Below are positions 1-64,000 of a stretch of 64,000 nt of DNA, piece by piece (within the stretch, counting starts at the first letter, position 1; each line of letters starts with the position of its first letter). The DNA lies in assembly GCF_029962835.1 (NCBI RefSeq), contig NC_080582.1, forward strand, positions 71,234,177 to 71,298,176. The letters are read 5' to 3'. The notes under the pieces were generated by a model. The model made no database searches. It was not told the DNA's origin and was given only the letters and a program-made list of their open reading frames with translations. The translations under genes and the position numbers were made by a program. The stretch is from Magnolia sinica. Its lineage: Eukaryota; Streptophyta; Magnoliopsida; Magnoliales; Magnoliaceae.

Positions 1-991
1 GAGATTTATTACTTAAGGGTGGAGCTCGTATAGAACTTGATATTTTAACAAATTTATGTACCTCATATAGAACTTGCATTATAGTGTAGAAATTGAATTT
101 ATTAAATTATTAATCATTTATTTTTGTTGATATTAGAATTGTTCATGTTATTCATGCTTATCTATTGATTAGTTAAATTGTAAAAAAAAAAAAAAAAAAT
201 GTATATATGGTTGTATTAGCAAGTAGGGCGATCGTGTCCCTTGGGTGAGAGACCCTAAAGTCAGCAAGTAGGGCAATCGTGTCCCTTGGGTGAAAGACCC
301 TAGAACCCATTGGATCCTTTGGAGTCTCCTTTGTGTACGGCGTATGAGTACAATTATGTGCATGGACATACGTTAGAGGTACAACTAGAGCAGTAGTCTG
401 ACCAACTAACATATAAATGGGTCCATCACCATGAGGTACCAGTGCATAGGCGTTAATGCAACGTGACCATCCACTTAGGTACGGTGTTGTAAGAAATAAT
501 ACAAATGTTAAGAGTATTCATGAAAATATCACATGTATTGCATTTTATAAATTCTGTTGTTAAATTTCATTATCTGTTTTCGATTCCTTCTTTTAAAATT
601 GATATTATCTGAACATGTTAAATTTTGGGTAAGAAACGACCCTACTGGGCTGTTATGCTCATCCTACTAAACAAATGCACAGGTGCAGAGCTGGAATATT
701 ACGAGCAGGCGGGTCTCTACTATTAGCTTTATTTTTATTTTTTTATTTTTTTTTATCAGGTTTAGTTTTAATTCAAATCATTTTGTTATTAGGTTTAGTT
801 TATGTTCAAATTTCAATGTAGAAAGGGTTGAATTAAATAAACATTTCAGTTGTATTTCCTTTTAGATGATGTTGAGTGTTGATTGAATTTAATTAAATCA
901 ATTGGATTATAATTAATGTATTATATTTAACTCACACCTTGAGATTCGGGTCCCGAAGACCTTATTCGGGTACTCGAATTTCGGGGCGTGA
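1..991 (+). mobile_element. 3' portion of an LTR (probably Ty3/gypsy), truncated by the window start
   Basis: The stretch is AT-rich and non-coding and ends in ggggcgtgaca at 981-991, the TG...CA-type 3' end common in plant Ty3/gypsy LTRs (compare gagcgtgaca at 49,670-49,679). It shares the phrase 'tgtccct(t)gggtga(g/a)ag..ccctaaa' with the solo LTR near 48,730. No primer-binding site follows the end, so it is a solo or truncated LTR rather than the front of an intact element. The start lies outside the window. A poly(A) run sits at 182-199. No open frame here looks real. Confidence 0.5.
218..305. repeat. 45-bp tandem duplication inside the LTR
   Basis: Two adjacent copies begin at 218 and 263 (agcaagtagggc...), period 45 bp, differing at a few positions (gcgatcg/gcaatcg, gagagacc/gaaagacc). 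The repeat contains the cgtgtcccttgggtga phrase. Confidence 0.8.
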
Positions 992-2108
992 CAAAAAATG
1001 AAAAGACAAGCGTGCTATTATTGGTGTTAATTGGTCCACTTGACAAAACGAAACATAAATTCCAGATTTCTCACAGTTATCATATCTTTTTCTTATTCAT
1101 TTCTATCATTAGCTTGTCTACCTTATATCATGGTCGATTTCATTAATGGGACACATATTGAAAAGAATCTGGGTCACTTTGATGGTCTTTTTGTTTGTAT
1201 GTACATGAGTAGCATCTTGTACAAGGTTAGGTGATGCCACTCAGAAATTAGGTAGAACGAGTTCGGTTCTTAGCCATTACAGTTATTTTAGATTTTAAGT
1301 TAAGCTAAGGTAGTATTAAAAATACCATAAGAAGACAGGAATAATCTATGAGGAAACTAGGGTTTTGATATCAAAAAATTATTTGAAGGAAGTCAGAGAA
1401 GCAAAGTCAACTTACTTTTGAGACGATAGTGTCCATATTACTGTAACTTATGGTAGTCCGGACCTCTTTGAGGCCTAATCTGATGTTTGCATGAAATCCA
1501 TTCAGTCCATCAGGTGCGCCCTTTGATGTTAGGCCATGGAGCCAAAAATCAACTTAATGGGAGGCTGGGATGGGCTCCACCACATGGAATAGTTGGGAGT
1601 GGATGCCCAAACCAATAAAATCCTCCATCCTATTTTGGGCCCACCGTATTGTACATGCACCATCCAATTCATTCATCAGGTGTTCCCCATCAGGATTAAG
1701 GGACAGAAAAAAGTAGGTCGTTGCAAAAGTCAGGAAGGCTCCATCAAGTGAAATGAAAGGTTTTAGGAATTATTATACATTGATTGCAATGGGGTGACCC
1801 ACCAAAGTTTTGGATCAATCTAATTTTTAGCTCCAGGTACTAACATTGGAAATTACATGTTATTCATGGTTTGGATCTCACACACATATCACAATGAACC
1901 GCACATATTGTCAACTATGCCACTTAGTTGATTGCATGGGATTATTGCCATATATGTAGGCATCAAATAAGGTATTGCATATTGTAGGCATACGCATGTA
2001 AGTAAGCTGTTATTATGGTCTAATAAATGAAAGACTTTGCCCATTCATAAAATAACTTTATGCTTCAAACCATCATAAAATTACCATTGGAGCATTTCTG
2101 GTAACAAT
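992..2108. other. Non-coding stretch, no gene seen
   Basis: Short frames only. From about 1,490 to 1,860 there are degraded pieces of the regional fold-back repeats ('atgggctccaccacatgg', 'gggtgacccaccaaagttttggatcaa'). Nothing else could be identified. Confidence 0.5.
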
Positions 2109-2650
2109 AAAAGGTCCTATGCGGTCGAGCTCATGGGAACTTCCCGTGAGGTCGAGTTGTGTGGGCCCACCATGATGCATGTCGAACATCTACCCCATCA
2201 GTCAGATGCACCATTCCATGGTGGGCCTAGGGCTTAAAAATCAAGTCCATCCACGGTTTGTGTGGGCCACACCAGATACAAAAGGTGAGAGGGGTTATTC
2301 TCTATTAAAACATTCATAATCATTTGTTGGGCCCATCGAGATGTGGTTCACAAATCCATCCCATCCATTATGTGTGTCCCACTTGGATGAGGGGTCAAAC
2401 CAAGTTTCAGATGCATCCAAATTTTAGATGGGCCCCACCAAGTGCTTTTATATGTTTTAGGCATGTCTTCACATAATTTTAGATGGTACAGCCCACCTGA
2501 GTTCCATATACTGCTGATTTTTGGGATATCCTATAATTTAAAGGGGATCTATCAAATGCACAGTGTTGATGTTCAACACACATCATGGTAGGGCCCACAC
2601 AACTCGACCTCATGGGAAGTTCCCATGAGCTCTACTGCATATAACCATTT
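2109..2650 (+). mobile_element. MITE, copy A (long TIR, GGGAAAAGGTAC family)
   Basis: This is a 0.54 kb inverted-repeat element. The left end (aaaaggtcctatgcggtc..., with gagctcatgggaacttccc) is the approximate reverse complement of the right end (ggaagttcccatgagctc...). Together they form a TIR of about 55-60 bp that includes 'gaggtcgagttgtgtgggccc'. The interior matches copies B and C (positions 3107 and 5231). It has no coding capacity. The terminal GGG has decayed in this copy and no (TA)n flank remains. Confidence 0.8.
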
Positions 2651-3018
2651 CTACACACACACACAGAGTCATGCTCACCGGTGCACCTATGCACATGCAC
2701 ACCTTTTCACATGTGTCATTGGCGGCTAATCTGAAGAGTCCATGTGATGTATAATCCTATGAAACCCCAAGAGACAAATTTTCACCCTGATCTAAAATTT
2801 TAGTGGGCCATAGCAAAAGGAAATGCAATTCAAGGGAAGAAATTGTTTTCATTTTTCATGGCCTAACAAAGTTTTGGATCAAAGTAAAAATTAGGCTTAG
2901 GGTTTCATGAGGTGCTTCTTCATATGGACCATTCAAATTTTGGAGTCATAATACGTGTAATGAGTTCTTAGAATAGTTCACATGAGTTCCATGCAAATTG
3001 GTGCACAACTGAGCATTT

Positions 3019-3019
<1 letters not shown>

Positions 3020-3106
<87 letters not shown>
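3020..3106. repeat. (TA)n followed by (TG)n microsatellite
   Basis: About 50 bp of pure TA dinucleotides run directly into about 37 bp of TG dinucleotides, which abut the left end of MITE copy B. Confidence 0.97.
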
Positions 3107-3109
<3 letters not shown>

Positions 3110-3655
3110 AAAAGGTACCATGCGCTTCACCTCACGAATTCGTCCCATGAGGTCAAGCTGTGTGGGCACTATCGTGATGCATTTCGAACATCTACCCCAT
3201 CAGTCAAATGCACCATTCCATCGTGGGCCTAGGCCTCAAAAATCAAGTCAATCCGTGACTTGTGTGGGCCACACCACATACATAAGTGGAGAGGGGCCAT
3301 GCACCATTAAAACATTCATAACATTTTTTGGGCCCAGCGAGATGTGGTTTGTAAATCCAGCCCATCCATTATGTGTGTCCCACTTGGATGAGGGTTTAGA
3401 CCAAGTTTCAGATGCATGCAAATTTCAAGTGGGCCCTCACCAAGTGCTTTTATATGTTTTAACGGTGTCTTCACATGATTTTAGATGGTATGGCCCACCT
3501 GAGTTCCGTATACGGCTGATTTTTGGGATATCCCATAATTTAAAGGGGGCCCATCAAATGCACGGTGTTGATGGTCGACACGCATCACGGTGGGGCCCAC
3601 ATAGCTCGACCTCACAGGAGCTTATTGTGAGGTCGAGCGCATAGTACCTTTTCCC
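3107..3655 (+). mobile_element. MITE, copy B, bounded by microsatellites
   Basis: The left terminus GGGAAAAGGTACCATGCGC mirrors the right terminus gcgcatagtaccttttccc; the TIR continues for about 60 bp through 'acctca...gaggtc(a/g)agct'. It is 549 bp, non-coding and in the same orientation as copy A. The left flank is (TA)n(TG)n and the right flank is tatatatata, so a TA-type target site is likely but cannot be delimited inside the tract. The internal open frames are by-products of the repeat. Confidence 0.88.
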
Positions 3656-5171
3656 TATATATATATTAGCGGAAATTTGTTACTTCCAAAAGGGCCAAAA
3701 GATGAAGGAACATGGCGCTTAGATGAAGGGAAAACACAAATATCAACTTGATCCAAAAAGATTTCTGGGCCCATGAAGTTTTTAATAGCAAGCATTCAAT
3801 CATCATGTTTCATATGGTGTGGTCTACTTGAGATTTGGATCTATTTCATTTTTGGGATCATGCCCCTAAAATGAGTTGGCTAAATTGATGGATGGCATGG
3901 ATATACAACACACACATCAAACTACTCCAACGTCACCACTTGATTGAAAATGCTGTTACTTATCTTCTTGGAGGTGATTGCGGGATGAAACCAACTCTTT
4001 GTGCCTAGGGCGCACCATGACGTTTCTTAGAAATCCACATGGTCCATCTATTTTACCATATCTTGTTAGGAGGTGGTCCCGAAACAGGTGGGTATTTAAA
4101 AAAATACCCACCTGTTCAGTTGTTTCTTCGTATGATGTTATGGGGTAGTACTTGTAACAGGTGGGTATTTAAAAAAATACAATAAATGGGAGCCTCATGA
4201 TTATTTTAAGAGTAGAGGTACAACACTATTGGTTCAAGTAGTGTGGTCCATTTGAGCATTGTATTTGCCTCATATTCAGGCCCACAAGCCATTTATGCTG
4301 GACATAGTGGATTTCTCAAAAATATTATAGTGGGGCACTTCAATTTTTTGGGCTCCTCTATTCTAATTTGGAATTTAATAATATTTTTTCAAACTATGTG
4401 GCCCACTCGAGTTTTAGATCTTCATTATATTTGAATATGCCAATTAGAATGAGCGGGAGAAATTGATAGACACAGTGTTTTTCAAAAAGATAATGATAGC
4501 CCACAAAACAATGGGCGTGGCTTCAGTAGGTGTTCAATACTATTGTTGTAAGTTATGCGGCTCACTTAAGTGTTGGATGTACCTCATATTTAGGCCTATT
4601 CCCTAAAATGACATGAATAAAATAGTCAATCATAAGGATTTCTCAAAAACATCACAAGAAATATTTTCCAATATGGCACATGCATTCTTCAGCTCAAGGG
4701 CACTCATGCTACTCACAATGACCCAATATAATTTATTTTTGGTAAGTTAGAAAGCAAAATAAAAAGACTTATCAAAATAAGTTACTTTAATTTGGTTTTT
4801 AATTGAAAAAAATACTTAAATGCATGAGCATGTGCCGTCTCATTAATCCATGCATGTATGCTTGAATGGGTAAAATAAAAATCATAGACCAAAATATGAA
4901 AATTTATATTTGTCTTAACTTAAAAGTTGTACATCTATGTGTGAGGGCACTGGTGTGCACACAAACATGCAAATATTCTTCAATGCGTGTCCACCTAATC
5001 AAGCGTACTACTTGAATAAGTGCATGGTGACTCAGCTATTGTACAGTTAGCATTCATGTAAGTCAATCCAACCCATCCAAATTATAGCCCCAATAAGGAT
5101 GGAGGATATCAAGAAAAATTCACTCTAAGTCGATGATTATAACCAAGCAATTAGCAGCCGACAAATGGAAG
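3656..5171. other. Non-coding, fold-back repeat halves
   Basis: Halves of the regional fold-back family occur around 3,700-3,930 ('gatgaagggaaaacacaaatatcaacttg...') and 4,190-4,470. A direct repeat 'aacaggtgggtatttaaaaaaatac' lies near 4,084 and 4,156. No gene was seen. Confidence 0.5.

Positions 5172-5230
<59 letters not shown>
5172..5230. repeat. (TA)n microsatellite, left flank of MITE copy C
   Basis: A pure TA tract of about 58 bp is directly followed by gggaaaaggtac. Confidence 0.97.
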
Positions 5231-5233
<3 letters not shown>

Positions 5234-5741
5234 AAAAGGTACTATGTGCTCAACCTCACTATAAGCTCCCATGAAGTTGAGCTGTGTGGGCCACACCGTG
5301 ATGCGTGTCAACCATCAACACCGTGCATTTGATGGGTACCCTTTAAATTATTGGATATCCCAAAAATCAGCCGTATACGGAACTCAGGTGGGCCATACCA
5401 TCTAAAATCATGTGAAGACACTGAGTTTGGAATGCTGCTGAAACTTGGTCTGAACCCTCATCCAAGTGGGACACACATAATGGATGGGCTGGATTTGCAA
5501 ACCACATCTTGGTGGGCCCAAAAAATGATTATGAATGTTTTAATGGTGCACGGCCCCTCCCCACTTCTGTATGTGGTGTGGCCCACACAAGTCACGGATT
5601 GACTTGATTTTTGAGACCTAGGCCCACGATGGAATGGTGCATCTAACTGATAGGGTAAATGTTCGAAACGCATTATGGTGGGGCCCACACAGCTCGACCT
5701 CATGGGACGGACTCGTGACGTTGAGGGCATAGTACCTTTTC

Positions 5742-5743
<2 letters not shown>
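5231..5743 (-). mobile_element. MITE, copy C, inverted and flanked on both sides by (TA)n
   Basis: It starts GGGAAAAGGTACTATGTGC and ends ggcatagtaccttttccc. It is 513 bp and in opposite orientation to copies A and B: the 'tgatgggtaccctttaaattattggatatcc' phrase is at the left here and at the right in the others. Perfect (TA)n tracts lie on both sides. It has no transposase and is presumably mobilised in trans by an unidentified autonomous element. Confidence 0.9.

Positions 5744-5813
<70 letters not shown>
5744..5813. repeat. (TA)n microsatellite, right flank of MITE copy C
   Basis: An uninterrupted TA tract of roughly 68 bp begins immediately after the MITE terminus ccttttccc. Confidence 0.97.
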
Positions 5814-5816
<3 letters not shown>

Positions 5817-6119
5817 TTCTCTGCCATTGCTCGTGAATGCCTTCCATTCATCATCCAAGCAATGTGATTTTACTTAAGTATAATTGTTTAGGAAAACCAC
5901 AAAAAGAAAAAGAGAAAAAAGGCACACCTGGTACTTGAAAATAAGTTACATAAGGTACATTGGCATTTTCTTGTCCCTAGTGGCGACAGTGACATAAAAC
6001 TCATAGCTTGAGGGTAGAGAAAGGTTTAAAAAAAGAAAACATTGCCCACCAGCACAAGACATAATATCTCTTTCTTTGTACAGGAATAGGAAAATAAGAG
6101 AAGAGAACTGGCAGTGTTG

Positions 6120-7108
6120 TGTACTAACAAGCTAAAAAAAAAAAAAAAAAAAACCTCTCCTTTCTCTTCAAGTAGAATCCTTTATTTATAATTTTTTAAT
6201 TATAAATATAATATTTTGTTTAAAAAGAAATAATTATCAAAACAAATCAAAAAATTAGAGGATATATAAAAGAAATTAAAGTAAAGGACAATAATTAAGA
6301 GACACAAAACCGCGTACCCCATTATTATGATGCTCCGCATGTACATACATAACTATGTACTCTAACATCCCTCTCACGCTGGAGCATGTATATAATTATG
6401 CTTAGCTTTTAATGAGTCCAAGAGCTACATGAGAGGTGGACTGCACTTTTAATGATTTATGGGATGTGAAACATTGGTATGTTTGGTGGCTAGAAAAAAG
6501 ATTTGATAGTACTTTCGATGACTAGGGTTTGAATTATTAGCTTTTCCGATGGCTAGGACACTTTTGATGATGAAGATTTGAATTGATGGATCTTCCAATG
6601 GATCAATAATGATGTGATAGCAAATCCGTGGTGATATTAGTTATGACTAGAAGCTCCAAAGATCTTAATTAGACTAATCTACCATTAATTTAGTAGCAGT
6701 GACAACATTGACGGTAAGGAGGATGGACCTGTATAACGAAGAGTGTAAACTTATTCCTCCATCATCATATATAGTCTAAGAAGAGTGATGAAAGAACGGG
6801 AGACTCAAAATAGAAAAAGAAAAATTAGCCAAGAGTAGCTCCTATGCCACTTATAAATCATGAAGAGAAGAGGCGAACACACTCCTCTCATAAAATCCTT
6901 TATTTATAATCTCCTTGTTATAAAGATAATCTTTTGTTTAAAAAAAAAATCAAATAATCAAAAGGTAACTAGAAAATAAATAAAAAATATCTACAAAGGA
7001 TAATAACTGAGAGATATATATGAATATAGTGTTTATCAAGAACACATAAGATTATGTATAACATTAACATGATGCTTTGCATATGCACATAAAGTTGTAT
7101 ACTCTAAT
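6120..7108 (-). mobile_element. Small LTR-pair remnant (TRIM-like or deleted Copia)
   Basis: Two direct repeats of about 250 bp, roughly 6,120-6,371 and 6,855-7,108, share 'aatcctttatttataat', 'ataatcttttgttta', 'aaaggataata', 'atgatgctttgcat' and 'gtactctaata/aca'. Just inside the left copy is 'tccctctcacgctggagc', whose complement resembles a Copia polypurine tract. Before the right copy, 'agctcctatgcca' resembles an antisense tRNA-Met primer site. The interior of about 480 bp has no coding frame, so it is either a TRIM or an internally deleted Copia. Ends are approximate. Confidence 0.45.
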
Positions 7109-8085
7109 ACTTAAGAAAGAAGAAAAATAGTTATTTGTGTTAATATCAACATGGGCCACCATCCTACCATTATACTACATCCATGAGCCCATGATCCTCC
7201 TCCGGCCCAAGCTCATTTATCTAGAGGCCATCCTGACCTTTGAAAGCATAGTTTAAAACACTTGAAAACTTGAGTTAACTTGATATCTAGTCTGGTCAAG
7301 TTAACTCAAAGACTTGATTGAGTGCTTACTTTGCCCAACTTGGTATTATTAATAAAAATTAAAATATTTATAAGAGCAATCATTGTCATCTAAACCTTAT
7401 CCTAAGTAATCCGGTCAAGTAGATTAATCCTTTTTCCGCCATTCCACTCAATCATCAAAGGCCATCACTTCAGTTAGACTCTAAGTTATCAATCAAGTAT
7501 TTTCTTACTACCTATACCTATATGCTTTGATGCTTCTCCTCTCAACATTGACATAGTTTTTAATCTTCATTGCACGTGACTAAATCATCATCTACTTTTC
7601 TTTCTTTTTTAATAAAAATAAAATAAAAAAAAATCTTATTATCGCTTAGTATCATTACTCTGAAATTTCCTCCAATGCAATTATCTTTAATTTTATTATT
7701 TCTTGTCTTTCCACTTATCTATTTCAACATTTTCATTTTAGATACACGCATCCTATAGATATGTTATTCCTTAATTCTCCAACATTTTGCCTAGTAAAAT
7801 ATGGCTGGTTTTATAATGATCCTATAAAATTTTCATTTAAATTTAAAGGTACAAAACAATTGGTTATAATTAATAATAATACAAAAACTATTATCTTAAG
7901 TTAAATCTAATACAAATACTAAAACTAATAAGAATATTGTACATGGTTAATGGGTTTTAGGTGTTTGCTTTCTTAGGGGAGATTTAACATTTAATTACTC
8001 ACCAGGTGAGTGATTCAACTCAGTCGAGTCACCACAAGTCAACTAAGATTAATAAGTCCAAAATGAGTCATGCTCAAGAGGAGAT
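7109..8085. other. AT-rich non-coding stretch
   Basis: No domain-bearing frame. It includes 'acttgagttaacttgatatc' style repeats at 7,250-7,330 that recur near 16,820, probably part of a dispersed non-autonomous element. Confidence 0.4.
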
Positions 8086-8091
8086 TCCTAC

Positions 8092-8227
8092 TTTTTATTT
8101 TTATTTTTTACACACACTCACACACCCTCTCATTCGACATGGGCACTCGATCCCTGGTCTCAGTGTTGAAACTCCTGTGAATCTACCATTGAGCCATTGA
8201 GCCATGAATGGAGACCCAAGTTGAATG
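8092..8227 (-). mobile_element. tRNA-derived SINE
   Basis: Read on the minus strand it has a pol III A box (TGGCTCAATGG, at 8,204-8,194 and again at 8,196-8,186). About 31 nt further on is a B box (GGGATCGAGTGCC, 8,154-8,142), then a GT-rich stretch and an A-rich tail (+ strand tttttattttt, 8,092-8,108). Possible short TSD tcctac at 8,086-8,091 and 8,228-8,233. A related, decayed copy with an excellent TSD lies at 45,512-45,654. Confidence 0.75.
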
Positions 8228-8233
8228 TCCTAC

Positions 8234-9396
8234 CTGCTCGACTAGAAATCTCACCGAGTTAGAGTCGGCTGAGTCTCAAGTCGAGTTACTGAGTTCCCGA
8301 ACTATATTCAAAAAGCAAACCCAAAAGTCTTTCTTCATGCTGTTGTGGATATAAAAATACGAATATGGTAATGGCAGCTCATACGGGCCATTGTCATTAA
8401 ACAGGTTTCTACTATTGCTGCATAGTTGAGAGGCAACTAGCATTAGGAAGGGGATTGAATACTTAAACTGGCATCGTCATCTCACTATCACTAACAAGAT
8501 CTTCCCTCACATACACCCAAAAGCAGATTCCATGATCTTGTAGCAAAGGACTCTAAAGACAACCTATGACCTATGTCACTCAGACACCGACACGTGAGAT
8601 GATGTCCAGTTGTGGGACAAAAATAGCATTATCTAGACCGTCCGTACAGATATAAATATATTAAATAGAGATATGATTGGAAACCTTTCAATGCACCTAG
8701 TTGGTTTTGGAATTGTTGCCATCCATATCATCTTATCTGGACCATCTATTAAGTTCAGTCCACTTTTCTTCTGCTACCTTGGAAAAATGATAATGATCCA
8801 ATGATCCAAATCGTCCATTTTTTGTCTTGCATAAATAGATGGACAATCTTGTTCATAGAAGATAGGTCCAGTAAAAAAATGTTTAAGACCATCCAATGAA
8901 AGAAGAGTGTGGACCTTAGTCTAGATAGATGATGTGGATGCCAACAAGTCCACATGCATGTAACTATGTGTATGGAAGATTCCCATACACCTACTCCAAT
9001 GGATCATCTCTCTATTAAATATATGTTGTATTATAAAGTTGAGAAAAACTTTGATACTCTGGCAGCGTGACGGATGATACACTGGTACTTAGAAATTGCT
9101 TACAAATTACATACATTGGATGCAAGTAATTCAACCTGTCAAAATTTAATTAGATGTATCATGTACCAAGGTTTACACTTATTTGATTATCTGAGTATTG
9201 GATTGGTGAACATTTTATTGGTTTAAAATGAAAATATCCAACCGTCCAGCTTCAACATGCAAGTATACAAGTATCAAAAGTTAGGATTGTTCAAACAATC
9301 TAAATATTAGAACCCTGATTTAGAGACATGGGCTACACAATTCACTAGGATTAGTTTGAGTAAATGCGTACCCTCCATCATATGCTGCCGGTGTAT

Positions 9397-9397
<1 letters not shown>
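8234..9397. other. Non-coding stretch
   Basis: Short frames only. I see no domain, RNA gene or clear transposon end here. Confidence 0.4.

Positions 9398-9428
<31 letters not shown>
9398..9428. repeat. (TA)n microsatellite
   Basis: TA tract of about 30 bp. Confidence 0.95.
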
Positions 9429-9432
<4 letters not shown>

Positions 9433-9452
9433 TTCAAAAATGTATTGTTTTA

Positions 9453-9937
9453 CACAGAACTATGCACGAGCCTAACCGAGTTGAGCTTGGCCCAATTCGG
9501 TTTGACTTGGCCAGCAAGGTACCCAGCTTGGCTTGGCTCTATCTTTGAGCCTAACTCACCAGCTTGGCTTGGCTTGGACAACAGCTCGGGCCAGCTCAAG
9601 TCTAATTCGAGGTCAATCTTCTGAGTAATTTCGAGCGGAGTTTATGTATAGATTTGAGGGTTTTTAATATATACACACACACACACACACACAAAATAAT
9701 TATATTAAATGAAACAGATCTGAGTTGAATAGATTCAAAATGAGTCAAGTTCAAGTGAAGTTCCGAGTTGAGTCACGTTGAGCTTGGTCTAGCTCAAACT
9801 TGGCTTGAAAATTTTTTCGAACTAATAAAGTTAGCTTGATTCAGCTTGAACCCAGTTTAAAGCCGAGTTGAATTGAGCTTTTCCGAGTTGAGTTGAACAA
9901 GTTAACCGAGCTAACTCATTTCATATACAGCTCTAAT
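9453..9937. mobile_element. Non-autonomous hAT-like element with dense subterminal motifs
   Basis: The left end (cagaactatgcacgagcc) and right end (reverse complement tagagctgtatatg) are imperfect mirror images of the plant hAT-type terminus. Flanks attgtttt and attgtaga share only 5 of 8 bases, so the TSD is decayed. Both arms are packed with gagtt/gagctt/cgagttgag motifs, as expected of subterminal transposase-binding arrays. An (AC)n run lies at 9,672-9,693. No transposase is encoded. Confidence 0.5.
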
Positions 9938-9939
9938 TG

Positions 9940-10564
9940 TAGATAACTAGAAACTAATTAGTTAGGGAATAATGTTCTTTAAAGTTAGTATACCAACATG
10001 CTCATCAACGGCCGTCCATTGGAACGACCACCTCTTGGATTCCATTGATAGCATCTGATGTGACTCGTAGAGGCTTGACGACCAAACCCAAGACAGTTAT
10101 TTTCTAGTCCCCAATGAGTTCATGTGCGGAACACAAGCTGGACAGTCGACGAACCCAACGTATATAGGTTTCAAATGGGGTTCGGCTCAAGTGGGGTGGA
10201 ATGGAATGGGTGGTCCGGCCCAGGCAGTCCAATCCTGTAGGGCCCAAGCTTGGGCACGTAGACTTGCCCTAAAGGCTGGGACTAGGCTTGAAATCTAGGC
10301 CTGGTTTTTAGGCTGGGCTAGGCACGCAGAATGGCCTATTTTTCTTTTCCAACCCAAACTATTTCAAACATTTGATTATTCATATATGCGAGCATTGGCC
10401 TAACCCAACCTAGGTTTGTAGGCCAAGGCCAAAGCCTTTTTAACCTAATCAAAGCAAGGATTAGGACTTGGAGGACTGGGTAGGGCCCTAGCCCGGCCCA
10501 TTGCAACCTCTATTGGCCGGATGTGGATTGCTAGTGACCCAACACTGCCGAAGTTCCTGCGGTC
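9940..10564. other. Non-coding, 'gcccagcttgggc'-type arrays
   Basis: 10,160-10,520 contains repeated 'ggcccaagcttgggc / aggctgggc / gccta' phrases, typical of hAT-like subterminal arrays, but no reliable end pair was found. No gene was seen. Confidence 0.4.
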
Positions 10565-10985
10565 GGAAGTTAGTTGTTCCCCATTGTGATGCTTGTGAGA
10601 AATCCACCCCATTCATCCTTTTTTTCAGCCCCTGTTAGGACATAAGCCCAAAAATGAGGCAGATCCAAATAAACAAGTGTGCCATGGGACATTTTAAAAA
10701 AATGGGGAGGGAAATGCCTACTGTTGAAACCTTCCATCCAAACCGTTCATTAGGTCATTCGGACTGGATGAACTGAAAACATGGGAAATTTTTTTTTATC
10801 AGCCTGATACAGAAACTTCTATGTTTCCACGTAAGCTTCAACGGTGGGGTGCAAGGCCAACTGTTTCATGTTGAGTGGCTCGCTTGATTTTGGATATGCC
10901 TCATTTTTTGTGCTCATGTCTAACATGAGCTGGAAAAATGGATGGACGGGGTGGATTTCTCCCAAACATCACGGAGGGCCCTATC
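10565..10985. repeat. Fold-back (long-TIR) repeat
   Basis: The left arm 'gtgatgcttgtgagaaatcc' and the right arm 'ggatttctcccaaacatcac' are reverse complements with a few changes. The homology extends inward through ccattcatcc/ggatggacgg. Non-coding. Confidence 0.7.
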
Positions 10986-11823
10986 TAGCTTCCAATAACA
11001 GGAACGGCTCCCTACTGACCATGCCGGACAAACAAGCTATATACTCTTCATGGTTTTGGGATGTCAATGGGCTAGGCAGACCGTTTAGATCCTGGGCCCT
11101 TTCAACCATGGGCCAGATTAGGATCTAATATGTAGGCCCACTGGCTGATGTAGAAATGACTTTTACACCCAATAGACTGGTGAGCAAGGCCCAGGCCAAG
11201 ATTTAATAAAATTTCCTATTGAGGCCTAGCCACAGCCACATACATGTCATATTGTAAATCCAACGGCTGGAACTTGGCCTAATTTTAGCCCTGAAGTCTG
11301 GGTCTGGGCTGGAATTTAAGCCCGAATAATAAACAGGCCAGGCTTGGCCTGACAACCAATTTCTGAATTGATCATTTCCGAACTGTATACAGTAATCCAT
11401 CAATTTGTGAACCGATCATAAATTTCTATCTGAAGGTGTCATGGTTGGGAATAAAAATCATTAATATTCTTAGTAAGTGTAAGCAGTAATGAACTAATGA
11501 CCTTAATACTCTGATTTAAGAAAATGTGAGCAGTTTCCATGTTCTTCTGTAATACTAACGATTGGCCTATTCTTGACTTATGACCATGTTTCTGTAAATG
11601 AGTGTTCCTGTGACACACTGCACTTGGACTCTCGTGATGTCCCTGCTGGGAGAAAGATTCCTTCTTAACCATATGCACAACAATACTAGAATAAAAAGAA
11701 AGCAAGAAAAAGAAAAAAAAAAAAAAAATACAAACTAACACAGAGATTTACGTTATTTCCTTATAACACGTCTACGGATTCACGCTAATTCACTAAAAGG
11801 AAAAGGAAAAATAAAAAAATAAA
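10986..11823. other. Non-coding, hAT-like array fragment
   Basis: 11,066-11,350 begins 'gggatgtcaatgggctagg' and ends 'ggccaggcttggcctgac', resembling another decayed hAT non-autonomous element with 'gggccc/aggcc' motifs. The rest shows nothing recognisable. Confidence 0.4.
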
Positions 11824-11828
11824 GAAGC

Positions 11829-12413
11829 TATTAGGGAACCTCGAAAGCAAACCCCAAGTCAAATCGCACAATGAAAGACGAATGCAAATAAAGCATGCAC
11901 ATGTACATATGATTTTTACATGGAAAAAACTTCATGGAAAAAAAAATTTCGCCACAAAGAAACAACAAATCCACTATGAAAAATGAATTACAAGAGATAG
12001 ATAATGTACAGAAGTGAGAATCTTTCTATATAGTGTTACAACTAGAATAGGAAACAAAAAACCGAAATAGGAAAAAATGAATTTTATAACCCTCTCAATC
12101 TTCCTTGTTAACCCTAATCCCGCATTACACCCATTTATATAGTGTTACAACTGGAATAGGAAACACATCAACACAAGTACAAAAAACTACTCATGCCATC
12201 AATCTAAGCATTGCTTATTTGATAGCGATCGAGTAATCCTCAATTGATTGAGGACACCATGTTCAAGTGATTGAACAGGTTCAAAATTGTCTAGCGAGCA
12301 AACTAAAAATAAAAAATAAAAAATAAATGAGGAATTTCAGCCAATTGACTATAAAGGCTCGATCGATTGATAACCCTTGTTTCAACATAGATTAAAGGCA
12401 TTCAATTTTAACA
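11829..12413 (-). repeat. 3' LTR of the first Copia (left copy)
   Basis: It begins tattagggaacc (TG decayed to TA) and ends ttttaaca. It aligns with the right LTR through 'caaaccccaagt', 'cacaatgaaagac', 'tagtgttaca' and 'ttgtttca..atagattaaaggca'. At about 585 bp it is longer than the right copy because of internal expansion. Confidence 0.8.
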
Positions 12414-12589
12414 ATTTCCACCATGTCTTTAATTTTCATGCTCCTCTGCTCCAAATTTCATCCTCTATCTATAATTGTTTCCATTATATCTCCACTGTCA
12501 TCGGTTTTCGTGCACACTCTGTTTTCATCAACCCTTTACTAGACCCAAAGAAGTCAAACATAATTTGAACTTCTTTATGGGAACCACAT

Positions 12590-15500
12590 TTGTAAGTATG
12601 TCAGCTAAGTTTATGCTCGTGTAGATCTTCTTAAGAGTAACATCACCTTCCTTAAAAACCTACTAGATAAAATAATAACGAACATCAATATGCTTAGTAC
12701 AAAAATATATAGCAAAGTCTTTACTAGATTGATCGTGCTTTCGCTCTCACAAATTATCGGTACAACTTCCTACTAAAGCCTAAGCTTACTCATCATTCCT
12801 TCTTTGAATGCCTTTATCACCGCCGTATATTCAGCTTCGCTTGTGGAAAGAACCACCACAGACTGAAGGTTCGACATCCAACTGATTACTACACTTATTA
12901 ATACAAACGAGTAACTGAAAGTTGACCCTATATTGTTCACATTTACAGCATAGTTCGAATCCATATATCCTACTAGTTTTCCATCTAGTTTTTCAAATAT
13001 CAAGACATAATCCGCTGTACCCTATATATAACGAAGTACCATTTCACTACCTCCCAATGTTGCTTATCAAAGTTTAATATATATTTGCTCATAACACCCA
13101 CTGCTTGTCAAATATCCAGTCTTGTAAAGATCATGCCATACATCAAATTTCCAACCATGCTCCAGTAAGGCACACGAGACATAAACCGTTTTTTCATCTG
13201 TAGTGTGACACTGCTATGAAGAAAGCTGAAAGTGAGTAGCTCGGAATGTTCTAACTGATTTATCCTAGTCTGTTCCAAACTTAACTAACACTGTCTCAAT
13301 ATATTCTGCCTAAGATAACTGTAATCCTCTCTTTTCTTGATATTTGTTTATATCAATGCCGAGAATCATCTTTGCAACCCCTAGATTTTTTATTTTGAAT
13401 ATCCATGATAACTAAGTTTTCAATATATTAATCTTAGACATGCTATGGCTAGGGATAAATATGTCATCAACATATAATACCCGTGTAATGAATTCTTTAT
13501 CACTCAGTGTATTGAAGTAGACACAATGATCATATTCACTTCTGGTAAACCACTGACTTACCATGTAAATATCAAATCTTTTATACCACTGCGTACAAGA
13601 CTGTTTAAGGCCCTATAACAACATCTTCAACCTGTAAACCTTTTTCTCTGACCCCTGCATCCTAAATCCCTGTAGTTGCTTTATGTAGATCCGCCCTTCC
13701 AATTTTCCGTACAAGAAAGTAATCTTTACATTCAACTATTCCAATTCTAGATTGTATTGGACATCCAGCACGAATACAAATCTGATAGATACCTGCTTGA
13801 CAATAGGCATGAAAATCTTACTGAAGTTTACGCCTTTTTTTTGAGCATATCCTTTCGCAACTAATCTCGCCTTGTACATATTATGTTTCTTCTGATAGAT
13901 CCCCTCATCTTATTTCATCGCCATATACTTCTCAGCATCTATGTCATTTAATGCTTCTTGAAAGGAAGACGGATCCCCCTCATCCGTAATGAAAGTAAAT
14001 ACAACATTTAAATCGTCTCTGTATCTCGCCGGTAATTTTAGATCTCTTGGTAGATCTAATTATGATCATTCGTGTGACCCCGATCATATAACCTGTATTT
14101 CTTCACGCTATCATCATAGCTCACAAAGGTACACTTATTTGCCATTTAATCTAGTTTATATCTCTCAACTGATGGTACATGAGAGTAAGCATTATAACAA
14201 AAAACTTGCAGCCTTGAGTAGTCTACATCATGACCACTCCACACTTCTGTTGAAATTTTACAATTTATGGGTGTAGGTGGAGATCGATTCCCTAACTAGT
14301 AAGCCATATTAATGGTCTCAATTCATAGCTCCTTACCCAATGCAACATTACTTAACATGATTTGGGCTCTCTCTAAGAGAGTCCGATTCATTTATTTTGC
14401 CACACCATTTTACTTTGTGTATACTTTACTGTATTGTGCCTTACAATCCCTTCATCTTTGCAAAATTGATTGAATTTCTTAGAAGTGAATTCTCCACTAT
14501 TGTCTATCCTCAATACTTTTAACTTCTACCCAAACCATCTTTTACCATAGTCTTCTACATCTTGAAAGTAGTGGACATATCATATTTATTTTTTAAAAAT
14601 TAAAGCCACAATTTTTCAAGAAATCATCAATGAATGTTACAAAAAATGTCGATCTTCTCTTAGAAACTACGTGTGACGAGCCCCATACATCCTAAGCACA
14701 TGTCCTTACATGTTTTCCATTCTTAAAAGATAACTGTGATTGTTTATTATATACGGAATGTTCACATATATTAAAATTAATGCTTTTAAATGCAGGAATC
14801 AAACAACGATAAAAAAGTACATTTATACTGCTCTCGCTCATATGGCCTGGGTGCACATGTTACAATCGTGCACTCCATCAGGATACGCTCCATGCCATCA
14901 AATATTTTGATGCGCACTGATCCACACCAACCACCTTATAGGCAACGTCATTTCCATAAATATGTTGCCACCATCGAACTCCCTGTAATTAGTGAACCAA
15001 CTCTGATGAAAGGTCATATGGTATGAAGCCCCCGAATCCAAAATTCAATAGTTACTGAGATAATACCACTGCCACAATCATTCTTTCTCAATTGCTTTAA
15101 ATGAATGGCTGAGATGATAATTTCGACGTCAATGGTATCCCTATCATGGCACATGGTAAACTTGTAAAGTAACTAATTGAACACGCTCATGTGTTCATTA
15201 AGGTTCGACCCTTCTGCCATCTTTAGATTATAAAATTGTTTTTTCAGATACAGACGATTTAAGATAGATTTCTCCATATACAAGTTATCTAACTTCGTCC
15301 AAAGCCTTGCAACGTTCTTTTGATCAAAGACATTATAAAGGAAGTCATTCACCAAACATAATTGGATCTAGATAATCGTACTCTGATCAAGTTCCTCCTA
15401 CTTTTCATCGTTCATAGTCACAAGATGCTTTATTACACAAAGGAGTACGTGTTGCAATCTTTAATTACTGAAATAGAATGCCTCTCATCTTCACCTTTCA

Positions 15501-15600
15501 TAGTTCAAAATTATTTTTCTTTGTGAACTTTTATGTCTTATATTTTATGTTTGATCCATTCATTATCATATTTAATATTCAAACTCAAATCCCAACGTAT
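12590..15600 (-). pseudogene. Copia gag-pol remnants
   Basis: From right to left on the minus strand: a gag (UBN2-type) piece at 15,173-15,355 with DQKNVARLWTKLDNLY; integrase-region traces around 14,300-15,030; reverse-transcriptase traces around 13,050-13,960; and an RNase H piece at 12,773-13,003 with GYMDSNYA and VVLSTSEAEYTAV. The last two are the family's D-S-N/D-Y-A and S-T-x-E-A-E-Y signatures. No frame spans a whole domain. Known Copia polyproteins run near 1,300 residues in one frame; here the longest piece is under 80. Confidence 0.8.
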
Positions 15601-15615
15601 ATCTCTGATATCACT

Positions 15616-16132
15616 TGTTAGAGAACTATAGAAACAAACCCCGAGTTGAATCACACAATGAAAGACAAACGCAAACAAAGCAAGCACAGATACATACAAA
15701 TTTTAGGTGGAAAAACCCTTGTAAGAAAAAACCATGGTATAAAGTGACAACAAAACCACTATAAAAAACGAATTACAAGAGATAAATGAACTTATGCAAG
15801 AACCATTCTTAAAACCTTAACCTCTCTATATAACAAGCCTCTTAATGTCCGTTGTTAATCGGAATCCCACGTTACAACCATATATATAGTGTTACACCTA
15901 GAATAGAAATAAATCTAGATAACTACGAAAAACCACGTGCACCATCGATCAATCAACAATGATCAAGCAATCCTTAGTCGATCGAGGACACCATGTTCGA
16001 ACGATTAAACATGCTCAAAATTGTCCAACGTGCTAACTAGAAAAAATGGAAATTTTCAATAAATCAACCATGGGGGCTTGATCGATTAACGAACCTTGTT
16101 TCAGTATAGATTAAAGGCACATGATTTCAACA
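15616..16132 (-). repeat. 5' LTR of the first Copia (right copy) with adjacent PBS
   Basis: It begins tgttagagaac and ends gatttcaaca, 517 bp. Just outside, + strand ctctgatatcact (15,603-15,615) is the complement of an AGTGATATCAGAG primer-binding site, similar to the tRNA-iMet type TGGTATCAGAG. Confidence 0.82.
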
Positions 16133-16137
16133 GAAGC

Positions 16138-16873
16138 GGCTCCTAATACAATGATGGCTCTCTCACTCACTCTCTCATGATATAATATATATTACCCAAA
16201 CAAAATAGGGTTTATATAAAACTCCATATAAAATTACAAAATTATCCTATGATGATCCAGTGCCATATAACATAATAGTTCCCAATGGAGTAGTACAGTG
16301 ACTAGCACAATTGATTTGGCACTAGATGAGCCATAATGAAAGAAGCAAGGCAATTAGATTGTGCTACTCGCACTTATTTGCTAGGCACATGGCAAATTGT
16401 TCATGTGATGGGCTCCACTTTCTAATAAACTCATGTTGATGGACCAACTCTTTAACTTGAAATAAAAAAATTAAAAAAAAAACTTTTTAATTACTAATTT
16501 AGGAATTTGATATTTTCACCCATTAAAAAGTTGTTATTCCAACCCTTTATCGGTAATTTGGTCACTATAGAAATTGTTTAAAGACCTCACATACACGGGT
16601 TAAAATAGGTCAAGTTTGGTCTTGGCCAAGTTTGATACATTAAGGCTCAAGGCCCAGCGTAGCTGGAGCATGAAATACCCAAACAAGGCCCAAGCTTAAG
16701 CCTGAAAAAAATGGTTAACTCGAAGCCACACGACCCCAAAATTAATCAAATCCCTATTTTCCATTTTCCATGTGGTTTTACCTAATTCATCTATTAATCA
16801 AGTGCATAGTCTAAAAACTTGAAAGCTCAACTTGACTCGATATCTAGCTGGGTCAAGTTGACTTAAAGATGAA
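16138..16873. other. Non-coding spacer between the two Copia elements
   Basis: AT-rich. A 'ggtcaagtttggtcttggccaag' array at 16,600-16,700 resembles the subterminal arrays elsewhere. No gene was seen. Confidence 0.4.
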
Positions 16874-16878
16874 ACTCT

Positions 16879-17289
16879 TGTTGGTTGTATAAGCCAAAAT
16901 TTTTCTTTGCTTCAAGATAACAGATTTTTCTTAACTTTACAAAGCCTTCGCACAACTCAGAAAAATCTGATTTTGTAGGAAGGAAGAGAGAAGAAAAATA
17001 GAAATTTTATTTTCTTAAAGTATTTTGCTACTGCTGCACTGTTGCAAACTCATTTCTTTACTTGCCGTTTTTTTCTTACTATAACCAGATATACAATATG
17101 CCTTTTATAGGCATTTGCATTAACTGTGAAATGACTACTATACCCCTACTAGGAGCTTCCAATATTTAATGTTTCAAAAAATCTACACTGCCTTTGCATT
17201 TTTCCAAAACACCACCATGAGAACTGTTATTGTGTATTAGAAGATGAGCAGTCACCTGAAAAATGGGTTTTGGGTTTGCAACTCCAACA
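16879..17289 (-). repeat. 3' LTR of the second Copia, with polypurine tract next to it
   Basis: tgttggttgtataagcc ... gcaactccaaca. The next bases ctccccttcaaacc (17,290-17,303) are the complement of a polypurine tract (ggtttgaaggggag) directly preceding the LTR on the minus strand. It differs from the right LTR at a substantial number of positions, so the insertion is not recent. Confidence 0.92.
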
Positions 17290-17296
17290 CTCCCCT

Positions 17297-19929
17297 TCAA
17301 ACCAAAACAGGTTTCATTCGAAGCATCGATCTAAGTTTCTTAAATGTATCAATCGGCAATGCTTTGGAGAAGATGTCTGCCACTTGTTCAGTGGTATGAC
17401 AGTACTCTAGCTTCACTGATTTATGCTTCACTTGATCTCTCAAGAAATGATACCTTATATTAATGTGCTTACTCCTTCCATGTTTGACTAGATTTTTAGC
17501 AAGCTCAATTGTCGACTTGTTGTTCACATATATGATAGTGCATTCATCTTGCGAATGCTCTAGCTCCTTTAACATATTCCTTAACCATATTGCCTCACAT
17601 ACAGTAGACAAAGCTGCTACATACTCAGCTTCACATGTGGATAGTACTACTGTACTCTGCTTCTTTGAGTTCCATGTGAATGCTATCGATCCAAGATAAA
17701 AAGCATAGCTTGTAGTACTCTTTCTTTCATCTTGGTCACCACCCCAATTACTATCAGAGTATCCATACAGAATCACCTCATCATCGTATGGATAAAAGAG
17801 ACCAAGTTCAATAATCCCTTTGATATACCTTAGAATTCTTTTCATAGCTAGCTAGTATGACTCTTTTGGTGCTTCCATATATCGGCTTAAAAGCCCAACA
17901 CTATAGACTATATCTGTCCTAGTGATTGTGAGGTACCTTAAGCTTCCAATTAGGCTCTTGAATAAAGATGAGTCAACATTTCTTCCTTCGCCATCTTTTG
18001 TGAGTTTTAGGCCTGTTGTAACAGGTGTATTCAAGGCTTTCCAGTCGATCATCCGAAACTTCTCAAAAAGTTCTTTTGCGTATTGTTTCTGTGACATATA
18101 GATGCCACCAACTTATTATTTCACTTTGATGCCCAAGAAGAAGAACATCAATCCACCGTCACTCATCTCAAAATAATTGAACATAGCCTACTTGAATTCT
18201 TCAAACATTGCTTGATTGTTTCCAGTGAACAGCAGATCATCAACATATAAATAAGCTATAAGCGTATCGCCATGTGCATTCTTCTTTATGTAGACAGTAT
18301 ACTCATACGGACTTTTGATGAAACTATTCTCTTGAAGATAACTGTCGATCTGTGCATCCCAAACATGAGGAGATTGTTTCAACCCATATAGGGCTTTCTT
18401 CAATCGATACACCTCGCGTTCCTCCCCTTGCATGACAAAGCCTTCAGGATGGTCAACATAGACTTCTTATTCGAGTATTCCATTTAAGAATGCGGATTTC
18501 ACATCCAGTTGGTAGATCATCCAACTGTGATGAGCTACAAGGGAGATAATTATCCTCACAGTGTCAAGGAGAGCAATTGGGGTGAAAACTTCTTCATAGT
18601 CTACCCCGTATTTCTGTTTATAACCTTTTGCTATGAGCCTTACCTTATATCGTTCAATCTTACCATCGACATTCTGCTTGATTTTATACACCCATTTGAG
18701 ACCAATTGTCTTCTGGCCTTTAGGGAGTGAGATTAGCTCCCATGTGTGATTATTCTTCATGTCATGGATCTCTTCTTATATAGCCTTTCTCCAACATTCT
18801 TCATTCACTGCCTCTTTGAATGTGAGAGGCTCATGGTCTGCATACAGGCAGAACAAATTCACTTCTTTTGTTTCTACGTAGATCTCGTTGAGGCTTCTCA
18901 TTTTGATGGAAGCCAATGGTAAAGGAGAATTAAATGAAGATGTGCTAGCTGAATTCTAATTTGATGAAGTACGTCTAGGGAAAATGGAACGTATTCCTGG
19001 ACTTCTGCAATCTGAAGGGGGTGATGTGGGTGTCTGCTCTTGATTTACATGCCTCTCTTTTTCATATTCTTCGATCTCGACTTGATTTTCTTTGGCCAAA
19101 TCTTCTTGGTTCCACTTCCAGGCTTCTTCTTTACAGAATACTGCATCTCTACTTACCACTACCTTATTAGTTAGTGGGTTGTAGAGCTTGTATACCTTTG
19201 ATTCTTTGTTGTAGTCGATGAAGATACACTTCTCACCACGATCATTAAGTTTTGTTCCTTCTTGCTTCTGTAACTTGAGCATAGGAAATATACCCAAAGA
19301 TTTTAAGGTGTGCCACGCTCGGCTTGTAGTCGCTCCATGCCTCCTGTGGTGTCATGCATGAAATTGACGCTCTTAGTGGGACACCGATTAAGCAGATATG
19401 CAATACATGCAACTGCCACTCCCTAGAAGCTTTTTAGTAGGCCTTTCTCCTTCAACATGGTCCTCGTTATGTCAAAGATGGTGCAGTTCTTCCGTTCCAT
19501 AATTCCATTATGTTGTGGCGTGTAAGTTGTAGTGTGTTGTTGCTTAATGCCATGTTTGCTGCAATAGTCTCCAGAAACATTTGAGGTCTACTCCCCACCT
19601 CTATCAGATCTGAGAACTTTAATTTTTAAGCCACTTTCGGTTTCAACACGAGCTTTGAAATTCTTAAAGATAGTAAAAGCATCAAATTTTTCTTTAATAC
19701 AGTACACCAATAGTTTTCTGCTATAATCATCAATGAAGGTAATAAAATATTTATTACCTCCAATAGAGGGTGTTTCAAATGGTCCACAGATGTCTGTGTG
19801 AATCAACTGCAATGGCTCCTTTGCTCTTCGGGATACTCCAACTGGGAATGAGTTCCTTTGCTGCTTGCCAAGTGTGCACACCTCACACGCATGTTCTGGA
19901 GCTTTAATAGCAAGTAAGCCATGCACCAT
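17297..19929 (-). pseudogene. Copia integrase, reverse transcriptase and RNase H, broken
   Basis: Read on the minus strand: integrase core at 19,929-19,588 (HTDICGPFETPSIGG, then FIDDYSRKLLVY, ending SDRGGE); post-integrase region at 19,297-18,956; reverse transcriptase at 18,760-17,852 with WVYKIKQNVDGKIERYK, QLDVKSAFLNG, LKKALYGLKQ and the catalytic YVDDLLF at about 18,255-18,235; RNase H at 17,845-17,297 with SDSNWGGD, STCEAEYVA and VKHGRSKHI. All pieces from 19,297 downward share one frame and are separated only by point stops. One frameshift lies between 19,297 and 19,588. This is a single pol polyprotein that decayed by substitution. Confidence 0.92.
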
Positions 19930-20164
19930 GCTTGATAAGGACAGGAGCTTAAGGCCGTTAACGTTCAGATGGCCAAAGCGAAGATGCCACTTCTATGATT
20001 CATTATTGGCACGTCCATAAAGACACTTCTTGAGCCTTGTGTTTATATGGAGTGGGAACATTTGATTTTTCACCATTTGGACCCGTGCCACATGTCTACT
20101 ACATGCATCTTTTAATGACATAACTGAGTTCTCCATATGTATTACATTACCCCTTTTCAAGTAG

Positions 20165-20425
20165 TTAGCCAATGCTGAGAATGTTACTTTTCATGTTGGG
20201 TATGTAATATACATTATAGATGAATTGTGGCTCACCATTTTTCTGATAAATTTTGATTTTACCTTTACCTTTTACTGGAGTTTTTAATGAGTCTTTGAAC
20301 ATTATATCGCCATGAACTCCTTCTGTGAGTTCCATAAAGAGTTTTTTATCGCCACACATGTGATTTCTTGTACCCATGTCAAGATACCACACATCTAACT
20401 GATTACAGTGTAACACCCGGCTCAA
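20165..20425 (-). pseudogene. Copia aspartic protease region, cut by an LTR insertion
   Basis: It contains WYLDMGTRNHMCGDKKLF, where the family reads W-x-L-D-S-G-A-S-x-H-M. The active-site D is kept but S-G-A became M-G-T, so activity would be doubtful. The frame runs into the foreign TGTAACACCC sequence at 20,409, and its first residues come from that insertion. The expected zinc-knuckle upstream is absent. Confidence 0.85.
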
Positions 20426-23408
20426 ACCTAGAACAATGTCCTGAGGCGCTCACTTGCGAACGGACACAGGACTGTACATTTCAGTCGCACGTGTGGGTTT
20501 AGTACCCGTAAGTTAATCATGATTAAGCCATTAACGCGATTAAGTCAAATTATGTTCGGGCTGGACATGGATCGTAGAGCCAGACAGTCGGTCTACACTT
20601 GATGACTGTCCGTACGAGCCGCATACCACCCGATGAAGGACAAAAAATTCTGAAATTCTGAGAAGTTATTGGCCTCACTAGGCTTGTGGTCCATCGCGGA
20701 CCAAAAATAGATAAATAATACAGTCCAGCTGGCACTTGAGCAACTTGAGTCGCCAGAACTAAAGAAGGAAAACCTTAAAATTTAAATCAATTGGCCCTGT
20801 TTCTTGGATCAAATAATTTGGGCATTCCAGCCGTCGGATCTCTTCTAAATTTACACCGAAGGCTAGAAATATTTCACTGCCCTCGCCCCCAAATTCTGAC
20901 CATTGACCGAAGGTCGATAACCGTTGATCACAAATCGAGCCGCTGCAGCAAAACCCCCCATCCGTTTGTAGTCAAATTTTACTTGGCCATTCATCAAACT
21001 AGGAGACACCTTATCCATGAATTGGATGGGCCAGGGGCCTGAGTGGCCCCAATAGCCAGAAAATGGACCCACAGGGCTATTGGAGGGATTTCACCTAACG
21101 GTAGGGTCAACTGAAATAAAAATCTGGATATAAATGTCCAGCCCAGTGAGAGAGAGAGAGAGAGAGAGTGAGAGAGAGAGCAAGGGTGATTTGGGGTGTG
21201 AATTTGGCTGTGGTGCTTGGGATTTGGGAATGTCCGCACTTGCACCTCCCAATCACCGGAAAACGCCGACCCAAATCGTCGTTGGAGCGAAATCCCGCCC
21301 GATCTAAGGTAAGGTTGAGCCCCAAAGCACTTCTCCCTAATCTCTAGCTGCATATATGTCACTGACTGTCACTCTATGCAATGCATGGCCCCGGCACGTC
21401 GAGTTTGCGGACCCGGTGACGCTAGGATGATCTCAACAACTTCCGGTCAACAATAGATGCGGACCATTACCTTTAGATGGCCAATTATCCTGCCTAGCGT
21501 AGGTTTAGTAAATGTGTGTGGTGCATTCCCATTGCATGTTGCTGAAATTTCTTGGATTGCATAAATGGGTCCATAGGCTAGGGATTTTCCAAATTCATGG
21601 GAAGGGGGTTTGAACCCCTAATACTCCTAATGTTTAAATTGTTGATTGCATGATTTTGTAGGGCATAGACATTTAATCATCCCCAAATGTTGCTGATTGT
21701 TGGTTGAATTACTGTTACATGTCAAATATGTAATGAGTGAAGGCATGCAATGTTGTCAATTTGCTGGTTTGTTGAATTACTTGCATTGATTCTCAATATA
21801 TAACTGAATTACGTGATCCATATTGACCCATAAATGACCGAAATATTGTGCATTGGTGTTTGACTATCCTTATGGTTGTTTACGTTGGAACATGTTGAAT
21901 AAGATTCGTATGGTCCAGCAGAATTTGGTGTATTGTTATCCATGTATTTAAATTACTAATTTATGCTTGTTTTGTATGACTTATTCCTGAAATTAATGAT
22001 ATGTGTTGTTTACTAGTGCACAGACCCTTATGGATTGGCCGATTAACTGAATCACTTCGGTGACTTTTGTTGGACCTGCCCACGAGTAATCTGGCCCGAT
22101 CAGTTACGCTGTGAATCGGTGGCCGTAGTTAGACTACACGAGACACCGTTCTCAGGCCGTTCAGTTTATGGTGCGACTTATGAGGGTATATTGACTCACC
22201 ATCAGCCATCCCTGTGTGTTAACCATGATTGCACACTCATGTAGGAACCCGAAATACCCTGAGACCTTTGCGCCCCCTGTTAACTATGATATTCAGCCTA
22301 TAAGAGTCATGAGCTGGAGATTGTAGTATGAGACACTATGCCCGTGCTGTCGGCCTATGCTAGGGTGACGAGCCTCTCCTTAGTTATCAATGAGCACTAA
22401 GACTCGTGAGTCGAGGACGGTAGTATGGGTCACTGTGCCCGTGTTGTCGGCCTATGCTGGGGTGATGACCTCCCCATAGTGACCACAAGCTAAACTTGAA
22501 AGTCCTAATTGACTTCGTATAAGCTTAAGAGCTATGAGATTATCGAACCCACGAGGGCTAAGGATCGCGAGAGCCAATTGGCCACGGCCCTGAGCCGCGT
22601 GATCAGGTTAGGTCAATGTTTTACTAAAGGTATTACGGTTTCCTCAACCTGCTAGATGAATGAACCTAATTAATCAACTCAGCTAACATGATCCATAATA
22701 TTACATTGCTTACTTTGGCGATTAGGGAGTCGAGGTCGCACTGAGGGAGTGTTGGTCATTCGTGATCGTTAAATGTTGTTGCTCGAGGGAGTGTTTGTGG
22801 AAAGAGGCATACATCATATAATGAACCCTGCATTTTATTAACAAGAGTATTTAGAAATCTGTGATGTATGTTATTTGCTAAATCTATTCTATGCATGATT
22901 ATTTGTGCTATCTATTGCTAAGGGTACCATTGAGTTGATCACTCACTCCCGCTTTGAGACGGTGTTCTAAAACACCAACCAGACTCCGATATAGATGCAG
23001 GAACCTTGGAGCGAGATACATTGGACGATGTCGGTGTGGATGATGATGAGGAATTAGTGTACTTCCAGACGTTTGGTGGACTTTACTAACGCGATGGATG
23101 ATCTCGAGCCTGGGCTAGGGCCCAACTTTCTTTAGGAGAGGCGAGAGGATGGGACTAGGTCCCTAATGAATATTTGTTTCTTGGGATTATAAGGTTTTTA
23201 TGTTCGTTCATAACTTTATTAGTAGCACTTGGAATGTGGATGGTTTATATTTAAGTTTCCGATGATTAGTTACCTTATATTGATTTAATCTTTCTTCGAC
23301 TTCCTGATATCCACATTTACATGCATATAAGACCCGTTAGGGTACAAGTGGCACTCAGAAATTCGAGAGCCGAGTTCTTACTTGGCCCTTGGATTTCTAG
23401 GCGTTACA
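20409..23408 (+). mobile_element. ~3.0 kb Ty3/gypsy-type LTR nested in the Copia
   Basis: It starts TGTAACACCCGG and ends ggcgttaca (23,400-23,408), terminal inverted TGTAAC/GTTACA. It has no coding potential. A (GA)n run lies at 21,149-21,180. It is followed directly by aacttagtatcagtgc (23,409-23,424), a decayed tRNA-Met-type PBS, so it is a 5' LTR plus leader rather than a solo LTR; the rest of that element is gone. It sits exactly between the Copia protease and gag remnants. Confidence 0.78.
22323..22486. repeat. 97-bp tandem duplication inside the nested LTR
   Basis: Two units begin gtagtatg at 22,323 and 22,420 and share 'cac(t)atgcccgtg.tgtcggcctatgct.gggtga'. The second unit is partial. 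Confidence 0.8.
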
Positions 23409-23639
23409 AACTTAGTATCAGTGCAATAGTTTGGATTAAATTGGGCCTAAGGTGATGGATCTATCACGACGCACTTTGACTTAGGAAGGGAGCAATTAAA
23501 CTTAGAGATGACATTAGAATCCTAAGGGTTCATAGACTGGCGAGATCGAGCCCTATAGGCTGCTCAAGGACTTGCAATTAGGGAACCTAGATCAAGTGAA
23601 GTGACCTAAGTCACCTCTGACCAAAAATAATGAACTAAG

Positions 23640-24136
23640 TCGACTCGACTTTAGTACATTAGGACACCTCTTTGTTCATTTAGAGTTAGCTTAGACTCTA
23701 AGGCATGTTCAAGCATCATTCCTGCATTCATTGGTCATGCACTTACAACGATCCCATCAACTCCTCGATAGACAATTTTTTCAAGTCTTTAGATTCTTCA
23801 ATCACTACAACCACGTGCTTAAACTTGGTTGTGAGAGATCGCAATGCCATTTTCATGACATGTATGTCTTCAACTTTTTCACCATTACTTTTTAAATTGT
23901 TAATAATAACAAGTAGTGTGAGAAGTAGTCAAAAATACTTTCACCTTCCTTCATGTGCACCGCTTCGAACTCGGCTCTAGGAGATTATAAGCGAACCCGC
24001 TTCACTCGATCAACACCTTTGAAGATGGTGCTAAGGATATCCCAAGCTTGCTTGCTTGATGTTGCTTCGGCAATCTTCTCATAGGTTGATTCATCCAACC
24101 CTTGATAGATAAGGAACAAAGCTTTGTTTTCGCATT
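23640..24136 (-). pseudogene. Copia gag remnant
   Basis: Translation of the minus strand gives, in shifting frames, [39 protein letters not shown] and MKMALRSLTTKFKHVVVVIE. These are typical UBN2/gag motifs of Copia elements. There are several frameshifts and stops. The N-terminus is cut at 24,137 by a foreign LTR piece, and the C-terminal CCHC knuckle is missing. Confidence 0.8.
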
Positions 24137-24449
24137 ACTCTGATACTGCATACTTGGCACTCGCCTTGCACACACACTTACACCACCCTCTAAGCTTTTA
24201 TAAGCTTATGCACGACCGTTACGTGCAAGTGACGTTGGATCGCAGCAGCGCTGAGGCAGGAGCGCGCATCAAATTATTTTGAAACCTTTTGATCACCTTG
24301 TATTTCCCTTTCCACATTGTACTTAAAGTTTTTGATATAGTGGATATGTGGTAATGTTGTTTTGTGACTTGGTTATGCTTATGATTATGCTCCATTATAA
24401 CAAAAATTTTATACTGAAAATCCTCCTTGTAGGATCCCAGGATCGGAAT
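24137..24449 (+). mobile_element. 3' fragment of the same LTR family as 45,770-49,679
   Basis: The stretch from cgcattactctga to aggatcggaa aligns with about 49,219-49,567 in the solo LTR. Shared phrases include 'acaccaccctctaagctt', 'ataagcttatgcacga' and 'aaatcctccttgta'. It carries neither end of the LTR. Confidence 0.8.
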
Positions 24450-25657
24450 CACGCATTGCCATTGAAATTCAAAAAGAAAGGGAGGTAGAGAGTTTGAAAC
24501 TCACCGGAGATGGCGATACAGATTGGAAAAGGGGCGAACGTGGAAACGAAAATCAAGGAGGAAGAATGAAAATGGCGAAGGGCGGGAGAATTGTGAAAAC
24601 GAAAACGGGAAGAAGAGAAAATGCATAAAAATGAGGAAGGGGCATCCCGCTCCTCCTTATATAGGCCGGCCACGTGGTAAGGGCATTTAAGGAGGAGTCG
24701 TATAGATGGTCGTTTCGACTCCCTCACCCGACACATGGCGCACGTGTTCACACCCCGTCGCCTTTGCCACGCATCCAAAGCTCATTAGCCGATGAAGCAA
24801 TTTGACGGGGACCTCAACCAACGAATCAACACATGTTCAGGACGACATACGAACATTAAATGTCCCATAATAATATCGGTCTCCGGTCCAATCCAACCCA
24901 AAACTCTACTCGTTAGCATCAACACGACGACGTAATGAGTAAGGGGGCTTACTGTTGGGGAGAAATATAATAAGTCTGGAGACCCGGTTATAGAATGGAC
25001 TAACTCTACTGACAAGGCCCAGGATTCCGAGGAAATAAGCCTGACCGAGTGAGGAGAACTGAATGCCTAAAGGAGAGACTTAGCTCGGATTATAGGAAAT
25101 AGAAATCCCAACCAAGGCTTATAAAGTTATGAGCCAAAGGCAAATTACATAAGATGCATGAAGTTGACTCGGACGACGAGGCAATAACATCTAAAAAGGC
25201 CGATTAAGGCCTAAAGTTTAAAAGCCACTTGACCGACTATAAAACCGATCCAGTAGGGTCGGTTATAAGGCCGGCTATCGGAGTAAGAGAGGATGTCGAT
25301 TACAGATCAACTCCATCTTTCGCGACAGATGACAAACAACTTGATCTATAAAGTCGGCCCAGACTAGCTCGTTATTAGAGTCGGTCAGAACAAGGCCGAG
25401 CAAGGAAAAGACGGTGTGAATGAAAACATTGTCCCGAAAATCTCATAAAAGGATCCCCAATCCCGAGGATCTCGGGATCGGATGGAGACCCAAAACGGAT
25501 TGAAATCAAATCTCCAAGATATCAGGAAGATAATCCCTATACGATGGGACCCTCCCATTCCTATAAATACAGGAAAGATCCACAATTGAAAGGTACGCAG
25601 AAAACTCCTCTAAAAACCCTTCTTATACAGTCCTGTCACTGACTTTGGCATCGGAGG
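24450..25657 (+). mobile_element. 3' end of a Ty3/gypsy (Tat-like) element: 3' UTR, PPT and partial LTR
   Basis: A polypurine stretch gtaagggggcttac (24,939-24,952) is followed by an LTR start TGTTGGGGAG at 24,953. A CTATAAATAC TATA box at 25,561-25,570 lies in a sensible place for the LTR promoter. 'gactttggcatcggaggg' (25,641-25,658) resembles the conserved downstream part of Tat-type LTRs. The LTR is cut off there by the 189-bp repeat. No coding region is retained. Confidence 0.6.
25561..25570 (+). promoter_or_regulatory. TATA box of the Tat-like LTR
   Basis: CTATAAATAC, about 610 bp into the LTR and about 80 bp before its truncation. Confidence 0.5.
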
Positions 25658-25846
25658 GTGAAAGAAAACTATAAAATTAATTACAGGAGTCGAAACAAAT
25701 CTGTGGTGTGTAGTAAACCTGAGCGAACATTGACAAGAACACCATTCACAAACATCAATCAAAACTATCGCAGTATGACAAAATCGGATTGGAATACTAT
25801 TAATGAGAGAGTGCCACTCTCTTCTCTTTTTTTTTTTTTTTTTTTT
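25658..25846 (+). repeat. 189-bp T-tailed repeat, copy 1
   Basis: It runs from gtgaaagaaaac to a 20-T run. It contains a near-terminal palindrome agagagtg-c-cactctct. Copy 2 at 29,362-29,550 has the same length and I count only two substitutions. Flanks differ between copies. No clear pol III A/B box and no TSD, so the element class is unknown. Confidence 0.85.
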
Positions 25847-26006
25847 AATCTGATTATTTTATTTTATTTTTTTTTCTTAGGTGAAAAAACTGCTGGAATC
25901 TGATTTTTTAAACAGATTTTTCTAAAAATTTTCTGTTTTTGGCTTTAAAAAAAGTAAATTTGTTGGAAACTTCTTCTAGAAAAAGAACTTAGCTTTGATA
26001 CCAATT

Positions 26007-26415
26007 TGTTGGCTGTATAAGCCAGAGTTTTTCTTTGCTTTAAGATAACAGATTTTTCTTAACTTTACAAAGCCTTAACACAACTCGGAAAAATCTGATT
26101 TTATAGGAAGGAAGAAAGGAGAAAAATAAAATTTTTATTTTCTTAAACTGTTTTGCTGCTGCTGCGCTGCTGCAAACTTGCTTCTTCACTTGCCATTTTT
26201 TCTTGCTACAACTAGATAAACAACGTGGCTTTTATATAGGCATTTGTATCAATTGTGAAATGACTATTATACCCCTACTAGCTAGGAGCTTCCAATATTT
26301 AATGTTTCTAAAAATCTCATTGCATTTTTCCAAAACACTACCGTGGGAATTGTTGCTGCGTATTGGAAGATGAACAGTCACCTAGAAAATGGGTTTTGGG
26401 TTTGCGACTCCAACA
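26007..26415 (-). repeat. 5' LTR of the second Copia, with PBS
   Basis: tgttggctgtataagcc ... gcgactccaaca. Adjacent + strand agctttgataccaa (25,991-26,004) is the complement of TTGGTATCAAAGCT, a tRNA-iMet-type primer-binding site. Confidence 0.92.
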
Positions 26416-27282
26416 ACTCTAACTCCATATTTAATAATTAAATTAGAAATTTAATTACACTAATAATATAATTTAAAATAGTGCGAATAAAAAAGTTTGG
26501 TTTCTTTTTAATTAAGAGTGTCTTGACTCAAATGAGTGACTCGGTTTGTGTCATGTTGAGTTTTAGAACTATGATCAAGTGGGCTACGCATCAATAGTCT
26601 ACATTCAAAATGCATGCATTGCTAGCTGTAGGATAGAAAACATGCATATGAAATAGAGCCAGGTTGGGTTTGTGCTAAAATGACTTGAGAGCCTAAGCCC
26701 AACTTGAAAATTGATTGTGATGCACATGAGCCCACAGGTAAGTTAATAGTTCCAGGCCTGTCCCAAGCTGGCCGGGCACAGCAGACCACTCGGCCCATTG
26801 CCACCCTACTCATAGGTAGAGCTGGGCACAAACCGACTCGATCCGGCGGATCCGGACCGATCCGAACTGAACCGAAGGCTTGAATCGGTGTGAATCGAGT
26901 AGGATCAATCAGATTTGACCGTTCATCAGATTGAGTTCGGATCGTGGTCAATTCAGACCGATCCGAACCGAAATCCAAACCGAATGGATCCGATCCAAGC
27001 CGATCCAGATTCATTATTTTTTAAATATTTTTATCCTAAGTATATATAGTTTTTAACTTTTTAATATAATAAAATGATATATAAAAGTAGATGGACAACA
27101 TGGATGAAATAAATATAACATGCTGAGTCCACAAAGCACTGACTACTAGGCATGGCTGGTAGTAGCGGGAGTAGCCAATCCATCTCCTCGATCATCTCAA
27201 CCGGCGCATCGAGCACCGTTCTGACTTAGAAATCGGATTGCCTTGTTCTGACTTAGAAATCGGATTGCCTTACTGAGTAAAC

Positions 27283-27716
27283 TATGTTGGGCCCACTATG
27301 AATTCATGTTGTTTATCCACGCCGTCTATCAGCTTTTTTATCTCATTTTAGCGGTTGAGACCAAAATTGAAACATATCCAAAGCTCAAGTGGGCCATGCC
27401 ACAGGAAACAATGGGAATAATGATTTCCACCATTGAAACCTTCCTAGGGCCCACAGTGATGTTCATTTGTCATCCGACCTATTCATAATATCAAAAGGAC
27501 ATGTATGAAGGGAAAACACAAATATCAACTTGATCCAAACCTTCTGTCGCCCCAAAGAAATTTTCAATGGTAGATGTTCAATTCACACTGTTTACTGTGG
27601 TGTATTTGAGTTTTGTATATAATTAATTTTTAGTACATGGAACTAAAATTAAATTATAAAATGTATGGAAGGAGTGGATAAAATAAATACATCATGGTGG
27701 GACCCACATAGTTTAT
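27283..27716. repeat. Fold-back repeat ('taaactatgtgggcccac' family)
   Basis: The ends taaactatgttgggcccac and gtgggacccacatagttta are inverted. The arms extend over 100 bp (ccgtctatcagc, ctcattttagc, ctcaagtgggcca). The interior has the family phrase 'cttcctagggcccacagtgatgttcattt...gaagggaaaacacaaatatcaac'. Non-coding. Confidence 0.78.
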
Positions 27717-27839
27717 GTACACTTACGTCACTAGTTACTCGTTGCGATGCACCCAACCTAACTTTGGACTTCTGAGTATGACTCCTGACAGACCTGAGAA
27801 GAGAGATGGGTAGGTGTACCATGTTGTCCATGCACCAGC

Positions 27840-28140
27840 TGGTGCATTGACGTCAGCAAGTTTTGTGGGTCCCATGAGGTATGTGTTATATCCAAACCGT
27901 CCATCCATTTGGTGGCCTCGTCTTAAGGCTTGAGCCGAAAAATAAGATAGATCTAAAGATCAAGTGGACCACACTGCAAAAATTAGTGGAGGGTCAAACG
28001 TATACGATTGAAACTCTTAAGGGGTCATAGAAGTTTCGGATCAATATGAAATTTGTTTTTCCTCTTCATCCATGTAGTTGTGACCTAAGTAACGGATTGG
28101 ATGGAAAATAAACGTTATGGTGGGCCCTATGAATTTTTCA
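27840..28140. repeat. Partial relative of the fold-back repeats
   Basis: Contains 'aaccgtccatccatttggtgg', 'gatcaagtggaccacac' and 'gaaaataaacgttatggtgggccc', the internal vocabulary of the regional family, without a complete right arm. Confidence 0.5.
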
Positions 28141-28874
28141 ATGATAAAGATCGTATTCTTTTATTTTTTTAAAATTTTCAAAAAATAAAAAGTTGGAGGC
28201 AAAAGATCTACACCAGGCGGGAACATTTTCACATGAAATCATTAAGCCTTTCTAGCCCCACAACTCCATTTCTGTCAATCCGATGAAGAGAAAATTGCTC
28301 CAAGTTTAAACCCACTTGCAATTTCAAGAGATCTCATTCCGAACAAGGCCAGAGAGCGAAATATCCCCAAATGACGGGAAAAGGATTTGAATCTCATCGC
28401 ACTTTTCGATTGCAAAATCTCACTAATCGACGTCTTGGATCTCACGGTAACGTTTCAAATCCCATCATCTCTTCAATCTTTTTTGGTTCAAATTGCTGCA
28501 ATGCATGTGTTCCTTCGTGGATTTTGAGTAGAAATGTGACGATTTCTGCTATTAGAAACCCTATATTTGGGGCTAAGAAGCTTCGATTCCTGGATTTATG
28601 CTCTAGATTCATGTCCTGTGGGATGTTTTCTTTAATTTTGACTAAAATAGATGACTCGATCTGAATCATACCCAACCCGATCCGACTCGGTTCCCCTGAC
28701 CGAGTCAGACTCAGATTGGATCAGGCCAGCACTTGACCGGATTAGATCGAGTCAGGTGACCCCGACTCGGTCCCGAACCGGTTCAAGTTCGGGTCAGGCC
28801 ATAGAAATTTCGGATAGAGTCGAGTTGGACACAATTTGATCCGACTCGACTCAATGCCCATCTCTACTCATAGG

Positions 28875-29361
28875 CGGGTGCAGCTGAGCCTATACAAGGA
28901 CCCTACCATTTTGAACTGCGCTGAACTATGGAGTGGACAGCTTGGATCCAGGTAATCTTGCATATGATTGGCATTGGATGTATATGCATCTAGAATATTC
29001 TACCAACCCCCTCCACAGTGACATGCATTATGATCAAGGTTAGATCACTTATGTAGTACAACACTACTTCTTCTTCTTCTTCTTCTTCTTTTTGACAATT
29101 ACAGAGGACAGTTAAGAGAAAAGGATTTGAGTGATGGGTCCCAATAGATGCACTGTTTGGATAATTGGACTGCTTACTCCCAGTAGAAGGAGACTAGCAA
29201 ACCATTATAGATATCACTAATGCATTTCAATTTGGAGATCTTGAAAAGAAAAATATAAAGAATGGATTAACAGAAAAATGAAGTCAAACATATTTACTCT
29301 TCAATGTATTCTGCATAGACAGCGAAAATTACATGATAGCATCAGTGAAAACAAGATGCAT
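28875..29361. other. Non-coding, with (TTC)n
   Basis: A (TTC)n microsatellite lies at 29,069-29,090. No gene was seen. Confidence 0.5.
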
Positions 29362-29550
29362 GTGAAAGAAAACTATAAAATTAATTAAAGGAGTCGAAAC
29401 AAATCCGTGGTGTGTAGTAAACCTGAGCGAACATTGACAAGAACACCATTCACAAACATCAATCAAAACTATCGCAGTATGACAAAATCGGATTGGAATA
29501 CTATTAATGAGAGAGTGCCACTCTCTTCTCTTTTTTTTTTTTTTTTTTTT
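29362..29550 (+). repeat. 189-bp T-tailed repeat, copy 2
   Basis: Nearly identical to 25,658-25,846 (two visible substitutions, same 20-T tail), in the same orientation 3.7 kb away. Following sequence aaagggacgg is unrelated to the first copy's flank. Confidence 0.85.
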
Positions 29551-30104
29551 AAAGGGACGGATTAGGCAGGATATACGAGGAGTTTGGATGTACTAGGGCT
29601 TATCCCTATGTCATCCTATATCTCTCCCATATCTCCATCCCTTCTGAATTTAAAATATAAATCTAGTGATTGATGACGAGTGATATCTGAGGGGAAAACG
29701 TGTGGGACCTACACACTAGTGATTGACCACAAGTGAACCCACCAGGTCCATATCCAATACTAGTTATCCATTCCCCTGACCCTATAAGGTGTGTCCATGG
29801 ACCTTAGCCAAATGTGGATGCGACTCCAAATATTCAAACGTACCAATCCAGCCGCCTTTAAGAAAGGTATCACACAACCAAGGAATCAACATTGAACCAA
29901 ACAAATCATACACATATTAAAAGGTGCCAAAGGAGTGACAACCATAGGCGTAACCCCATACCTCCTTATCTTCAAGGCACGACAGTAGGGTGCAGGACAA
30001 TCACGCCGACAGCGTGCACGGTACCCAAATAGTGCTATTGCATTACTGAGCTGGGAATCCATTGTGTTTGCCTCTGTGTGATGGACCTGGTCTTCGAAGG
30101 AGCA
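29551..30104. other. Non-coding stretch
   Basis: No frames with recognisable domains and no clear transposon ends. Confidence 0.4.
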
Positions 30105-30572
30105 CTATGGGGGCCATAATGATTCATGTATTTTATCTTGGCTATCCATCGATTTGGATAGATCATTTTAGGTCATAAAGAAAAATAAAAAATAAAAAAT
30201 TGTTGCAGATCCGAGCTCAGGTGGACCACGTGACATGAAGAAAGAAGTGATAATGATGCCCACTTGAAACCTTCTTAAGGCCCACTCTGATGTTTATCTT
30301 GCATGAAACCTCTTAATAAAGACATGCATTAAAGGAAAACACAAATATAGGTTGATCAAACTTGTAGTACTATTCCCAAGAAGTTTTTAATTGTAAGCAG
30401 TCAATCCCCATGCTTGGTTCAAGTTTTTAATTGTAAGCAGTCAATCCCCATGCTTGATTCATTTGAGCCTTGGATCTACTTCATTTTTAGGCTCAAGCCT
30501 TAAAATGATCTGAAAAAAATGAATGGACAGGATGGATGAAACACAAATATCATGGTAGGCCTCATAGAGCGC
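30105..30572. repeat. Fold-back repeat with an internal 40-bp tandem duplication
   Basis: Arms 'tatgggggccataatgattc' and 'tatcatggtaggcctcatag' are inverted. Within it, 30,381-30,420 is repeated at 30,421-30,460 (aagtttttaattgtaagcag...), one substitution seen. Confidence 0.7.
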
Positions 30573-30626
30573 CTGAGGCCTAATCAGGAGCTCGAGCCGG
30601 TAGATGTGGATGTGACACTGACCATA

Positions 30627-31076
30627 GGGCCCACCTTGATGTATGAATTGTATATCCATGCTGTCAATCCATTTTTCCAACTTATTTCAGGGCATAGGTC
30701 CAAAATTGAAGCAAATACAAATTTTAGGTGGACCACACCGTAGGAAGAATGACCACTATTAAAAACTTCCTAGGGTCTACCATAATGTTTATTGACTATC
30801 TAACCTATTATTAAAGTCAAATAGGCCATGATGAAAGGGAGAAAAAACAAATATCAGCCTGATCCAAAACTTTTGTGGCCCATAAAGGGTTTTAATGGTC
30901 CAAACTTATGTGGCCCACAAAAGGTTTTTAACGGTGAATAACCACTATTTCATGTGGTGTGGTCCACTTGAATTTTATATCTACTTCATTAATGGAGGCA
31001 TAAACTAAAATAACCTGGTAAAACTGATGGACGGTGTAGATATACACTTAGTACATTGAGGTAGGACCTACTGATG
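30627..31076. repeat. Fold-back repeat
   Basis: The left arm 'gggcccaccttgatgtatg' pairs with the right arm 'acattgaggtaggacctac'. Arms continue through 'ggtggaccacacc' / 'ggtgtggtccactt'. It contains an internal ~35-bp duplication of 'aaacttttgtggcccataaagg' at 30,878 and 30,902. Confidence 0.7.
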
Positions 31077-31129
31077 TCTCACGATAACAGACTGACTACT
31101 GAGTTATTCAGTGCACTTTCACTGTATCG

Positions 31130-31440
31130 AGTAAACTCTGTTAGCCCAGCCATGAATTTATGTGATTTATCCACGTTGTCCATCCATTTTTCTAGCTTAT
31201 TTGTCATCAACCTACTCATGAGATCACACATAAATGATTGAAGGGAAAACAAAACTATCAGCTTGATCCAAAACTTGTGTCCCCGTCAATTTAGACCGTT
31301 TTCCAATGGTAGTTCACTTGAGCTTTGGATATGCTTTGTTTTTTAGACCAAGCCCAAAAATTATGTAGTAAAATGGAAAGGCAGAATGAAAAAAATTAAA
31401 ATTAAAATCACAGTAGACCACACACAATTTAGTCAATATG
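31130..31440. repeat. Fold-back repeat, internally deleted
   Basis: It starts gagtaaactctgttagccc like the 27,283 copy, jumps from the left arm to 'tcatcaacctactcatgag' in the middle, and ends 'cacagtagaccacacacaattta'. Confidence 0.6.
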
Positions 31441-32227
31441 CTTAGGGCCTGTTTGGGAGCCTGGAAGTTGGAATCAACTTTAATCTAAAAGTAGCTATGC
31501 ATGTACATTCACAGGGGTTTGAATTTAATTACTAAATCAACTTTAATATTTCTAATTAGTGAGGTATGTCATGTTAGAAACAATGGTTGTAATAAGCCTG
31601 CTGAAATATATGCTTCGCTCAAAATAATGAAATTCCAAGTCTTGGATGTGCCACAAGCACAAGGTCATGTTCGAGTGATTTACCAACAATTTTTAGCAGC
31701 TGATTTATATGGACAATGTTTGAATGGTGCTAATCATCATATTAAAGTAATTATATTGATGCAATTGATAATCTAGTTGTTTTTGGATATCATTAGTGGG
31801 TCATGTGCCCAACAGAATAATAGTACGGTGACGCACGTTACTCATACAACTATAGAAACGATTTCAGGTGTAATCCAAGCTCTAACAGCGGACTTCAAAC
31901 CCCCTCTCTGGAGTGATTTGAAACCAACTGTTGACAACCAAACAAGGGATTTAGAACCCCCTCAAATTCCCCTAAATCCATGGTGTAGCGAGTGAATCAG
32001 TACGCAGTCTGCTTCGGTGTCTCAACCCATATGTGGCTCCAGGGTGGCAGACGAGTCGCGCTCTACCCAGCTGGAGGCAATCCCATCCTATTGACTTTGG
32101 TTTACAGCTCAGCAATGCATTATTGAATGACCAAAAGCAAGAGATGGTGAGAACGTCAGCGAGGGCCGAGTTGAGGCCAAGTGATTGAAGTTTCTTGGGA
32201 GAAAGATAGAGAGAGAGAGAGGCTAAG
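31441..32227. other. Upstream region of the NLR gene; possible PIF/Harbinger-like remnant
   Basis: 31,447-31,462 reads gggcctgtttgggagc, a typical PIF/Harbinger or related terminus; an imperfect inverse (acaaccaaacaaggga) lies near 31,936-31,951. The 91-codon frame at 31,501-31,776 has no domain I recognise. No convincing TATA box for the NLR gene was found. A (GA)n run just before its ATG (about 32,208-32,221) is the likely 5' UTR. Confidence 0.4.
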
Positions 32228-34192
32228 ATGGCTGCTGAGGCTGTTGTTTCGTTCGCCGTAGGAAAAGTCAGCGATTTCCTGGTTCAACAGGCAGTTTCAC
32301 TCTATGAAGTGCGTGATCAGGTGGAGTGGATCGATAGAGAATTGAGGCGGATGCAGTGCTTCTTGAAAGATGCGGATGCAAAACAAGGCGGTGATGCAAG
32401 AGTCAAGAATTGGGTGGCAGATGTAAGAGACGTTGCTTACGATGCAGAAGACGTCATCGACACCTTCATCCTTAAAATACAACGACAAAGGAGAAGTGGG
32501 TTCGTTGGTTTCTTCAAAAGCTGCGTGTCCATCGATTTATTGGCTCGACGTGAGCTCCGGAATGAAATTGAACGGATAAAGAATAAAATCGGGGAGATCT
32601 CTGATAGTAGAGTGAGGTATGGCATTAAAGATGTGGGAGAAGGAAGTGGTTCCATGGGTGAAAGTTTACGAAGGCAAAGGCAAACTTGTCCTCTATTTGG
32701 AGAGACAGAAGTCGTCGGTTTTGATGAAGAAATAAAGACACTGGTGGCACGGTTGATAGATGGCGATTCACGACGTTGTGTGGTTTCTGTAGTTGGAATG
32801 GGTGGTCTCGGTAAGACCACTCTTGCAATTAAAGTGTATAACAATGAGGCTGTTAAGAAACATTTTGATTGTTGTGCTTGGGTTTTTGTATCTCAGCAAT
32901 ATGTGGTGAGAGATCTTTTGCATAGCCTTATAAAAGTCTTCATGATTCTTACTAAAGAAGAGCTTGAGATGGTGGAGAAAATGAATGATGTTCAGTTGAA
33001 GGAAAAGCTTTTTAATCATTTGAAGGAGAAGAGATTTCTTGTGGTGCTGGACGATAAATGGAATACTGAAGCATGGGATTCTTTAGTGGCTGCTTTTCCA
33101 GATATGAACAAGGGAAGTCGAGTCCTACTCACCACCCGCAACAGAGATGTAGCTTCATATGCAGATGCGCGGAGCTCTCCCCATGAGCTGCAGCTTTTAG
33201 GAGACGAAGACGGATGGAAATTATTTTGTAAGAAAACATTTTTAGAGCAGGGTATCCATTACCAGCAAAATTTAGAGAAGATCGGAGAAGAGATTGTGAA
33301 AAAATGTCATGGTTTGCCTCTTGCTATTGTTGTCATTGGGGGCTTATTGTCAAGGAAAGCGAAGGATCCAAACGAGTGGGGGAAAGTACTCCAGAGAATT
33401 AGCTCGCAATCCATTGATGATAAATATCAAATTGCAATCATATTAGCTTTAAGCTATGAAGATCTACCCTACCATCTGAAGCCATACTTTCTCTACTTCA
33501 GTGTTTTTCCAGAAGACTATGAGATCAGTGCTAAGAAATTGATTCATCTGTGGGTCGCAGAAGGATTTGTAGAGCCAATAGGGGGCGAAACGGTGGAGGA
33601 AGCTGCAGCAGATTGCCTTGAGGAACTGATCCGTAGAAGTCTGATTCAAGTAGTGAAAAGAAATTTCATTGGCAGAGTGAAAAGATGCCGTATCCATGAT
33701 CTCTTACTTGAACTCTCAATTTCAAAAGCCAAGGAAGATAAATTCCTCGATGTTCATCGTGGAGATACAAATCCTCTCTCTCCTTCGAAAGCACGCCGGC
33801 TTGCTATTCATCATGCCACTAGCAGGTGCACTTCTTTAAATCAAGCTAACCAATACCTTCGTTCTGTGTCGTGCTTTGCTTTCGAGGATGCATGGCTGGG
33901 GAAAAAGCAAGAGGAGTTTCTTTATAGAGGATTCAATTTGCTTAGGGTGTTGCATTTAGATGTATCTAGTACAGCATTGCGAAAGCTTCCGAACGCAATA
34001 GGTACACTGATCCACTTGAGATACCTTGGCTTCAGGATGAGTAAATTCACAAGAAGCCTCCCATCATCCCTAAGCAATCTTTGCGGTTTAGAAACACTGC
34101 ATGTAGAAGCAGGTCCAGTCAATATCTACATACCCAGTTGTATTTGGAAGATGCAACAATTAAGGCATGTGGATGTGGCCTTAGGATTATAA
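32228..34192 (+). CDS. CC-NB-ARC-LRR immune receptor (RPP13-like), N-terminal part up to a frameshift
   Basis: This is an intracellular NLR-type receptor, expected to sense pathogen effectors and trigger defence. The 654-residue frame starts at an ATG after a GA-rich leader. Domains in order: Rx-type coiled coil (about 1-150) with EDVIDTF at 74-80; P-loop GMGGLGKTT 190-198; RNBS-A FDCCAWVFVSQ 213-223; kinase-2 FLVVLDDKW 270-278; RNBS-B GSRVLLTTR 296-304; GLPLA 362-366; RNBS-D FLYFSVFPEDYEI 421-433; MHD-equivalent IHDLL 489-493; first LRRs from about 565. Kinase-2 has K where VLDDVW is usual, and MHD reads IHD, a known variant. The frame stops at 34,190-34,192 in mid-LRR while the homologous sequence continues in frame +1, so the gene is broken or encodes a short form. 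Confidence 0.95.
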   Translation: MAAEAVVSFAVGKVSDFLVQQAVSLYEVRDQVEWIDRELRRMQCFLKDADAKQGGDARVKNWVADVRDVAYDAEDVIDTFILKIQRQRRSGFVGFFKSCVSIDLLARRELRNEIERIKNKIGEISDSRVRYGIKDVGEGSGSMGESLRRQRQTCPLFGETEVVGFDEEIKTLVARLIDGDSRRCVVSVVGMGGLGKTTLAIKVYNNEAVKKHFDCCAWVFVSQQYVVRDLLHSLIKVFMILTKEELEMVEKMNDVQLKEKLFNHLKEKRFLVVLDDKWNTEAWDSLVAAFPDMNKGSRVLLTTRNRDVASYADARSSPHELQLLGDEDGWKLFCKKTFLEQGIHYQQNLEKIGEEIVKKCHGLPLAIVVIGGLLSRKAKDPNEWGKVLQRISSQSIDDKYQIAIILALSYEDLPYHLKPYFLYFSVFPEDYEISAKKLIHLWVAEGFVEPIGGETVEEAAADCLEELIRRSLIQVVKRNFIGRVKRCRIHDLLLELSISKAKEDKFLDVHRGDTNPLSPSKARRLAIHHATSRCTSLNQANQYLRSVSCFAFEDAWLGKKQEEFLYRGFNLLRVLHLDVSSTALRKLPNAIGTLIHLRYLGFRMSKFTRSLPSSLSNLCGLETLHVEAGPVNIYIPSCIWKMQQLRHVDVALGL

Positions 34193-34198
34193 AAAGTA

Positions 34199-34947
34199 AC
34201 GGTTTCAGGTCTAAAAGAATAGTCGGGCGTCCATCACTCGGACTTGATTGTTTACTTAATCTCCAGACTCTAAAAGGTGTGGAGGCTGGCGATTGGATAG
34301 AGGATTGGTTAGGAAAGCTAACTAATCTCAAGAAACTACTAATTTGGGGGATCTTCTGGAGTAGGCATGCGAAGGGATTGTCCAGCTCTCTTCCCAAATT
34401 GGACCGCCTCCAGTCTTTACAGTTGCATTGGGAGGATACCATTCCAGTGTTTATGCCTTTTTCACATCACCTGCATATGAAGAAGATGTTTTTGAGGGGA
34501 AAGTTAGAAAAGCTACCCGAGTCGTATGAATTCTCACCCAACCTCACTAAGCTTACCTTGAAATTGTCCAAGTTAATGGAAGACCCGATGGCAACATTAG
34601 AGAAACTACCAAACCTTCGGATTCTCATATTGCTTAGGGCTTCATACGGGGGAAAGGAAATGGTGTGCTCTTCACAAGGGTTTCCTCAACTCGAATCCTT
34701 ACATGATGAAGAGTTTCATGAATTAGAAGAATGGATAATAGAGGAAGGAGCGATGCCGAGGCTTTTACATTTGCTGGTTTGGGTATGCTCTCATTTAAAG
34801 ATGATTCCAGAAGGACTGCAACATGTGACTACCCTCAAGAAATTGGATGTGCGTTACATGCCCAATGAATTCAAAGACAGAATGCAGGAAAACGGCGGAG
34901 AGGATTGGCGTAAGATTCAACACATACCCTCCATCGAAATAAAATAA
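34199..34947 (+). pseudogene. C-terminal LRR part of the same NLR gene, displaced by a frameshift
   Basis: In the next frame the LRR continues with CLLNLQTLKGVEAGDWIEDW, LTNLKKLLI, LPNLRILIL and ELEEWIIEEGAMPRL. It ends MPNEFKDRMQ...IQHIPSIEIK, the usual C-terminus of RPP13-like CNLs. The whole receptor would be about 905 residues, normal for the family. The shift lies between about 34,175 and 34,225. I found no GT-AG intron there that obviously repairs it, and most CNLs of this class are intronless. A sequencing or assembly error is the main alternative. Confidence 0.88.
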
Positions 34948-36920
34948 GTTGCTGTTGAGGCTGGCTATCAAAGGCAGGTGAGTTTAGTTGCTTGTTTCTT
35001 CCACCAATGAAAAAATGCATGGAAGGTCACATTCAACATCTTTACAAAGGTGGGTGAGCTTTTCTTCTTCTTTGCTTTATTTCCCTCTGCTTCATCCACA
35101 CCATAAACTATAATTACACACGTTCTAACTTTTAATTATATTAATTAATATTATTTTTTTTCAGTTTGCGCAAGTGGGGCCCCTGTTTCGGGTGCATGGC
35201 CCAATTTTTTTCATTTTCAATCATTGAAATAGACGGTCCACTTGTACTAACTAAAATTCCAAATGGGAAAAAGTTTAGTTTAGATGATACAAACTACTAA
35301 CAAATTACTAACAAATTTTGTAAGTGGAATTGAAGCAACCAAAATTGAAGTGTCCAAATTATGGTTTTAGCTTAGATGCATCATGTATTTAAAAAAAAAA
35401 AAAAAAACACTTATCTGATTATTTGACTCTCACATTTGTTGATATTTATTTGCACGATTAAAATTAGAAAATATCCAATTAGGGCATATAATCAACCTGA
35501 TTTTGGAACTATGACTTCGCGACCATATTTCCTACAATTAAACTATTTTAATTTAAGTTAATATATGCTATATGTACAACTTCTGAGTGGTTGTGTCTCA
35601 TGCATCATAGGCTTGCCTGAGTATCATATAGAGTGAAAACTTGGGTTTAGGTTAATCCAACCCAAGTTTGGGTCGGGTTTTCAAGGTCCTATCGGTTGGA
35701 AATTGCCAACCTTATTTGAATTCGGGTTGGGTTCTAGTTGAATAAATTCAGGTCAAGTTAGGTTGGGTTGGGAATAATCACATGTATTTGGGTTGGGTTG
35801 GGTCGGGTGAGTTGGGTTGAGTATAGAGGATTTCGGGTTGGCTTTGGTTGGGTACCTTAGGTTCCAATTCTGGTTGGGTCAGTTGCAGGTTGGATTTTCT
35901 TGAAGTCAGGTTGAGTTGAGTTGACGAATTGCACTCCTGGATTCATATAACTCTTAAGGTATTCAAAATCAGTTATGTAACACCCTTAATGTTAATGGTC
36001 ATAACGGTTACGTGCTACGGGGTCGAAATGTCCACAACGGCCGTTGTAGAAAAACAGGCCATTGAACTCCATTGCTCTTAACAGTTAATATCCTTTCTTT
36101 GAATGCTTAAGGATGTAATGAGACTTGAAAATCTCAAGTGTTTACAATCCAACCGATTTACATGCCATCACATGTGCCTAGATAGAAAACAACTGCAAGA
36201 TCCAAGCTGTCCATCAGTTGGGCCCTGCTCCTACAACGGCCTGGGTCTGTAATCAGTCAGATCTAACAGTTGATACATCAGATGGGGCAATCTACAAGAC
36301 AAATGAACAGCTAAAACATGCTTAGCCAGCCATCAATTTGTCCCATATGCAGTGGCCTACACAATCATACAGATGGGCCATAGCCCAAAATCAGGGGAAT
36401 CGACTATATTGGTCATATGATCAATGCTACAAATGGACTTAATACAAATCTGAGTGCACTGACAGAGCTTCTGTCGGTCACTTCAGTGTCATTTCTCAAA
36501 GGAGAAAAAACTTTCTTACTTGATAGATAGATTGGAATCTATTAATTTGCAAATCTAAGGGTCACTCTAATTGCATGAGCAATCCAAGTTTAACAAATTT
36601 TTTTCTTCTTATATATCTTGAATGGCTAATTGAATTCCAAATCTTATTGAGGTAATTTTACTTGATTTTGTTTATGGTTATGTTGTTAATGCTTTCTCTA
36701 GTTTACTAGATACGATATAAAGTTTTTCAAGTCCTATCATGTTATAGTTTGCTTTTCTCCGGCATGTTATTTTTAATGACATGATCACGTAATTAACAAC
36801 CCAATAGTTCGAATGTCCTAACATTTCATCTATTGGGACCCATCATCAGATAAGTGGGTAGGAAAGAAATGTTTAAAACTAAATCTGCCTTATCTTAACC
36901 ATCCTTCAAATTGGTGCCTG

Positions 36921-36928
<8 letters not shown>
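34948..36928. other. Downstream non-coding region
   Basis: 35,640-35,935 is dense in ggttggg/gggtcggg motifs and ends 'gaattgcactcctg', probably a hAT-like non-autonomous element (reverse-complement terminus caggagtgcaattc). No gene was seen. A 17-A run lies at 35,391-35,407. Confidence 0.45.

Positions 36929-36987
<59 letters not shown>
36929..36987. repeat. (TA)n microsatellite
   Basis: Uninterrupted TA tract of about 58 bp; no MITE terminus is adjacent here, unlike 3,107 and 5,231. Confidence 0.97.
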
Positions 36988-36988
<1 letters not shown>

Positions 36989-39063
36989 CTCCATCAAATA
37001 GTTATAACAATTAGGTACTTGCAATTCTGCATGATAGTGAAGCAAATGCCACATTGCCTAAGTGATCAATTCTAACCATTGATTATTATGCATGTCATGA
37101 TGGTGGAGGTCGGTTGATTCTACAAGCATATAGATCCCAGTCCCTCTGACATCGCTTCACATCTAATGTGGTACTCATGTGCAAGATCAAGCCATCCATC
37201 AGGTGAAGCCATTGTGAATGTCCCCTGACCTATGAATCAAAATGGACTATTAAGCAGTGGGTCCATACACATGCATTAAAGCTGATTATAAGATTTTATT
37301 AATACAAATTTTATAGTTTATGAAAGGATTTCTCTGTTAGTTTTAAATAAAATCATTATTTTATTTTTACAAATAACAGTGTATTTGTAAAAGTTCTATA
37401 GTACAATAAAGAGCCACCTCTAAATGAATTTTACATGAGCTTTACCCTAATCCTACTCAAACCAAGTTATATAATATCTATACCTGAAATTCCTCAGGCT
37501 CTGCCAGTCATGACTAGATGTAGGGTGCATCAGTGGATCAAGTAAATCAGAATACAAGATACATTAATGCAATGTATCAATCTTTTTCATTTTCATTTTC
37601 TATTTTGCTTCATCAACTGAATTTGGTATTTATTTTTATGCAATGATTTGGTGTAAATATGCTTCAACCACTTGTTTAGATTTGATAATAATAATAATAA
37701 TAATAATAATCAAATCTCAGTACATTATCAAATTTTAATCCCAGTTTTGATTTGTAGACTCTTGCTTTGGTAGGAGAATCTTGTGGTGGATGCAAAGCGA
37801 CAGGACCTGCCAACATGTTGACGTACAGACTGCTGGCCTGAAAGTTCATTTCCTTTATATGGTTTTCATACTCTGTAATGGATAATGGTGTAAGTTATTT
37901 GCCTGTATTTTCAGAATTTAGCATGACATCTGTATTTTTATCTACCAATCTCTTCATACACTGGTGTGTCTTATGGTGGTTGAATGGAACGATGATGACT
38001 TACATCCACTTCTAGTTTGTGATTCCTGTAGTATCCATCAGATTATATAATCTTGAATGGCTTGTTGCATGTGTAATTGAAGTTTAACAACTTTCATGTT
38101 TTTTTGGAGATTTATATCATCTTGAATGGTTTGTTGAATGGTCCTAATCACTGCATTGCTCCATTGGGAACTTAATGGGACTCCATCAAATGCACTGTGT
38201 CATATTAACTCTTTCATAGAAATATGGTTGTGAATTGAGAATAGGTTACTAGTTAGTATTACTGAAGAAGAAGAAGAAGAAGAAGAAGATGGAAACTACT
38301 CACATTTTCTAAAATCAAAGAGTATTAAGGCTGTTAGTTCATCGCTATTTGCACTCGCTAATAAGAGTATCTAGGATTTTTTACCGACCATGGTGCCTAC
38401 AGATGGAAATTTATAATCAGTTGGGAATTTGGTGGATTACTGTATACAGTTCAGAAATCTTTTCTGTCTCAAAAATCATGGAAAATATTGCTTGTCAACC
38501 TCCTGAAATAAAAAAGAAAAATCATTAAGGTTGTCGATGGGCCAGGAATGGGCTCAGCGAGGGTCACACCAAGCCCAGACCCATCCTTCAGGGCTAAAAT
38601 TGGTCATTAGTTCAGCCCATTAAATTTATAATACAGCATATATGAGGCTGTGCCGTTGGGCAGGGTTCAGCCAGGCCTGCGATCAAGCCCCTCATGGGCC
38701 CAGTAGAGTGGGCTCATGCCTAGGCCGAAAAAATTGGGCCCCGCTCTAACCTGATCTAGCTGGAAAATTGATCAAATCCCTATTTCCCACAAGAATGTTC
38801 CTAATCTATTCGTTGATCAAGTGGGCTGCACATATACAAAAAATTAAAACTTAAAAAAGCAAAACCAATCATCTGCATGTAAGATGCATGTGTTGCGTAA
38901 TGATTGTAAAACATGTTGGTAGGATAGAGCACATATAGGTATGACGTAGGGCTAGGTCGGGCTAAAATGTCGCCTACCCTGAAGCTCCTCTTTCTGGCCC
39001 TCTTATTGTAGGCCCATCGGATCCTTTTTTAGTAACATTATGAGTGGCTTAGCACACGCATGC
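36988..39063. other. Non-coding region with microsatellites and a 'gggcc' array
   Basis: (TAA)n at about 37,687-37,710; (GAA)n at about 38,265-38,290; 38,530-38,790 and 38,940-39,020 are rich in 'ggcccag/gggctc' motifs of hAT-like subterminal type. No gene was recognised. Confidence 0.45.
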
Positions 39064-40790
39064 ACTTTTCATATGCTAGGTGCTATTGATCGTATTTTGC
39101 TGCCACTCGTCTTCCTCATTTTTGTTCCAGCAATACTCACAGAGATGGTATTTTGACTTCAACTGGCAGAACCGCATCCATTCCATATGTGAGCACGAAA
39201 GGAGTTGTGCCCGTAGCAGACCATACAAATGTTCGATAAGCCCAAAGTGCATATGAGAATATTTCGTACCAGTCGTGATATATTTTGACCATCCTCTTAA
39301 ATATTCGAATAAGTATTTTATTTGCGGCCTTGACCCCACTATTCATTTGAGGGCAGTAAGGACTTGACTGATGACGTTGAATCTTGAATTTCTCAAGGAA
39401 GTCGTCCAACCTTTTATTGATAAAAGTTCACCTGTAATGATGGCATGGGGGACTCTATACCGGCTAATGATATTGTTCTTCATAAATTTTATCACATAAG
39501 ATGTTGCAATGATGGTGTAGGATATTGTTTCTACCCACTTTGTGAAGTAATCAACTGCCACTAGTATATACTCGTGACCATTTAAAGCCTTCGGGTTGAT
39601 TTTTCCGATGATGTCGAGACCCCAGATAGAGCAAGGCTAGGGTGTTTTCAGTTTGTAAAGTTTGAAAGCAGGTGCATGAATTTGGTTTGTGTATTCCTAA
39701 TATTTAAAACACTTCCTGACGTACTGGCAGTAATTTGTCTCCATCACTGGCCAATAATAGCCGAGTCATAGGATCTTCTTTGTCATCATTTGACCGTTCG
39801 TGTGTAGGCCGCATACTCTGTCATGAATTTCTGACATGATCTTGATTGCTTTAGTTTCATCAACACAACGAAGGAGGATTTGATCGAATAATCGCTTGTT
39901 GAGGATACCCCCGCTGAGAGTGAACTGGGTCGCCAGCCGCTAGATGATGCGGTGGTCAGTTGGCGTAAGCTTCTTCCGTATATTCTTAGTGCTCCAAATA
40001 TCTTTTGATATCGATATACCTGGGGCAACCGTTATGAGAGGCTTTAGCTTCCTCGATTTGCAAATAGAAAGAAGACTCTTCTTGAAGCTCCACCGTAAGT
40101 TCCCACTCAGAAGCTTCCTTGGGAATATCTAGCATTGACACAAGGGTGGCAAGTGCATCCGCAGACTGATTCTTAACTCGAGGTATATACAAGAAAGTGA
40201 CATCATCGAATTCCTCACTTTGATTCTCGATATAGACGTGATAGGGGATCAGTTTCTCATCTTTGGTCCTCCATTCGTCATTTGTTTAGTTGATGATGAG
40301 TTACGAGTCTCAAAAGACCCAAACTTCTTTACGCTTATGATGACGACTTCCTTCAAACCGGCAATGCATGCTTCATACTCAGCCATATTGTTTATGTAGT
40401 TGAATGCTAAACGCCTAGAGATAGGAATTGGAAATTCGTTGGGAGAGTAGAGAATTGCTCCTACTCCACTCCGCTTTGAATTAGCTTATCGCCTGCTCCG
40501 TTGAAGAAGAGGGTCCATTCTCCTGCCTTTCTTTCTTCTTCTCCCTCGATGAGGAGGATGTCCTCGTCAGGAAAGAACGTCTTCAAAGGTTGGTAATCAT
40601 ACATGGAATGTGCTGCAGGTCAACCAATGCTTGCCCCATGATTGCCTTTAAAATGACAGATGATGTCGAACTTAGAGAGTAGCAGTTGCCACTTTGCAAT
40701 TATGCTTGTTAGTGCTGGCTTCTTGAACATATAGTTTAACGGGTCCATACAGACAAATAGAAGGGTTGGCTAGGCGACCATGTATTGACA
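39064..40790 (-). pseudogene. Ty3/gypsy (Tat-like) pol relic: RNase H-like region and integrase
   Basis: From right to left on the minus strand: MAEYEACIAGLKEVV (about 40,385-40,340) and YIPRVKNQSADALATL (40,190-40,140), typical of the second RNase H region of plant Tat-type elements; then ILRLGYYWPVM (about 39,770) and DYFTKWVET (about 39,550) from the zinc-binding and core integrase; then SPYCPQMNSGVKAANK and GMDAVLPVEV (39,360-39,140). Frames change several times and stops are frequent. No LTRs were found next to it. Confidence 0.8.
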
Positions 40791-40839
40791 AAGCCATTGA
40801 CTTGCTAATATTAATTAGAACGTATTATTGGTTATGTAC

Positions 40840-41345
40840 TGAAGATGATTAGAGTAAAGCAAAAGAAGTTCACAAGTTTCTCAAAATTTTTTATGATTGC
40901 ACAAAGATATTTGCTATAAATAAGTATCTCATAGAAGATGTGTTTTTTTCCATCTATTTGGAAGATCAAGAAAGCCCTAAGAAAAAGTGTCAGTGAGGGT
41001 CCAAATTTTCTGTAACTAATAATGTTTGGTATGCAAATGAAGTTTGGTAAATACTGGGACGAATGTCATTTATTAATAGTCTTAACGGTTGTTCTTGACC
41101 CTCGATGCAAGATAAGTTATGTTAAGTTCATTTTTATGAAAATTTATTTTGATAAAAAGATGATAACCGAAACCTCCAAGGTTCGTGACACAATCGAAGA
41201 ATTGTACACTGCGTCGACAACCACATCAAGCAATAAAAAATTTAGAGCTCCTAGTATTTTTACAAAAAATGCCAATATGCTCAACGATGAATATGTCTTT
41301 CTTAGTACAAGATGAAACAGATAATGAGACGAAAGAATCAGGGTT
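40840..41345 (+). pseudogene. hAT transposase relic (RICESLEEPER-like, central/C-terminal part)
   Basis: The forward translation gives KAKEVHKFLKIFYDCTKIFA, then KFGKYWDECHLLIVLTVVLD followed by PRCKISYVKF. This matches the hAT transposase region that reads K(F/Y)xKYW..xNLL..(A/V)A..LDPR in plants. An in-frame stop and one frameshift separate the parts. The C-terminal dimerisation motif was not found. Confidence 0.72.
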
Positions 41346-42019
41346 AGATTTATATCTCAAAGAGCCAACATAAGGCATTAGGATTCAGAATTTGATATTT
41401 TGGAGTGGGTGAATATGAGAGTTAGTGAAGTAAAAAAAAAAAAAAAAACTTTATACTATCGGCGATGGCATGAGACATATTTTCAATATCAATTTCAATT
41501 TCAATGGTGGCATCAAAATCTACCTTTAGCACGTGAAGTAGGGTCCTGAGCAAGCATTGAAACTCTTTTTCACCAAAAACAGTTAAAGCATCAATTTGTA
41601 CACAAGATTGATTACGTCCAATTTAGAGAGGTAATAGTTTTGATATTGAGGAGGAGGATGAGGAAGAGAACAAGTCTCAAGACGAGACTGCATATGCAAC
41701 AACAACAACGTGAATGAGGTTATGTTAAAAATGATTGTTGTGAAACTGATGTAATATGTACTTGTATGTAATGTTGATAGATGTTATAAGTGCTGCAGTA
41801 ATGACTTTTATTTCGTTTTCATATTTTAATAATTAAATATGTTATAATTTATATTTCATTATTTCTTTTATTTATCATATTTTATTTTTTGCTTCTGTTT
41901 TTCATATTTCGTTATTGCCAAAATATTAATTTCTCTAACATATAAAATGTAGATATGTCTTTAACTGAATCATTGACCGATGTTTGGGACTGTAGTTCCT
42001 TAGTTCACTCTCCAAAGTC
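41346..42019. other. AT-rich non-coding stretch
   Basis: A run of A at 41,432-41,448. Nothing recognised beyond the hAT remnants on either side. Confidence 0.4.
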
Positions 42020-42150
42020 CAAAAAATTGAAAATTTTGTGTCATATGTGTGGGGTCAAGTTTGTGAACAAAATTAATTGGCTCTGGTTACACTTATCATG
42101 TTAGGGTGAAGATGCAAAAACGTGTCCTAAAGCCTCAAAGGAAATTTAAC
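42020..42150 (+). pseudogene. Orphan BED-type zinc finger of a hAT transposase
   Basis: Translation gives KILCHMCGVKFVNKINWL, then WLHLSC, a stop, then GEDAKTCPKASKEI. The spacing C-x2-C ... H and the trailing CPK.(S/P)..(E)I tail fit the N-terminal BED finger of RICESLEEPER-like proteins. It lies 3' of the catalytic-region fragment at 40,840, the reverse of the order within one protein, so it belongs to another or a rearranged copy. Confidence 0.5.
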
Positions 42151-43159
42151 TTCTTTTTCAAGCCCTTATTAATTCGAATAAAAAACCTTCCACCCCACAT
42201 CCAAACTTTCTAAGGCAGGGGAAGCCAGATTATTAGCATTAGAAGAAAAATAATTCCAACTCACCTTGAAACATAGTATGGAAGAGGCTTCTAGACATCA
42301 ACGATGTCCTCCAAGATAACATGATGCCAAAAAAGGATCAAATTATATGAATTAAAAAAAAAAAAAAAAGAAGTAACAAACCATCTTAGTTTCTCTCAAT
42401 TCTTGATGCATTTTATAGGGTGTTGGGAAGTACATATAAATATGCTCACAAAGAAAGTTTAAACTATCTAATTCAAACTATATAAAAGTACGATAAAAAA
42501 AAAAAAACTTTCTTTACCTTCTAATTTAAGAAAGGTGAACGAGTACATATTTGAAGAATTGGATATAACTCAAGCTTGAAAAATAAATCTCATCTCCCAT
42601 AGTAAATAACGATAGTAAAGAAATGCATTTGATGTTGTTGTAAACTTATAAGTTTGTAATTAGAATATTTTTTCTTTTTATTTTGTAAGTTGTTTTTAAT
42701 TTTACTGTATTATTGATTGAATGTTATGTACAAGTACAACCTTAACTCGAAAGCTCGGCCTCAATTTCAAACCTATCTCAAAAACTCAACTCGAACTCGA
42801 ACTCAAACTCAAATTCAGCTCGAAAGTTCGAGCTCGAGCTAGGGGTGCCTGCTGATCGAATTGAGCTTAGTTGAGCCCAACTCAACTCAGTTTGAGTTGA
42901 TGTCCAGCTCTATCAATGATGGTCATTTCCCTACCCACCTTTTCCAATCATTTGACTCACTTGAGTTTTAGATCCGCCTCATATTTTGGACCATGGTCTA
43001 ACATGATTTGGAAAAACGGATGGACACGATGGATTTCTCACAAACATCATGGTGAACCCTGTCTAACTTCTAATCACATAGTTCCTGCAAAAGGCACAAT
43101 CTAATCATTTAATTTAATAGACTTGGATTTTCTTAAAAGACTTCCCAAACAAGTTCCTC
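42151..43159. other. Non-coding, repeat fragments
   Basis: 42,730-42,910 holds 'actcgaactcgaactc' and 'gagctcgagctaggggtg' arrays of hAT-like subterminal type. 42,905-43,080 is a half fold-back repeat ending 'aaacatcatggtgaaccc'. No gene. Confidence 0.45.
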
Positions 43160-43560
43160 ATGATGATGCTTGTGAGAAATCCTCCCCATTTATCCATATT
43201 GAGTGCTCATTTTAAGACATGAGACCAAAAATGAGGTGGATCCAAAGCTCAAGTGGGCCACACAAGAGGAAACACCGGGAATTCAATGACCGTTGTTGAA
43301 ATATTCACATAGCCATAAAAGTGTAATATTCACATAGCCATAAAAGTGTTTTTTAAAAAATAAAAAATAAAAAAATCAGGCTAAGTTTTTCACGTTTTCA
43401 GTTCATCTTAGTGAGAATAACTTTATAAACAGTTTGGATGACATATAAACATCAAGGTGGAGCGATGAAGGTTTTAACCGTACACATTTCCCTCTTATGT
43501 GGCTCACCGAGTTTTGGATTCGCCTCATTTTTTGTTGCATTACCTAAAATAAGGCTTCAC
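43160..43560. repeat. Fold-back repeat with a 25-bp tandem duplication
   Basis: The left part 'gatgcttgtgagaaatcctcccc' matches the 10,565 copy. The segment aatattcacatagccataaa is duplicated at 43,300 and 43,325. Confidence 0.6.
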
Positions 43561-43929
43561 CGACCTAGCACCCTGCACGTGATCATCTCGTCCTGCGGGC
43601 CCAACTGTTATTTTATTAGTCAACTTGCTGGGCCCCACGTTCACAAAAGCCAACGAATTGGGACCCGAAACGAAACAGATGCGAGTATGAAGCCAGAACG
43701 TCTCCCTTCTGTCGAACCGACTGCTCCTAAAGTACAAAGAATATTGTAACCATGATGTATTGGAGCCGAATCACATAGCACACGTATATGAGAATATGAC
43801 CATTCATCTGTTGGACCTTACGCATGGGACAGCAAACACGAATTTGACTTTGGGGAGGGACTCAACCTCCTGATTGGGGGATAAACCACATGCATCATAG
43901 ATCCAGTAAAGCTACCCACATGCCAGGAT
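43561..43929. other. Non-coding stretch
   Basis: No domain-bearing frame or element end was seen. Confidence 0.4.
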
Positions 43930-44315
43930 GGAGCTCTGTGGGGCCCACCGTGATTTATGTATTTATCTATGCATGTCCATCCGTTCATCCATTTCGATAT
44001 ATATATCATTTTAGGGTATGAGCCAAAAAAAAAAATGACAGAGATATAAGGTCTCAAGTAGACCATATATACCATAAGTAGTGACAGTAACAGCCATTGA
44101 TAAAACCTTTCAGGCCATTGTGATGTTTATTTGCCATCCAACCTGTTCATAGTGTTAGTTTTGGACAAATGAAAAACACAAATATCAACTTTATCAAAAT
44201 TTCTACTGCTAAGGAAGGTTTTTACTGATGAGATTCTAATCCCTAGCGGCTCAACAAAATAGAAAACGTAGATAAAACACATACATCATTGTGAACCTGT
44301 CCATATGTTGTATGC
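43930..44315. repeat. Fold-back repeat, decayed right arm
   Basis: Starts 'agctctgtggggcccaccgtgatttatgt' and contains the family core 'ttgtgatgtttatttgccatccaacctgttcata'. The right arm 'acacatacatcattgtgaacc' is eroded. Confidence 0.6.
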
Positions 44316-45392
44316 AATCTTTGTCCAATTGAGTTGCTTTTATAGCTGAGCAATGCATTTTAGAATGACCAGAAGCAAGTAGATTGGAAGCCCATATAAC
44401 ATGTTAGAAATCAAAGTATATAGTACACAACAGAGGATAGATGAAAAAGATAATGAAATGATCAGATCTATCGAGTTCAAGGCTCGACTTAAATAGTCAA
44501 TTTCTCAAGACAGATTTGTTGTCCTTTTTCTAGTAGTTCCAGCAAGTGCAAACAAATGAAATCTGCAAATTGTCTTCAAGATACAATGAACTCTTAATCT
44601 GAATTTCAACACGAAAATTTGCACATTTAAGTATTAAACAAATCTCTAGTTTTAACATTAATATGCCTTAAAATTCTAAATAAACACATCAAGAGATTAG
44701 ATTTGAGAGATCTTCATAATGAATGATATATCTGAAAATGGAGAGAATGTAATAAAATTTCTGGATTATCGTATCCAGGATTTATACCAAGTGAATGGTC
44801 ATGGAGTTCTTCCTGAAGAGATACCAATGTGCCTCTTCAAGACATCCATACCCATTCGCAGTAAACAACATTCTTCCATGAAAGGAAATGACCCTTCGTC
44901 CTATGGAAGTTATTTTTGTTCCTTTTAAACAGAAAAAGCCATCCAACAGTATAATATTGTTTCCATATGAGCGACATGTGACATAGGTGCCACATGTACA
45001 ATCATGTCACAATTACTCTCAATCAAGACAAAGGTAATAAAACATCATGGTAGACCCTAGTTCAATTAGGGTTGCACCATAACCCAAAAAGTTTAAACTT
45101 TGTGTCAAAAAAACTAAAGCTCTTTTTGCTCCTTGCGACGATGCGCACGTGCGAAGTGCTAAGTGTACCTAATAAAGCGCCCAAGCAACCTACACTGCAC
45201 GCAGATGGTGCGATTCGTCCTCGAGGAGATTTGAACCCTGGTTGCATAAGCAAAAACCCATTTTCTCACTGACTGATATATATATACTATTTATGAAAAA
45301 TTTAAATAATTAATATATTTATAATTTACTTTCTAAAAATAACTTTTATTTTTGAAATTTATTTTTATTACAAAAACACAACATAGCATTTT
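44316..45392. other. Non-coding stretch
   Basis: Minus-strand ggttcaaatctcc at about 45,221-45,233 resembles a pol III B box, but no matching A box is convincing. Otherwise no gene, tRNA or element was recognised. Confidence 0.4.
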
Positions 45393-45511
45393 GAGTAAAC
45401 TATGTGGGGCCCACCTTGAATGTATGTCTTATAAACATTACTCTTTCCTTTTTCTAAATCATTTTAGGGCATAGGCTTAAAATTGAAGCTTTCCTAAGCT
45501 CAAGTGGACCA

Positions 45512-45654
45512 TTTTTTTTTTTTTTTTTACATGCACTTATATCCATCACACAGCTATGCAGTCACACTACATGGCTTTTTGTTTTTTATATACTATAACT
45601 TAAACCATGACATTGTGTTGAAACTCTTGTGAGTCAAGGCATTAGAAAGGAACC
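45512..45654 (-). mobile_element. SINE with 14-bp TSD
   Basis: The 143-bp insert is flanked by identical gctcaagtggacca (45,498-45,511 and 45,655-45,668). On the minus strand it ends in an 18-A tail and contains AAGAGTTTCAACACAATGTCATGG. This is related to the 8,092-8,227 SINE (ggagtttcaacactgag). The A and B boxes are decayed. Confidence 0.85.
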
Positions 45655-47254
45655 GCTCAAGTGGACCATACTACAAGAAAAAATGAAAATACAGTATCCA
45701 CTATTGAAACCTTTTTAGAATCTATAGTAATGTTTATTTATCATTCAAACTGTTTGTAGGGTCATGATATGTAAGACCCGTGTCCTAGTTCGTACCGTTC
45801 CGTTGCCTTCCGCAGTTCTTCCGATCAAATTTCGGTAACCTTCGCACCGTATCCGGCGTTTGCGCACGATCCTAAGCCAGGTCCCGCACACTGACGTCGG
45901 CTCGATCCGAAACTTATGTGTTGGCGATCGCGTCGTCGCTGCGGTTCCAACGCCGTGACTTGCGCACCGAACCGATACCCAGGCAAGAAGATGCCGATCA
46001 GCGTTTATTCCAAAGAAATACCGCGCGTTGCGGATTTCGAGGGAATTTCTACACAATTAGTCCCATCAATCAACCATAAATGCAACCATACCTCAAGTAC
46101 ATCAACCCATTCCCTCTTTTTTCAAAAGTCCACCCTCTTTCCACCTCACCACTCCTCTTTTTCTCATTTTCAACAACAACCATACCCCTTTTCAAAAATT
46201 TCAACCCAACCCATCACTCATCACCTCATCACCTTACCTCACCCATCCATATCCTCTTTCTCTCCCTCATTTCTCAAAATCTCCAAGCAACCCCAAGCCT
46301 TAAACGTCCAAGCTTCCTCTCCCTCTCAAGTGTAGCTTACCTTCCATCCTCCATCTACACCCTCTCATCTCTCGTCCCCACCATCAAAAGTACATCAACC
46401 TCCATCAAAGTTGAAGCTAAGGAACATTGGAGTCTAAGGGACCAAGAAGAAGGAAGATAAGGTGGGTGATTTTCCATTATTTTAAATTTTAGGGCCCACT
46501 TGTTGGTGGGACCCATTTGGATGTATGTGATTTAATCTAGAGGGCCCATAGTGGCGGGGTTCCTCTACCTCACCGTATATCTCTCTCTCTATCTCTCTCC
46601 TTTTCTTTCTTTGTAATGGTGTGGATCCCACCAATGTGTTACATCTACCCCGTCCATCTACATCAGATGGTGTGGCCCACTCTGTTACAGGTGATGATCC
46701 ACACTATCCACTGTTTGGATGGGCCCAATGTACTTTTTTTTTGTATATATATATATATATATATATTTGGTGGGCCACGTCCATGTGGGACCCATCATAA
46801 GGCATGTGTTTATCCACACCGTCCAGCGTCACTGGACGCTGGACGGGCGAGCCCCTTTGTGTTCTTTTAAAAAAAAAAGAGAAGGGAGAGGTGGGCCACT
46901 CATGCAGGCCCCACCTTGATGCTTTCATGCAATCCAAGCCGACCACCCTATTTCACAGATCATTTTAGGCGTTGAGCCGAAAAATGATCTCAATCTGAAC
47001 TTATGGTGGGCCATAGCATAGCGAATGAGTTTCTTACCTTTGATTTACTCCCTAATGCTCCTGTATATCTGAAATAGTCCAATATTGGACTCTATGGGTT
47101 TGTATCGAGCCACAGGGGCCAATGGCTGGGATGGATTCGTCTATGGTGGGCCCCATCTATCAAAAACCACCGGATCACTGATTTTCAAAAAAAAAAAAAA
47201 ATGTAACCAGAGGCACCAGCGTCTGCTGCTGCCGCTGTCAGAGGGCTGGCGGAC

Positions 47255-47555
47255 GGACCGAGCAGGCCCTCACGGCCCAACTATGGGCTCCACGTCGATG
47301 TTTTTCGGCCATCCGCACCATGCATTTGATGGGTCCCCTCGGACCAACCGTTCATCCAAAAACTCAGCCGAAATCGGAACTCAGGCGGGCCATACCATCT
47401 AAAATCATGTGAAGACATGCCTAAAACATATAAAATCGTTGGTGGGACCTACCTGAGTTTTGGATGCAATTGAAACTTGAATGGGACCCTTACATTTGTG
47501 GGACACACACAATGAATGGGCTGAATTTGTGAACCACATTTCGGTGGGCCCCAAT
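47255..47555. repeat. Interior of the GGGAAAAGGTAC MITE family inside the solo LTR
   Basis: It shares 'gcatttgatgggtcccct', 'ggaactcaggcgggccatac', 'atctaaaatcatgtgaagac' and 'gggacacacacaatgaatgg' with MITE copy C at 5,231-5,743, same orientation. The terminal repeats are not recognisable. Confidence 0.7.
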
Positions 47556-47975
47556 TTTCCCAAGGTCCAGTGACCTTATGAGCAATGGCAAATAAAAATT
47601 ACATTGGGCTCCCTGCCCACGTGACCTGCTCAATAGGTTAGATGAAAAATAAGCATTTCGGTGGGCCCTCCCTTCCTGCGTGGACCTGTGAACAGGTTTG
47701 ACGTTAAATAAATATTTTCAGTGGGCCCCTGGTCCACACGACCTATCAACAGGTTGTATGGAAAACCAACATTACAGTGGGCCCTATTCAGGCCCACGTG
47801 ACTTTATGAATAGATTGGATGATAATAAATATTTTAGTGGGCCCTACCCTGGTCCACATGACCTTATGAACAGTTGGGTGGAAAATAAACATTATAATGG
47901 GCCCTAAGTTGGGTGGAAAATAAATATTATATTGGGCCCTAGGCCGGGTGGAGAACAACCATTATGGTGAGTCCT
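47556..47975. repeat. Minisatellite, ~60-70 bp units
   Basis: About six degenerate units follow the pattern 'tgacct.(t)atgaacaggttggatgaaaataa.cattt.agtgggccct..ggtccac(a/g)', then two shortened units of about 38 bp ('agttgggtggaaaataaa.attata.tgggcccta') at 47,870-47,945. Confidence 0.78.
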
Positions 47976-49775
47976 ACTTGAGACCCGCCTATGTATGTAT
48001 TGTAAACCACGCCCTCTAATAGTGTGGGCTCCATCATGATGTATGCGTTTCATCCAAGTGTCCAACTGTGTTGAAGATAATCTAAGGCCCATTGTGGAGG
48101 CCCATCTTCATGTATTAGTGGTCCTTGTTGAGGCCCACCTTGATAAAGATATGGGGCTCATGTTATGTAGCCCATTGATGTATTTGGGTCCTTGGGTCAA
48201 GGCCCAATTAGATGTACAAAAGGCTCATTACAATGTGTGATTCATGGAAGGCCATCCCTTGGGGGCAATGTTGGTTTGATGTCCACATTGTGAGGATAAT
48301 GTTGGTTAAATGTCCGCATTACGATTCTCCCTAAGGTCCATTAATAGGCCCATACCTGTAGTATATAGGCCGTCCAGGCCCATCTTCATTTTGATCAAAG
48401 CCCATTACCACATAACATGTTTAGTATAGATCCATGATTCATGATCATTCGCATCATATGTATGCCTGATGTGAGGAGTGACCGATCATAGCATATGCCT
48501 TTGGGCAGACTGTTTATGGGCTCCTTGATAGGCGGAGTTGCCCCATATAAGTGCATGATACATACAGGACTGTTGCATGACTGATAATGTGATTCATGCA
48601 CTTGCATTTGTGTGATTGTAGTTACTATATGCCCTAGCGACATCAGGGTCATAGCCTCCACAGACACATCGTGGATGGCTGGGTTGGATACCGAAAATGT
48701 TTGGTTCTAGCATACGGGCGCTATAGATGTCCCTGGGTGAAAGTCCCTAAACCCGATGGTACCAGAGGATGACTCCAACGTCGAGACCGAGTGGATATAT
48801 GAGCGCATGAGGGCCGAATACTAGGAGGCCGCGTTTCCCACTGTGTCGTGGTCGGTTGGAAAGGAGTGTGGCCTTACTCGCCCGAGGGTAGGGGGCAATA
48901 CTAGGCTGAGTTTGACGAGCTCGCGAATGGGTCCGCTATCGACGTGCCGGATAGGTATTGGCAGACTATTGGCTAGGCGGATAGTGAGGTTTCTTACGCT
49001 CACTTGGACTGTGCGGCTAGGAGAGCGACAGTGCCATTTGGAGTGTATTGAACCCCAGTGATTATCCAGGATGAGAACTGTACTGATACATGATGAGGAT
49101 TGACATGCTTGAGTTACATCTCGCATCGCATGGCCGTATTATGGCCGACAGCATTCATATCTTGTACCGCATAGCCTTGGTACGGCTGACTGCATTCATG
49201 TGCTCATCACCATGATTCCGCATTACTCTGACCTTGCATTTTGAGCACGTTTATATTGCGCACATACTCACACCACCCTCTAAGCTTTCTATAAGCTTAT
49301 GCACGATTGATGCGTGCAGGTGACGCCAGGACGCAGTCGCAGCCATAGTCTCGCTGTAGTTGGAGCGTGCAGCCGGGCTTCTGGAGTTTTGTTTCTTTTG
49401 TTACATTGTATTTTCCCTTTTCTATCGCATTGTACTCAAAAGTTTTTTATCATAGTGGATTTTGTAGTGGTGTTCTTGTGGTTATTGTTTGTGGGTTATG
49501 CTTTTGTTATGCTCATTATGAATCAGACTGATGACTTGAAATCCTCCTTGTAGTATCGCAGGATCGGAACCTGGTGAATGGGTGTCGAGAGCCGAAAATG
49601 GGGTTCTACGGAGATTGTCGGTGCCGGATTCGGCGATCAGGAATTCTGTGAGCCTGGTTTCCGAGTTCGGAGCGTGACACGATATATGGATGACAAAAAA
49701 AAAAGAAATTATCTTTGGTATAAAACTTTTGTGGATCGTAAAAAGTTTTCAACCGTTAAGTGATGTAGAACGTGT

Positions 49776-50286
49776 CACAGATACATTCCCAACATGATTG
49801 GGCCAAAAGAAGGTGGACTGTAAATTGATCGTAACTTTTGATCCAGGTATCGTTACGGGGCGCACAACCTATCAATCTTTTTTGAAACGGGTCCGTTGCG
49901 TCAAAAAACACGCGCTTTTAGCTCAAAAACAAAATTTTAGGAAAAATTTACTATTTTTAGTAATTTCTATTTTTTTAATATTTTTCTATTTTTAGAGTTT
50001 CAGAAATTTTTTTTTCTTGTTTAAAAATAACTTTTAATTATATTAGGACTCTTTTAGCAAAAGTTTATTTGAAATTTTTATTTTTAGAAATTAGGCTTTA
50101 TAATGGTTTTATTAGAATTAGGATTTTTATTAGAGTTAGAATTTTGTTATTTTTGATAATTACGAATTTTGTTTTATATTTTCTTTATTAATGGTGTAAG
50201 GAGACACATTAGACAATTATTCATCAATTGATTTCAAATTTTATAGAATTTATTTTTTATTTTACTTGCTTTTTTTTTCATAGATT
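49776..50286. other. AT-rich non-coding stretch
   Basis: Rich in 'tttctatttttag' phrases such as those in the Athila leader at 59,500-59,830. No gene was seen. Confidence 0.4.
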
Positions 50287-50500
50287 CACTGCACCAAAAT
50301 TGGTCGTTAGGACTTTAATGGTTTAGGAACACTTTTCGACCACGGTAAAGTATGGCGTCGCAAAAAATTAGGAACGGTTGAAAACTGTTTCTGATATACG
50401 GTGTCGCAAAAAATTAGGGACGGTTGAAAACCGTTTCTGACAGCCGCATCGAAAAAAATTAGGGACGGTTGAAAACCGTCGCAAATTTTGTAACAGTATT
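50287..50500. mobile_element. CACTA-type terminus with three subterminal hairpin repeats
   Basis: A CACTGCACCAAAA end at 50,287 is followed by three ~46-bp units (tcg at 50,358, 50,404 and 50,449). Each unit carries aaaattaggRacggttgaaaaccg, which folds as gacggtttt-caaccgtc. Such arrays next to CACT(A/G) ends are characteristic of plant CACTA (En/Spm-like) elements. The matching opposite end was not found in the window; the Athila insertion at 57,326 may separate it. Confidence 0.6.
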
Positions 50501-50668
50501 TTTTCTTATTTCAAATTTCAAATTCTTTTTTTTTCAATTTTTAGACCCCAAATAAGGAAATGACAATTACACTAACCATGAGAGTGAAACATAAATAAGA
50601 ACAACATATAACAACATTAAATTATCAAGTACAACTAATAAAACAAAAGGAGAGAGTAAAAGATATGC

Positions 50669-50896
50669 CTGAATGACACCATGGTCCCTATGATCATGAC
50701 CCCAAAGGGAGAAATTCCTGAAATGTGAGAAGAAGAAATTGGTATAAGACAAGGTTTCTCCTGCTTGGAGACCATATTCTTTTCATTGAGAAGCTGTATT
50801 TTTTTTCAGATCCTTTTTCAACTGCCAGTAATCAACAAATGTGTCTTTCCATTCAGGAACAAGCTGTCCTTCAAACTGCTTTGAGAACTTAACCAT
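50669..50896 (-). pseudogene. PHO1-like exon 1 (SPX domain start)
   Basis: PHO1 proteins export phosphate to the xylem and begin with an inositol-polyphosphate-sensing SPX domain. From the ATG at 50,896 the minus strand reads [20 protein letters not shown], then [12 protein letters not shown], very close to the family. A run of eight A then shifts the frame (KIQLLNEK continues in the next). A second shift leads to FSLWGHDHRDHGVIQ, corresponding to the family's SLFGH..R(D/E)HG(P/A)IQ. The exon ends at a GC-type donor (CAG|GCATAT). With two frameshifts and no later exons it cannot make PHO1. Confidence 0.88.
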
Positions 50897-51596
50897 ATTT
50901 CAATCTCTCTGTTTATATAGATCACAGGTTGGGAAAGGAATGCCCACCTGGTGAGAATTGAACTCACTAAACAAAAGGGATCATGTTTAGCTTCAACGTC
51001 TAACATATGAACAAAGCAAAAGGAAACAGAGAATTCAACTCACCAAGAAAAGGATTCCCCATTCTGAGAGAATTTCAACATCTATGATGTTTCTAATCAG
51101 GCCAAACTGGTTTAGTACAACACCAAAAAAGAAACGCAATATCTGCAACCAAGTGGGGGATCTCAATTATCATTGTAATAGAATGAGAGTGAAATCAATA
51201 GGACACATCAAGCTCCTTAGTTCGCTGATAAACCATCTAAGGTTACGTTTTTTTTTTTGCAAATGATTCAGAGTAACAGAGAAAAAAAACTAAAATATTA
51301 GGAGTATAAGTATTGCTTACAACTGTGGAAATACTCAAGTTTTTCTTTAATCTTAGCCCCTTGTATGTCTCAAAATGCTCTTATAAACAACTTCCACATG
51401 GCTCATTTGGTTACACTAGATATAATGAAATTTCATGATCAATCTAAGGGTGTGTTTGGAAGCACCAAAGTTCATGAAATATTATGATATTCTACAACAG
51501 GTTAGGTTGACTAATCATGTAATAACCATCAAATTTCATGATATCTAGTGCAATCCAGCAACTTTCAGAAAATTCAACAAGATGAAGCAGCAATAC

Positions 51597-51659
51597 CTTG
51601 TTTGTACTAAGACATTGAACTATGTTCTCATGTTCAAACTGAATTAGAAGAGCAATCCC
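51597..51659 (-). pseudogene. MEKK-type MAP kinase kinase kinase exon
   Basis: The 21-residue exon GIALLIQFEHENIVQ...STNK lies between TTTCAG and GTATTG. It corresponds to the alpha-C/beta-4 region of plant MEKK1-like kinases (EIALLSQFEHENIVQY.GTDK). The normal E before IALL, which forms the conserved Lys-Glu pair in kinases, is replaced by G at the exon edge. No other exon of this kinase was found nearby. Confidence 0.75.
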
Positions 51660-52064
51660 CTGAAACAAGGTACTTGTCTGTACTTTGTCTACACGTGATA
51701 TGCTACTTCCTCCAATAGACAAGAATATCATGGAAAAAAAACATAAAAAATACAAGCAGGCCCATGCATCCACCACCTAGAATGAGAAGGTGGGGATGAA
51801 AATGTGTGGCCTATGTTTTATTTTCCCCTCTTCTTTTTCTGTTTTCTTTCTGTGTCCTTGTTTTTTTTTTTTTTTTTTTTAGAGCTTATGCTCTTCATTT
51901 TGGTAGCTTCTTTCCCTTTTTAATAAAATTACTTGTCTTTCAAGAAAAGATAAAAATAAAAATAAAAGATATTGAAGCAAAATGAAAGGGGGGGGGGGGG
52001 GGGGAAAGAGAAAAGATAGCCGAATATATTGTGAAGGAAATATTAAACAATCCATTCCCCTTAC

Positions 52065-52142
52065 CTCTGTTCTCTTCAAAACATAATCAATCAACTCTTC
52101 CATGTCTGCAAGTACATGGATGGATTTTGACATACTTGAGAT
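52065..52142 (-). pseudogene. Unidentified captured exon, 26 codons
   Basis: The 78-bp open segment lies between an acceptor TTTTGTAG and a donor GTAAGG. It encodes ISSMSKSIHVLADMEELIDY followed by VLKRTE. Length is a multiple of three, splice sites are good and the sequence looks like real protein, but I do not recognise the source gene. Position and strand match the other captured exons. Confidence 0.55.
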
Positions 52143-52741
52143 CTACAAAAGAATAAACTTGCATATATTGGATTCAAAATAAGATAATATAGTCATTGTT
52201 TTTGGAGTTGTGGGACAAATGTTGGGTGCTTGAGGAACATGTTCTAGGATAAGTGTAGCTAAAATGAGAATCTTGTGTGGATGAGTGGCGAGACGGGAAA
52301 GGATAGAATTAATGGATGCATTTGAGGGAGCTTGGGAGATAGGAAACAAAATGAGGGATAAGTAGAATTAGTTTGGTCATATGCAACAGACTCTATTATC
52401 TAGTTACACCTTTCAACAAACAGTTATCTTCAAACTGAGCATGCTTAAATGAGAGACAGAATTTTTAGAACTAAAATGACAAATGACAGGATATGATATG
52501 CTATATAAAGTTACAAACAATGTCATAGAGATGAATTCTCCATATAGACTAAAATTAGATAATTAGGAATGTTGTTTTACAATATGAAATTTTTATACAA
52601 ACTATCTAAATGGCTTTATATAATCTGGGATCTCTGGATTCCTAATAGGGCTATCAATTATTATAGATTTGACATCATAGACCTGAACAAAATTGAAAGA
52701 AAAGAAAGAAAATACAAAGTTAATCTACTAAAAATGGTAAC

Positions 52742-52825
52742 CTTGGTTTGGAGGTAAGCATGTTCCGGTAAATTTGGCTTCAAAACATCTAATAAGAAGG
52801 TTATTGCCTCTTGCATCATGTTCCT
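52742..52825 (-). pseudogene. Clathrin heavy chain exon
   Basis: Twenty-eight codons between CATTGCAG and GTTACC encode [20 protein letters not shown] followed by EHAYLQTK. This matches the strongly conserved clathrin heavy chain segment (R)[25 protein letters not shown], with changes at a few positions. Clathrin heavy chain is the triskelion coat protein of about 1,700 residues. Only this exon is present. Confidence 0.88.
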
Positions 52826-53054
52826 CTGCAATGGAACACCAAAAGATCAGGTCTCAAATCAAAACAACATATCAAAATGAACATTTGCAACCAAACATGC
52901 ATGTTTAAGCAAGCATAAATAAAATATTCAAGCACAAAAAATCATGCACAAATGCACAATTTCTGACTTTGCAACTCCAAATGGTTGATCAAACAAGGCA
53001 ATTTTTTTTAATCAATAACATCAAAGACAAGAAAAGGGAATATAGTAGTCAAAC

Positions 53055-53124
53055 CTGAAGGAAGAGATCTATGGTAGTGTTGTACAAGCCCCATATGTAC
53101 AAGCCTCATTATCACCGATGCTTC
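53055..53124 (-). pseudogene. Putative unidentified exon
   Basis: Seventy bases between TTACATAG and GTTTGA read EASVIMRLVHMGLVQHYHRS followed by LPS. I do not recognise it. It is supported only by position, open frame and splice-like borders. Confidence 0.3.
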
Positions 53125-53390
53125 CTATGTAAATAAGGTATTTAACAAAAGCTAATGAGAAAAGATCAAATACAACTTGCATGACCTGAAATGACTGATA
53201 GATGGAAGATGCATGCAGAAAATACATAAACCATTTCCAATCCAAATGATGGGAAAAAGATAGAGCCGCCACCAAAAATACATAAACAATTTCAGAAAAT
53301 GGAATTGTCTAATGGGATATTATTTAGATGATGCTTCCAAGATTTGTAAGTCAAATAAATAAGAAATTTGTATAAACAACATTCAATTAC

Positions 53391-53500
53391 CTCAATTGCA
53401 GAACCAATCATCTGAATAAGATGGTCAAATACACTAGTCCCTTCAGCTTCAAACAATTTGCAATGAAGAAGACATTTGTATATAGTGGACTGGCACAACT
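53391..53500 (-). pseudogene. Myosin XI tail (dilute domain) exon
   Basis: The minus strand encodes [20 protein letters not shown] then [13 protein letters not shown] before the donor GTAATTG. Plant class XI myosins have (T/S)[31 protein letters not shown] here, in the globular tail that binds vesicle cargo. Changes such as W to C, R to G and R to H at normally conserved places suggest decay. The next expected exon (DNNDHMAYWLSN-type) is absent. Confidence 0.85.
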
Positions 53501-53668
53501 GAATGTTGTACACCGTTTGGCCCCGAGCATTGTATAATACATTGTACAATAAACACTAAAAAAAAGGAGAGTAAGAACTTGGACCACTGAAACAATAAGG
53601 GTAAAGTATCTAAGGAGTAGAAGTTTGCAGGTTGCAGGAGACTGTAAAAGCCACATGGTATTTATTAC

Positions 53669-53791
53669 CTGGTCCCAGCCCAGAGGAGTAAGGTGCGCAT
53701 CAAAAAGTGCATGTGATAAGTAGGCATCATGATTCTTTTCGCCTTCTACATTGTGAATCCCATTTAAATTGCAGATGGCAAAAACCACAAG
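53669..53791 (-). pseudogene. Phosphoglycerate-mutase-like (histidine phosphatase) exon, active site lost
   Basis: The 41-codon exon between TTTACCAG and GTAATA encodes NGIHNVEGEKNHDAYLSHAL then FDAHLTPLGWDQ. Plant PGM-like proteins read LVRHAQGIHNVAGEKDHDAYLS...FDA.LTPLGWQQ. The upstream half is replaced by VVFAICNL, so the catalytic R-H motif is missing; the encoded piece could not be an active phosphatase. Confidence 0.85.
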
Positions 53792-53939
53792 CTGGTAAAG
53801 TAAAAAATAAATTATCACTACAAAAAAGGGGGATACATTATTTTAATACAAGGCAATCAAAGCAGGTTCAGTACAAGGTTACAATCCAAGCATCAAACAT
53901 AAAGCACATTAAGCACAAAAGGATTAAAAAATACAACAC

Positions 53940-54200
53940 GCACCTTATGTTCAGATAGTTCCTGTGGGTCCTGGGACAACCCTAATATCAAATTGTGTTG
54001 GACCAGGGTCATATCTGCATATCTGATTTGCCTAGATCAGACCCAGTTGCACCCCTAGAGAATCAATGGGTTGGGTTGATCCCATGACCCACAGACCTGG
54101 TCCAACTCATACCCAGATATGGGTCCAATGAATAATCCAGTTGGGATCAGGTCCCTGTTTACAGCTCCAGCAGATAATCATATAGTCTTCTAAAGCACAA
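53940..54200. other. Low-complexity spacer within the fragment array
   Basis: Repeats of 'gggtc..atat..ggac' and 'catgacccacagacctggtcc' type; no exon recognised. Confidence 0.35.
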
Positions 54201-54253
54201 TGCAGGATATTTTTGAAGAGAGAGTTTGAATCAGATAAGAGTGCCCCTACCAA

Positions 54254-54560
54254 TTATTTGGCTGATGAATTGCGTTGCAATGATTGAAGCCAGCTACTTG
54301 AAGATCCAACAGTATTGCCTGCTCCTAGACCATTGTGTACAGCTTCAGTTTGCAACACTGGTTTTGTGCTTATGGCATTTCTCCTGGACACACCCAAAGG
54401 AGCAAATGAGGTAGATGGCATGTGATATCAGAAGATTGTCAGCACCCAAATTTTTATTGATTGCTAATTTAAATTGCATTTGAACTCTGGTGCGAGCAGC
54501 ATTACTCAATCCCATTCGATCTGCAACCTCGGCTGAATGAGAAACACCATTTCCCCCTGA
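54254..54560 (-). pseudogene. Unidentified captured coding fragment with a stop codon
   Basis: On the minus strand a coherent reading STSFAPLGVSRRNAISTKPV, then LQTEAVHNGL, ends SSSSWLQSLQRNSSAK and a TAA at 54,256-54,254. Upstream, in another frame, GNGVSHSAEVADRMGLSNAA is also protein-like. It looks like a terminal exon plus a preceding one of a host gene I cannot name. Confidence 0.45.
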
Positions 54561-54803
54561 GATCGGACAGGCAACCAGAATCGTAAGAGTTATGGTCAAA
54601 ACAAAGATTACAAACCAAAAAAGTTATGCCCTATATAATATGAATGCTAATAACTACATATTTCCTCAATATTCCAGACATTGAGTCAGCATTAACATAA
54701 ATTTGCAAGTAAATTGTGTAAATCAAAAGAAGTCAGTAAGTTAAAATAACAGATTCCACAAGTACAGCAATTTCAATAGGATTCCACAAGGTGCAGGTGT
54801 GTG

Positions 54804-54825
54804 TGTATATATATATATATATATA
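54804..54825. repeat. Short (TG)n(TA)n microsatellite
   Basis: tgtgtgtgtatatatatatatatata next to the last GSK3 exon. Confidence 0.9.
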
Positions 54826-54855
54826 AAACCTCGTAAGTCTTGGCTACAGTCTGAC

Positions 54856-54996
54856 CTGGCCAAGAAGCACTTCAGCAAGAACACAACCAGCTGACCATAC
54901 ATCAATTGACGTAGTATATTCGGTTGCTCCAAATATAAGCTCTGGAGCCCGGTAGTAGCGAGAGCATATGTATGATATGTTTGCTTCTCCCTTGAC
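54856..54996 (-). pseudogene. GSK3/SHAGGY-like kinase exon (activation loop to alpha-F)
   Basis: The 47 codons between AACAG and GTCAGA, all open, include [20 protein letters not shown] and [20 protein letters not shown]. They contain the activating tyrosine in [12 protein letters not shown], the APE motif and DVWSAGC of plant GSK3 kinases (brassinosteroid and stress signalling). Conservation is essentially perfect. Exons for the rest of the C-lobe (PLFPGE... onward) are not present. Confidence 0.92.
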
Positions 54997-55175
54997 CTGT
55001 TATAATAATTAAAAACACAGATTTAAGAGCCAAAATCGAGAAACAAATATGACTAAAAGTCTAAAATGATATGTTCGCTTTCCCCTTGTGATGATATGCA
55101 GAACTTGATATATTCCCACTGGTCAGGTATTAAGCATGAAAGTACACCATAAAAAGCAAAAAGGTGTGCATGTAC

Positions 55176-55232
55176 CAGAATTTTTGCACTTCCAAAATCA
55201 CAAAGCTTGACCTGGTGGGTGAGAGGATCCAC
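55176..55232 (-). pseudogene. GSK3/SHAGGY-like kinase exon (DFG)
   Basis: Nineteen codons VDPLTHQVKLCDFGSAKIL between TGTGCAG and GTACAT. Contains the magnesium-binding DFG. In phase with the neighbouring exons. Confidence 0.92.
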
Positions 55233-55321
55233 CTGCACAAAAATTCACCAAGTAAGATAAACAGTTGTAGTTCCCAAACAGAACAAATTCAGTAAACATC
55301 CCTAATAAAGAAAACACATAC

Positions 55322-55396
55322 AAGAATATTTTGAGGCTTCACATCCCTATGACAAACCTCAGGTAAACTGTGAATAAAAGCTAGGCCCCTAAAAAT
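55322..55396 (-). pseudogene. GSK3/SHAGGY-like kinase exon (catalytic loop)
   Basis: Twenty-five codons between TCTCCAG and GTATGT, including [14 protein letters not shown] and [11 protein letters not shown]. The catalytic HRDVKPQN is intact. Confidence 0.92.
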
Positions 55397-55423
55397 CTGG
55401 AGAACAACACCAAGTCAAAAAAA

Positions 55424-55464
55424 AAAAAAAAAAAGAAAGAAAGAAAGAAAGAAAGAAAGAAGAA

Positions 55465-55497
<33 letters not shown>

Positions 55498-55520
55498 AGA
55501 AAGAAAAGAAAAGAAAAGAG
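55424..55520. repeat. (GAAA)n / poly(A) microsatellite in a GSK3 intron
   Basis: An A run followed by many gaaag units and aagaaaag variants. Confidence 0.95.
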
Positions 55521-55573
55521 AACAGATAATTAAACGGGCACAGAACCTATTAAATGCAAGAAGGATCTCATAC

Positions 55574-55594
55574 TTGATATGTATAAAGTTGTAC
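55574..55594 (-). pseudogene. GSK3/SHAGGY-like 21-nt micro-exon
   Basis: VQLYTYQ between a T-rich tract ending TCTAAATCAG and the donor GTATGAG. It corresponds to the family's (Y)VKLYTYQ that directly precedes IFRGLA(Y/F)IH. Upstream N-lobe exons (glycine loop, lysine) were not found up to 57,230. Confidence 0.7.
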
Positions 55595-55619
55595 CTGATT
55601 TAGAATAAAAGAAAAAAAA

Positions 55620-57233
55620 AAAAAATCAGTCTATATCTGTTAGGTTATTTAGAATTCATAGTGAATCATACAAATTGTAAATCCAACAGATCAACTTTAG
55701 TAGGCAAGTTCAAGACAAATTCACCAGAAATCTCACCTAACAGCACCTAAATGATAAACAAGACTATATCACAGGTGGCAAGGAAGACTTCCTAATTGTG
55801 CACTTTGCAGCAATGCACTCCATAAGAAATCGAATAAATGAAAACTTGTAAATGGTATAAACTATCAGGAACTAAAATAAAGCAGTGATGAGACCAATCT
55901 ATTTCTGTCACTGTGAGTGCCCTGTGTTGAGCCTACAGCACTGGGATCGAGAAGAGCTCATGTATATATGTGTGATTCTTGCTATGTACCTAATAAACAG
56001 TTGGAATTCTTCAAGTGAGCACATGTATATATCATATTAGTAGCCCATTGACACCCTACCCTTGTCACTTGTGGGGATTCTCCATGCTTTGGAAAAAAAA
56101 AAGTGCCAAAAAAATATTTCACACCAATTACACTGAATTCAAATTAAAATTAAAAAAAAATAAATTCAAAACATAAGAAAAATAACTTTTCATTTACCAT
56201 CTATTTCATGTGGAGCCTGTGCAATCACACATGCAGTATGGTGCTTACAAGATGCAAGCTTTCCATCAATTACCATCACGTAAAAATAATACAGTTTGCC
56301 GCAACCACCACTCTAACACCGAAGAGAGGCAAGAAAAGTAGCCAACCACTTCTACCAAAATCCAAACCCAGCTCTCCTTCTTAATGGAAACGAATCCAAA
56401 CCAGCATAACACTCACCCCCAAATTACAATTAACCTTCGGGACAAGCAAGTTTTGAATTTATAAATTTTTAGCTTCTCCCTTTAGTCTTTTCCATTTGAA
56501 GGAAGACAGTTGCTACCATTCTTACAAGTATTTCTGCAAGTCCCTGATCACAGGCTTTAGATTGTGTCAACAAAGAGAAATTTAGTATAAGGCCCCTCCC
56601 ACAACCAGGGCCATCAGAGATTCACGTGCTATTTGAACTCACTTAAAAGAGAGGTCTCCTATCCCACCTAAATACCTCCACTCAATGTTGAATACAATTT
56701 CTTCTCATGGGCTTGCCATGAAATTCTTTACCTCATGCTACACTTTGCAGCTCTTTCTTAATAGAAGACATGCATGCCCCATAAGAAGTCTTATTATTAA
56801 GTGCCACAAGGCAATTCCAATGTATCCACCATGTTGGAAGTTATCATCACTAGTTTCTAACACATTTACATGTAAACAAGTTAAATGCGTTTAGGTGGTA
56901 TGATTGCTTTGCCCATCATACATGTTAGGTCAAGGATCAGTTACAAGACATCAGCAACAGTTCCAAAGCATTTCAGCAGTATGATTGCTTCAGTCATCAT
57001 ACATGTTAGGTCAAGGATCAGTTACAAGAAATCAGCAAAAGTTTCAAAGCATTTCAGCTCGTCAGTTTTTTTTTAATCAATCTGCACAGAACCATTGCTT
57101 CCTGAATTCATGAGCAACACACCACCAACTGATCTAGTTTCTTCCTCTCTCTTTTTTTAATCATTGAGACAATCTGAAAATTCTTGCCAAGTTTTAAGTT
57201 ATATATATTGTAAAGTTCAAAAGGAGAACTTAC
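55620..57233. other. Intron-like or spacer sequence in the fragment array
   Basis: AT-rich. No further exon was recognised on either strand. It contains the 81-bp duplication at 56,898-57,058. Confidence 0.45.
56898..57058. repeat. 81-bp tandem duplication
   Basis: Units start gtatgattgctt at 56,898 and 56,979. About 90% identical by eye (gcccatcat/agtcatcat, gacatcagcaac/gaaatcagcaaa). Confidence 0.9.
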
Positions 57234-57320
57234 CACAGGATCCATTTCATATTCAATTGGCTCTAAAATGAAATCTTCGTCTTGGATTACTCCATTCACC
57301 ATCAATTTTCCATCACGGAC
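57234..57320 (-). pseudogene. Plastid type I signal peptidase (PLSP1-like) exon
   Basis: The 29-codon exon VRDGKLMVNGVIQDEDFILE then PIEYEMDPV is followed by donor GTAAGT. Plastidic/thylakoidal signal peptidases read V(E)VRDGKL.VNGV.Q.E.FILEP..YEM.PV...VPEGYVFVLGDNRNNS. The next exon, with the conserved GDNRNNS box, was not found. An Athila-like LTR starts 5 bp beyond the exon edge (57,326); the TAG acceptor lies in those 5 bases, which would also be the LTR's TSD. Confidence 0.82.
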
Positions 57321-57325
57321 CTATC

Positions 57326-59431
57326 TATTGAGGGTCAAATATTGCATATTAGACCCTATTTATTACTTAGTTTTACATACATGATAATGCTTAATGCTCT
57401 ATTTTAATCATGCTTGTGTTGCAGGGTGAATTTAGGAACTTGGACTAAAAGAGTACTAAAAGCATGGATTTGATGCTCAAGAATCACCAAGGCAAGGGAC
57501 GGATCTTAAGGGACCAAGATTGAAGAATTCACACGCCAAAGATCTAAGAAAATCAAGTGATTGACGATAAAGAGGCCTGAAAATCGCCCCGAATGCAATA
57601 TCATAGGGTTCCCGCCATCCGTTTGGCTCGAAACTTTATAAGAGGCATGAAGACCCTAAATTAACCGTACATGTCGAAATTCAACCCTTAGATCATTGTG
57701 GAAGTGGCCCAACGGAGAGATCAGCCACAAAACCACCGATTTGGGGCCCACCTGACACCTGGATATGCTTCAATTTTGGTCTCAACCCCTTAAATTGGAT
57801 GGCAGAGCGGATGAACGGAGTAGATTTATCAGAAACATCGCAGTGGTCCACACAGGGGGACTTGCGAGTGCATAGCCGATGCACTCTCACATCAAATCGG
57901 ACCGGGCAGACCGGTCAAAGGGTCCTTGACCCGACCGATTTCTTTCCAAGAAGTAGCGTCCGCACGCTGTCTCGCCAGGGAAGTGTAGTGGGCCACCATC
58001 ATGGTCCCGATGGACGATCGGGACCATCCATTTGATCCAAGGGAGGGGGGGCTGACCATACCCATGTTGATTTCTTGGTCCCATGCACGTGTACACACGT
58101 AGATCGCCGTAAAACGCAGGATGAACGGCGGGAAGATTCGATCCTTTGGGCCACACCAAACTCAACCAAAACCACCCCTTTCCGACCGAAATTTCGCCAG
58201 GAATCCAATGGACGGGGGTGGATTTCTCCGAAAACATCACTGTGGGGCCAACCGATCATCGCAGCGAATCCACGTGCGCATGGTTCACGTCCGGGAAATC
58301 CAGAAATTCCCGGCGGTTGTAGCCCACTGTCTGTGATGGGATCAGTAATCTGGACTGTTTAGACGACACACCAGGGGGCCACGACCATAGCCATGATGCC
58401 AGATTTCCGAGCTGAGGCGTTCAGCGTCCCAAAAACTCATCCAAATGCAAGGAGTTTGCGTTTCTCTGTTGCGTAATGTGCGTAAAAGCTATGCACGCTG
58501 CTGTGCGTAAACAACACTCCCACCGACTCCAGCCATTGCACCGACCCACTCCAGCTATAAAAAGAGAAAGAAAGGGACGTGAGAAGGCATCTTTGGATGT
58601 GGAGCGCACGAGCAAGAAGCATGGACGGCTGGCGCATCCATCTTCCTTCCTCTTTGGTTTCATTGCTTTGTTTATATTTTTCCTTTAAGAGCTTAGTTTC
58701 ATCATGATGATGATGGGCTAAAGGGCTAAGAGGTGAAGCTTGTAGCGTGATGGGGTGTTTTCTACGGCTTTAATTCATGTTTATTGAACTCTCTTTGATT
58801 ATAGTTTGATTATATGGAATATTCATAGTTTTTAATGGTTTGTTGTGGCTTAAATTACAATGGATCTGCGATAGCTTTGAGTATTTTCTATGCATGTATA
58901 GAGGTTGTGAGCGTAGGACCCCTGTTGTTCACCATCGTCTTATGGACATGGTTGGATGATGAAACTCTTCCTAACATTCATAACTCTCAGATTGGTTGTG
59001 GATTAGTTAAATTTTGTTGTTTACTTTGTCTCATGGGCATGGTTTTGCGATGGAATCAATTCTAATTCTCATACCTATCATTCATTAAAAACTAGATCAA
59101 AGGAAGTTCAGATGTGAATTTTAATGAATTACCTTCCAATTGGATGAAGATAGGACTCTAAATCTAGTTGTGTTCTTGAATCAAGCGTAGATCTCCCTGA
59201 TCTCTACAAGTGGATCCTTGGAAACCCTAGTTTCCCACCTTTGAATTTTACAAGTTTTAGTTTCATAATTCATCATTATTCTCTTACTTTCTCCTGATTT
59301 AGATTAAATCTTATTCTACTTCTAGTTCGAGTTACTTTCAGATTGCGTACAAGGTTCAGTCCCTGTGGATTCGACCTCGGTCTTACCAAGATTATTACTA
59401 CATCACAACCCTATACTTGGGGTGGTGAACA
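57326..59431 (+). repeat. 5' LTR of the Athila-like element
   Basis: It begins TATTGAGGGTCAAATATTGC (TG decayed to TA) and ends ggtggtgaaca just before the PBS. About 2.1 kb, non-coding. The late part 'tggattcgacctcggtctta...atcacaaccctatacttgggg' is the conserved 3' region of Athila LTRs. 57,700-58,350 contains 'gtgggccaccatcatggtcccg' fold-back-type sequence, probably an earlier insertion into the LTR. Confidence 0.8.
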
Positions 59432-59437
59432 AGTTTT

Positions 59438-59455
59438 TGGCACCGTTGCCAGGGA
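59438..59455 (+). other. Primer-binding site, tRNA-Asp type
   Basis: TGGCACCGTTGCCAGGGA differs at two positions from TGGCGCCGTTGCCGGGGA, the usual plant Athila/Tat PBS. Confidence 0.8.
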
Positions 59456-59990
59456 TTGACGGTTGCGTTTTTTTGAGATTAATTAGTTTTGGAATTAGGT
59501 TAAGATTAGGGTTTTTCTAATTTTAGGTTTTTCTGTTTTTAGAAACTAACTTAACTTTCCTGTTTTGTAGGACCCTGATATAGACTTTCTAAATTGGTAA
59601 TCTCTTTCTAATTTTCTAATTTTTTAATTTTTCTATCTTCTATTTTTAGATTAGGTTTTATTTTCTATTTTTAGAAACATTCTAATTCTAGGGTTTCTTT
59701 TAATTTTAAAAACTAACTTTTTTTTTATATATTTTTAATTTTAGAACTTTCCTAAGTTATTTTATTTTTTTTAGAAACTTTCTATTTTTAGACACTTTCC
59801 TTTTTTAGAAACTAGTTTACTTTCTATTTTTAAAAACTGACTTGTTTTGTTTTGTTTTGCAGGTTTTTAACTTAGGAACTTCTGATTTGGTAACCTCTTT
59901 TCAATTCTTCTTTTTCTTTATTTCTAGATTTCTATTTCTCTTCTTCTTTAAGTTTAGGTTAGAATCTGAGATTGAGGGCTGCGAGTGTTT
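59456..59990. other. T-rich leader of the Athila-like element
   Basis: Repeated 'ttctatttttaga(aa)ct' phrases; no coding frame. Confidence 0.6.
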
Positions 59991-59991
59991 C

Positions 59992-60980
59992 ATGCCCAAG
60001 TGGGTCCGTGATAACACTCGACGTCTCTTGACTGAAGGAGGATTGGTTGAGGGGTTAACTATCCATCGCAGGAGTAGACATCGCTTGAGATCTCCAAAGT
60101 TAATTGAAGTTATGGCCACAAATCAATTGGCCAATCAACCAGAAGGACAACCTCAACCTTGGGTTGGGGAAGTCCAGGATGAGAATGAGGTGCATTAAGT
60201 ACCCCCGCCTCATACTTTACGAGATTATTTACAATTGGCAGGGGTGAGTACGCCCTCATGCATGATTTTTCCAGAGAATACGGGACACATGGATATCAAG
60301 CCAGGGGTGATCCAACTCCTTCCAAAATTTCATGGGCTTGAGTCAGAAAATCCATATTTACATCTGAAAGAGTTTGATGAGATCATAGCCACACTATACT
60401 TTCCTAATGTGTCTAATGACACGGTCAGGCTGAAACTCTTTCCCTTTTCTTTGAAAGAGAAAGCTAAGACGTGGTTACATTCACTACGTCCTCGATCTAT
60501 TGGTAGATGGAATGACATGACAAGGGAGTTCATAAAGAAAATTTTCCCATACCATAAGATGAACACCCTTAGAAAGTCGATCATAAACTTTGCCCAAAGA
60601 GAAGATGAAACATTCTTCCAATGTTGGGAGCGGTTCAAAGATCTTGTCAGTTTATGCCCATAGCACGGTTTTGAAATGTGGCTCATCACGAACTTTTTCT
60701 ATGATGGACTGACTTCTCCCATGCGCCAATTAGTTGAGAGGATGTGTAATGGGGAGTTTAAGAATAAAGGTGTCGATGAGGTGTGGGACTACTTTGATAA
60801 GCTTGCTGAAAACACACAATCATGGGACATCTCCCCCAAACCAAGCACCATGTCTAGGCCGACTCAATCAAAGGAGGGGTGAAATGTATTTCCTGAAAGA
60901 GGACGATGATATCGGTGCTAAAGTGGCTAATCTCACCAGAAAACTCGAGGCCATGGAATTAAAGAAGGATAAGGCTAAGT
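59992..60980 (+). pseudogene. Athila-like gag, broken
   Basis: Frame 1 carries HTLRDYLQLAGVSTPS, then GVIQLLPKFHGLESENPYLH, then RLKLFPFSLKEKAKTWLHSL and CWERFKDLVSLCP, the typical Athila capsid region. In-frame stops fall at 60,196-60,198 and 60,661-60,663. After about 60,850 the sequence continues in frame 2 (EDDDIGAKVANLTRKLEAME). A normal gag would be one uninterrupted frame of about 600 residues or more. Confidence 0.88.
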
Positions 60981-61869
60981 AAACTGTTTGCGGTATTTAT
61001 GCTTGCAACATTCACACAACTGAAAACTGTCCAACAATACCTGCCTTTCAAGAGGTGTTGAATGAGCAATCCAATGCCGTGAACAATTACCAAAGACCTT
61101 TCAATGGACCTACCTCCAATACATTAAATCCTGGTTGGAGAAATCATCCAAACTTCAGTTGGAGGAATGGACAAACTGCTAGCCCTCAAGGTTTCTTCAA
61201 TCAAATTCCACATTAAGAGAAACCTCAAGAGGACCCGGTTCTAAAACATCTTCAAAAGCAAGAATTTTTCAATCAGAGTATGCTACAAGCCTTTCAAGAC
61301 CTCACAAAAGCCATACAAGGACTTGATACTAAAAGTGCAATTGGGAATAAGGGGAGCCTTCCAGCTCAAACTCTTCCCAATCCAAACCCACAATATGAAG
61401 TTAGCGACTCGAGCTCTTCAAATTAAATGGAGCAAGCTAAATCTATCACCACTCTTAGGAGTGGGAAGACCATTGACAAAACTACTTCGATTAGGGCTGA
61501 AAAGCCTATGGAACCAGAAGAGGACAATAAGGATGGATCTAGCCATCCCCACAAGAATTAGAACCGAAACCTCAAGGGAAGCCGGTTGCTCCATTTCACC
61601 AATGGTTGGTGGCACCAAAACCTCTCTCTAACTCTCAGGACATTCTAGAGGTGTTGAAACAGGTGAAGGTCAATATTCCTCTACTTGATGCCGTAAAACA
61701 AATATCTTCATATGCCAAATTTCTGAAAGACTTGTATACGACCAAAAGACGGCAAAATATGCAAAAGAAAGTCTTCTTAACTGAGAAAGTGAGTGTCATC
61801 CTAAAGCAAAATGTGCCACAGAAATTCAAAGATCCCGGTAGCATAACCGTTACTTGTGTAATTGGGAAT

Positions 61870-62330
61870 TAACGCATTGAGCACGCACTTCTTGGTTTAG
61901 GAGCTAGCGTAAATCTGATTCCTTACTCGGTCTACAAACAGTTAGGTTTGGGTGAATTAAAACCCACCTTAACCACACTACAACTTGCTGATCGCTCTGT
62001 TTGTGTACCGAGAGGGATAATTGAGGATGTGTTGGTCTAGGTTGACAGATTCTACTACCTTGTAAATTTTATAGTCCTGGATATCGAACTCATCAGTAAC
62101 ATGAGCACTTAAATTCCCGCCATTCTTGGTTGCCCATTCCTTGCCACTTCAAACGCAATCATCAATTCTAGGAATGGTGTCATGAGCATGTCCTTCGGGA
62201 ATATGACATTGGAGTTAAACATCTTTTTCAACACGAGTAGACGGTTAGAGGATGATGCGGATTTCCACGACATTAACATAATTGACTCTTTTGTGGAAGA
62301 TAGAACGCCTCTGACCCTCTAGACACGTGC
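61870..62330 (+). pseudogene. Athila-like aspartic protease region with a mutated active site
   Basis: The frame gives HALLGLGASVNLIPYSVYKQ and later PAILGCPFLATSNAIINSRN. The family active-site box reads LLDLGASVN; here the catalytic Asp is Gly (GGT). There are several stops. Confidence 0.8.
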
Positions 62331-62360
62331 CTGGCCCACTCCTATGATTTTGATGATGAC

Positions 62361-63477
62361 ATGATTAAGGAGATGGTTGTCATGCTTGATACTGTGCCGG
62401 TACTTAAAGTTAACCGGTGGAGGCCACAATTTGAAGAATTGTCCCAAACCGAAGAAGTGCCTCTGCCATCTAACCTCAAGGCACCGAAGCTTGACCTAAA
62501 ACCTTTGCCATCTGATTTGAAATATGTTTATTTAGGTCAAGATAAGACATACCCGGTGGTGATTTCATCCCACCTTGAGCAAGAACAGGAGAGTCTCATA
62601 TCTACTCTCATTGAGCATAAGGGAGCCCTTAGATAGACGATTGCGGACCTCAAGGGAATTGACCATTCGATTTGTACTCACCGCATTTATCTTGAGGATA
62701 ATGCGAAGACCTCTCAGCAATCACAACGTAGACTAAATCCAAACATGAAGGAAGTGGTTAAAGCCGAGGTTCTTAAACTATTAAATGTGGGTATCATATA
62801 CCCTATATCCGATAGTCAATGGGTGAGTCCAACTCAGGTGGTTCCTAAGAAGTCCGAAATCACCATCGTAGCTAATGCCAATAATGAACTTGTGCCAACT
62901 AGAGTTACTACTGGTTGGAGAATGTGCATTGACTACAGGAAGTTGAATACCGTCACGAGGAAGGACCACTTTCCTTTGCCCTTTATTGATCAAATTTTGG
63001 AAAGGCTAGTTGGTCATTCCTATTATTGTTTCCTTGATGGGCATGATGAGTATTTTTTCTGATATGGTGGGGCAATATCTAGAGGTCTTCATGGACGATT
63101 TCTCTGTTTTCGGTCCATCTTTCAGCGAGTGCTTAGAGAGTCTTATATGTGCCCTGAAAAGATGTGAAGAAAAGAATTTGGTACTCAATTGGGAGAAGTG
63201 TCATTTCATGGTTCGTAAGGGAATTATCCTTAGATATATCATCTCCTCCAAAGGAATCGAGGTAGATAAGGCTAAAATTGATCTTATCTCTAACCTACCT
63301 CCACCCAAGAACATACAAGACATGCGATCCTTCTTAGAACATGTCAGTTTTTACAGACGATTCATAAAGGACTTTAGTCTCCTATCTCGTCCTTTATGTA
63401 ATCTACTTCAAAAGGATGCACCATACAAGTGGACTAAGCAATGTTATGAGCTTTTACTAAGCTTAAGGGCATGTTGA
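62361..63477 (+). pseudogene. Athila-like reverse transcriptase, with an internal deletion
   Basis: Segments: VLKLLNVGIIYPISDSQWVS-type start (about 62,770), WRMCIDYRKLNTVTRKDHFP (about 62,917), then CFLDG at about 63,030. Next comes, in another frame, MMSIFSDMVGQYLEVFMDDF (63,040-63,100) with the catalytic FMDD. The block normally lying between FLDG and the M-SIFSDM stretch, which includes the MPFGLCNAP motif, is missing. This is a deletion of roughly 130-150 bp that also shifts the frame. Confidence 0.85.
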
Positions 63478-63527
63478 CCACTGCACCTATCATGTAGCCA
63501 CCCGACTAAAGCCTTCCTTTTGAACTT

Positions 63528-63953
63528 ATGTGCGACGGGTCTGACTATGCCCTTAGGGCGATTTTAGGCCAGAGAAAAGAAAAAAAGCCCTACGTTATCC
63601 ATTACGCAAGTAGAACTCTAAATCCTGCCCAAGTGAACTACTCAACTACGGAAAAGGAACTCTTGGCCGTAGTGTTTGCTTTGGACAAATTTAGGTCCTA
63701 CTTGATTGGATCCAAGATCGTCGTTTACACAGATTATGCGGTGCTCAAGTATCTTCTTTCTAAGAATGATGCTAAGCCCCGCCTGCTAACATGGATCCTC
63801 CTACTCCAGGAATTTGATTTAAAAATAAAAGATAAAAAGGGAGTAAAGAACGTAGTGGCTGACCATCTTTCTCACCTTGATCTCCCTAATTCCCCAAAGA
63901 CGACACATATCAATGACATATTCCCTGACGAACAACTGTTCAAAATCTCCTAG
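63528..63953 (+). pseudogene. Athila-like RNase H
   Basis: Open for 141 codons: [53 protein letters not shown] and VADHLSHL. The usual CDASDYAVGAVLGQR box has a few changes; the first carboxylate D is retained. This is the longest intact domain of the element. Preceded by a stop and a frameshift after 63,477. Confidence 0.88.
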
Positions 63954-64000
63954 TCACCTTGGTTTGCTGATATTGCTAATTATCTTACCACAGGTTTCAC

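Follow-up and report, generated by a model that had tools for sequence, protein, structure and literature searches.

Pack-CACTA transposons carry CACTA-type terminal inverted repeats (TIRs) at both ends, a 3-bp target-site duplication (TSD) and a cargo derived from host genes, and, having no transposase of their own, are mobilised in trans. Pack-MULEs have a 9-bp TSD and long TIRs of some 100 bases upward, and Helitrons have a 5' TC terminus, a 3' CTRR terminus and a 3' hairpin. In the available part of its description, the soybean CACTA element Tgm-Express1 holds pieces of five genes in 5.7 kb; it is known from a mutant allele, and its chimeric transcripts have been demonstrated (PMC1947982). 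The largest number of distinct loci held is recorded, in the portion of the source at hand, for maize Pack-CACTAs. A review, as far as its accessible text goes, describes the fusion of neighbouring insertions as a mechanism for Pack-CACTA, credits this model to Catoni et al., and also allows an undiscovered capture mechanism for DNA transposons (PMC13317346). Here we describe a locus of Magnolia sinica that we read, with a probability of roughly 0.85, as an old, degenerate, non-autonomous Pack-CACTA element that gained parts of ten or more host genes stepwise, as genomic DNA, via repair.

Results

The locus is a minus-strand array of exon and intron pieces from at least ten unrelated host genes, starting from a CACTA-type end at 50287 (unprefixed positions refer to the window, the whole 64,000-nucleotide stretch of DNA that was analysed). 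From this left end the order is PHO1, MAP3K, clathrin heavy chain, myosin XI, PGM-like, GSK3 and Plsp1. Three further genes, ARMC6-like, ARF and histone H2B, lie outside the window, past a nested LTR retrotransposon, in about 3.6 kb more of array, and the composite is about 10.5 kb long without insertions. The features are as follows.

50287-50500, plus strand: CACTA-type left end; the TIR reads CACTGCACCAAAATTGG, and a repeat of the type GGGACGGTTGAAAACCGT occurs three times subterminally; a similar end at loci L015 and L019
50558-50917, minus strand: PHO1 first-exon block, ATG at about 50896; a one-base exon frameshift by reading
51552-51669, minus strand: MAP3K/MEKK exon (51597-51659) and flanking intron; relative, L050
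52685-53084, minus strand: clathrin heavy chain piece comprising introns, exon 52742-52825 and the end of the exon before it; nearest relative, L048 (C8)
53279-53486, minus strand: myosin XI piece, cut inside an exon (PDB Myosin-17, E = 4.5e-8)
53543-53761, minus strand: PGM-like piece, cut inside an exon at 53761; relative, L041 (C11)
54707-55590, minus strand: GSK3/shaggy-like kinase piece with three complete exons (54856-54996, 55173-55232, 55319-55396); relative, L040 (C3)
56615-57325, minus strand: Plsp1 (plastid signal peptidase) exon (57234-57320) and intron, resuming past the LTR element to C10:71305672
57321-57325, no strand: TSD of the LTR element, CTATC, with its second copy after the 3' LTR at C10:71305533
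57326-71356, plus strand: LTR retrotransposon, gypsy-like by reading, splitting the collage (57326-64000 in the window; ends at C10:71305532)
C10:71305668-71306786, sense toward the left-type end: ARMC6-like piece
C10:71306782-71308611, sense toward the left-type end: ARF piece
C10:71308631-about 71308866, sense toward the left-type end: 5' part of H2B
C10:71308883-71309105: MITE-like repeat, between the H2B part and the right subterminal stretch
C10:71309107-71309179, beyond the window: CACTA right subterminal stretch, last part of the array

A preliminary description had named the seven exon pieces of the window, on the minus strand, and confined them to 50287-57320. All seven are present, as judged by Pfam or PDB matches and own-genome relatives, and lie inside that interval; its right edge is not the true limit of the collage, which resumes beyond the LTR insertion site at 57325. 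The nested retrotransposon at 57326 and the pieces beyond it had been missed. As a candidate second terminus of the element, the 57326 boundary was rejected, being an LTR insertion with the 5-base duplication CTATC.

The PHO1 piece matches the Pfam SPX domain (E = 7.9e-13) and, in the PDB, PHO1;H1 (E = 5.3e-15), and the three GSK3 exons, when joined, give a PDB match with E = 8.5e-43. The clathrin piece is weak alone (Pfam, 0.018; PDB, 0.39), and its nearest genomic relative has neighbouring clathrin exons, read by eye. Three other loci match the myosin XI piece, two of which (L042 and L043) read as myosin XI exons. The bare MAP3K/MEKK, PGM-like and Plsp1 exons yielded no useful PDB match and no Pfam match, and their names come from reading and from relatives that we take to be MAP3K (L050), PGM (L041) and Plsp1 (L030/L052) genes; the two exons of L050 together match MAP3K5 in the PDB (E = 1.1e-12). 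No Pfam match was obtained with the bare H2B piece.

At aligned bases, with gaps left out, the pieces are 87-97% identical to their relatives over 90 to 1,830 window bases, flanking intron included; with gaps counted, identity is 83-96%. Because this similarity to relatives in the same genome extends into flanking intron, chance likeness is excluded. As the preliminary description had anticipated, the related gene loci share flanking intron with the pieces and show longer exon context, absent from the collage. The nearest relatives are spread over contigs C2, C3, C4, C5, C8 and C11, and part of the Plsp1 piece is common to at least 27 other places (40 of 75 candidates scored).

The pieces do form a collage from unrelated genes, with intron-like spacers and splice signals retained: among the sites assessed, acceptors (8/8) and donors (9/9) are intact. 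Over ten exons, codon differences from the relatives comprise 19 synonymous and 29 non-synonymous changes, and the sequence thus gives no sign of coding constraint on the captured exons. No transposase was revealed when both strands of 50500-57325 and C10:71305533-71308176 were scanned with Pfam, a method that detects short pieces poorly. The cargo, host-gene fragments with their introns, is of the kind that defines a Pack-CACTA.

Most junctions recur at loci diverged by about 3-16%. The PGM junction at 53761 is found again at C14:28.999 Mb and in six short copies, and in part in a seventh; those at 54709 and 55590 recur at C3:111.31 and C14:28.99 Mb, Plsp1|ARMC6 at C13:37.49 and C5:79.137 Mb, and ARF|H2B at two places on C17, while ARMC6|ARF is crossed by matches at no fewer than ten places (40 of 146 candidates scored). 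Three joints were seen only here: (i) PHO1|50924, in a spanning search with 40 of 385 candidates scored, (ii) the entry into myosin from the left (53178-53279), and (iii) myosin|PGM (53486|53543). These three are all that speaks for the collage being misassembled, or made of parts of distinct real genes. Because the recurring junctions are also present at diverged loci, they are not assembly errors, and the related genes elsewhere have longer exon context; this explanation, rejected for most joints, retains a negligible probability. The myosin piece is joined to the array only here (26/26 candidates scored), which fits the prediction of stepwise gain.

Clear microhomology was shown at one joint only, ARMC6|ARF, where GGAGG is present in both relatives. 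Two candidates were rejected: C3:111.31 and C3:111.42 Mb as independent copies, the two edges compared staying 97-98% alike outside the shared blocks on either side, and the PGM block of L036, beside a CACTA-like motif, as a capture intermediate, a block with the same edges being listed at six places.

The CACTA end motifs of the family are CACTGCACC/CACTACACC. The six candidates scored in the PHO1-piece search (6/6) were the piece itself, four near copies (C6, C14, C16 and C2) and a distant match on C5. Of the four copies, two have a CACTA TIR ahead of the PHO1 piece (L015 on C6, at a distance of about 1.7 kb, and L019 on C16); the other two match from 50486 (L017, C14) and 50543 (L021, C2), and no TIR was found at either. 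On the opposite side, the second terminus expected beyond 57326 is represented by the subterminal stretch to C10:71309179, but approximately the last 30-35 bases of the right end are missing and the right TIR is thereby lost. Right CACTA ends follow the H2B block and the right subterminal repeat in L053, L054 and L058. The right TIR is present in L058 and worn in L053 and L054; these last two look the same over the part displayed and could represent a single duplication. A complete copy having both TIRs and a TSD was not found, and most sibling loci showed no pair of ends; at the C1 locus there was no convincing left end within 5.6 kb, one motif with three mismatches being dismissed. Left and right ends share only a 13-base TIR match (L053R versus 50301-50289) and short subterminal motifs, which does not fit the long TIRs of a Pack-MULE.

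End sequence or junctions are common to many loci of the genome. That one element carries all the pieces, as first proposed, is supported because the junctions recur elsewhere and CACTA sequence flanks the array on both sides, even though the copy in hand is without its right TIR; the evidence best supports a CACTA-type transposon into which genomic fragments were captured. Were the array instead Helitron cargo that happens to adjoin a CACTA end, it would resemble maize Helitrons, for which the accessible text of PMC3288121 describes multi-gene stepwise capture; this is very improbable, given that a CACTA end accompanies the PHO1 block at two loci besides this one, as CACTA right ends do the H2B block in L053, L054 and L058.

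In the fusion model, two CACTA elements inserted close to each other are joined by loss of the ends that face one another, and the intervening host DNA is taken up as cargo. Such fusion could account for a first capture beside an end, and local same-orientation insertions are reported, in the source material at hand, for Pack-TYPE hAT and PIF elements. Fusion is, however, expected to leave CACTA subterminal remnants between pieces or to draw on linked donors, whereas six contigs or more are represented among the nearest relatives. It is disfavoured because no convincing CACTA-end remnant lies between the pieces (best terminus match from 50600 to 74650, E = 0.18), and we consider it unlikely.

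All ten pieces of the array read in sense toward the left-type CACTA end, and the same polarity was seen for four of four further pieces above the Pfam cut-off, in three of the seven sibling loci scanned, giving 14/14 recognised pieces. Pfam scans of L019, L026 and L038 added no new gene piece, L038 holding just the known kinase piece. Matches below the curated Pfam cut-off were discounted, namely AP3D1 and AAA_11 (window plus strand), Atrophin-1 (plus) and DUF7501 (minus) in L021, and DUF3915 (minus) in L027; if real, all but DUF7501 would count against the polarity rule. In the H2B block, about 110 bases precede the ATG, and a shared TATA box was not established; this 5' leader possibly represents the H2B core promoter, and might drive the array.

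Discussion

The pieces were most likely added to the Pack-CACTA element stepwise, and as genomic DNA, because introns are kept. They would have been copied from gene loci elsewhere while breaks within the element were being repaired, with template switching at short homologies; mobile copies, presumably mobilised in trans, may then have spread, lost parts and had parts recaptured, producing a network of loci with some common junctions. A transcript entering at the right-type end would run through one spliceable exon after another and, if transcribed, the array would constitute a ready-made exon-shuffling cassette.

A more speculative proposal, which we hold to be doubtful, is that a strand rule governs which host fragments are captured or kept by this CACTA family, such that exons accumulate solely in sense toward one defined end, behind a captured H2B 5' leader, to form a growing, spliceable exon-shuffling transcription unit; capture might be biased by the direction of transcription, through co-directional template switching or the copying of nascent RNA. 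Fusion of neighbouring insertions would not alone predict cargo polarity, which makes polarity a testable clue. The family also offers a natural series, with sibling loci of overlapping cargo, one capture, with base-level edges, seen at this locus only, and many captured ends.

Among the literature matches listed, none named a magnoliid CACTA element with captured genes, and those concerning multi-gene or sense-oriented Pack-CACTA cargo were mostly irrelevant; neither result implies absence from print. Like the array, Tgm-Express1 has, in the text available, CACTA ends around several unrelated host-gene fragments with introns, and canonical splice sites that make the fragments usable as exons of one transcript (PMC1947982); the Magnolia array differs in drawing on at least ten genes, in being a degenerate copy, and in being known from DNA alone. 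Maize Helitrons likewise hold several gene fragments per element, with related elements having common subsets, but have other termini and another transposition mechanism, while the ends seen here are CACTA (PMC3288121, accessible portion). On wheat chromosome 3B, CACTA families carry and exchange captured genes, some of them chimeric; that study, in its available part, covers 140 capture events and 145 genes with expression data (PMC4290129), whereas here one multi-gene array is dissected. Fixed cargo polarity is not among the features reported for Pack-CACTAs in the source text at hand, in contrast to the polar array described here, at whose internal junctions a CACTA remnant was not seen. 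A multi-gene Pack-CACTA is thus of a kind already known; what is notable in this one is the combination of ten named genes with a single fixed polarity.

Gene pieces on the minus strand

Between 50287 and 57325, the minus strand carries recognisable exons of the seven host genes that the preliminary description had named: PHO1, MAP3K, clathrin heavy chain, myosin XI, a PGM-like gene, GSK3 (three exons) and Plsp1. Database support was strong for the PHO1, GSK3 and myosin XI pieces and weak for the short clathrin exon, and the bare MAP3K, PGM and Plsp1 exons had none in PDB and Pfam searches; these last three names are our reading of the sequence, backed by the context of relatives in the same genome. 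Such relatives, with fuller exon context, were found as candidates for the parent genes. By eye, a second MAP3K exon was read in L050, whose two exons joined match MAP3K5 (PDB), neighbouring clathrin exons in L048 (C8), an upstream GSK3 exon in L040 (C3), the entire PGM-like exon in L041 (C11), and the next Plsp1 exon in both L030 and L052. Other loci also match several more stretches of the array, to which no gene name is attached.

Parts of the Plsp1 piece (56615-57325) recur in at least 27 other places, mostly at 82-95%, and because some of these carry the next true Plsp1 exon, Plsp1 fragments are taken to be widely spread. At C15:75.67-75.74 Mb (L039), at least three local copies of a GSK3 piece lie within ~71 kb; the one that was read is cut inside an exon.

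Continuation beyond a nested LTR element

The collage is real, but its previously given end at 57320 reflects an insertion, and the array goes on beyond the window. A gypsy-like LTR element spans 57326-71356 with CTATC at both flanks, its two LTRs being identical at 1693 of 1784 aligned bases. The Plsp1 intron picks up again directly past this element, a continuity established by uninterrupted copies at other loci. The parts below come next, numbered on the window's scale as extended through the following 30 kb (adding 71234176 gives the position on C10, where the window occupies 71234177-71298176):

71492-72610: a piece that we take to be ARMC6-like (relative, L047; weak armadillo-repeat Pfam support)
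72606-74435: ARF piece (relative, L057; PDB ARF1, E 3.1e-16)
from 74455: 5' part of histone H2B (relative, L056)
74707-74929: MITE-like repeat, near the array's right edge
74931-75003: CACTA-like subterminal stretch, closing the array on the right

The bare H2B piece has no Pfam match; the reading frame in L056 matches H2B (E 6.7e-60). Parts of the ARF relative seem to have decayed, and the actual donor may be another locus.

The claim of retained splice signals held at the placeable exon edges: read by eye, acceptor AG is kept at 8/8 (MAP3K, clathrin, three GSK3, Plsp1, two ARMC6) and donor GT at 9/9 (the same set with myosin and PGM added and the last ARMC6 exon dropped), counts that leave out the PHO1, ARF and H2B exon edges and the third ARMC6 exon. 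By our reading, the PHO1 and ARF pieces carry frameshifts. Of the codon changes between ten exons and their nearest relatives, 19 are synonymous and 29 non-synonymous, which gives no sign of coding constraint.

CACTA termini

The CACTGCACCAAAA-like left end and its subterminal motifs also precede the PHO1 piece in L015 (C6) and L019 (C16). Besides the query locus, a genome search with this piece (6/6 candidates scored) gave four near copies and a distant match on C5 (76% identity), which may be the PHO1 donor; two of the near copies, L017 (C14) and L021 (C2), showed no TIR. On the right, a shared subterminal repeat is followed by the end ATTTTGGTGCAG in L053 and L054, possibly one duplication, and by GATTTTAGTGTAGTG in L058. 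The second terminus expected beyond 57,326 was recovered in part: the right subterminal stretch is present to 75003, where right-side homology ends, and the right TIR is missing, so that this copy is presumably immobile.

Joints and the origin of the pieces

Copies with the same junctions exist elsewhere, most joints having been found at other loci. The stretch 50924-53109 recurs, interrupted, at C2:72.06-72.07 Mb; the PGM joint with the next piece at 53761, those at 54709 and 55590, and the Plsp1-ARMC6, ARMC6-ARF and ARF-H2B joints also recur. Stretches are often missing or extra in the copies; for instance, L033 and L038 gain ~0.5 kb at 54430 and lack 54799-55246. The searches covered the 1.84-Gb assembly (127 contigs), and copy counts are lower bounds because, PHO1 and myosin aside, the best 40 of 75 to 2798 candidates were scored. 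Among the matches listed, the joints of PHO1 with 50924, into myosin on its left side, and of myosin with PGM occur here alone. The myosin piece looks like a later capture, since it otherwise matches only three loci, two of them read as myosin XI exons (26/26 candidates scored).

A block of ~324 bases across the PGM joint (53614-53938) has nearly the same edges in at least six places; its surroundings in L036 are unrelated, as if a collage piece had been recaptured. Between the myosin and PGM pieces, ~47 bases (53499-53545) match 16 other places.

The introns within the pieces argue against capture from spliced RNA. Capture by fusion of neighbouring elements, a model set out for Pack-CACTA in the review PMC13317346, is unlikely here: it should leave CACTA ends between pieces, and the best terminus match in 50600-74650 had E 0.18. 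(A match at 74655-74690 was discounted, the query having carried the H2B leader.) Instead, the pieces may have been copied in by template switching during repair, which would suit both the piece edges, located in exons and introns alike, and the 5-base match GGAGG found in both relatives at the ARMC6-ARF joint.

Polarity of the cargo

The ten named genes all point the same way (sign test 0.002). As a control, most of the array was scanned against Pfam on both strands; the SPX and kinase pieces were on the minus strand, and the plus strand gave two matches alone, both far below cut-off. The rule was tried on different cargo by a both-strand Pfam scan of 4.5-4.9 kb of seven sibling loci, three of which yielded new pieces above curated cut-offs, each directed toward the left-type CACTA end or its side by block order:

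L015: NOT1 and API5
L027: ribophorin II (end called left-type from similarity)
L017: cytochrome b5

Because no far ends were found at the sibling loci, it is likely, rather than certain, that these four pieces each lie within one element. The total is 14/14 pieces toward the left-type end (or its side by block order), a count in which recognition requires exons and the pieces are possibly non-independent. Five weak sub-cut-off Pfam matches were discounted, of which four pointed the other way. How the cargo is oriented with respect to the ends of the element is what merits following up.

Neighbourhood and known systems

Two plus-strand frames resembling NLR resistance genes, similar by eye and each with frame breaks, flank the collage on either side (window 32210-34947; ~1767-4372 of L010, in the 30 kb after the window); the surroundings of the element are an NLR neighbourhood. 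Copia-type retrotransposon reading frames were seen by eye on the minus strand at 17297-19992.

In the literature, the CACTA element Tgm-Express1 is described with five genes (PMC1947982), maize CACTA elements with several loci per element, and CACTA gene capture in wheat (PMC4290129). Multi-gene CACTA elements are already known, and we file the array here with that kind.
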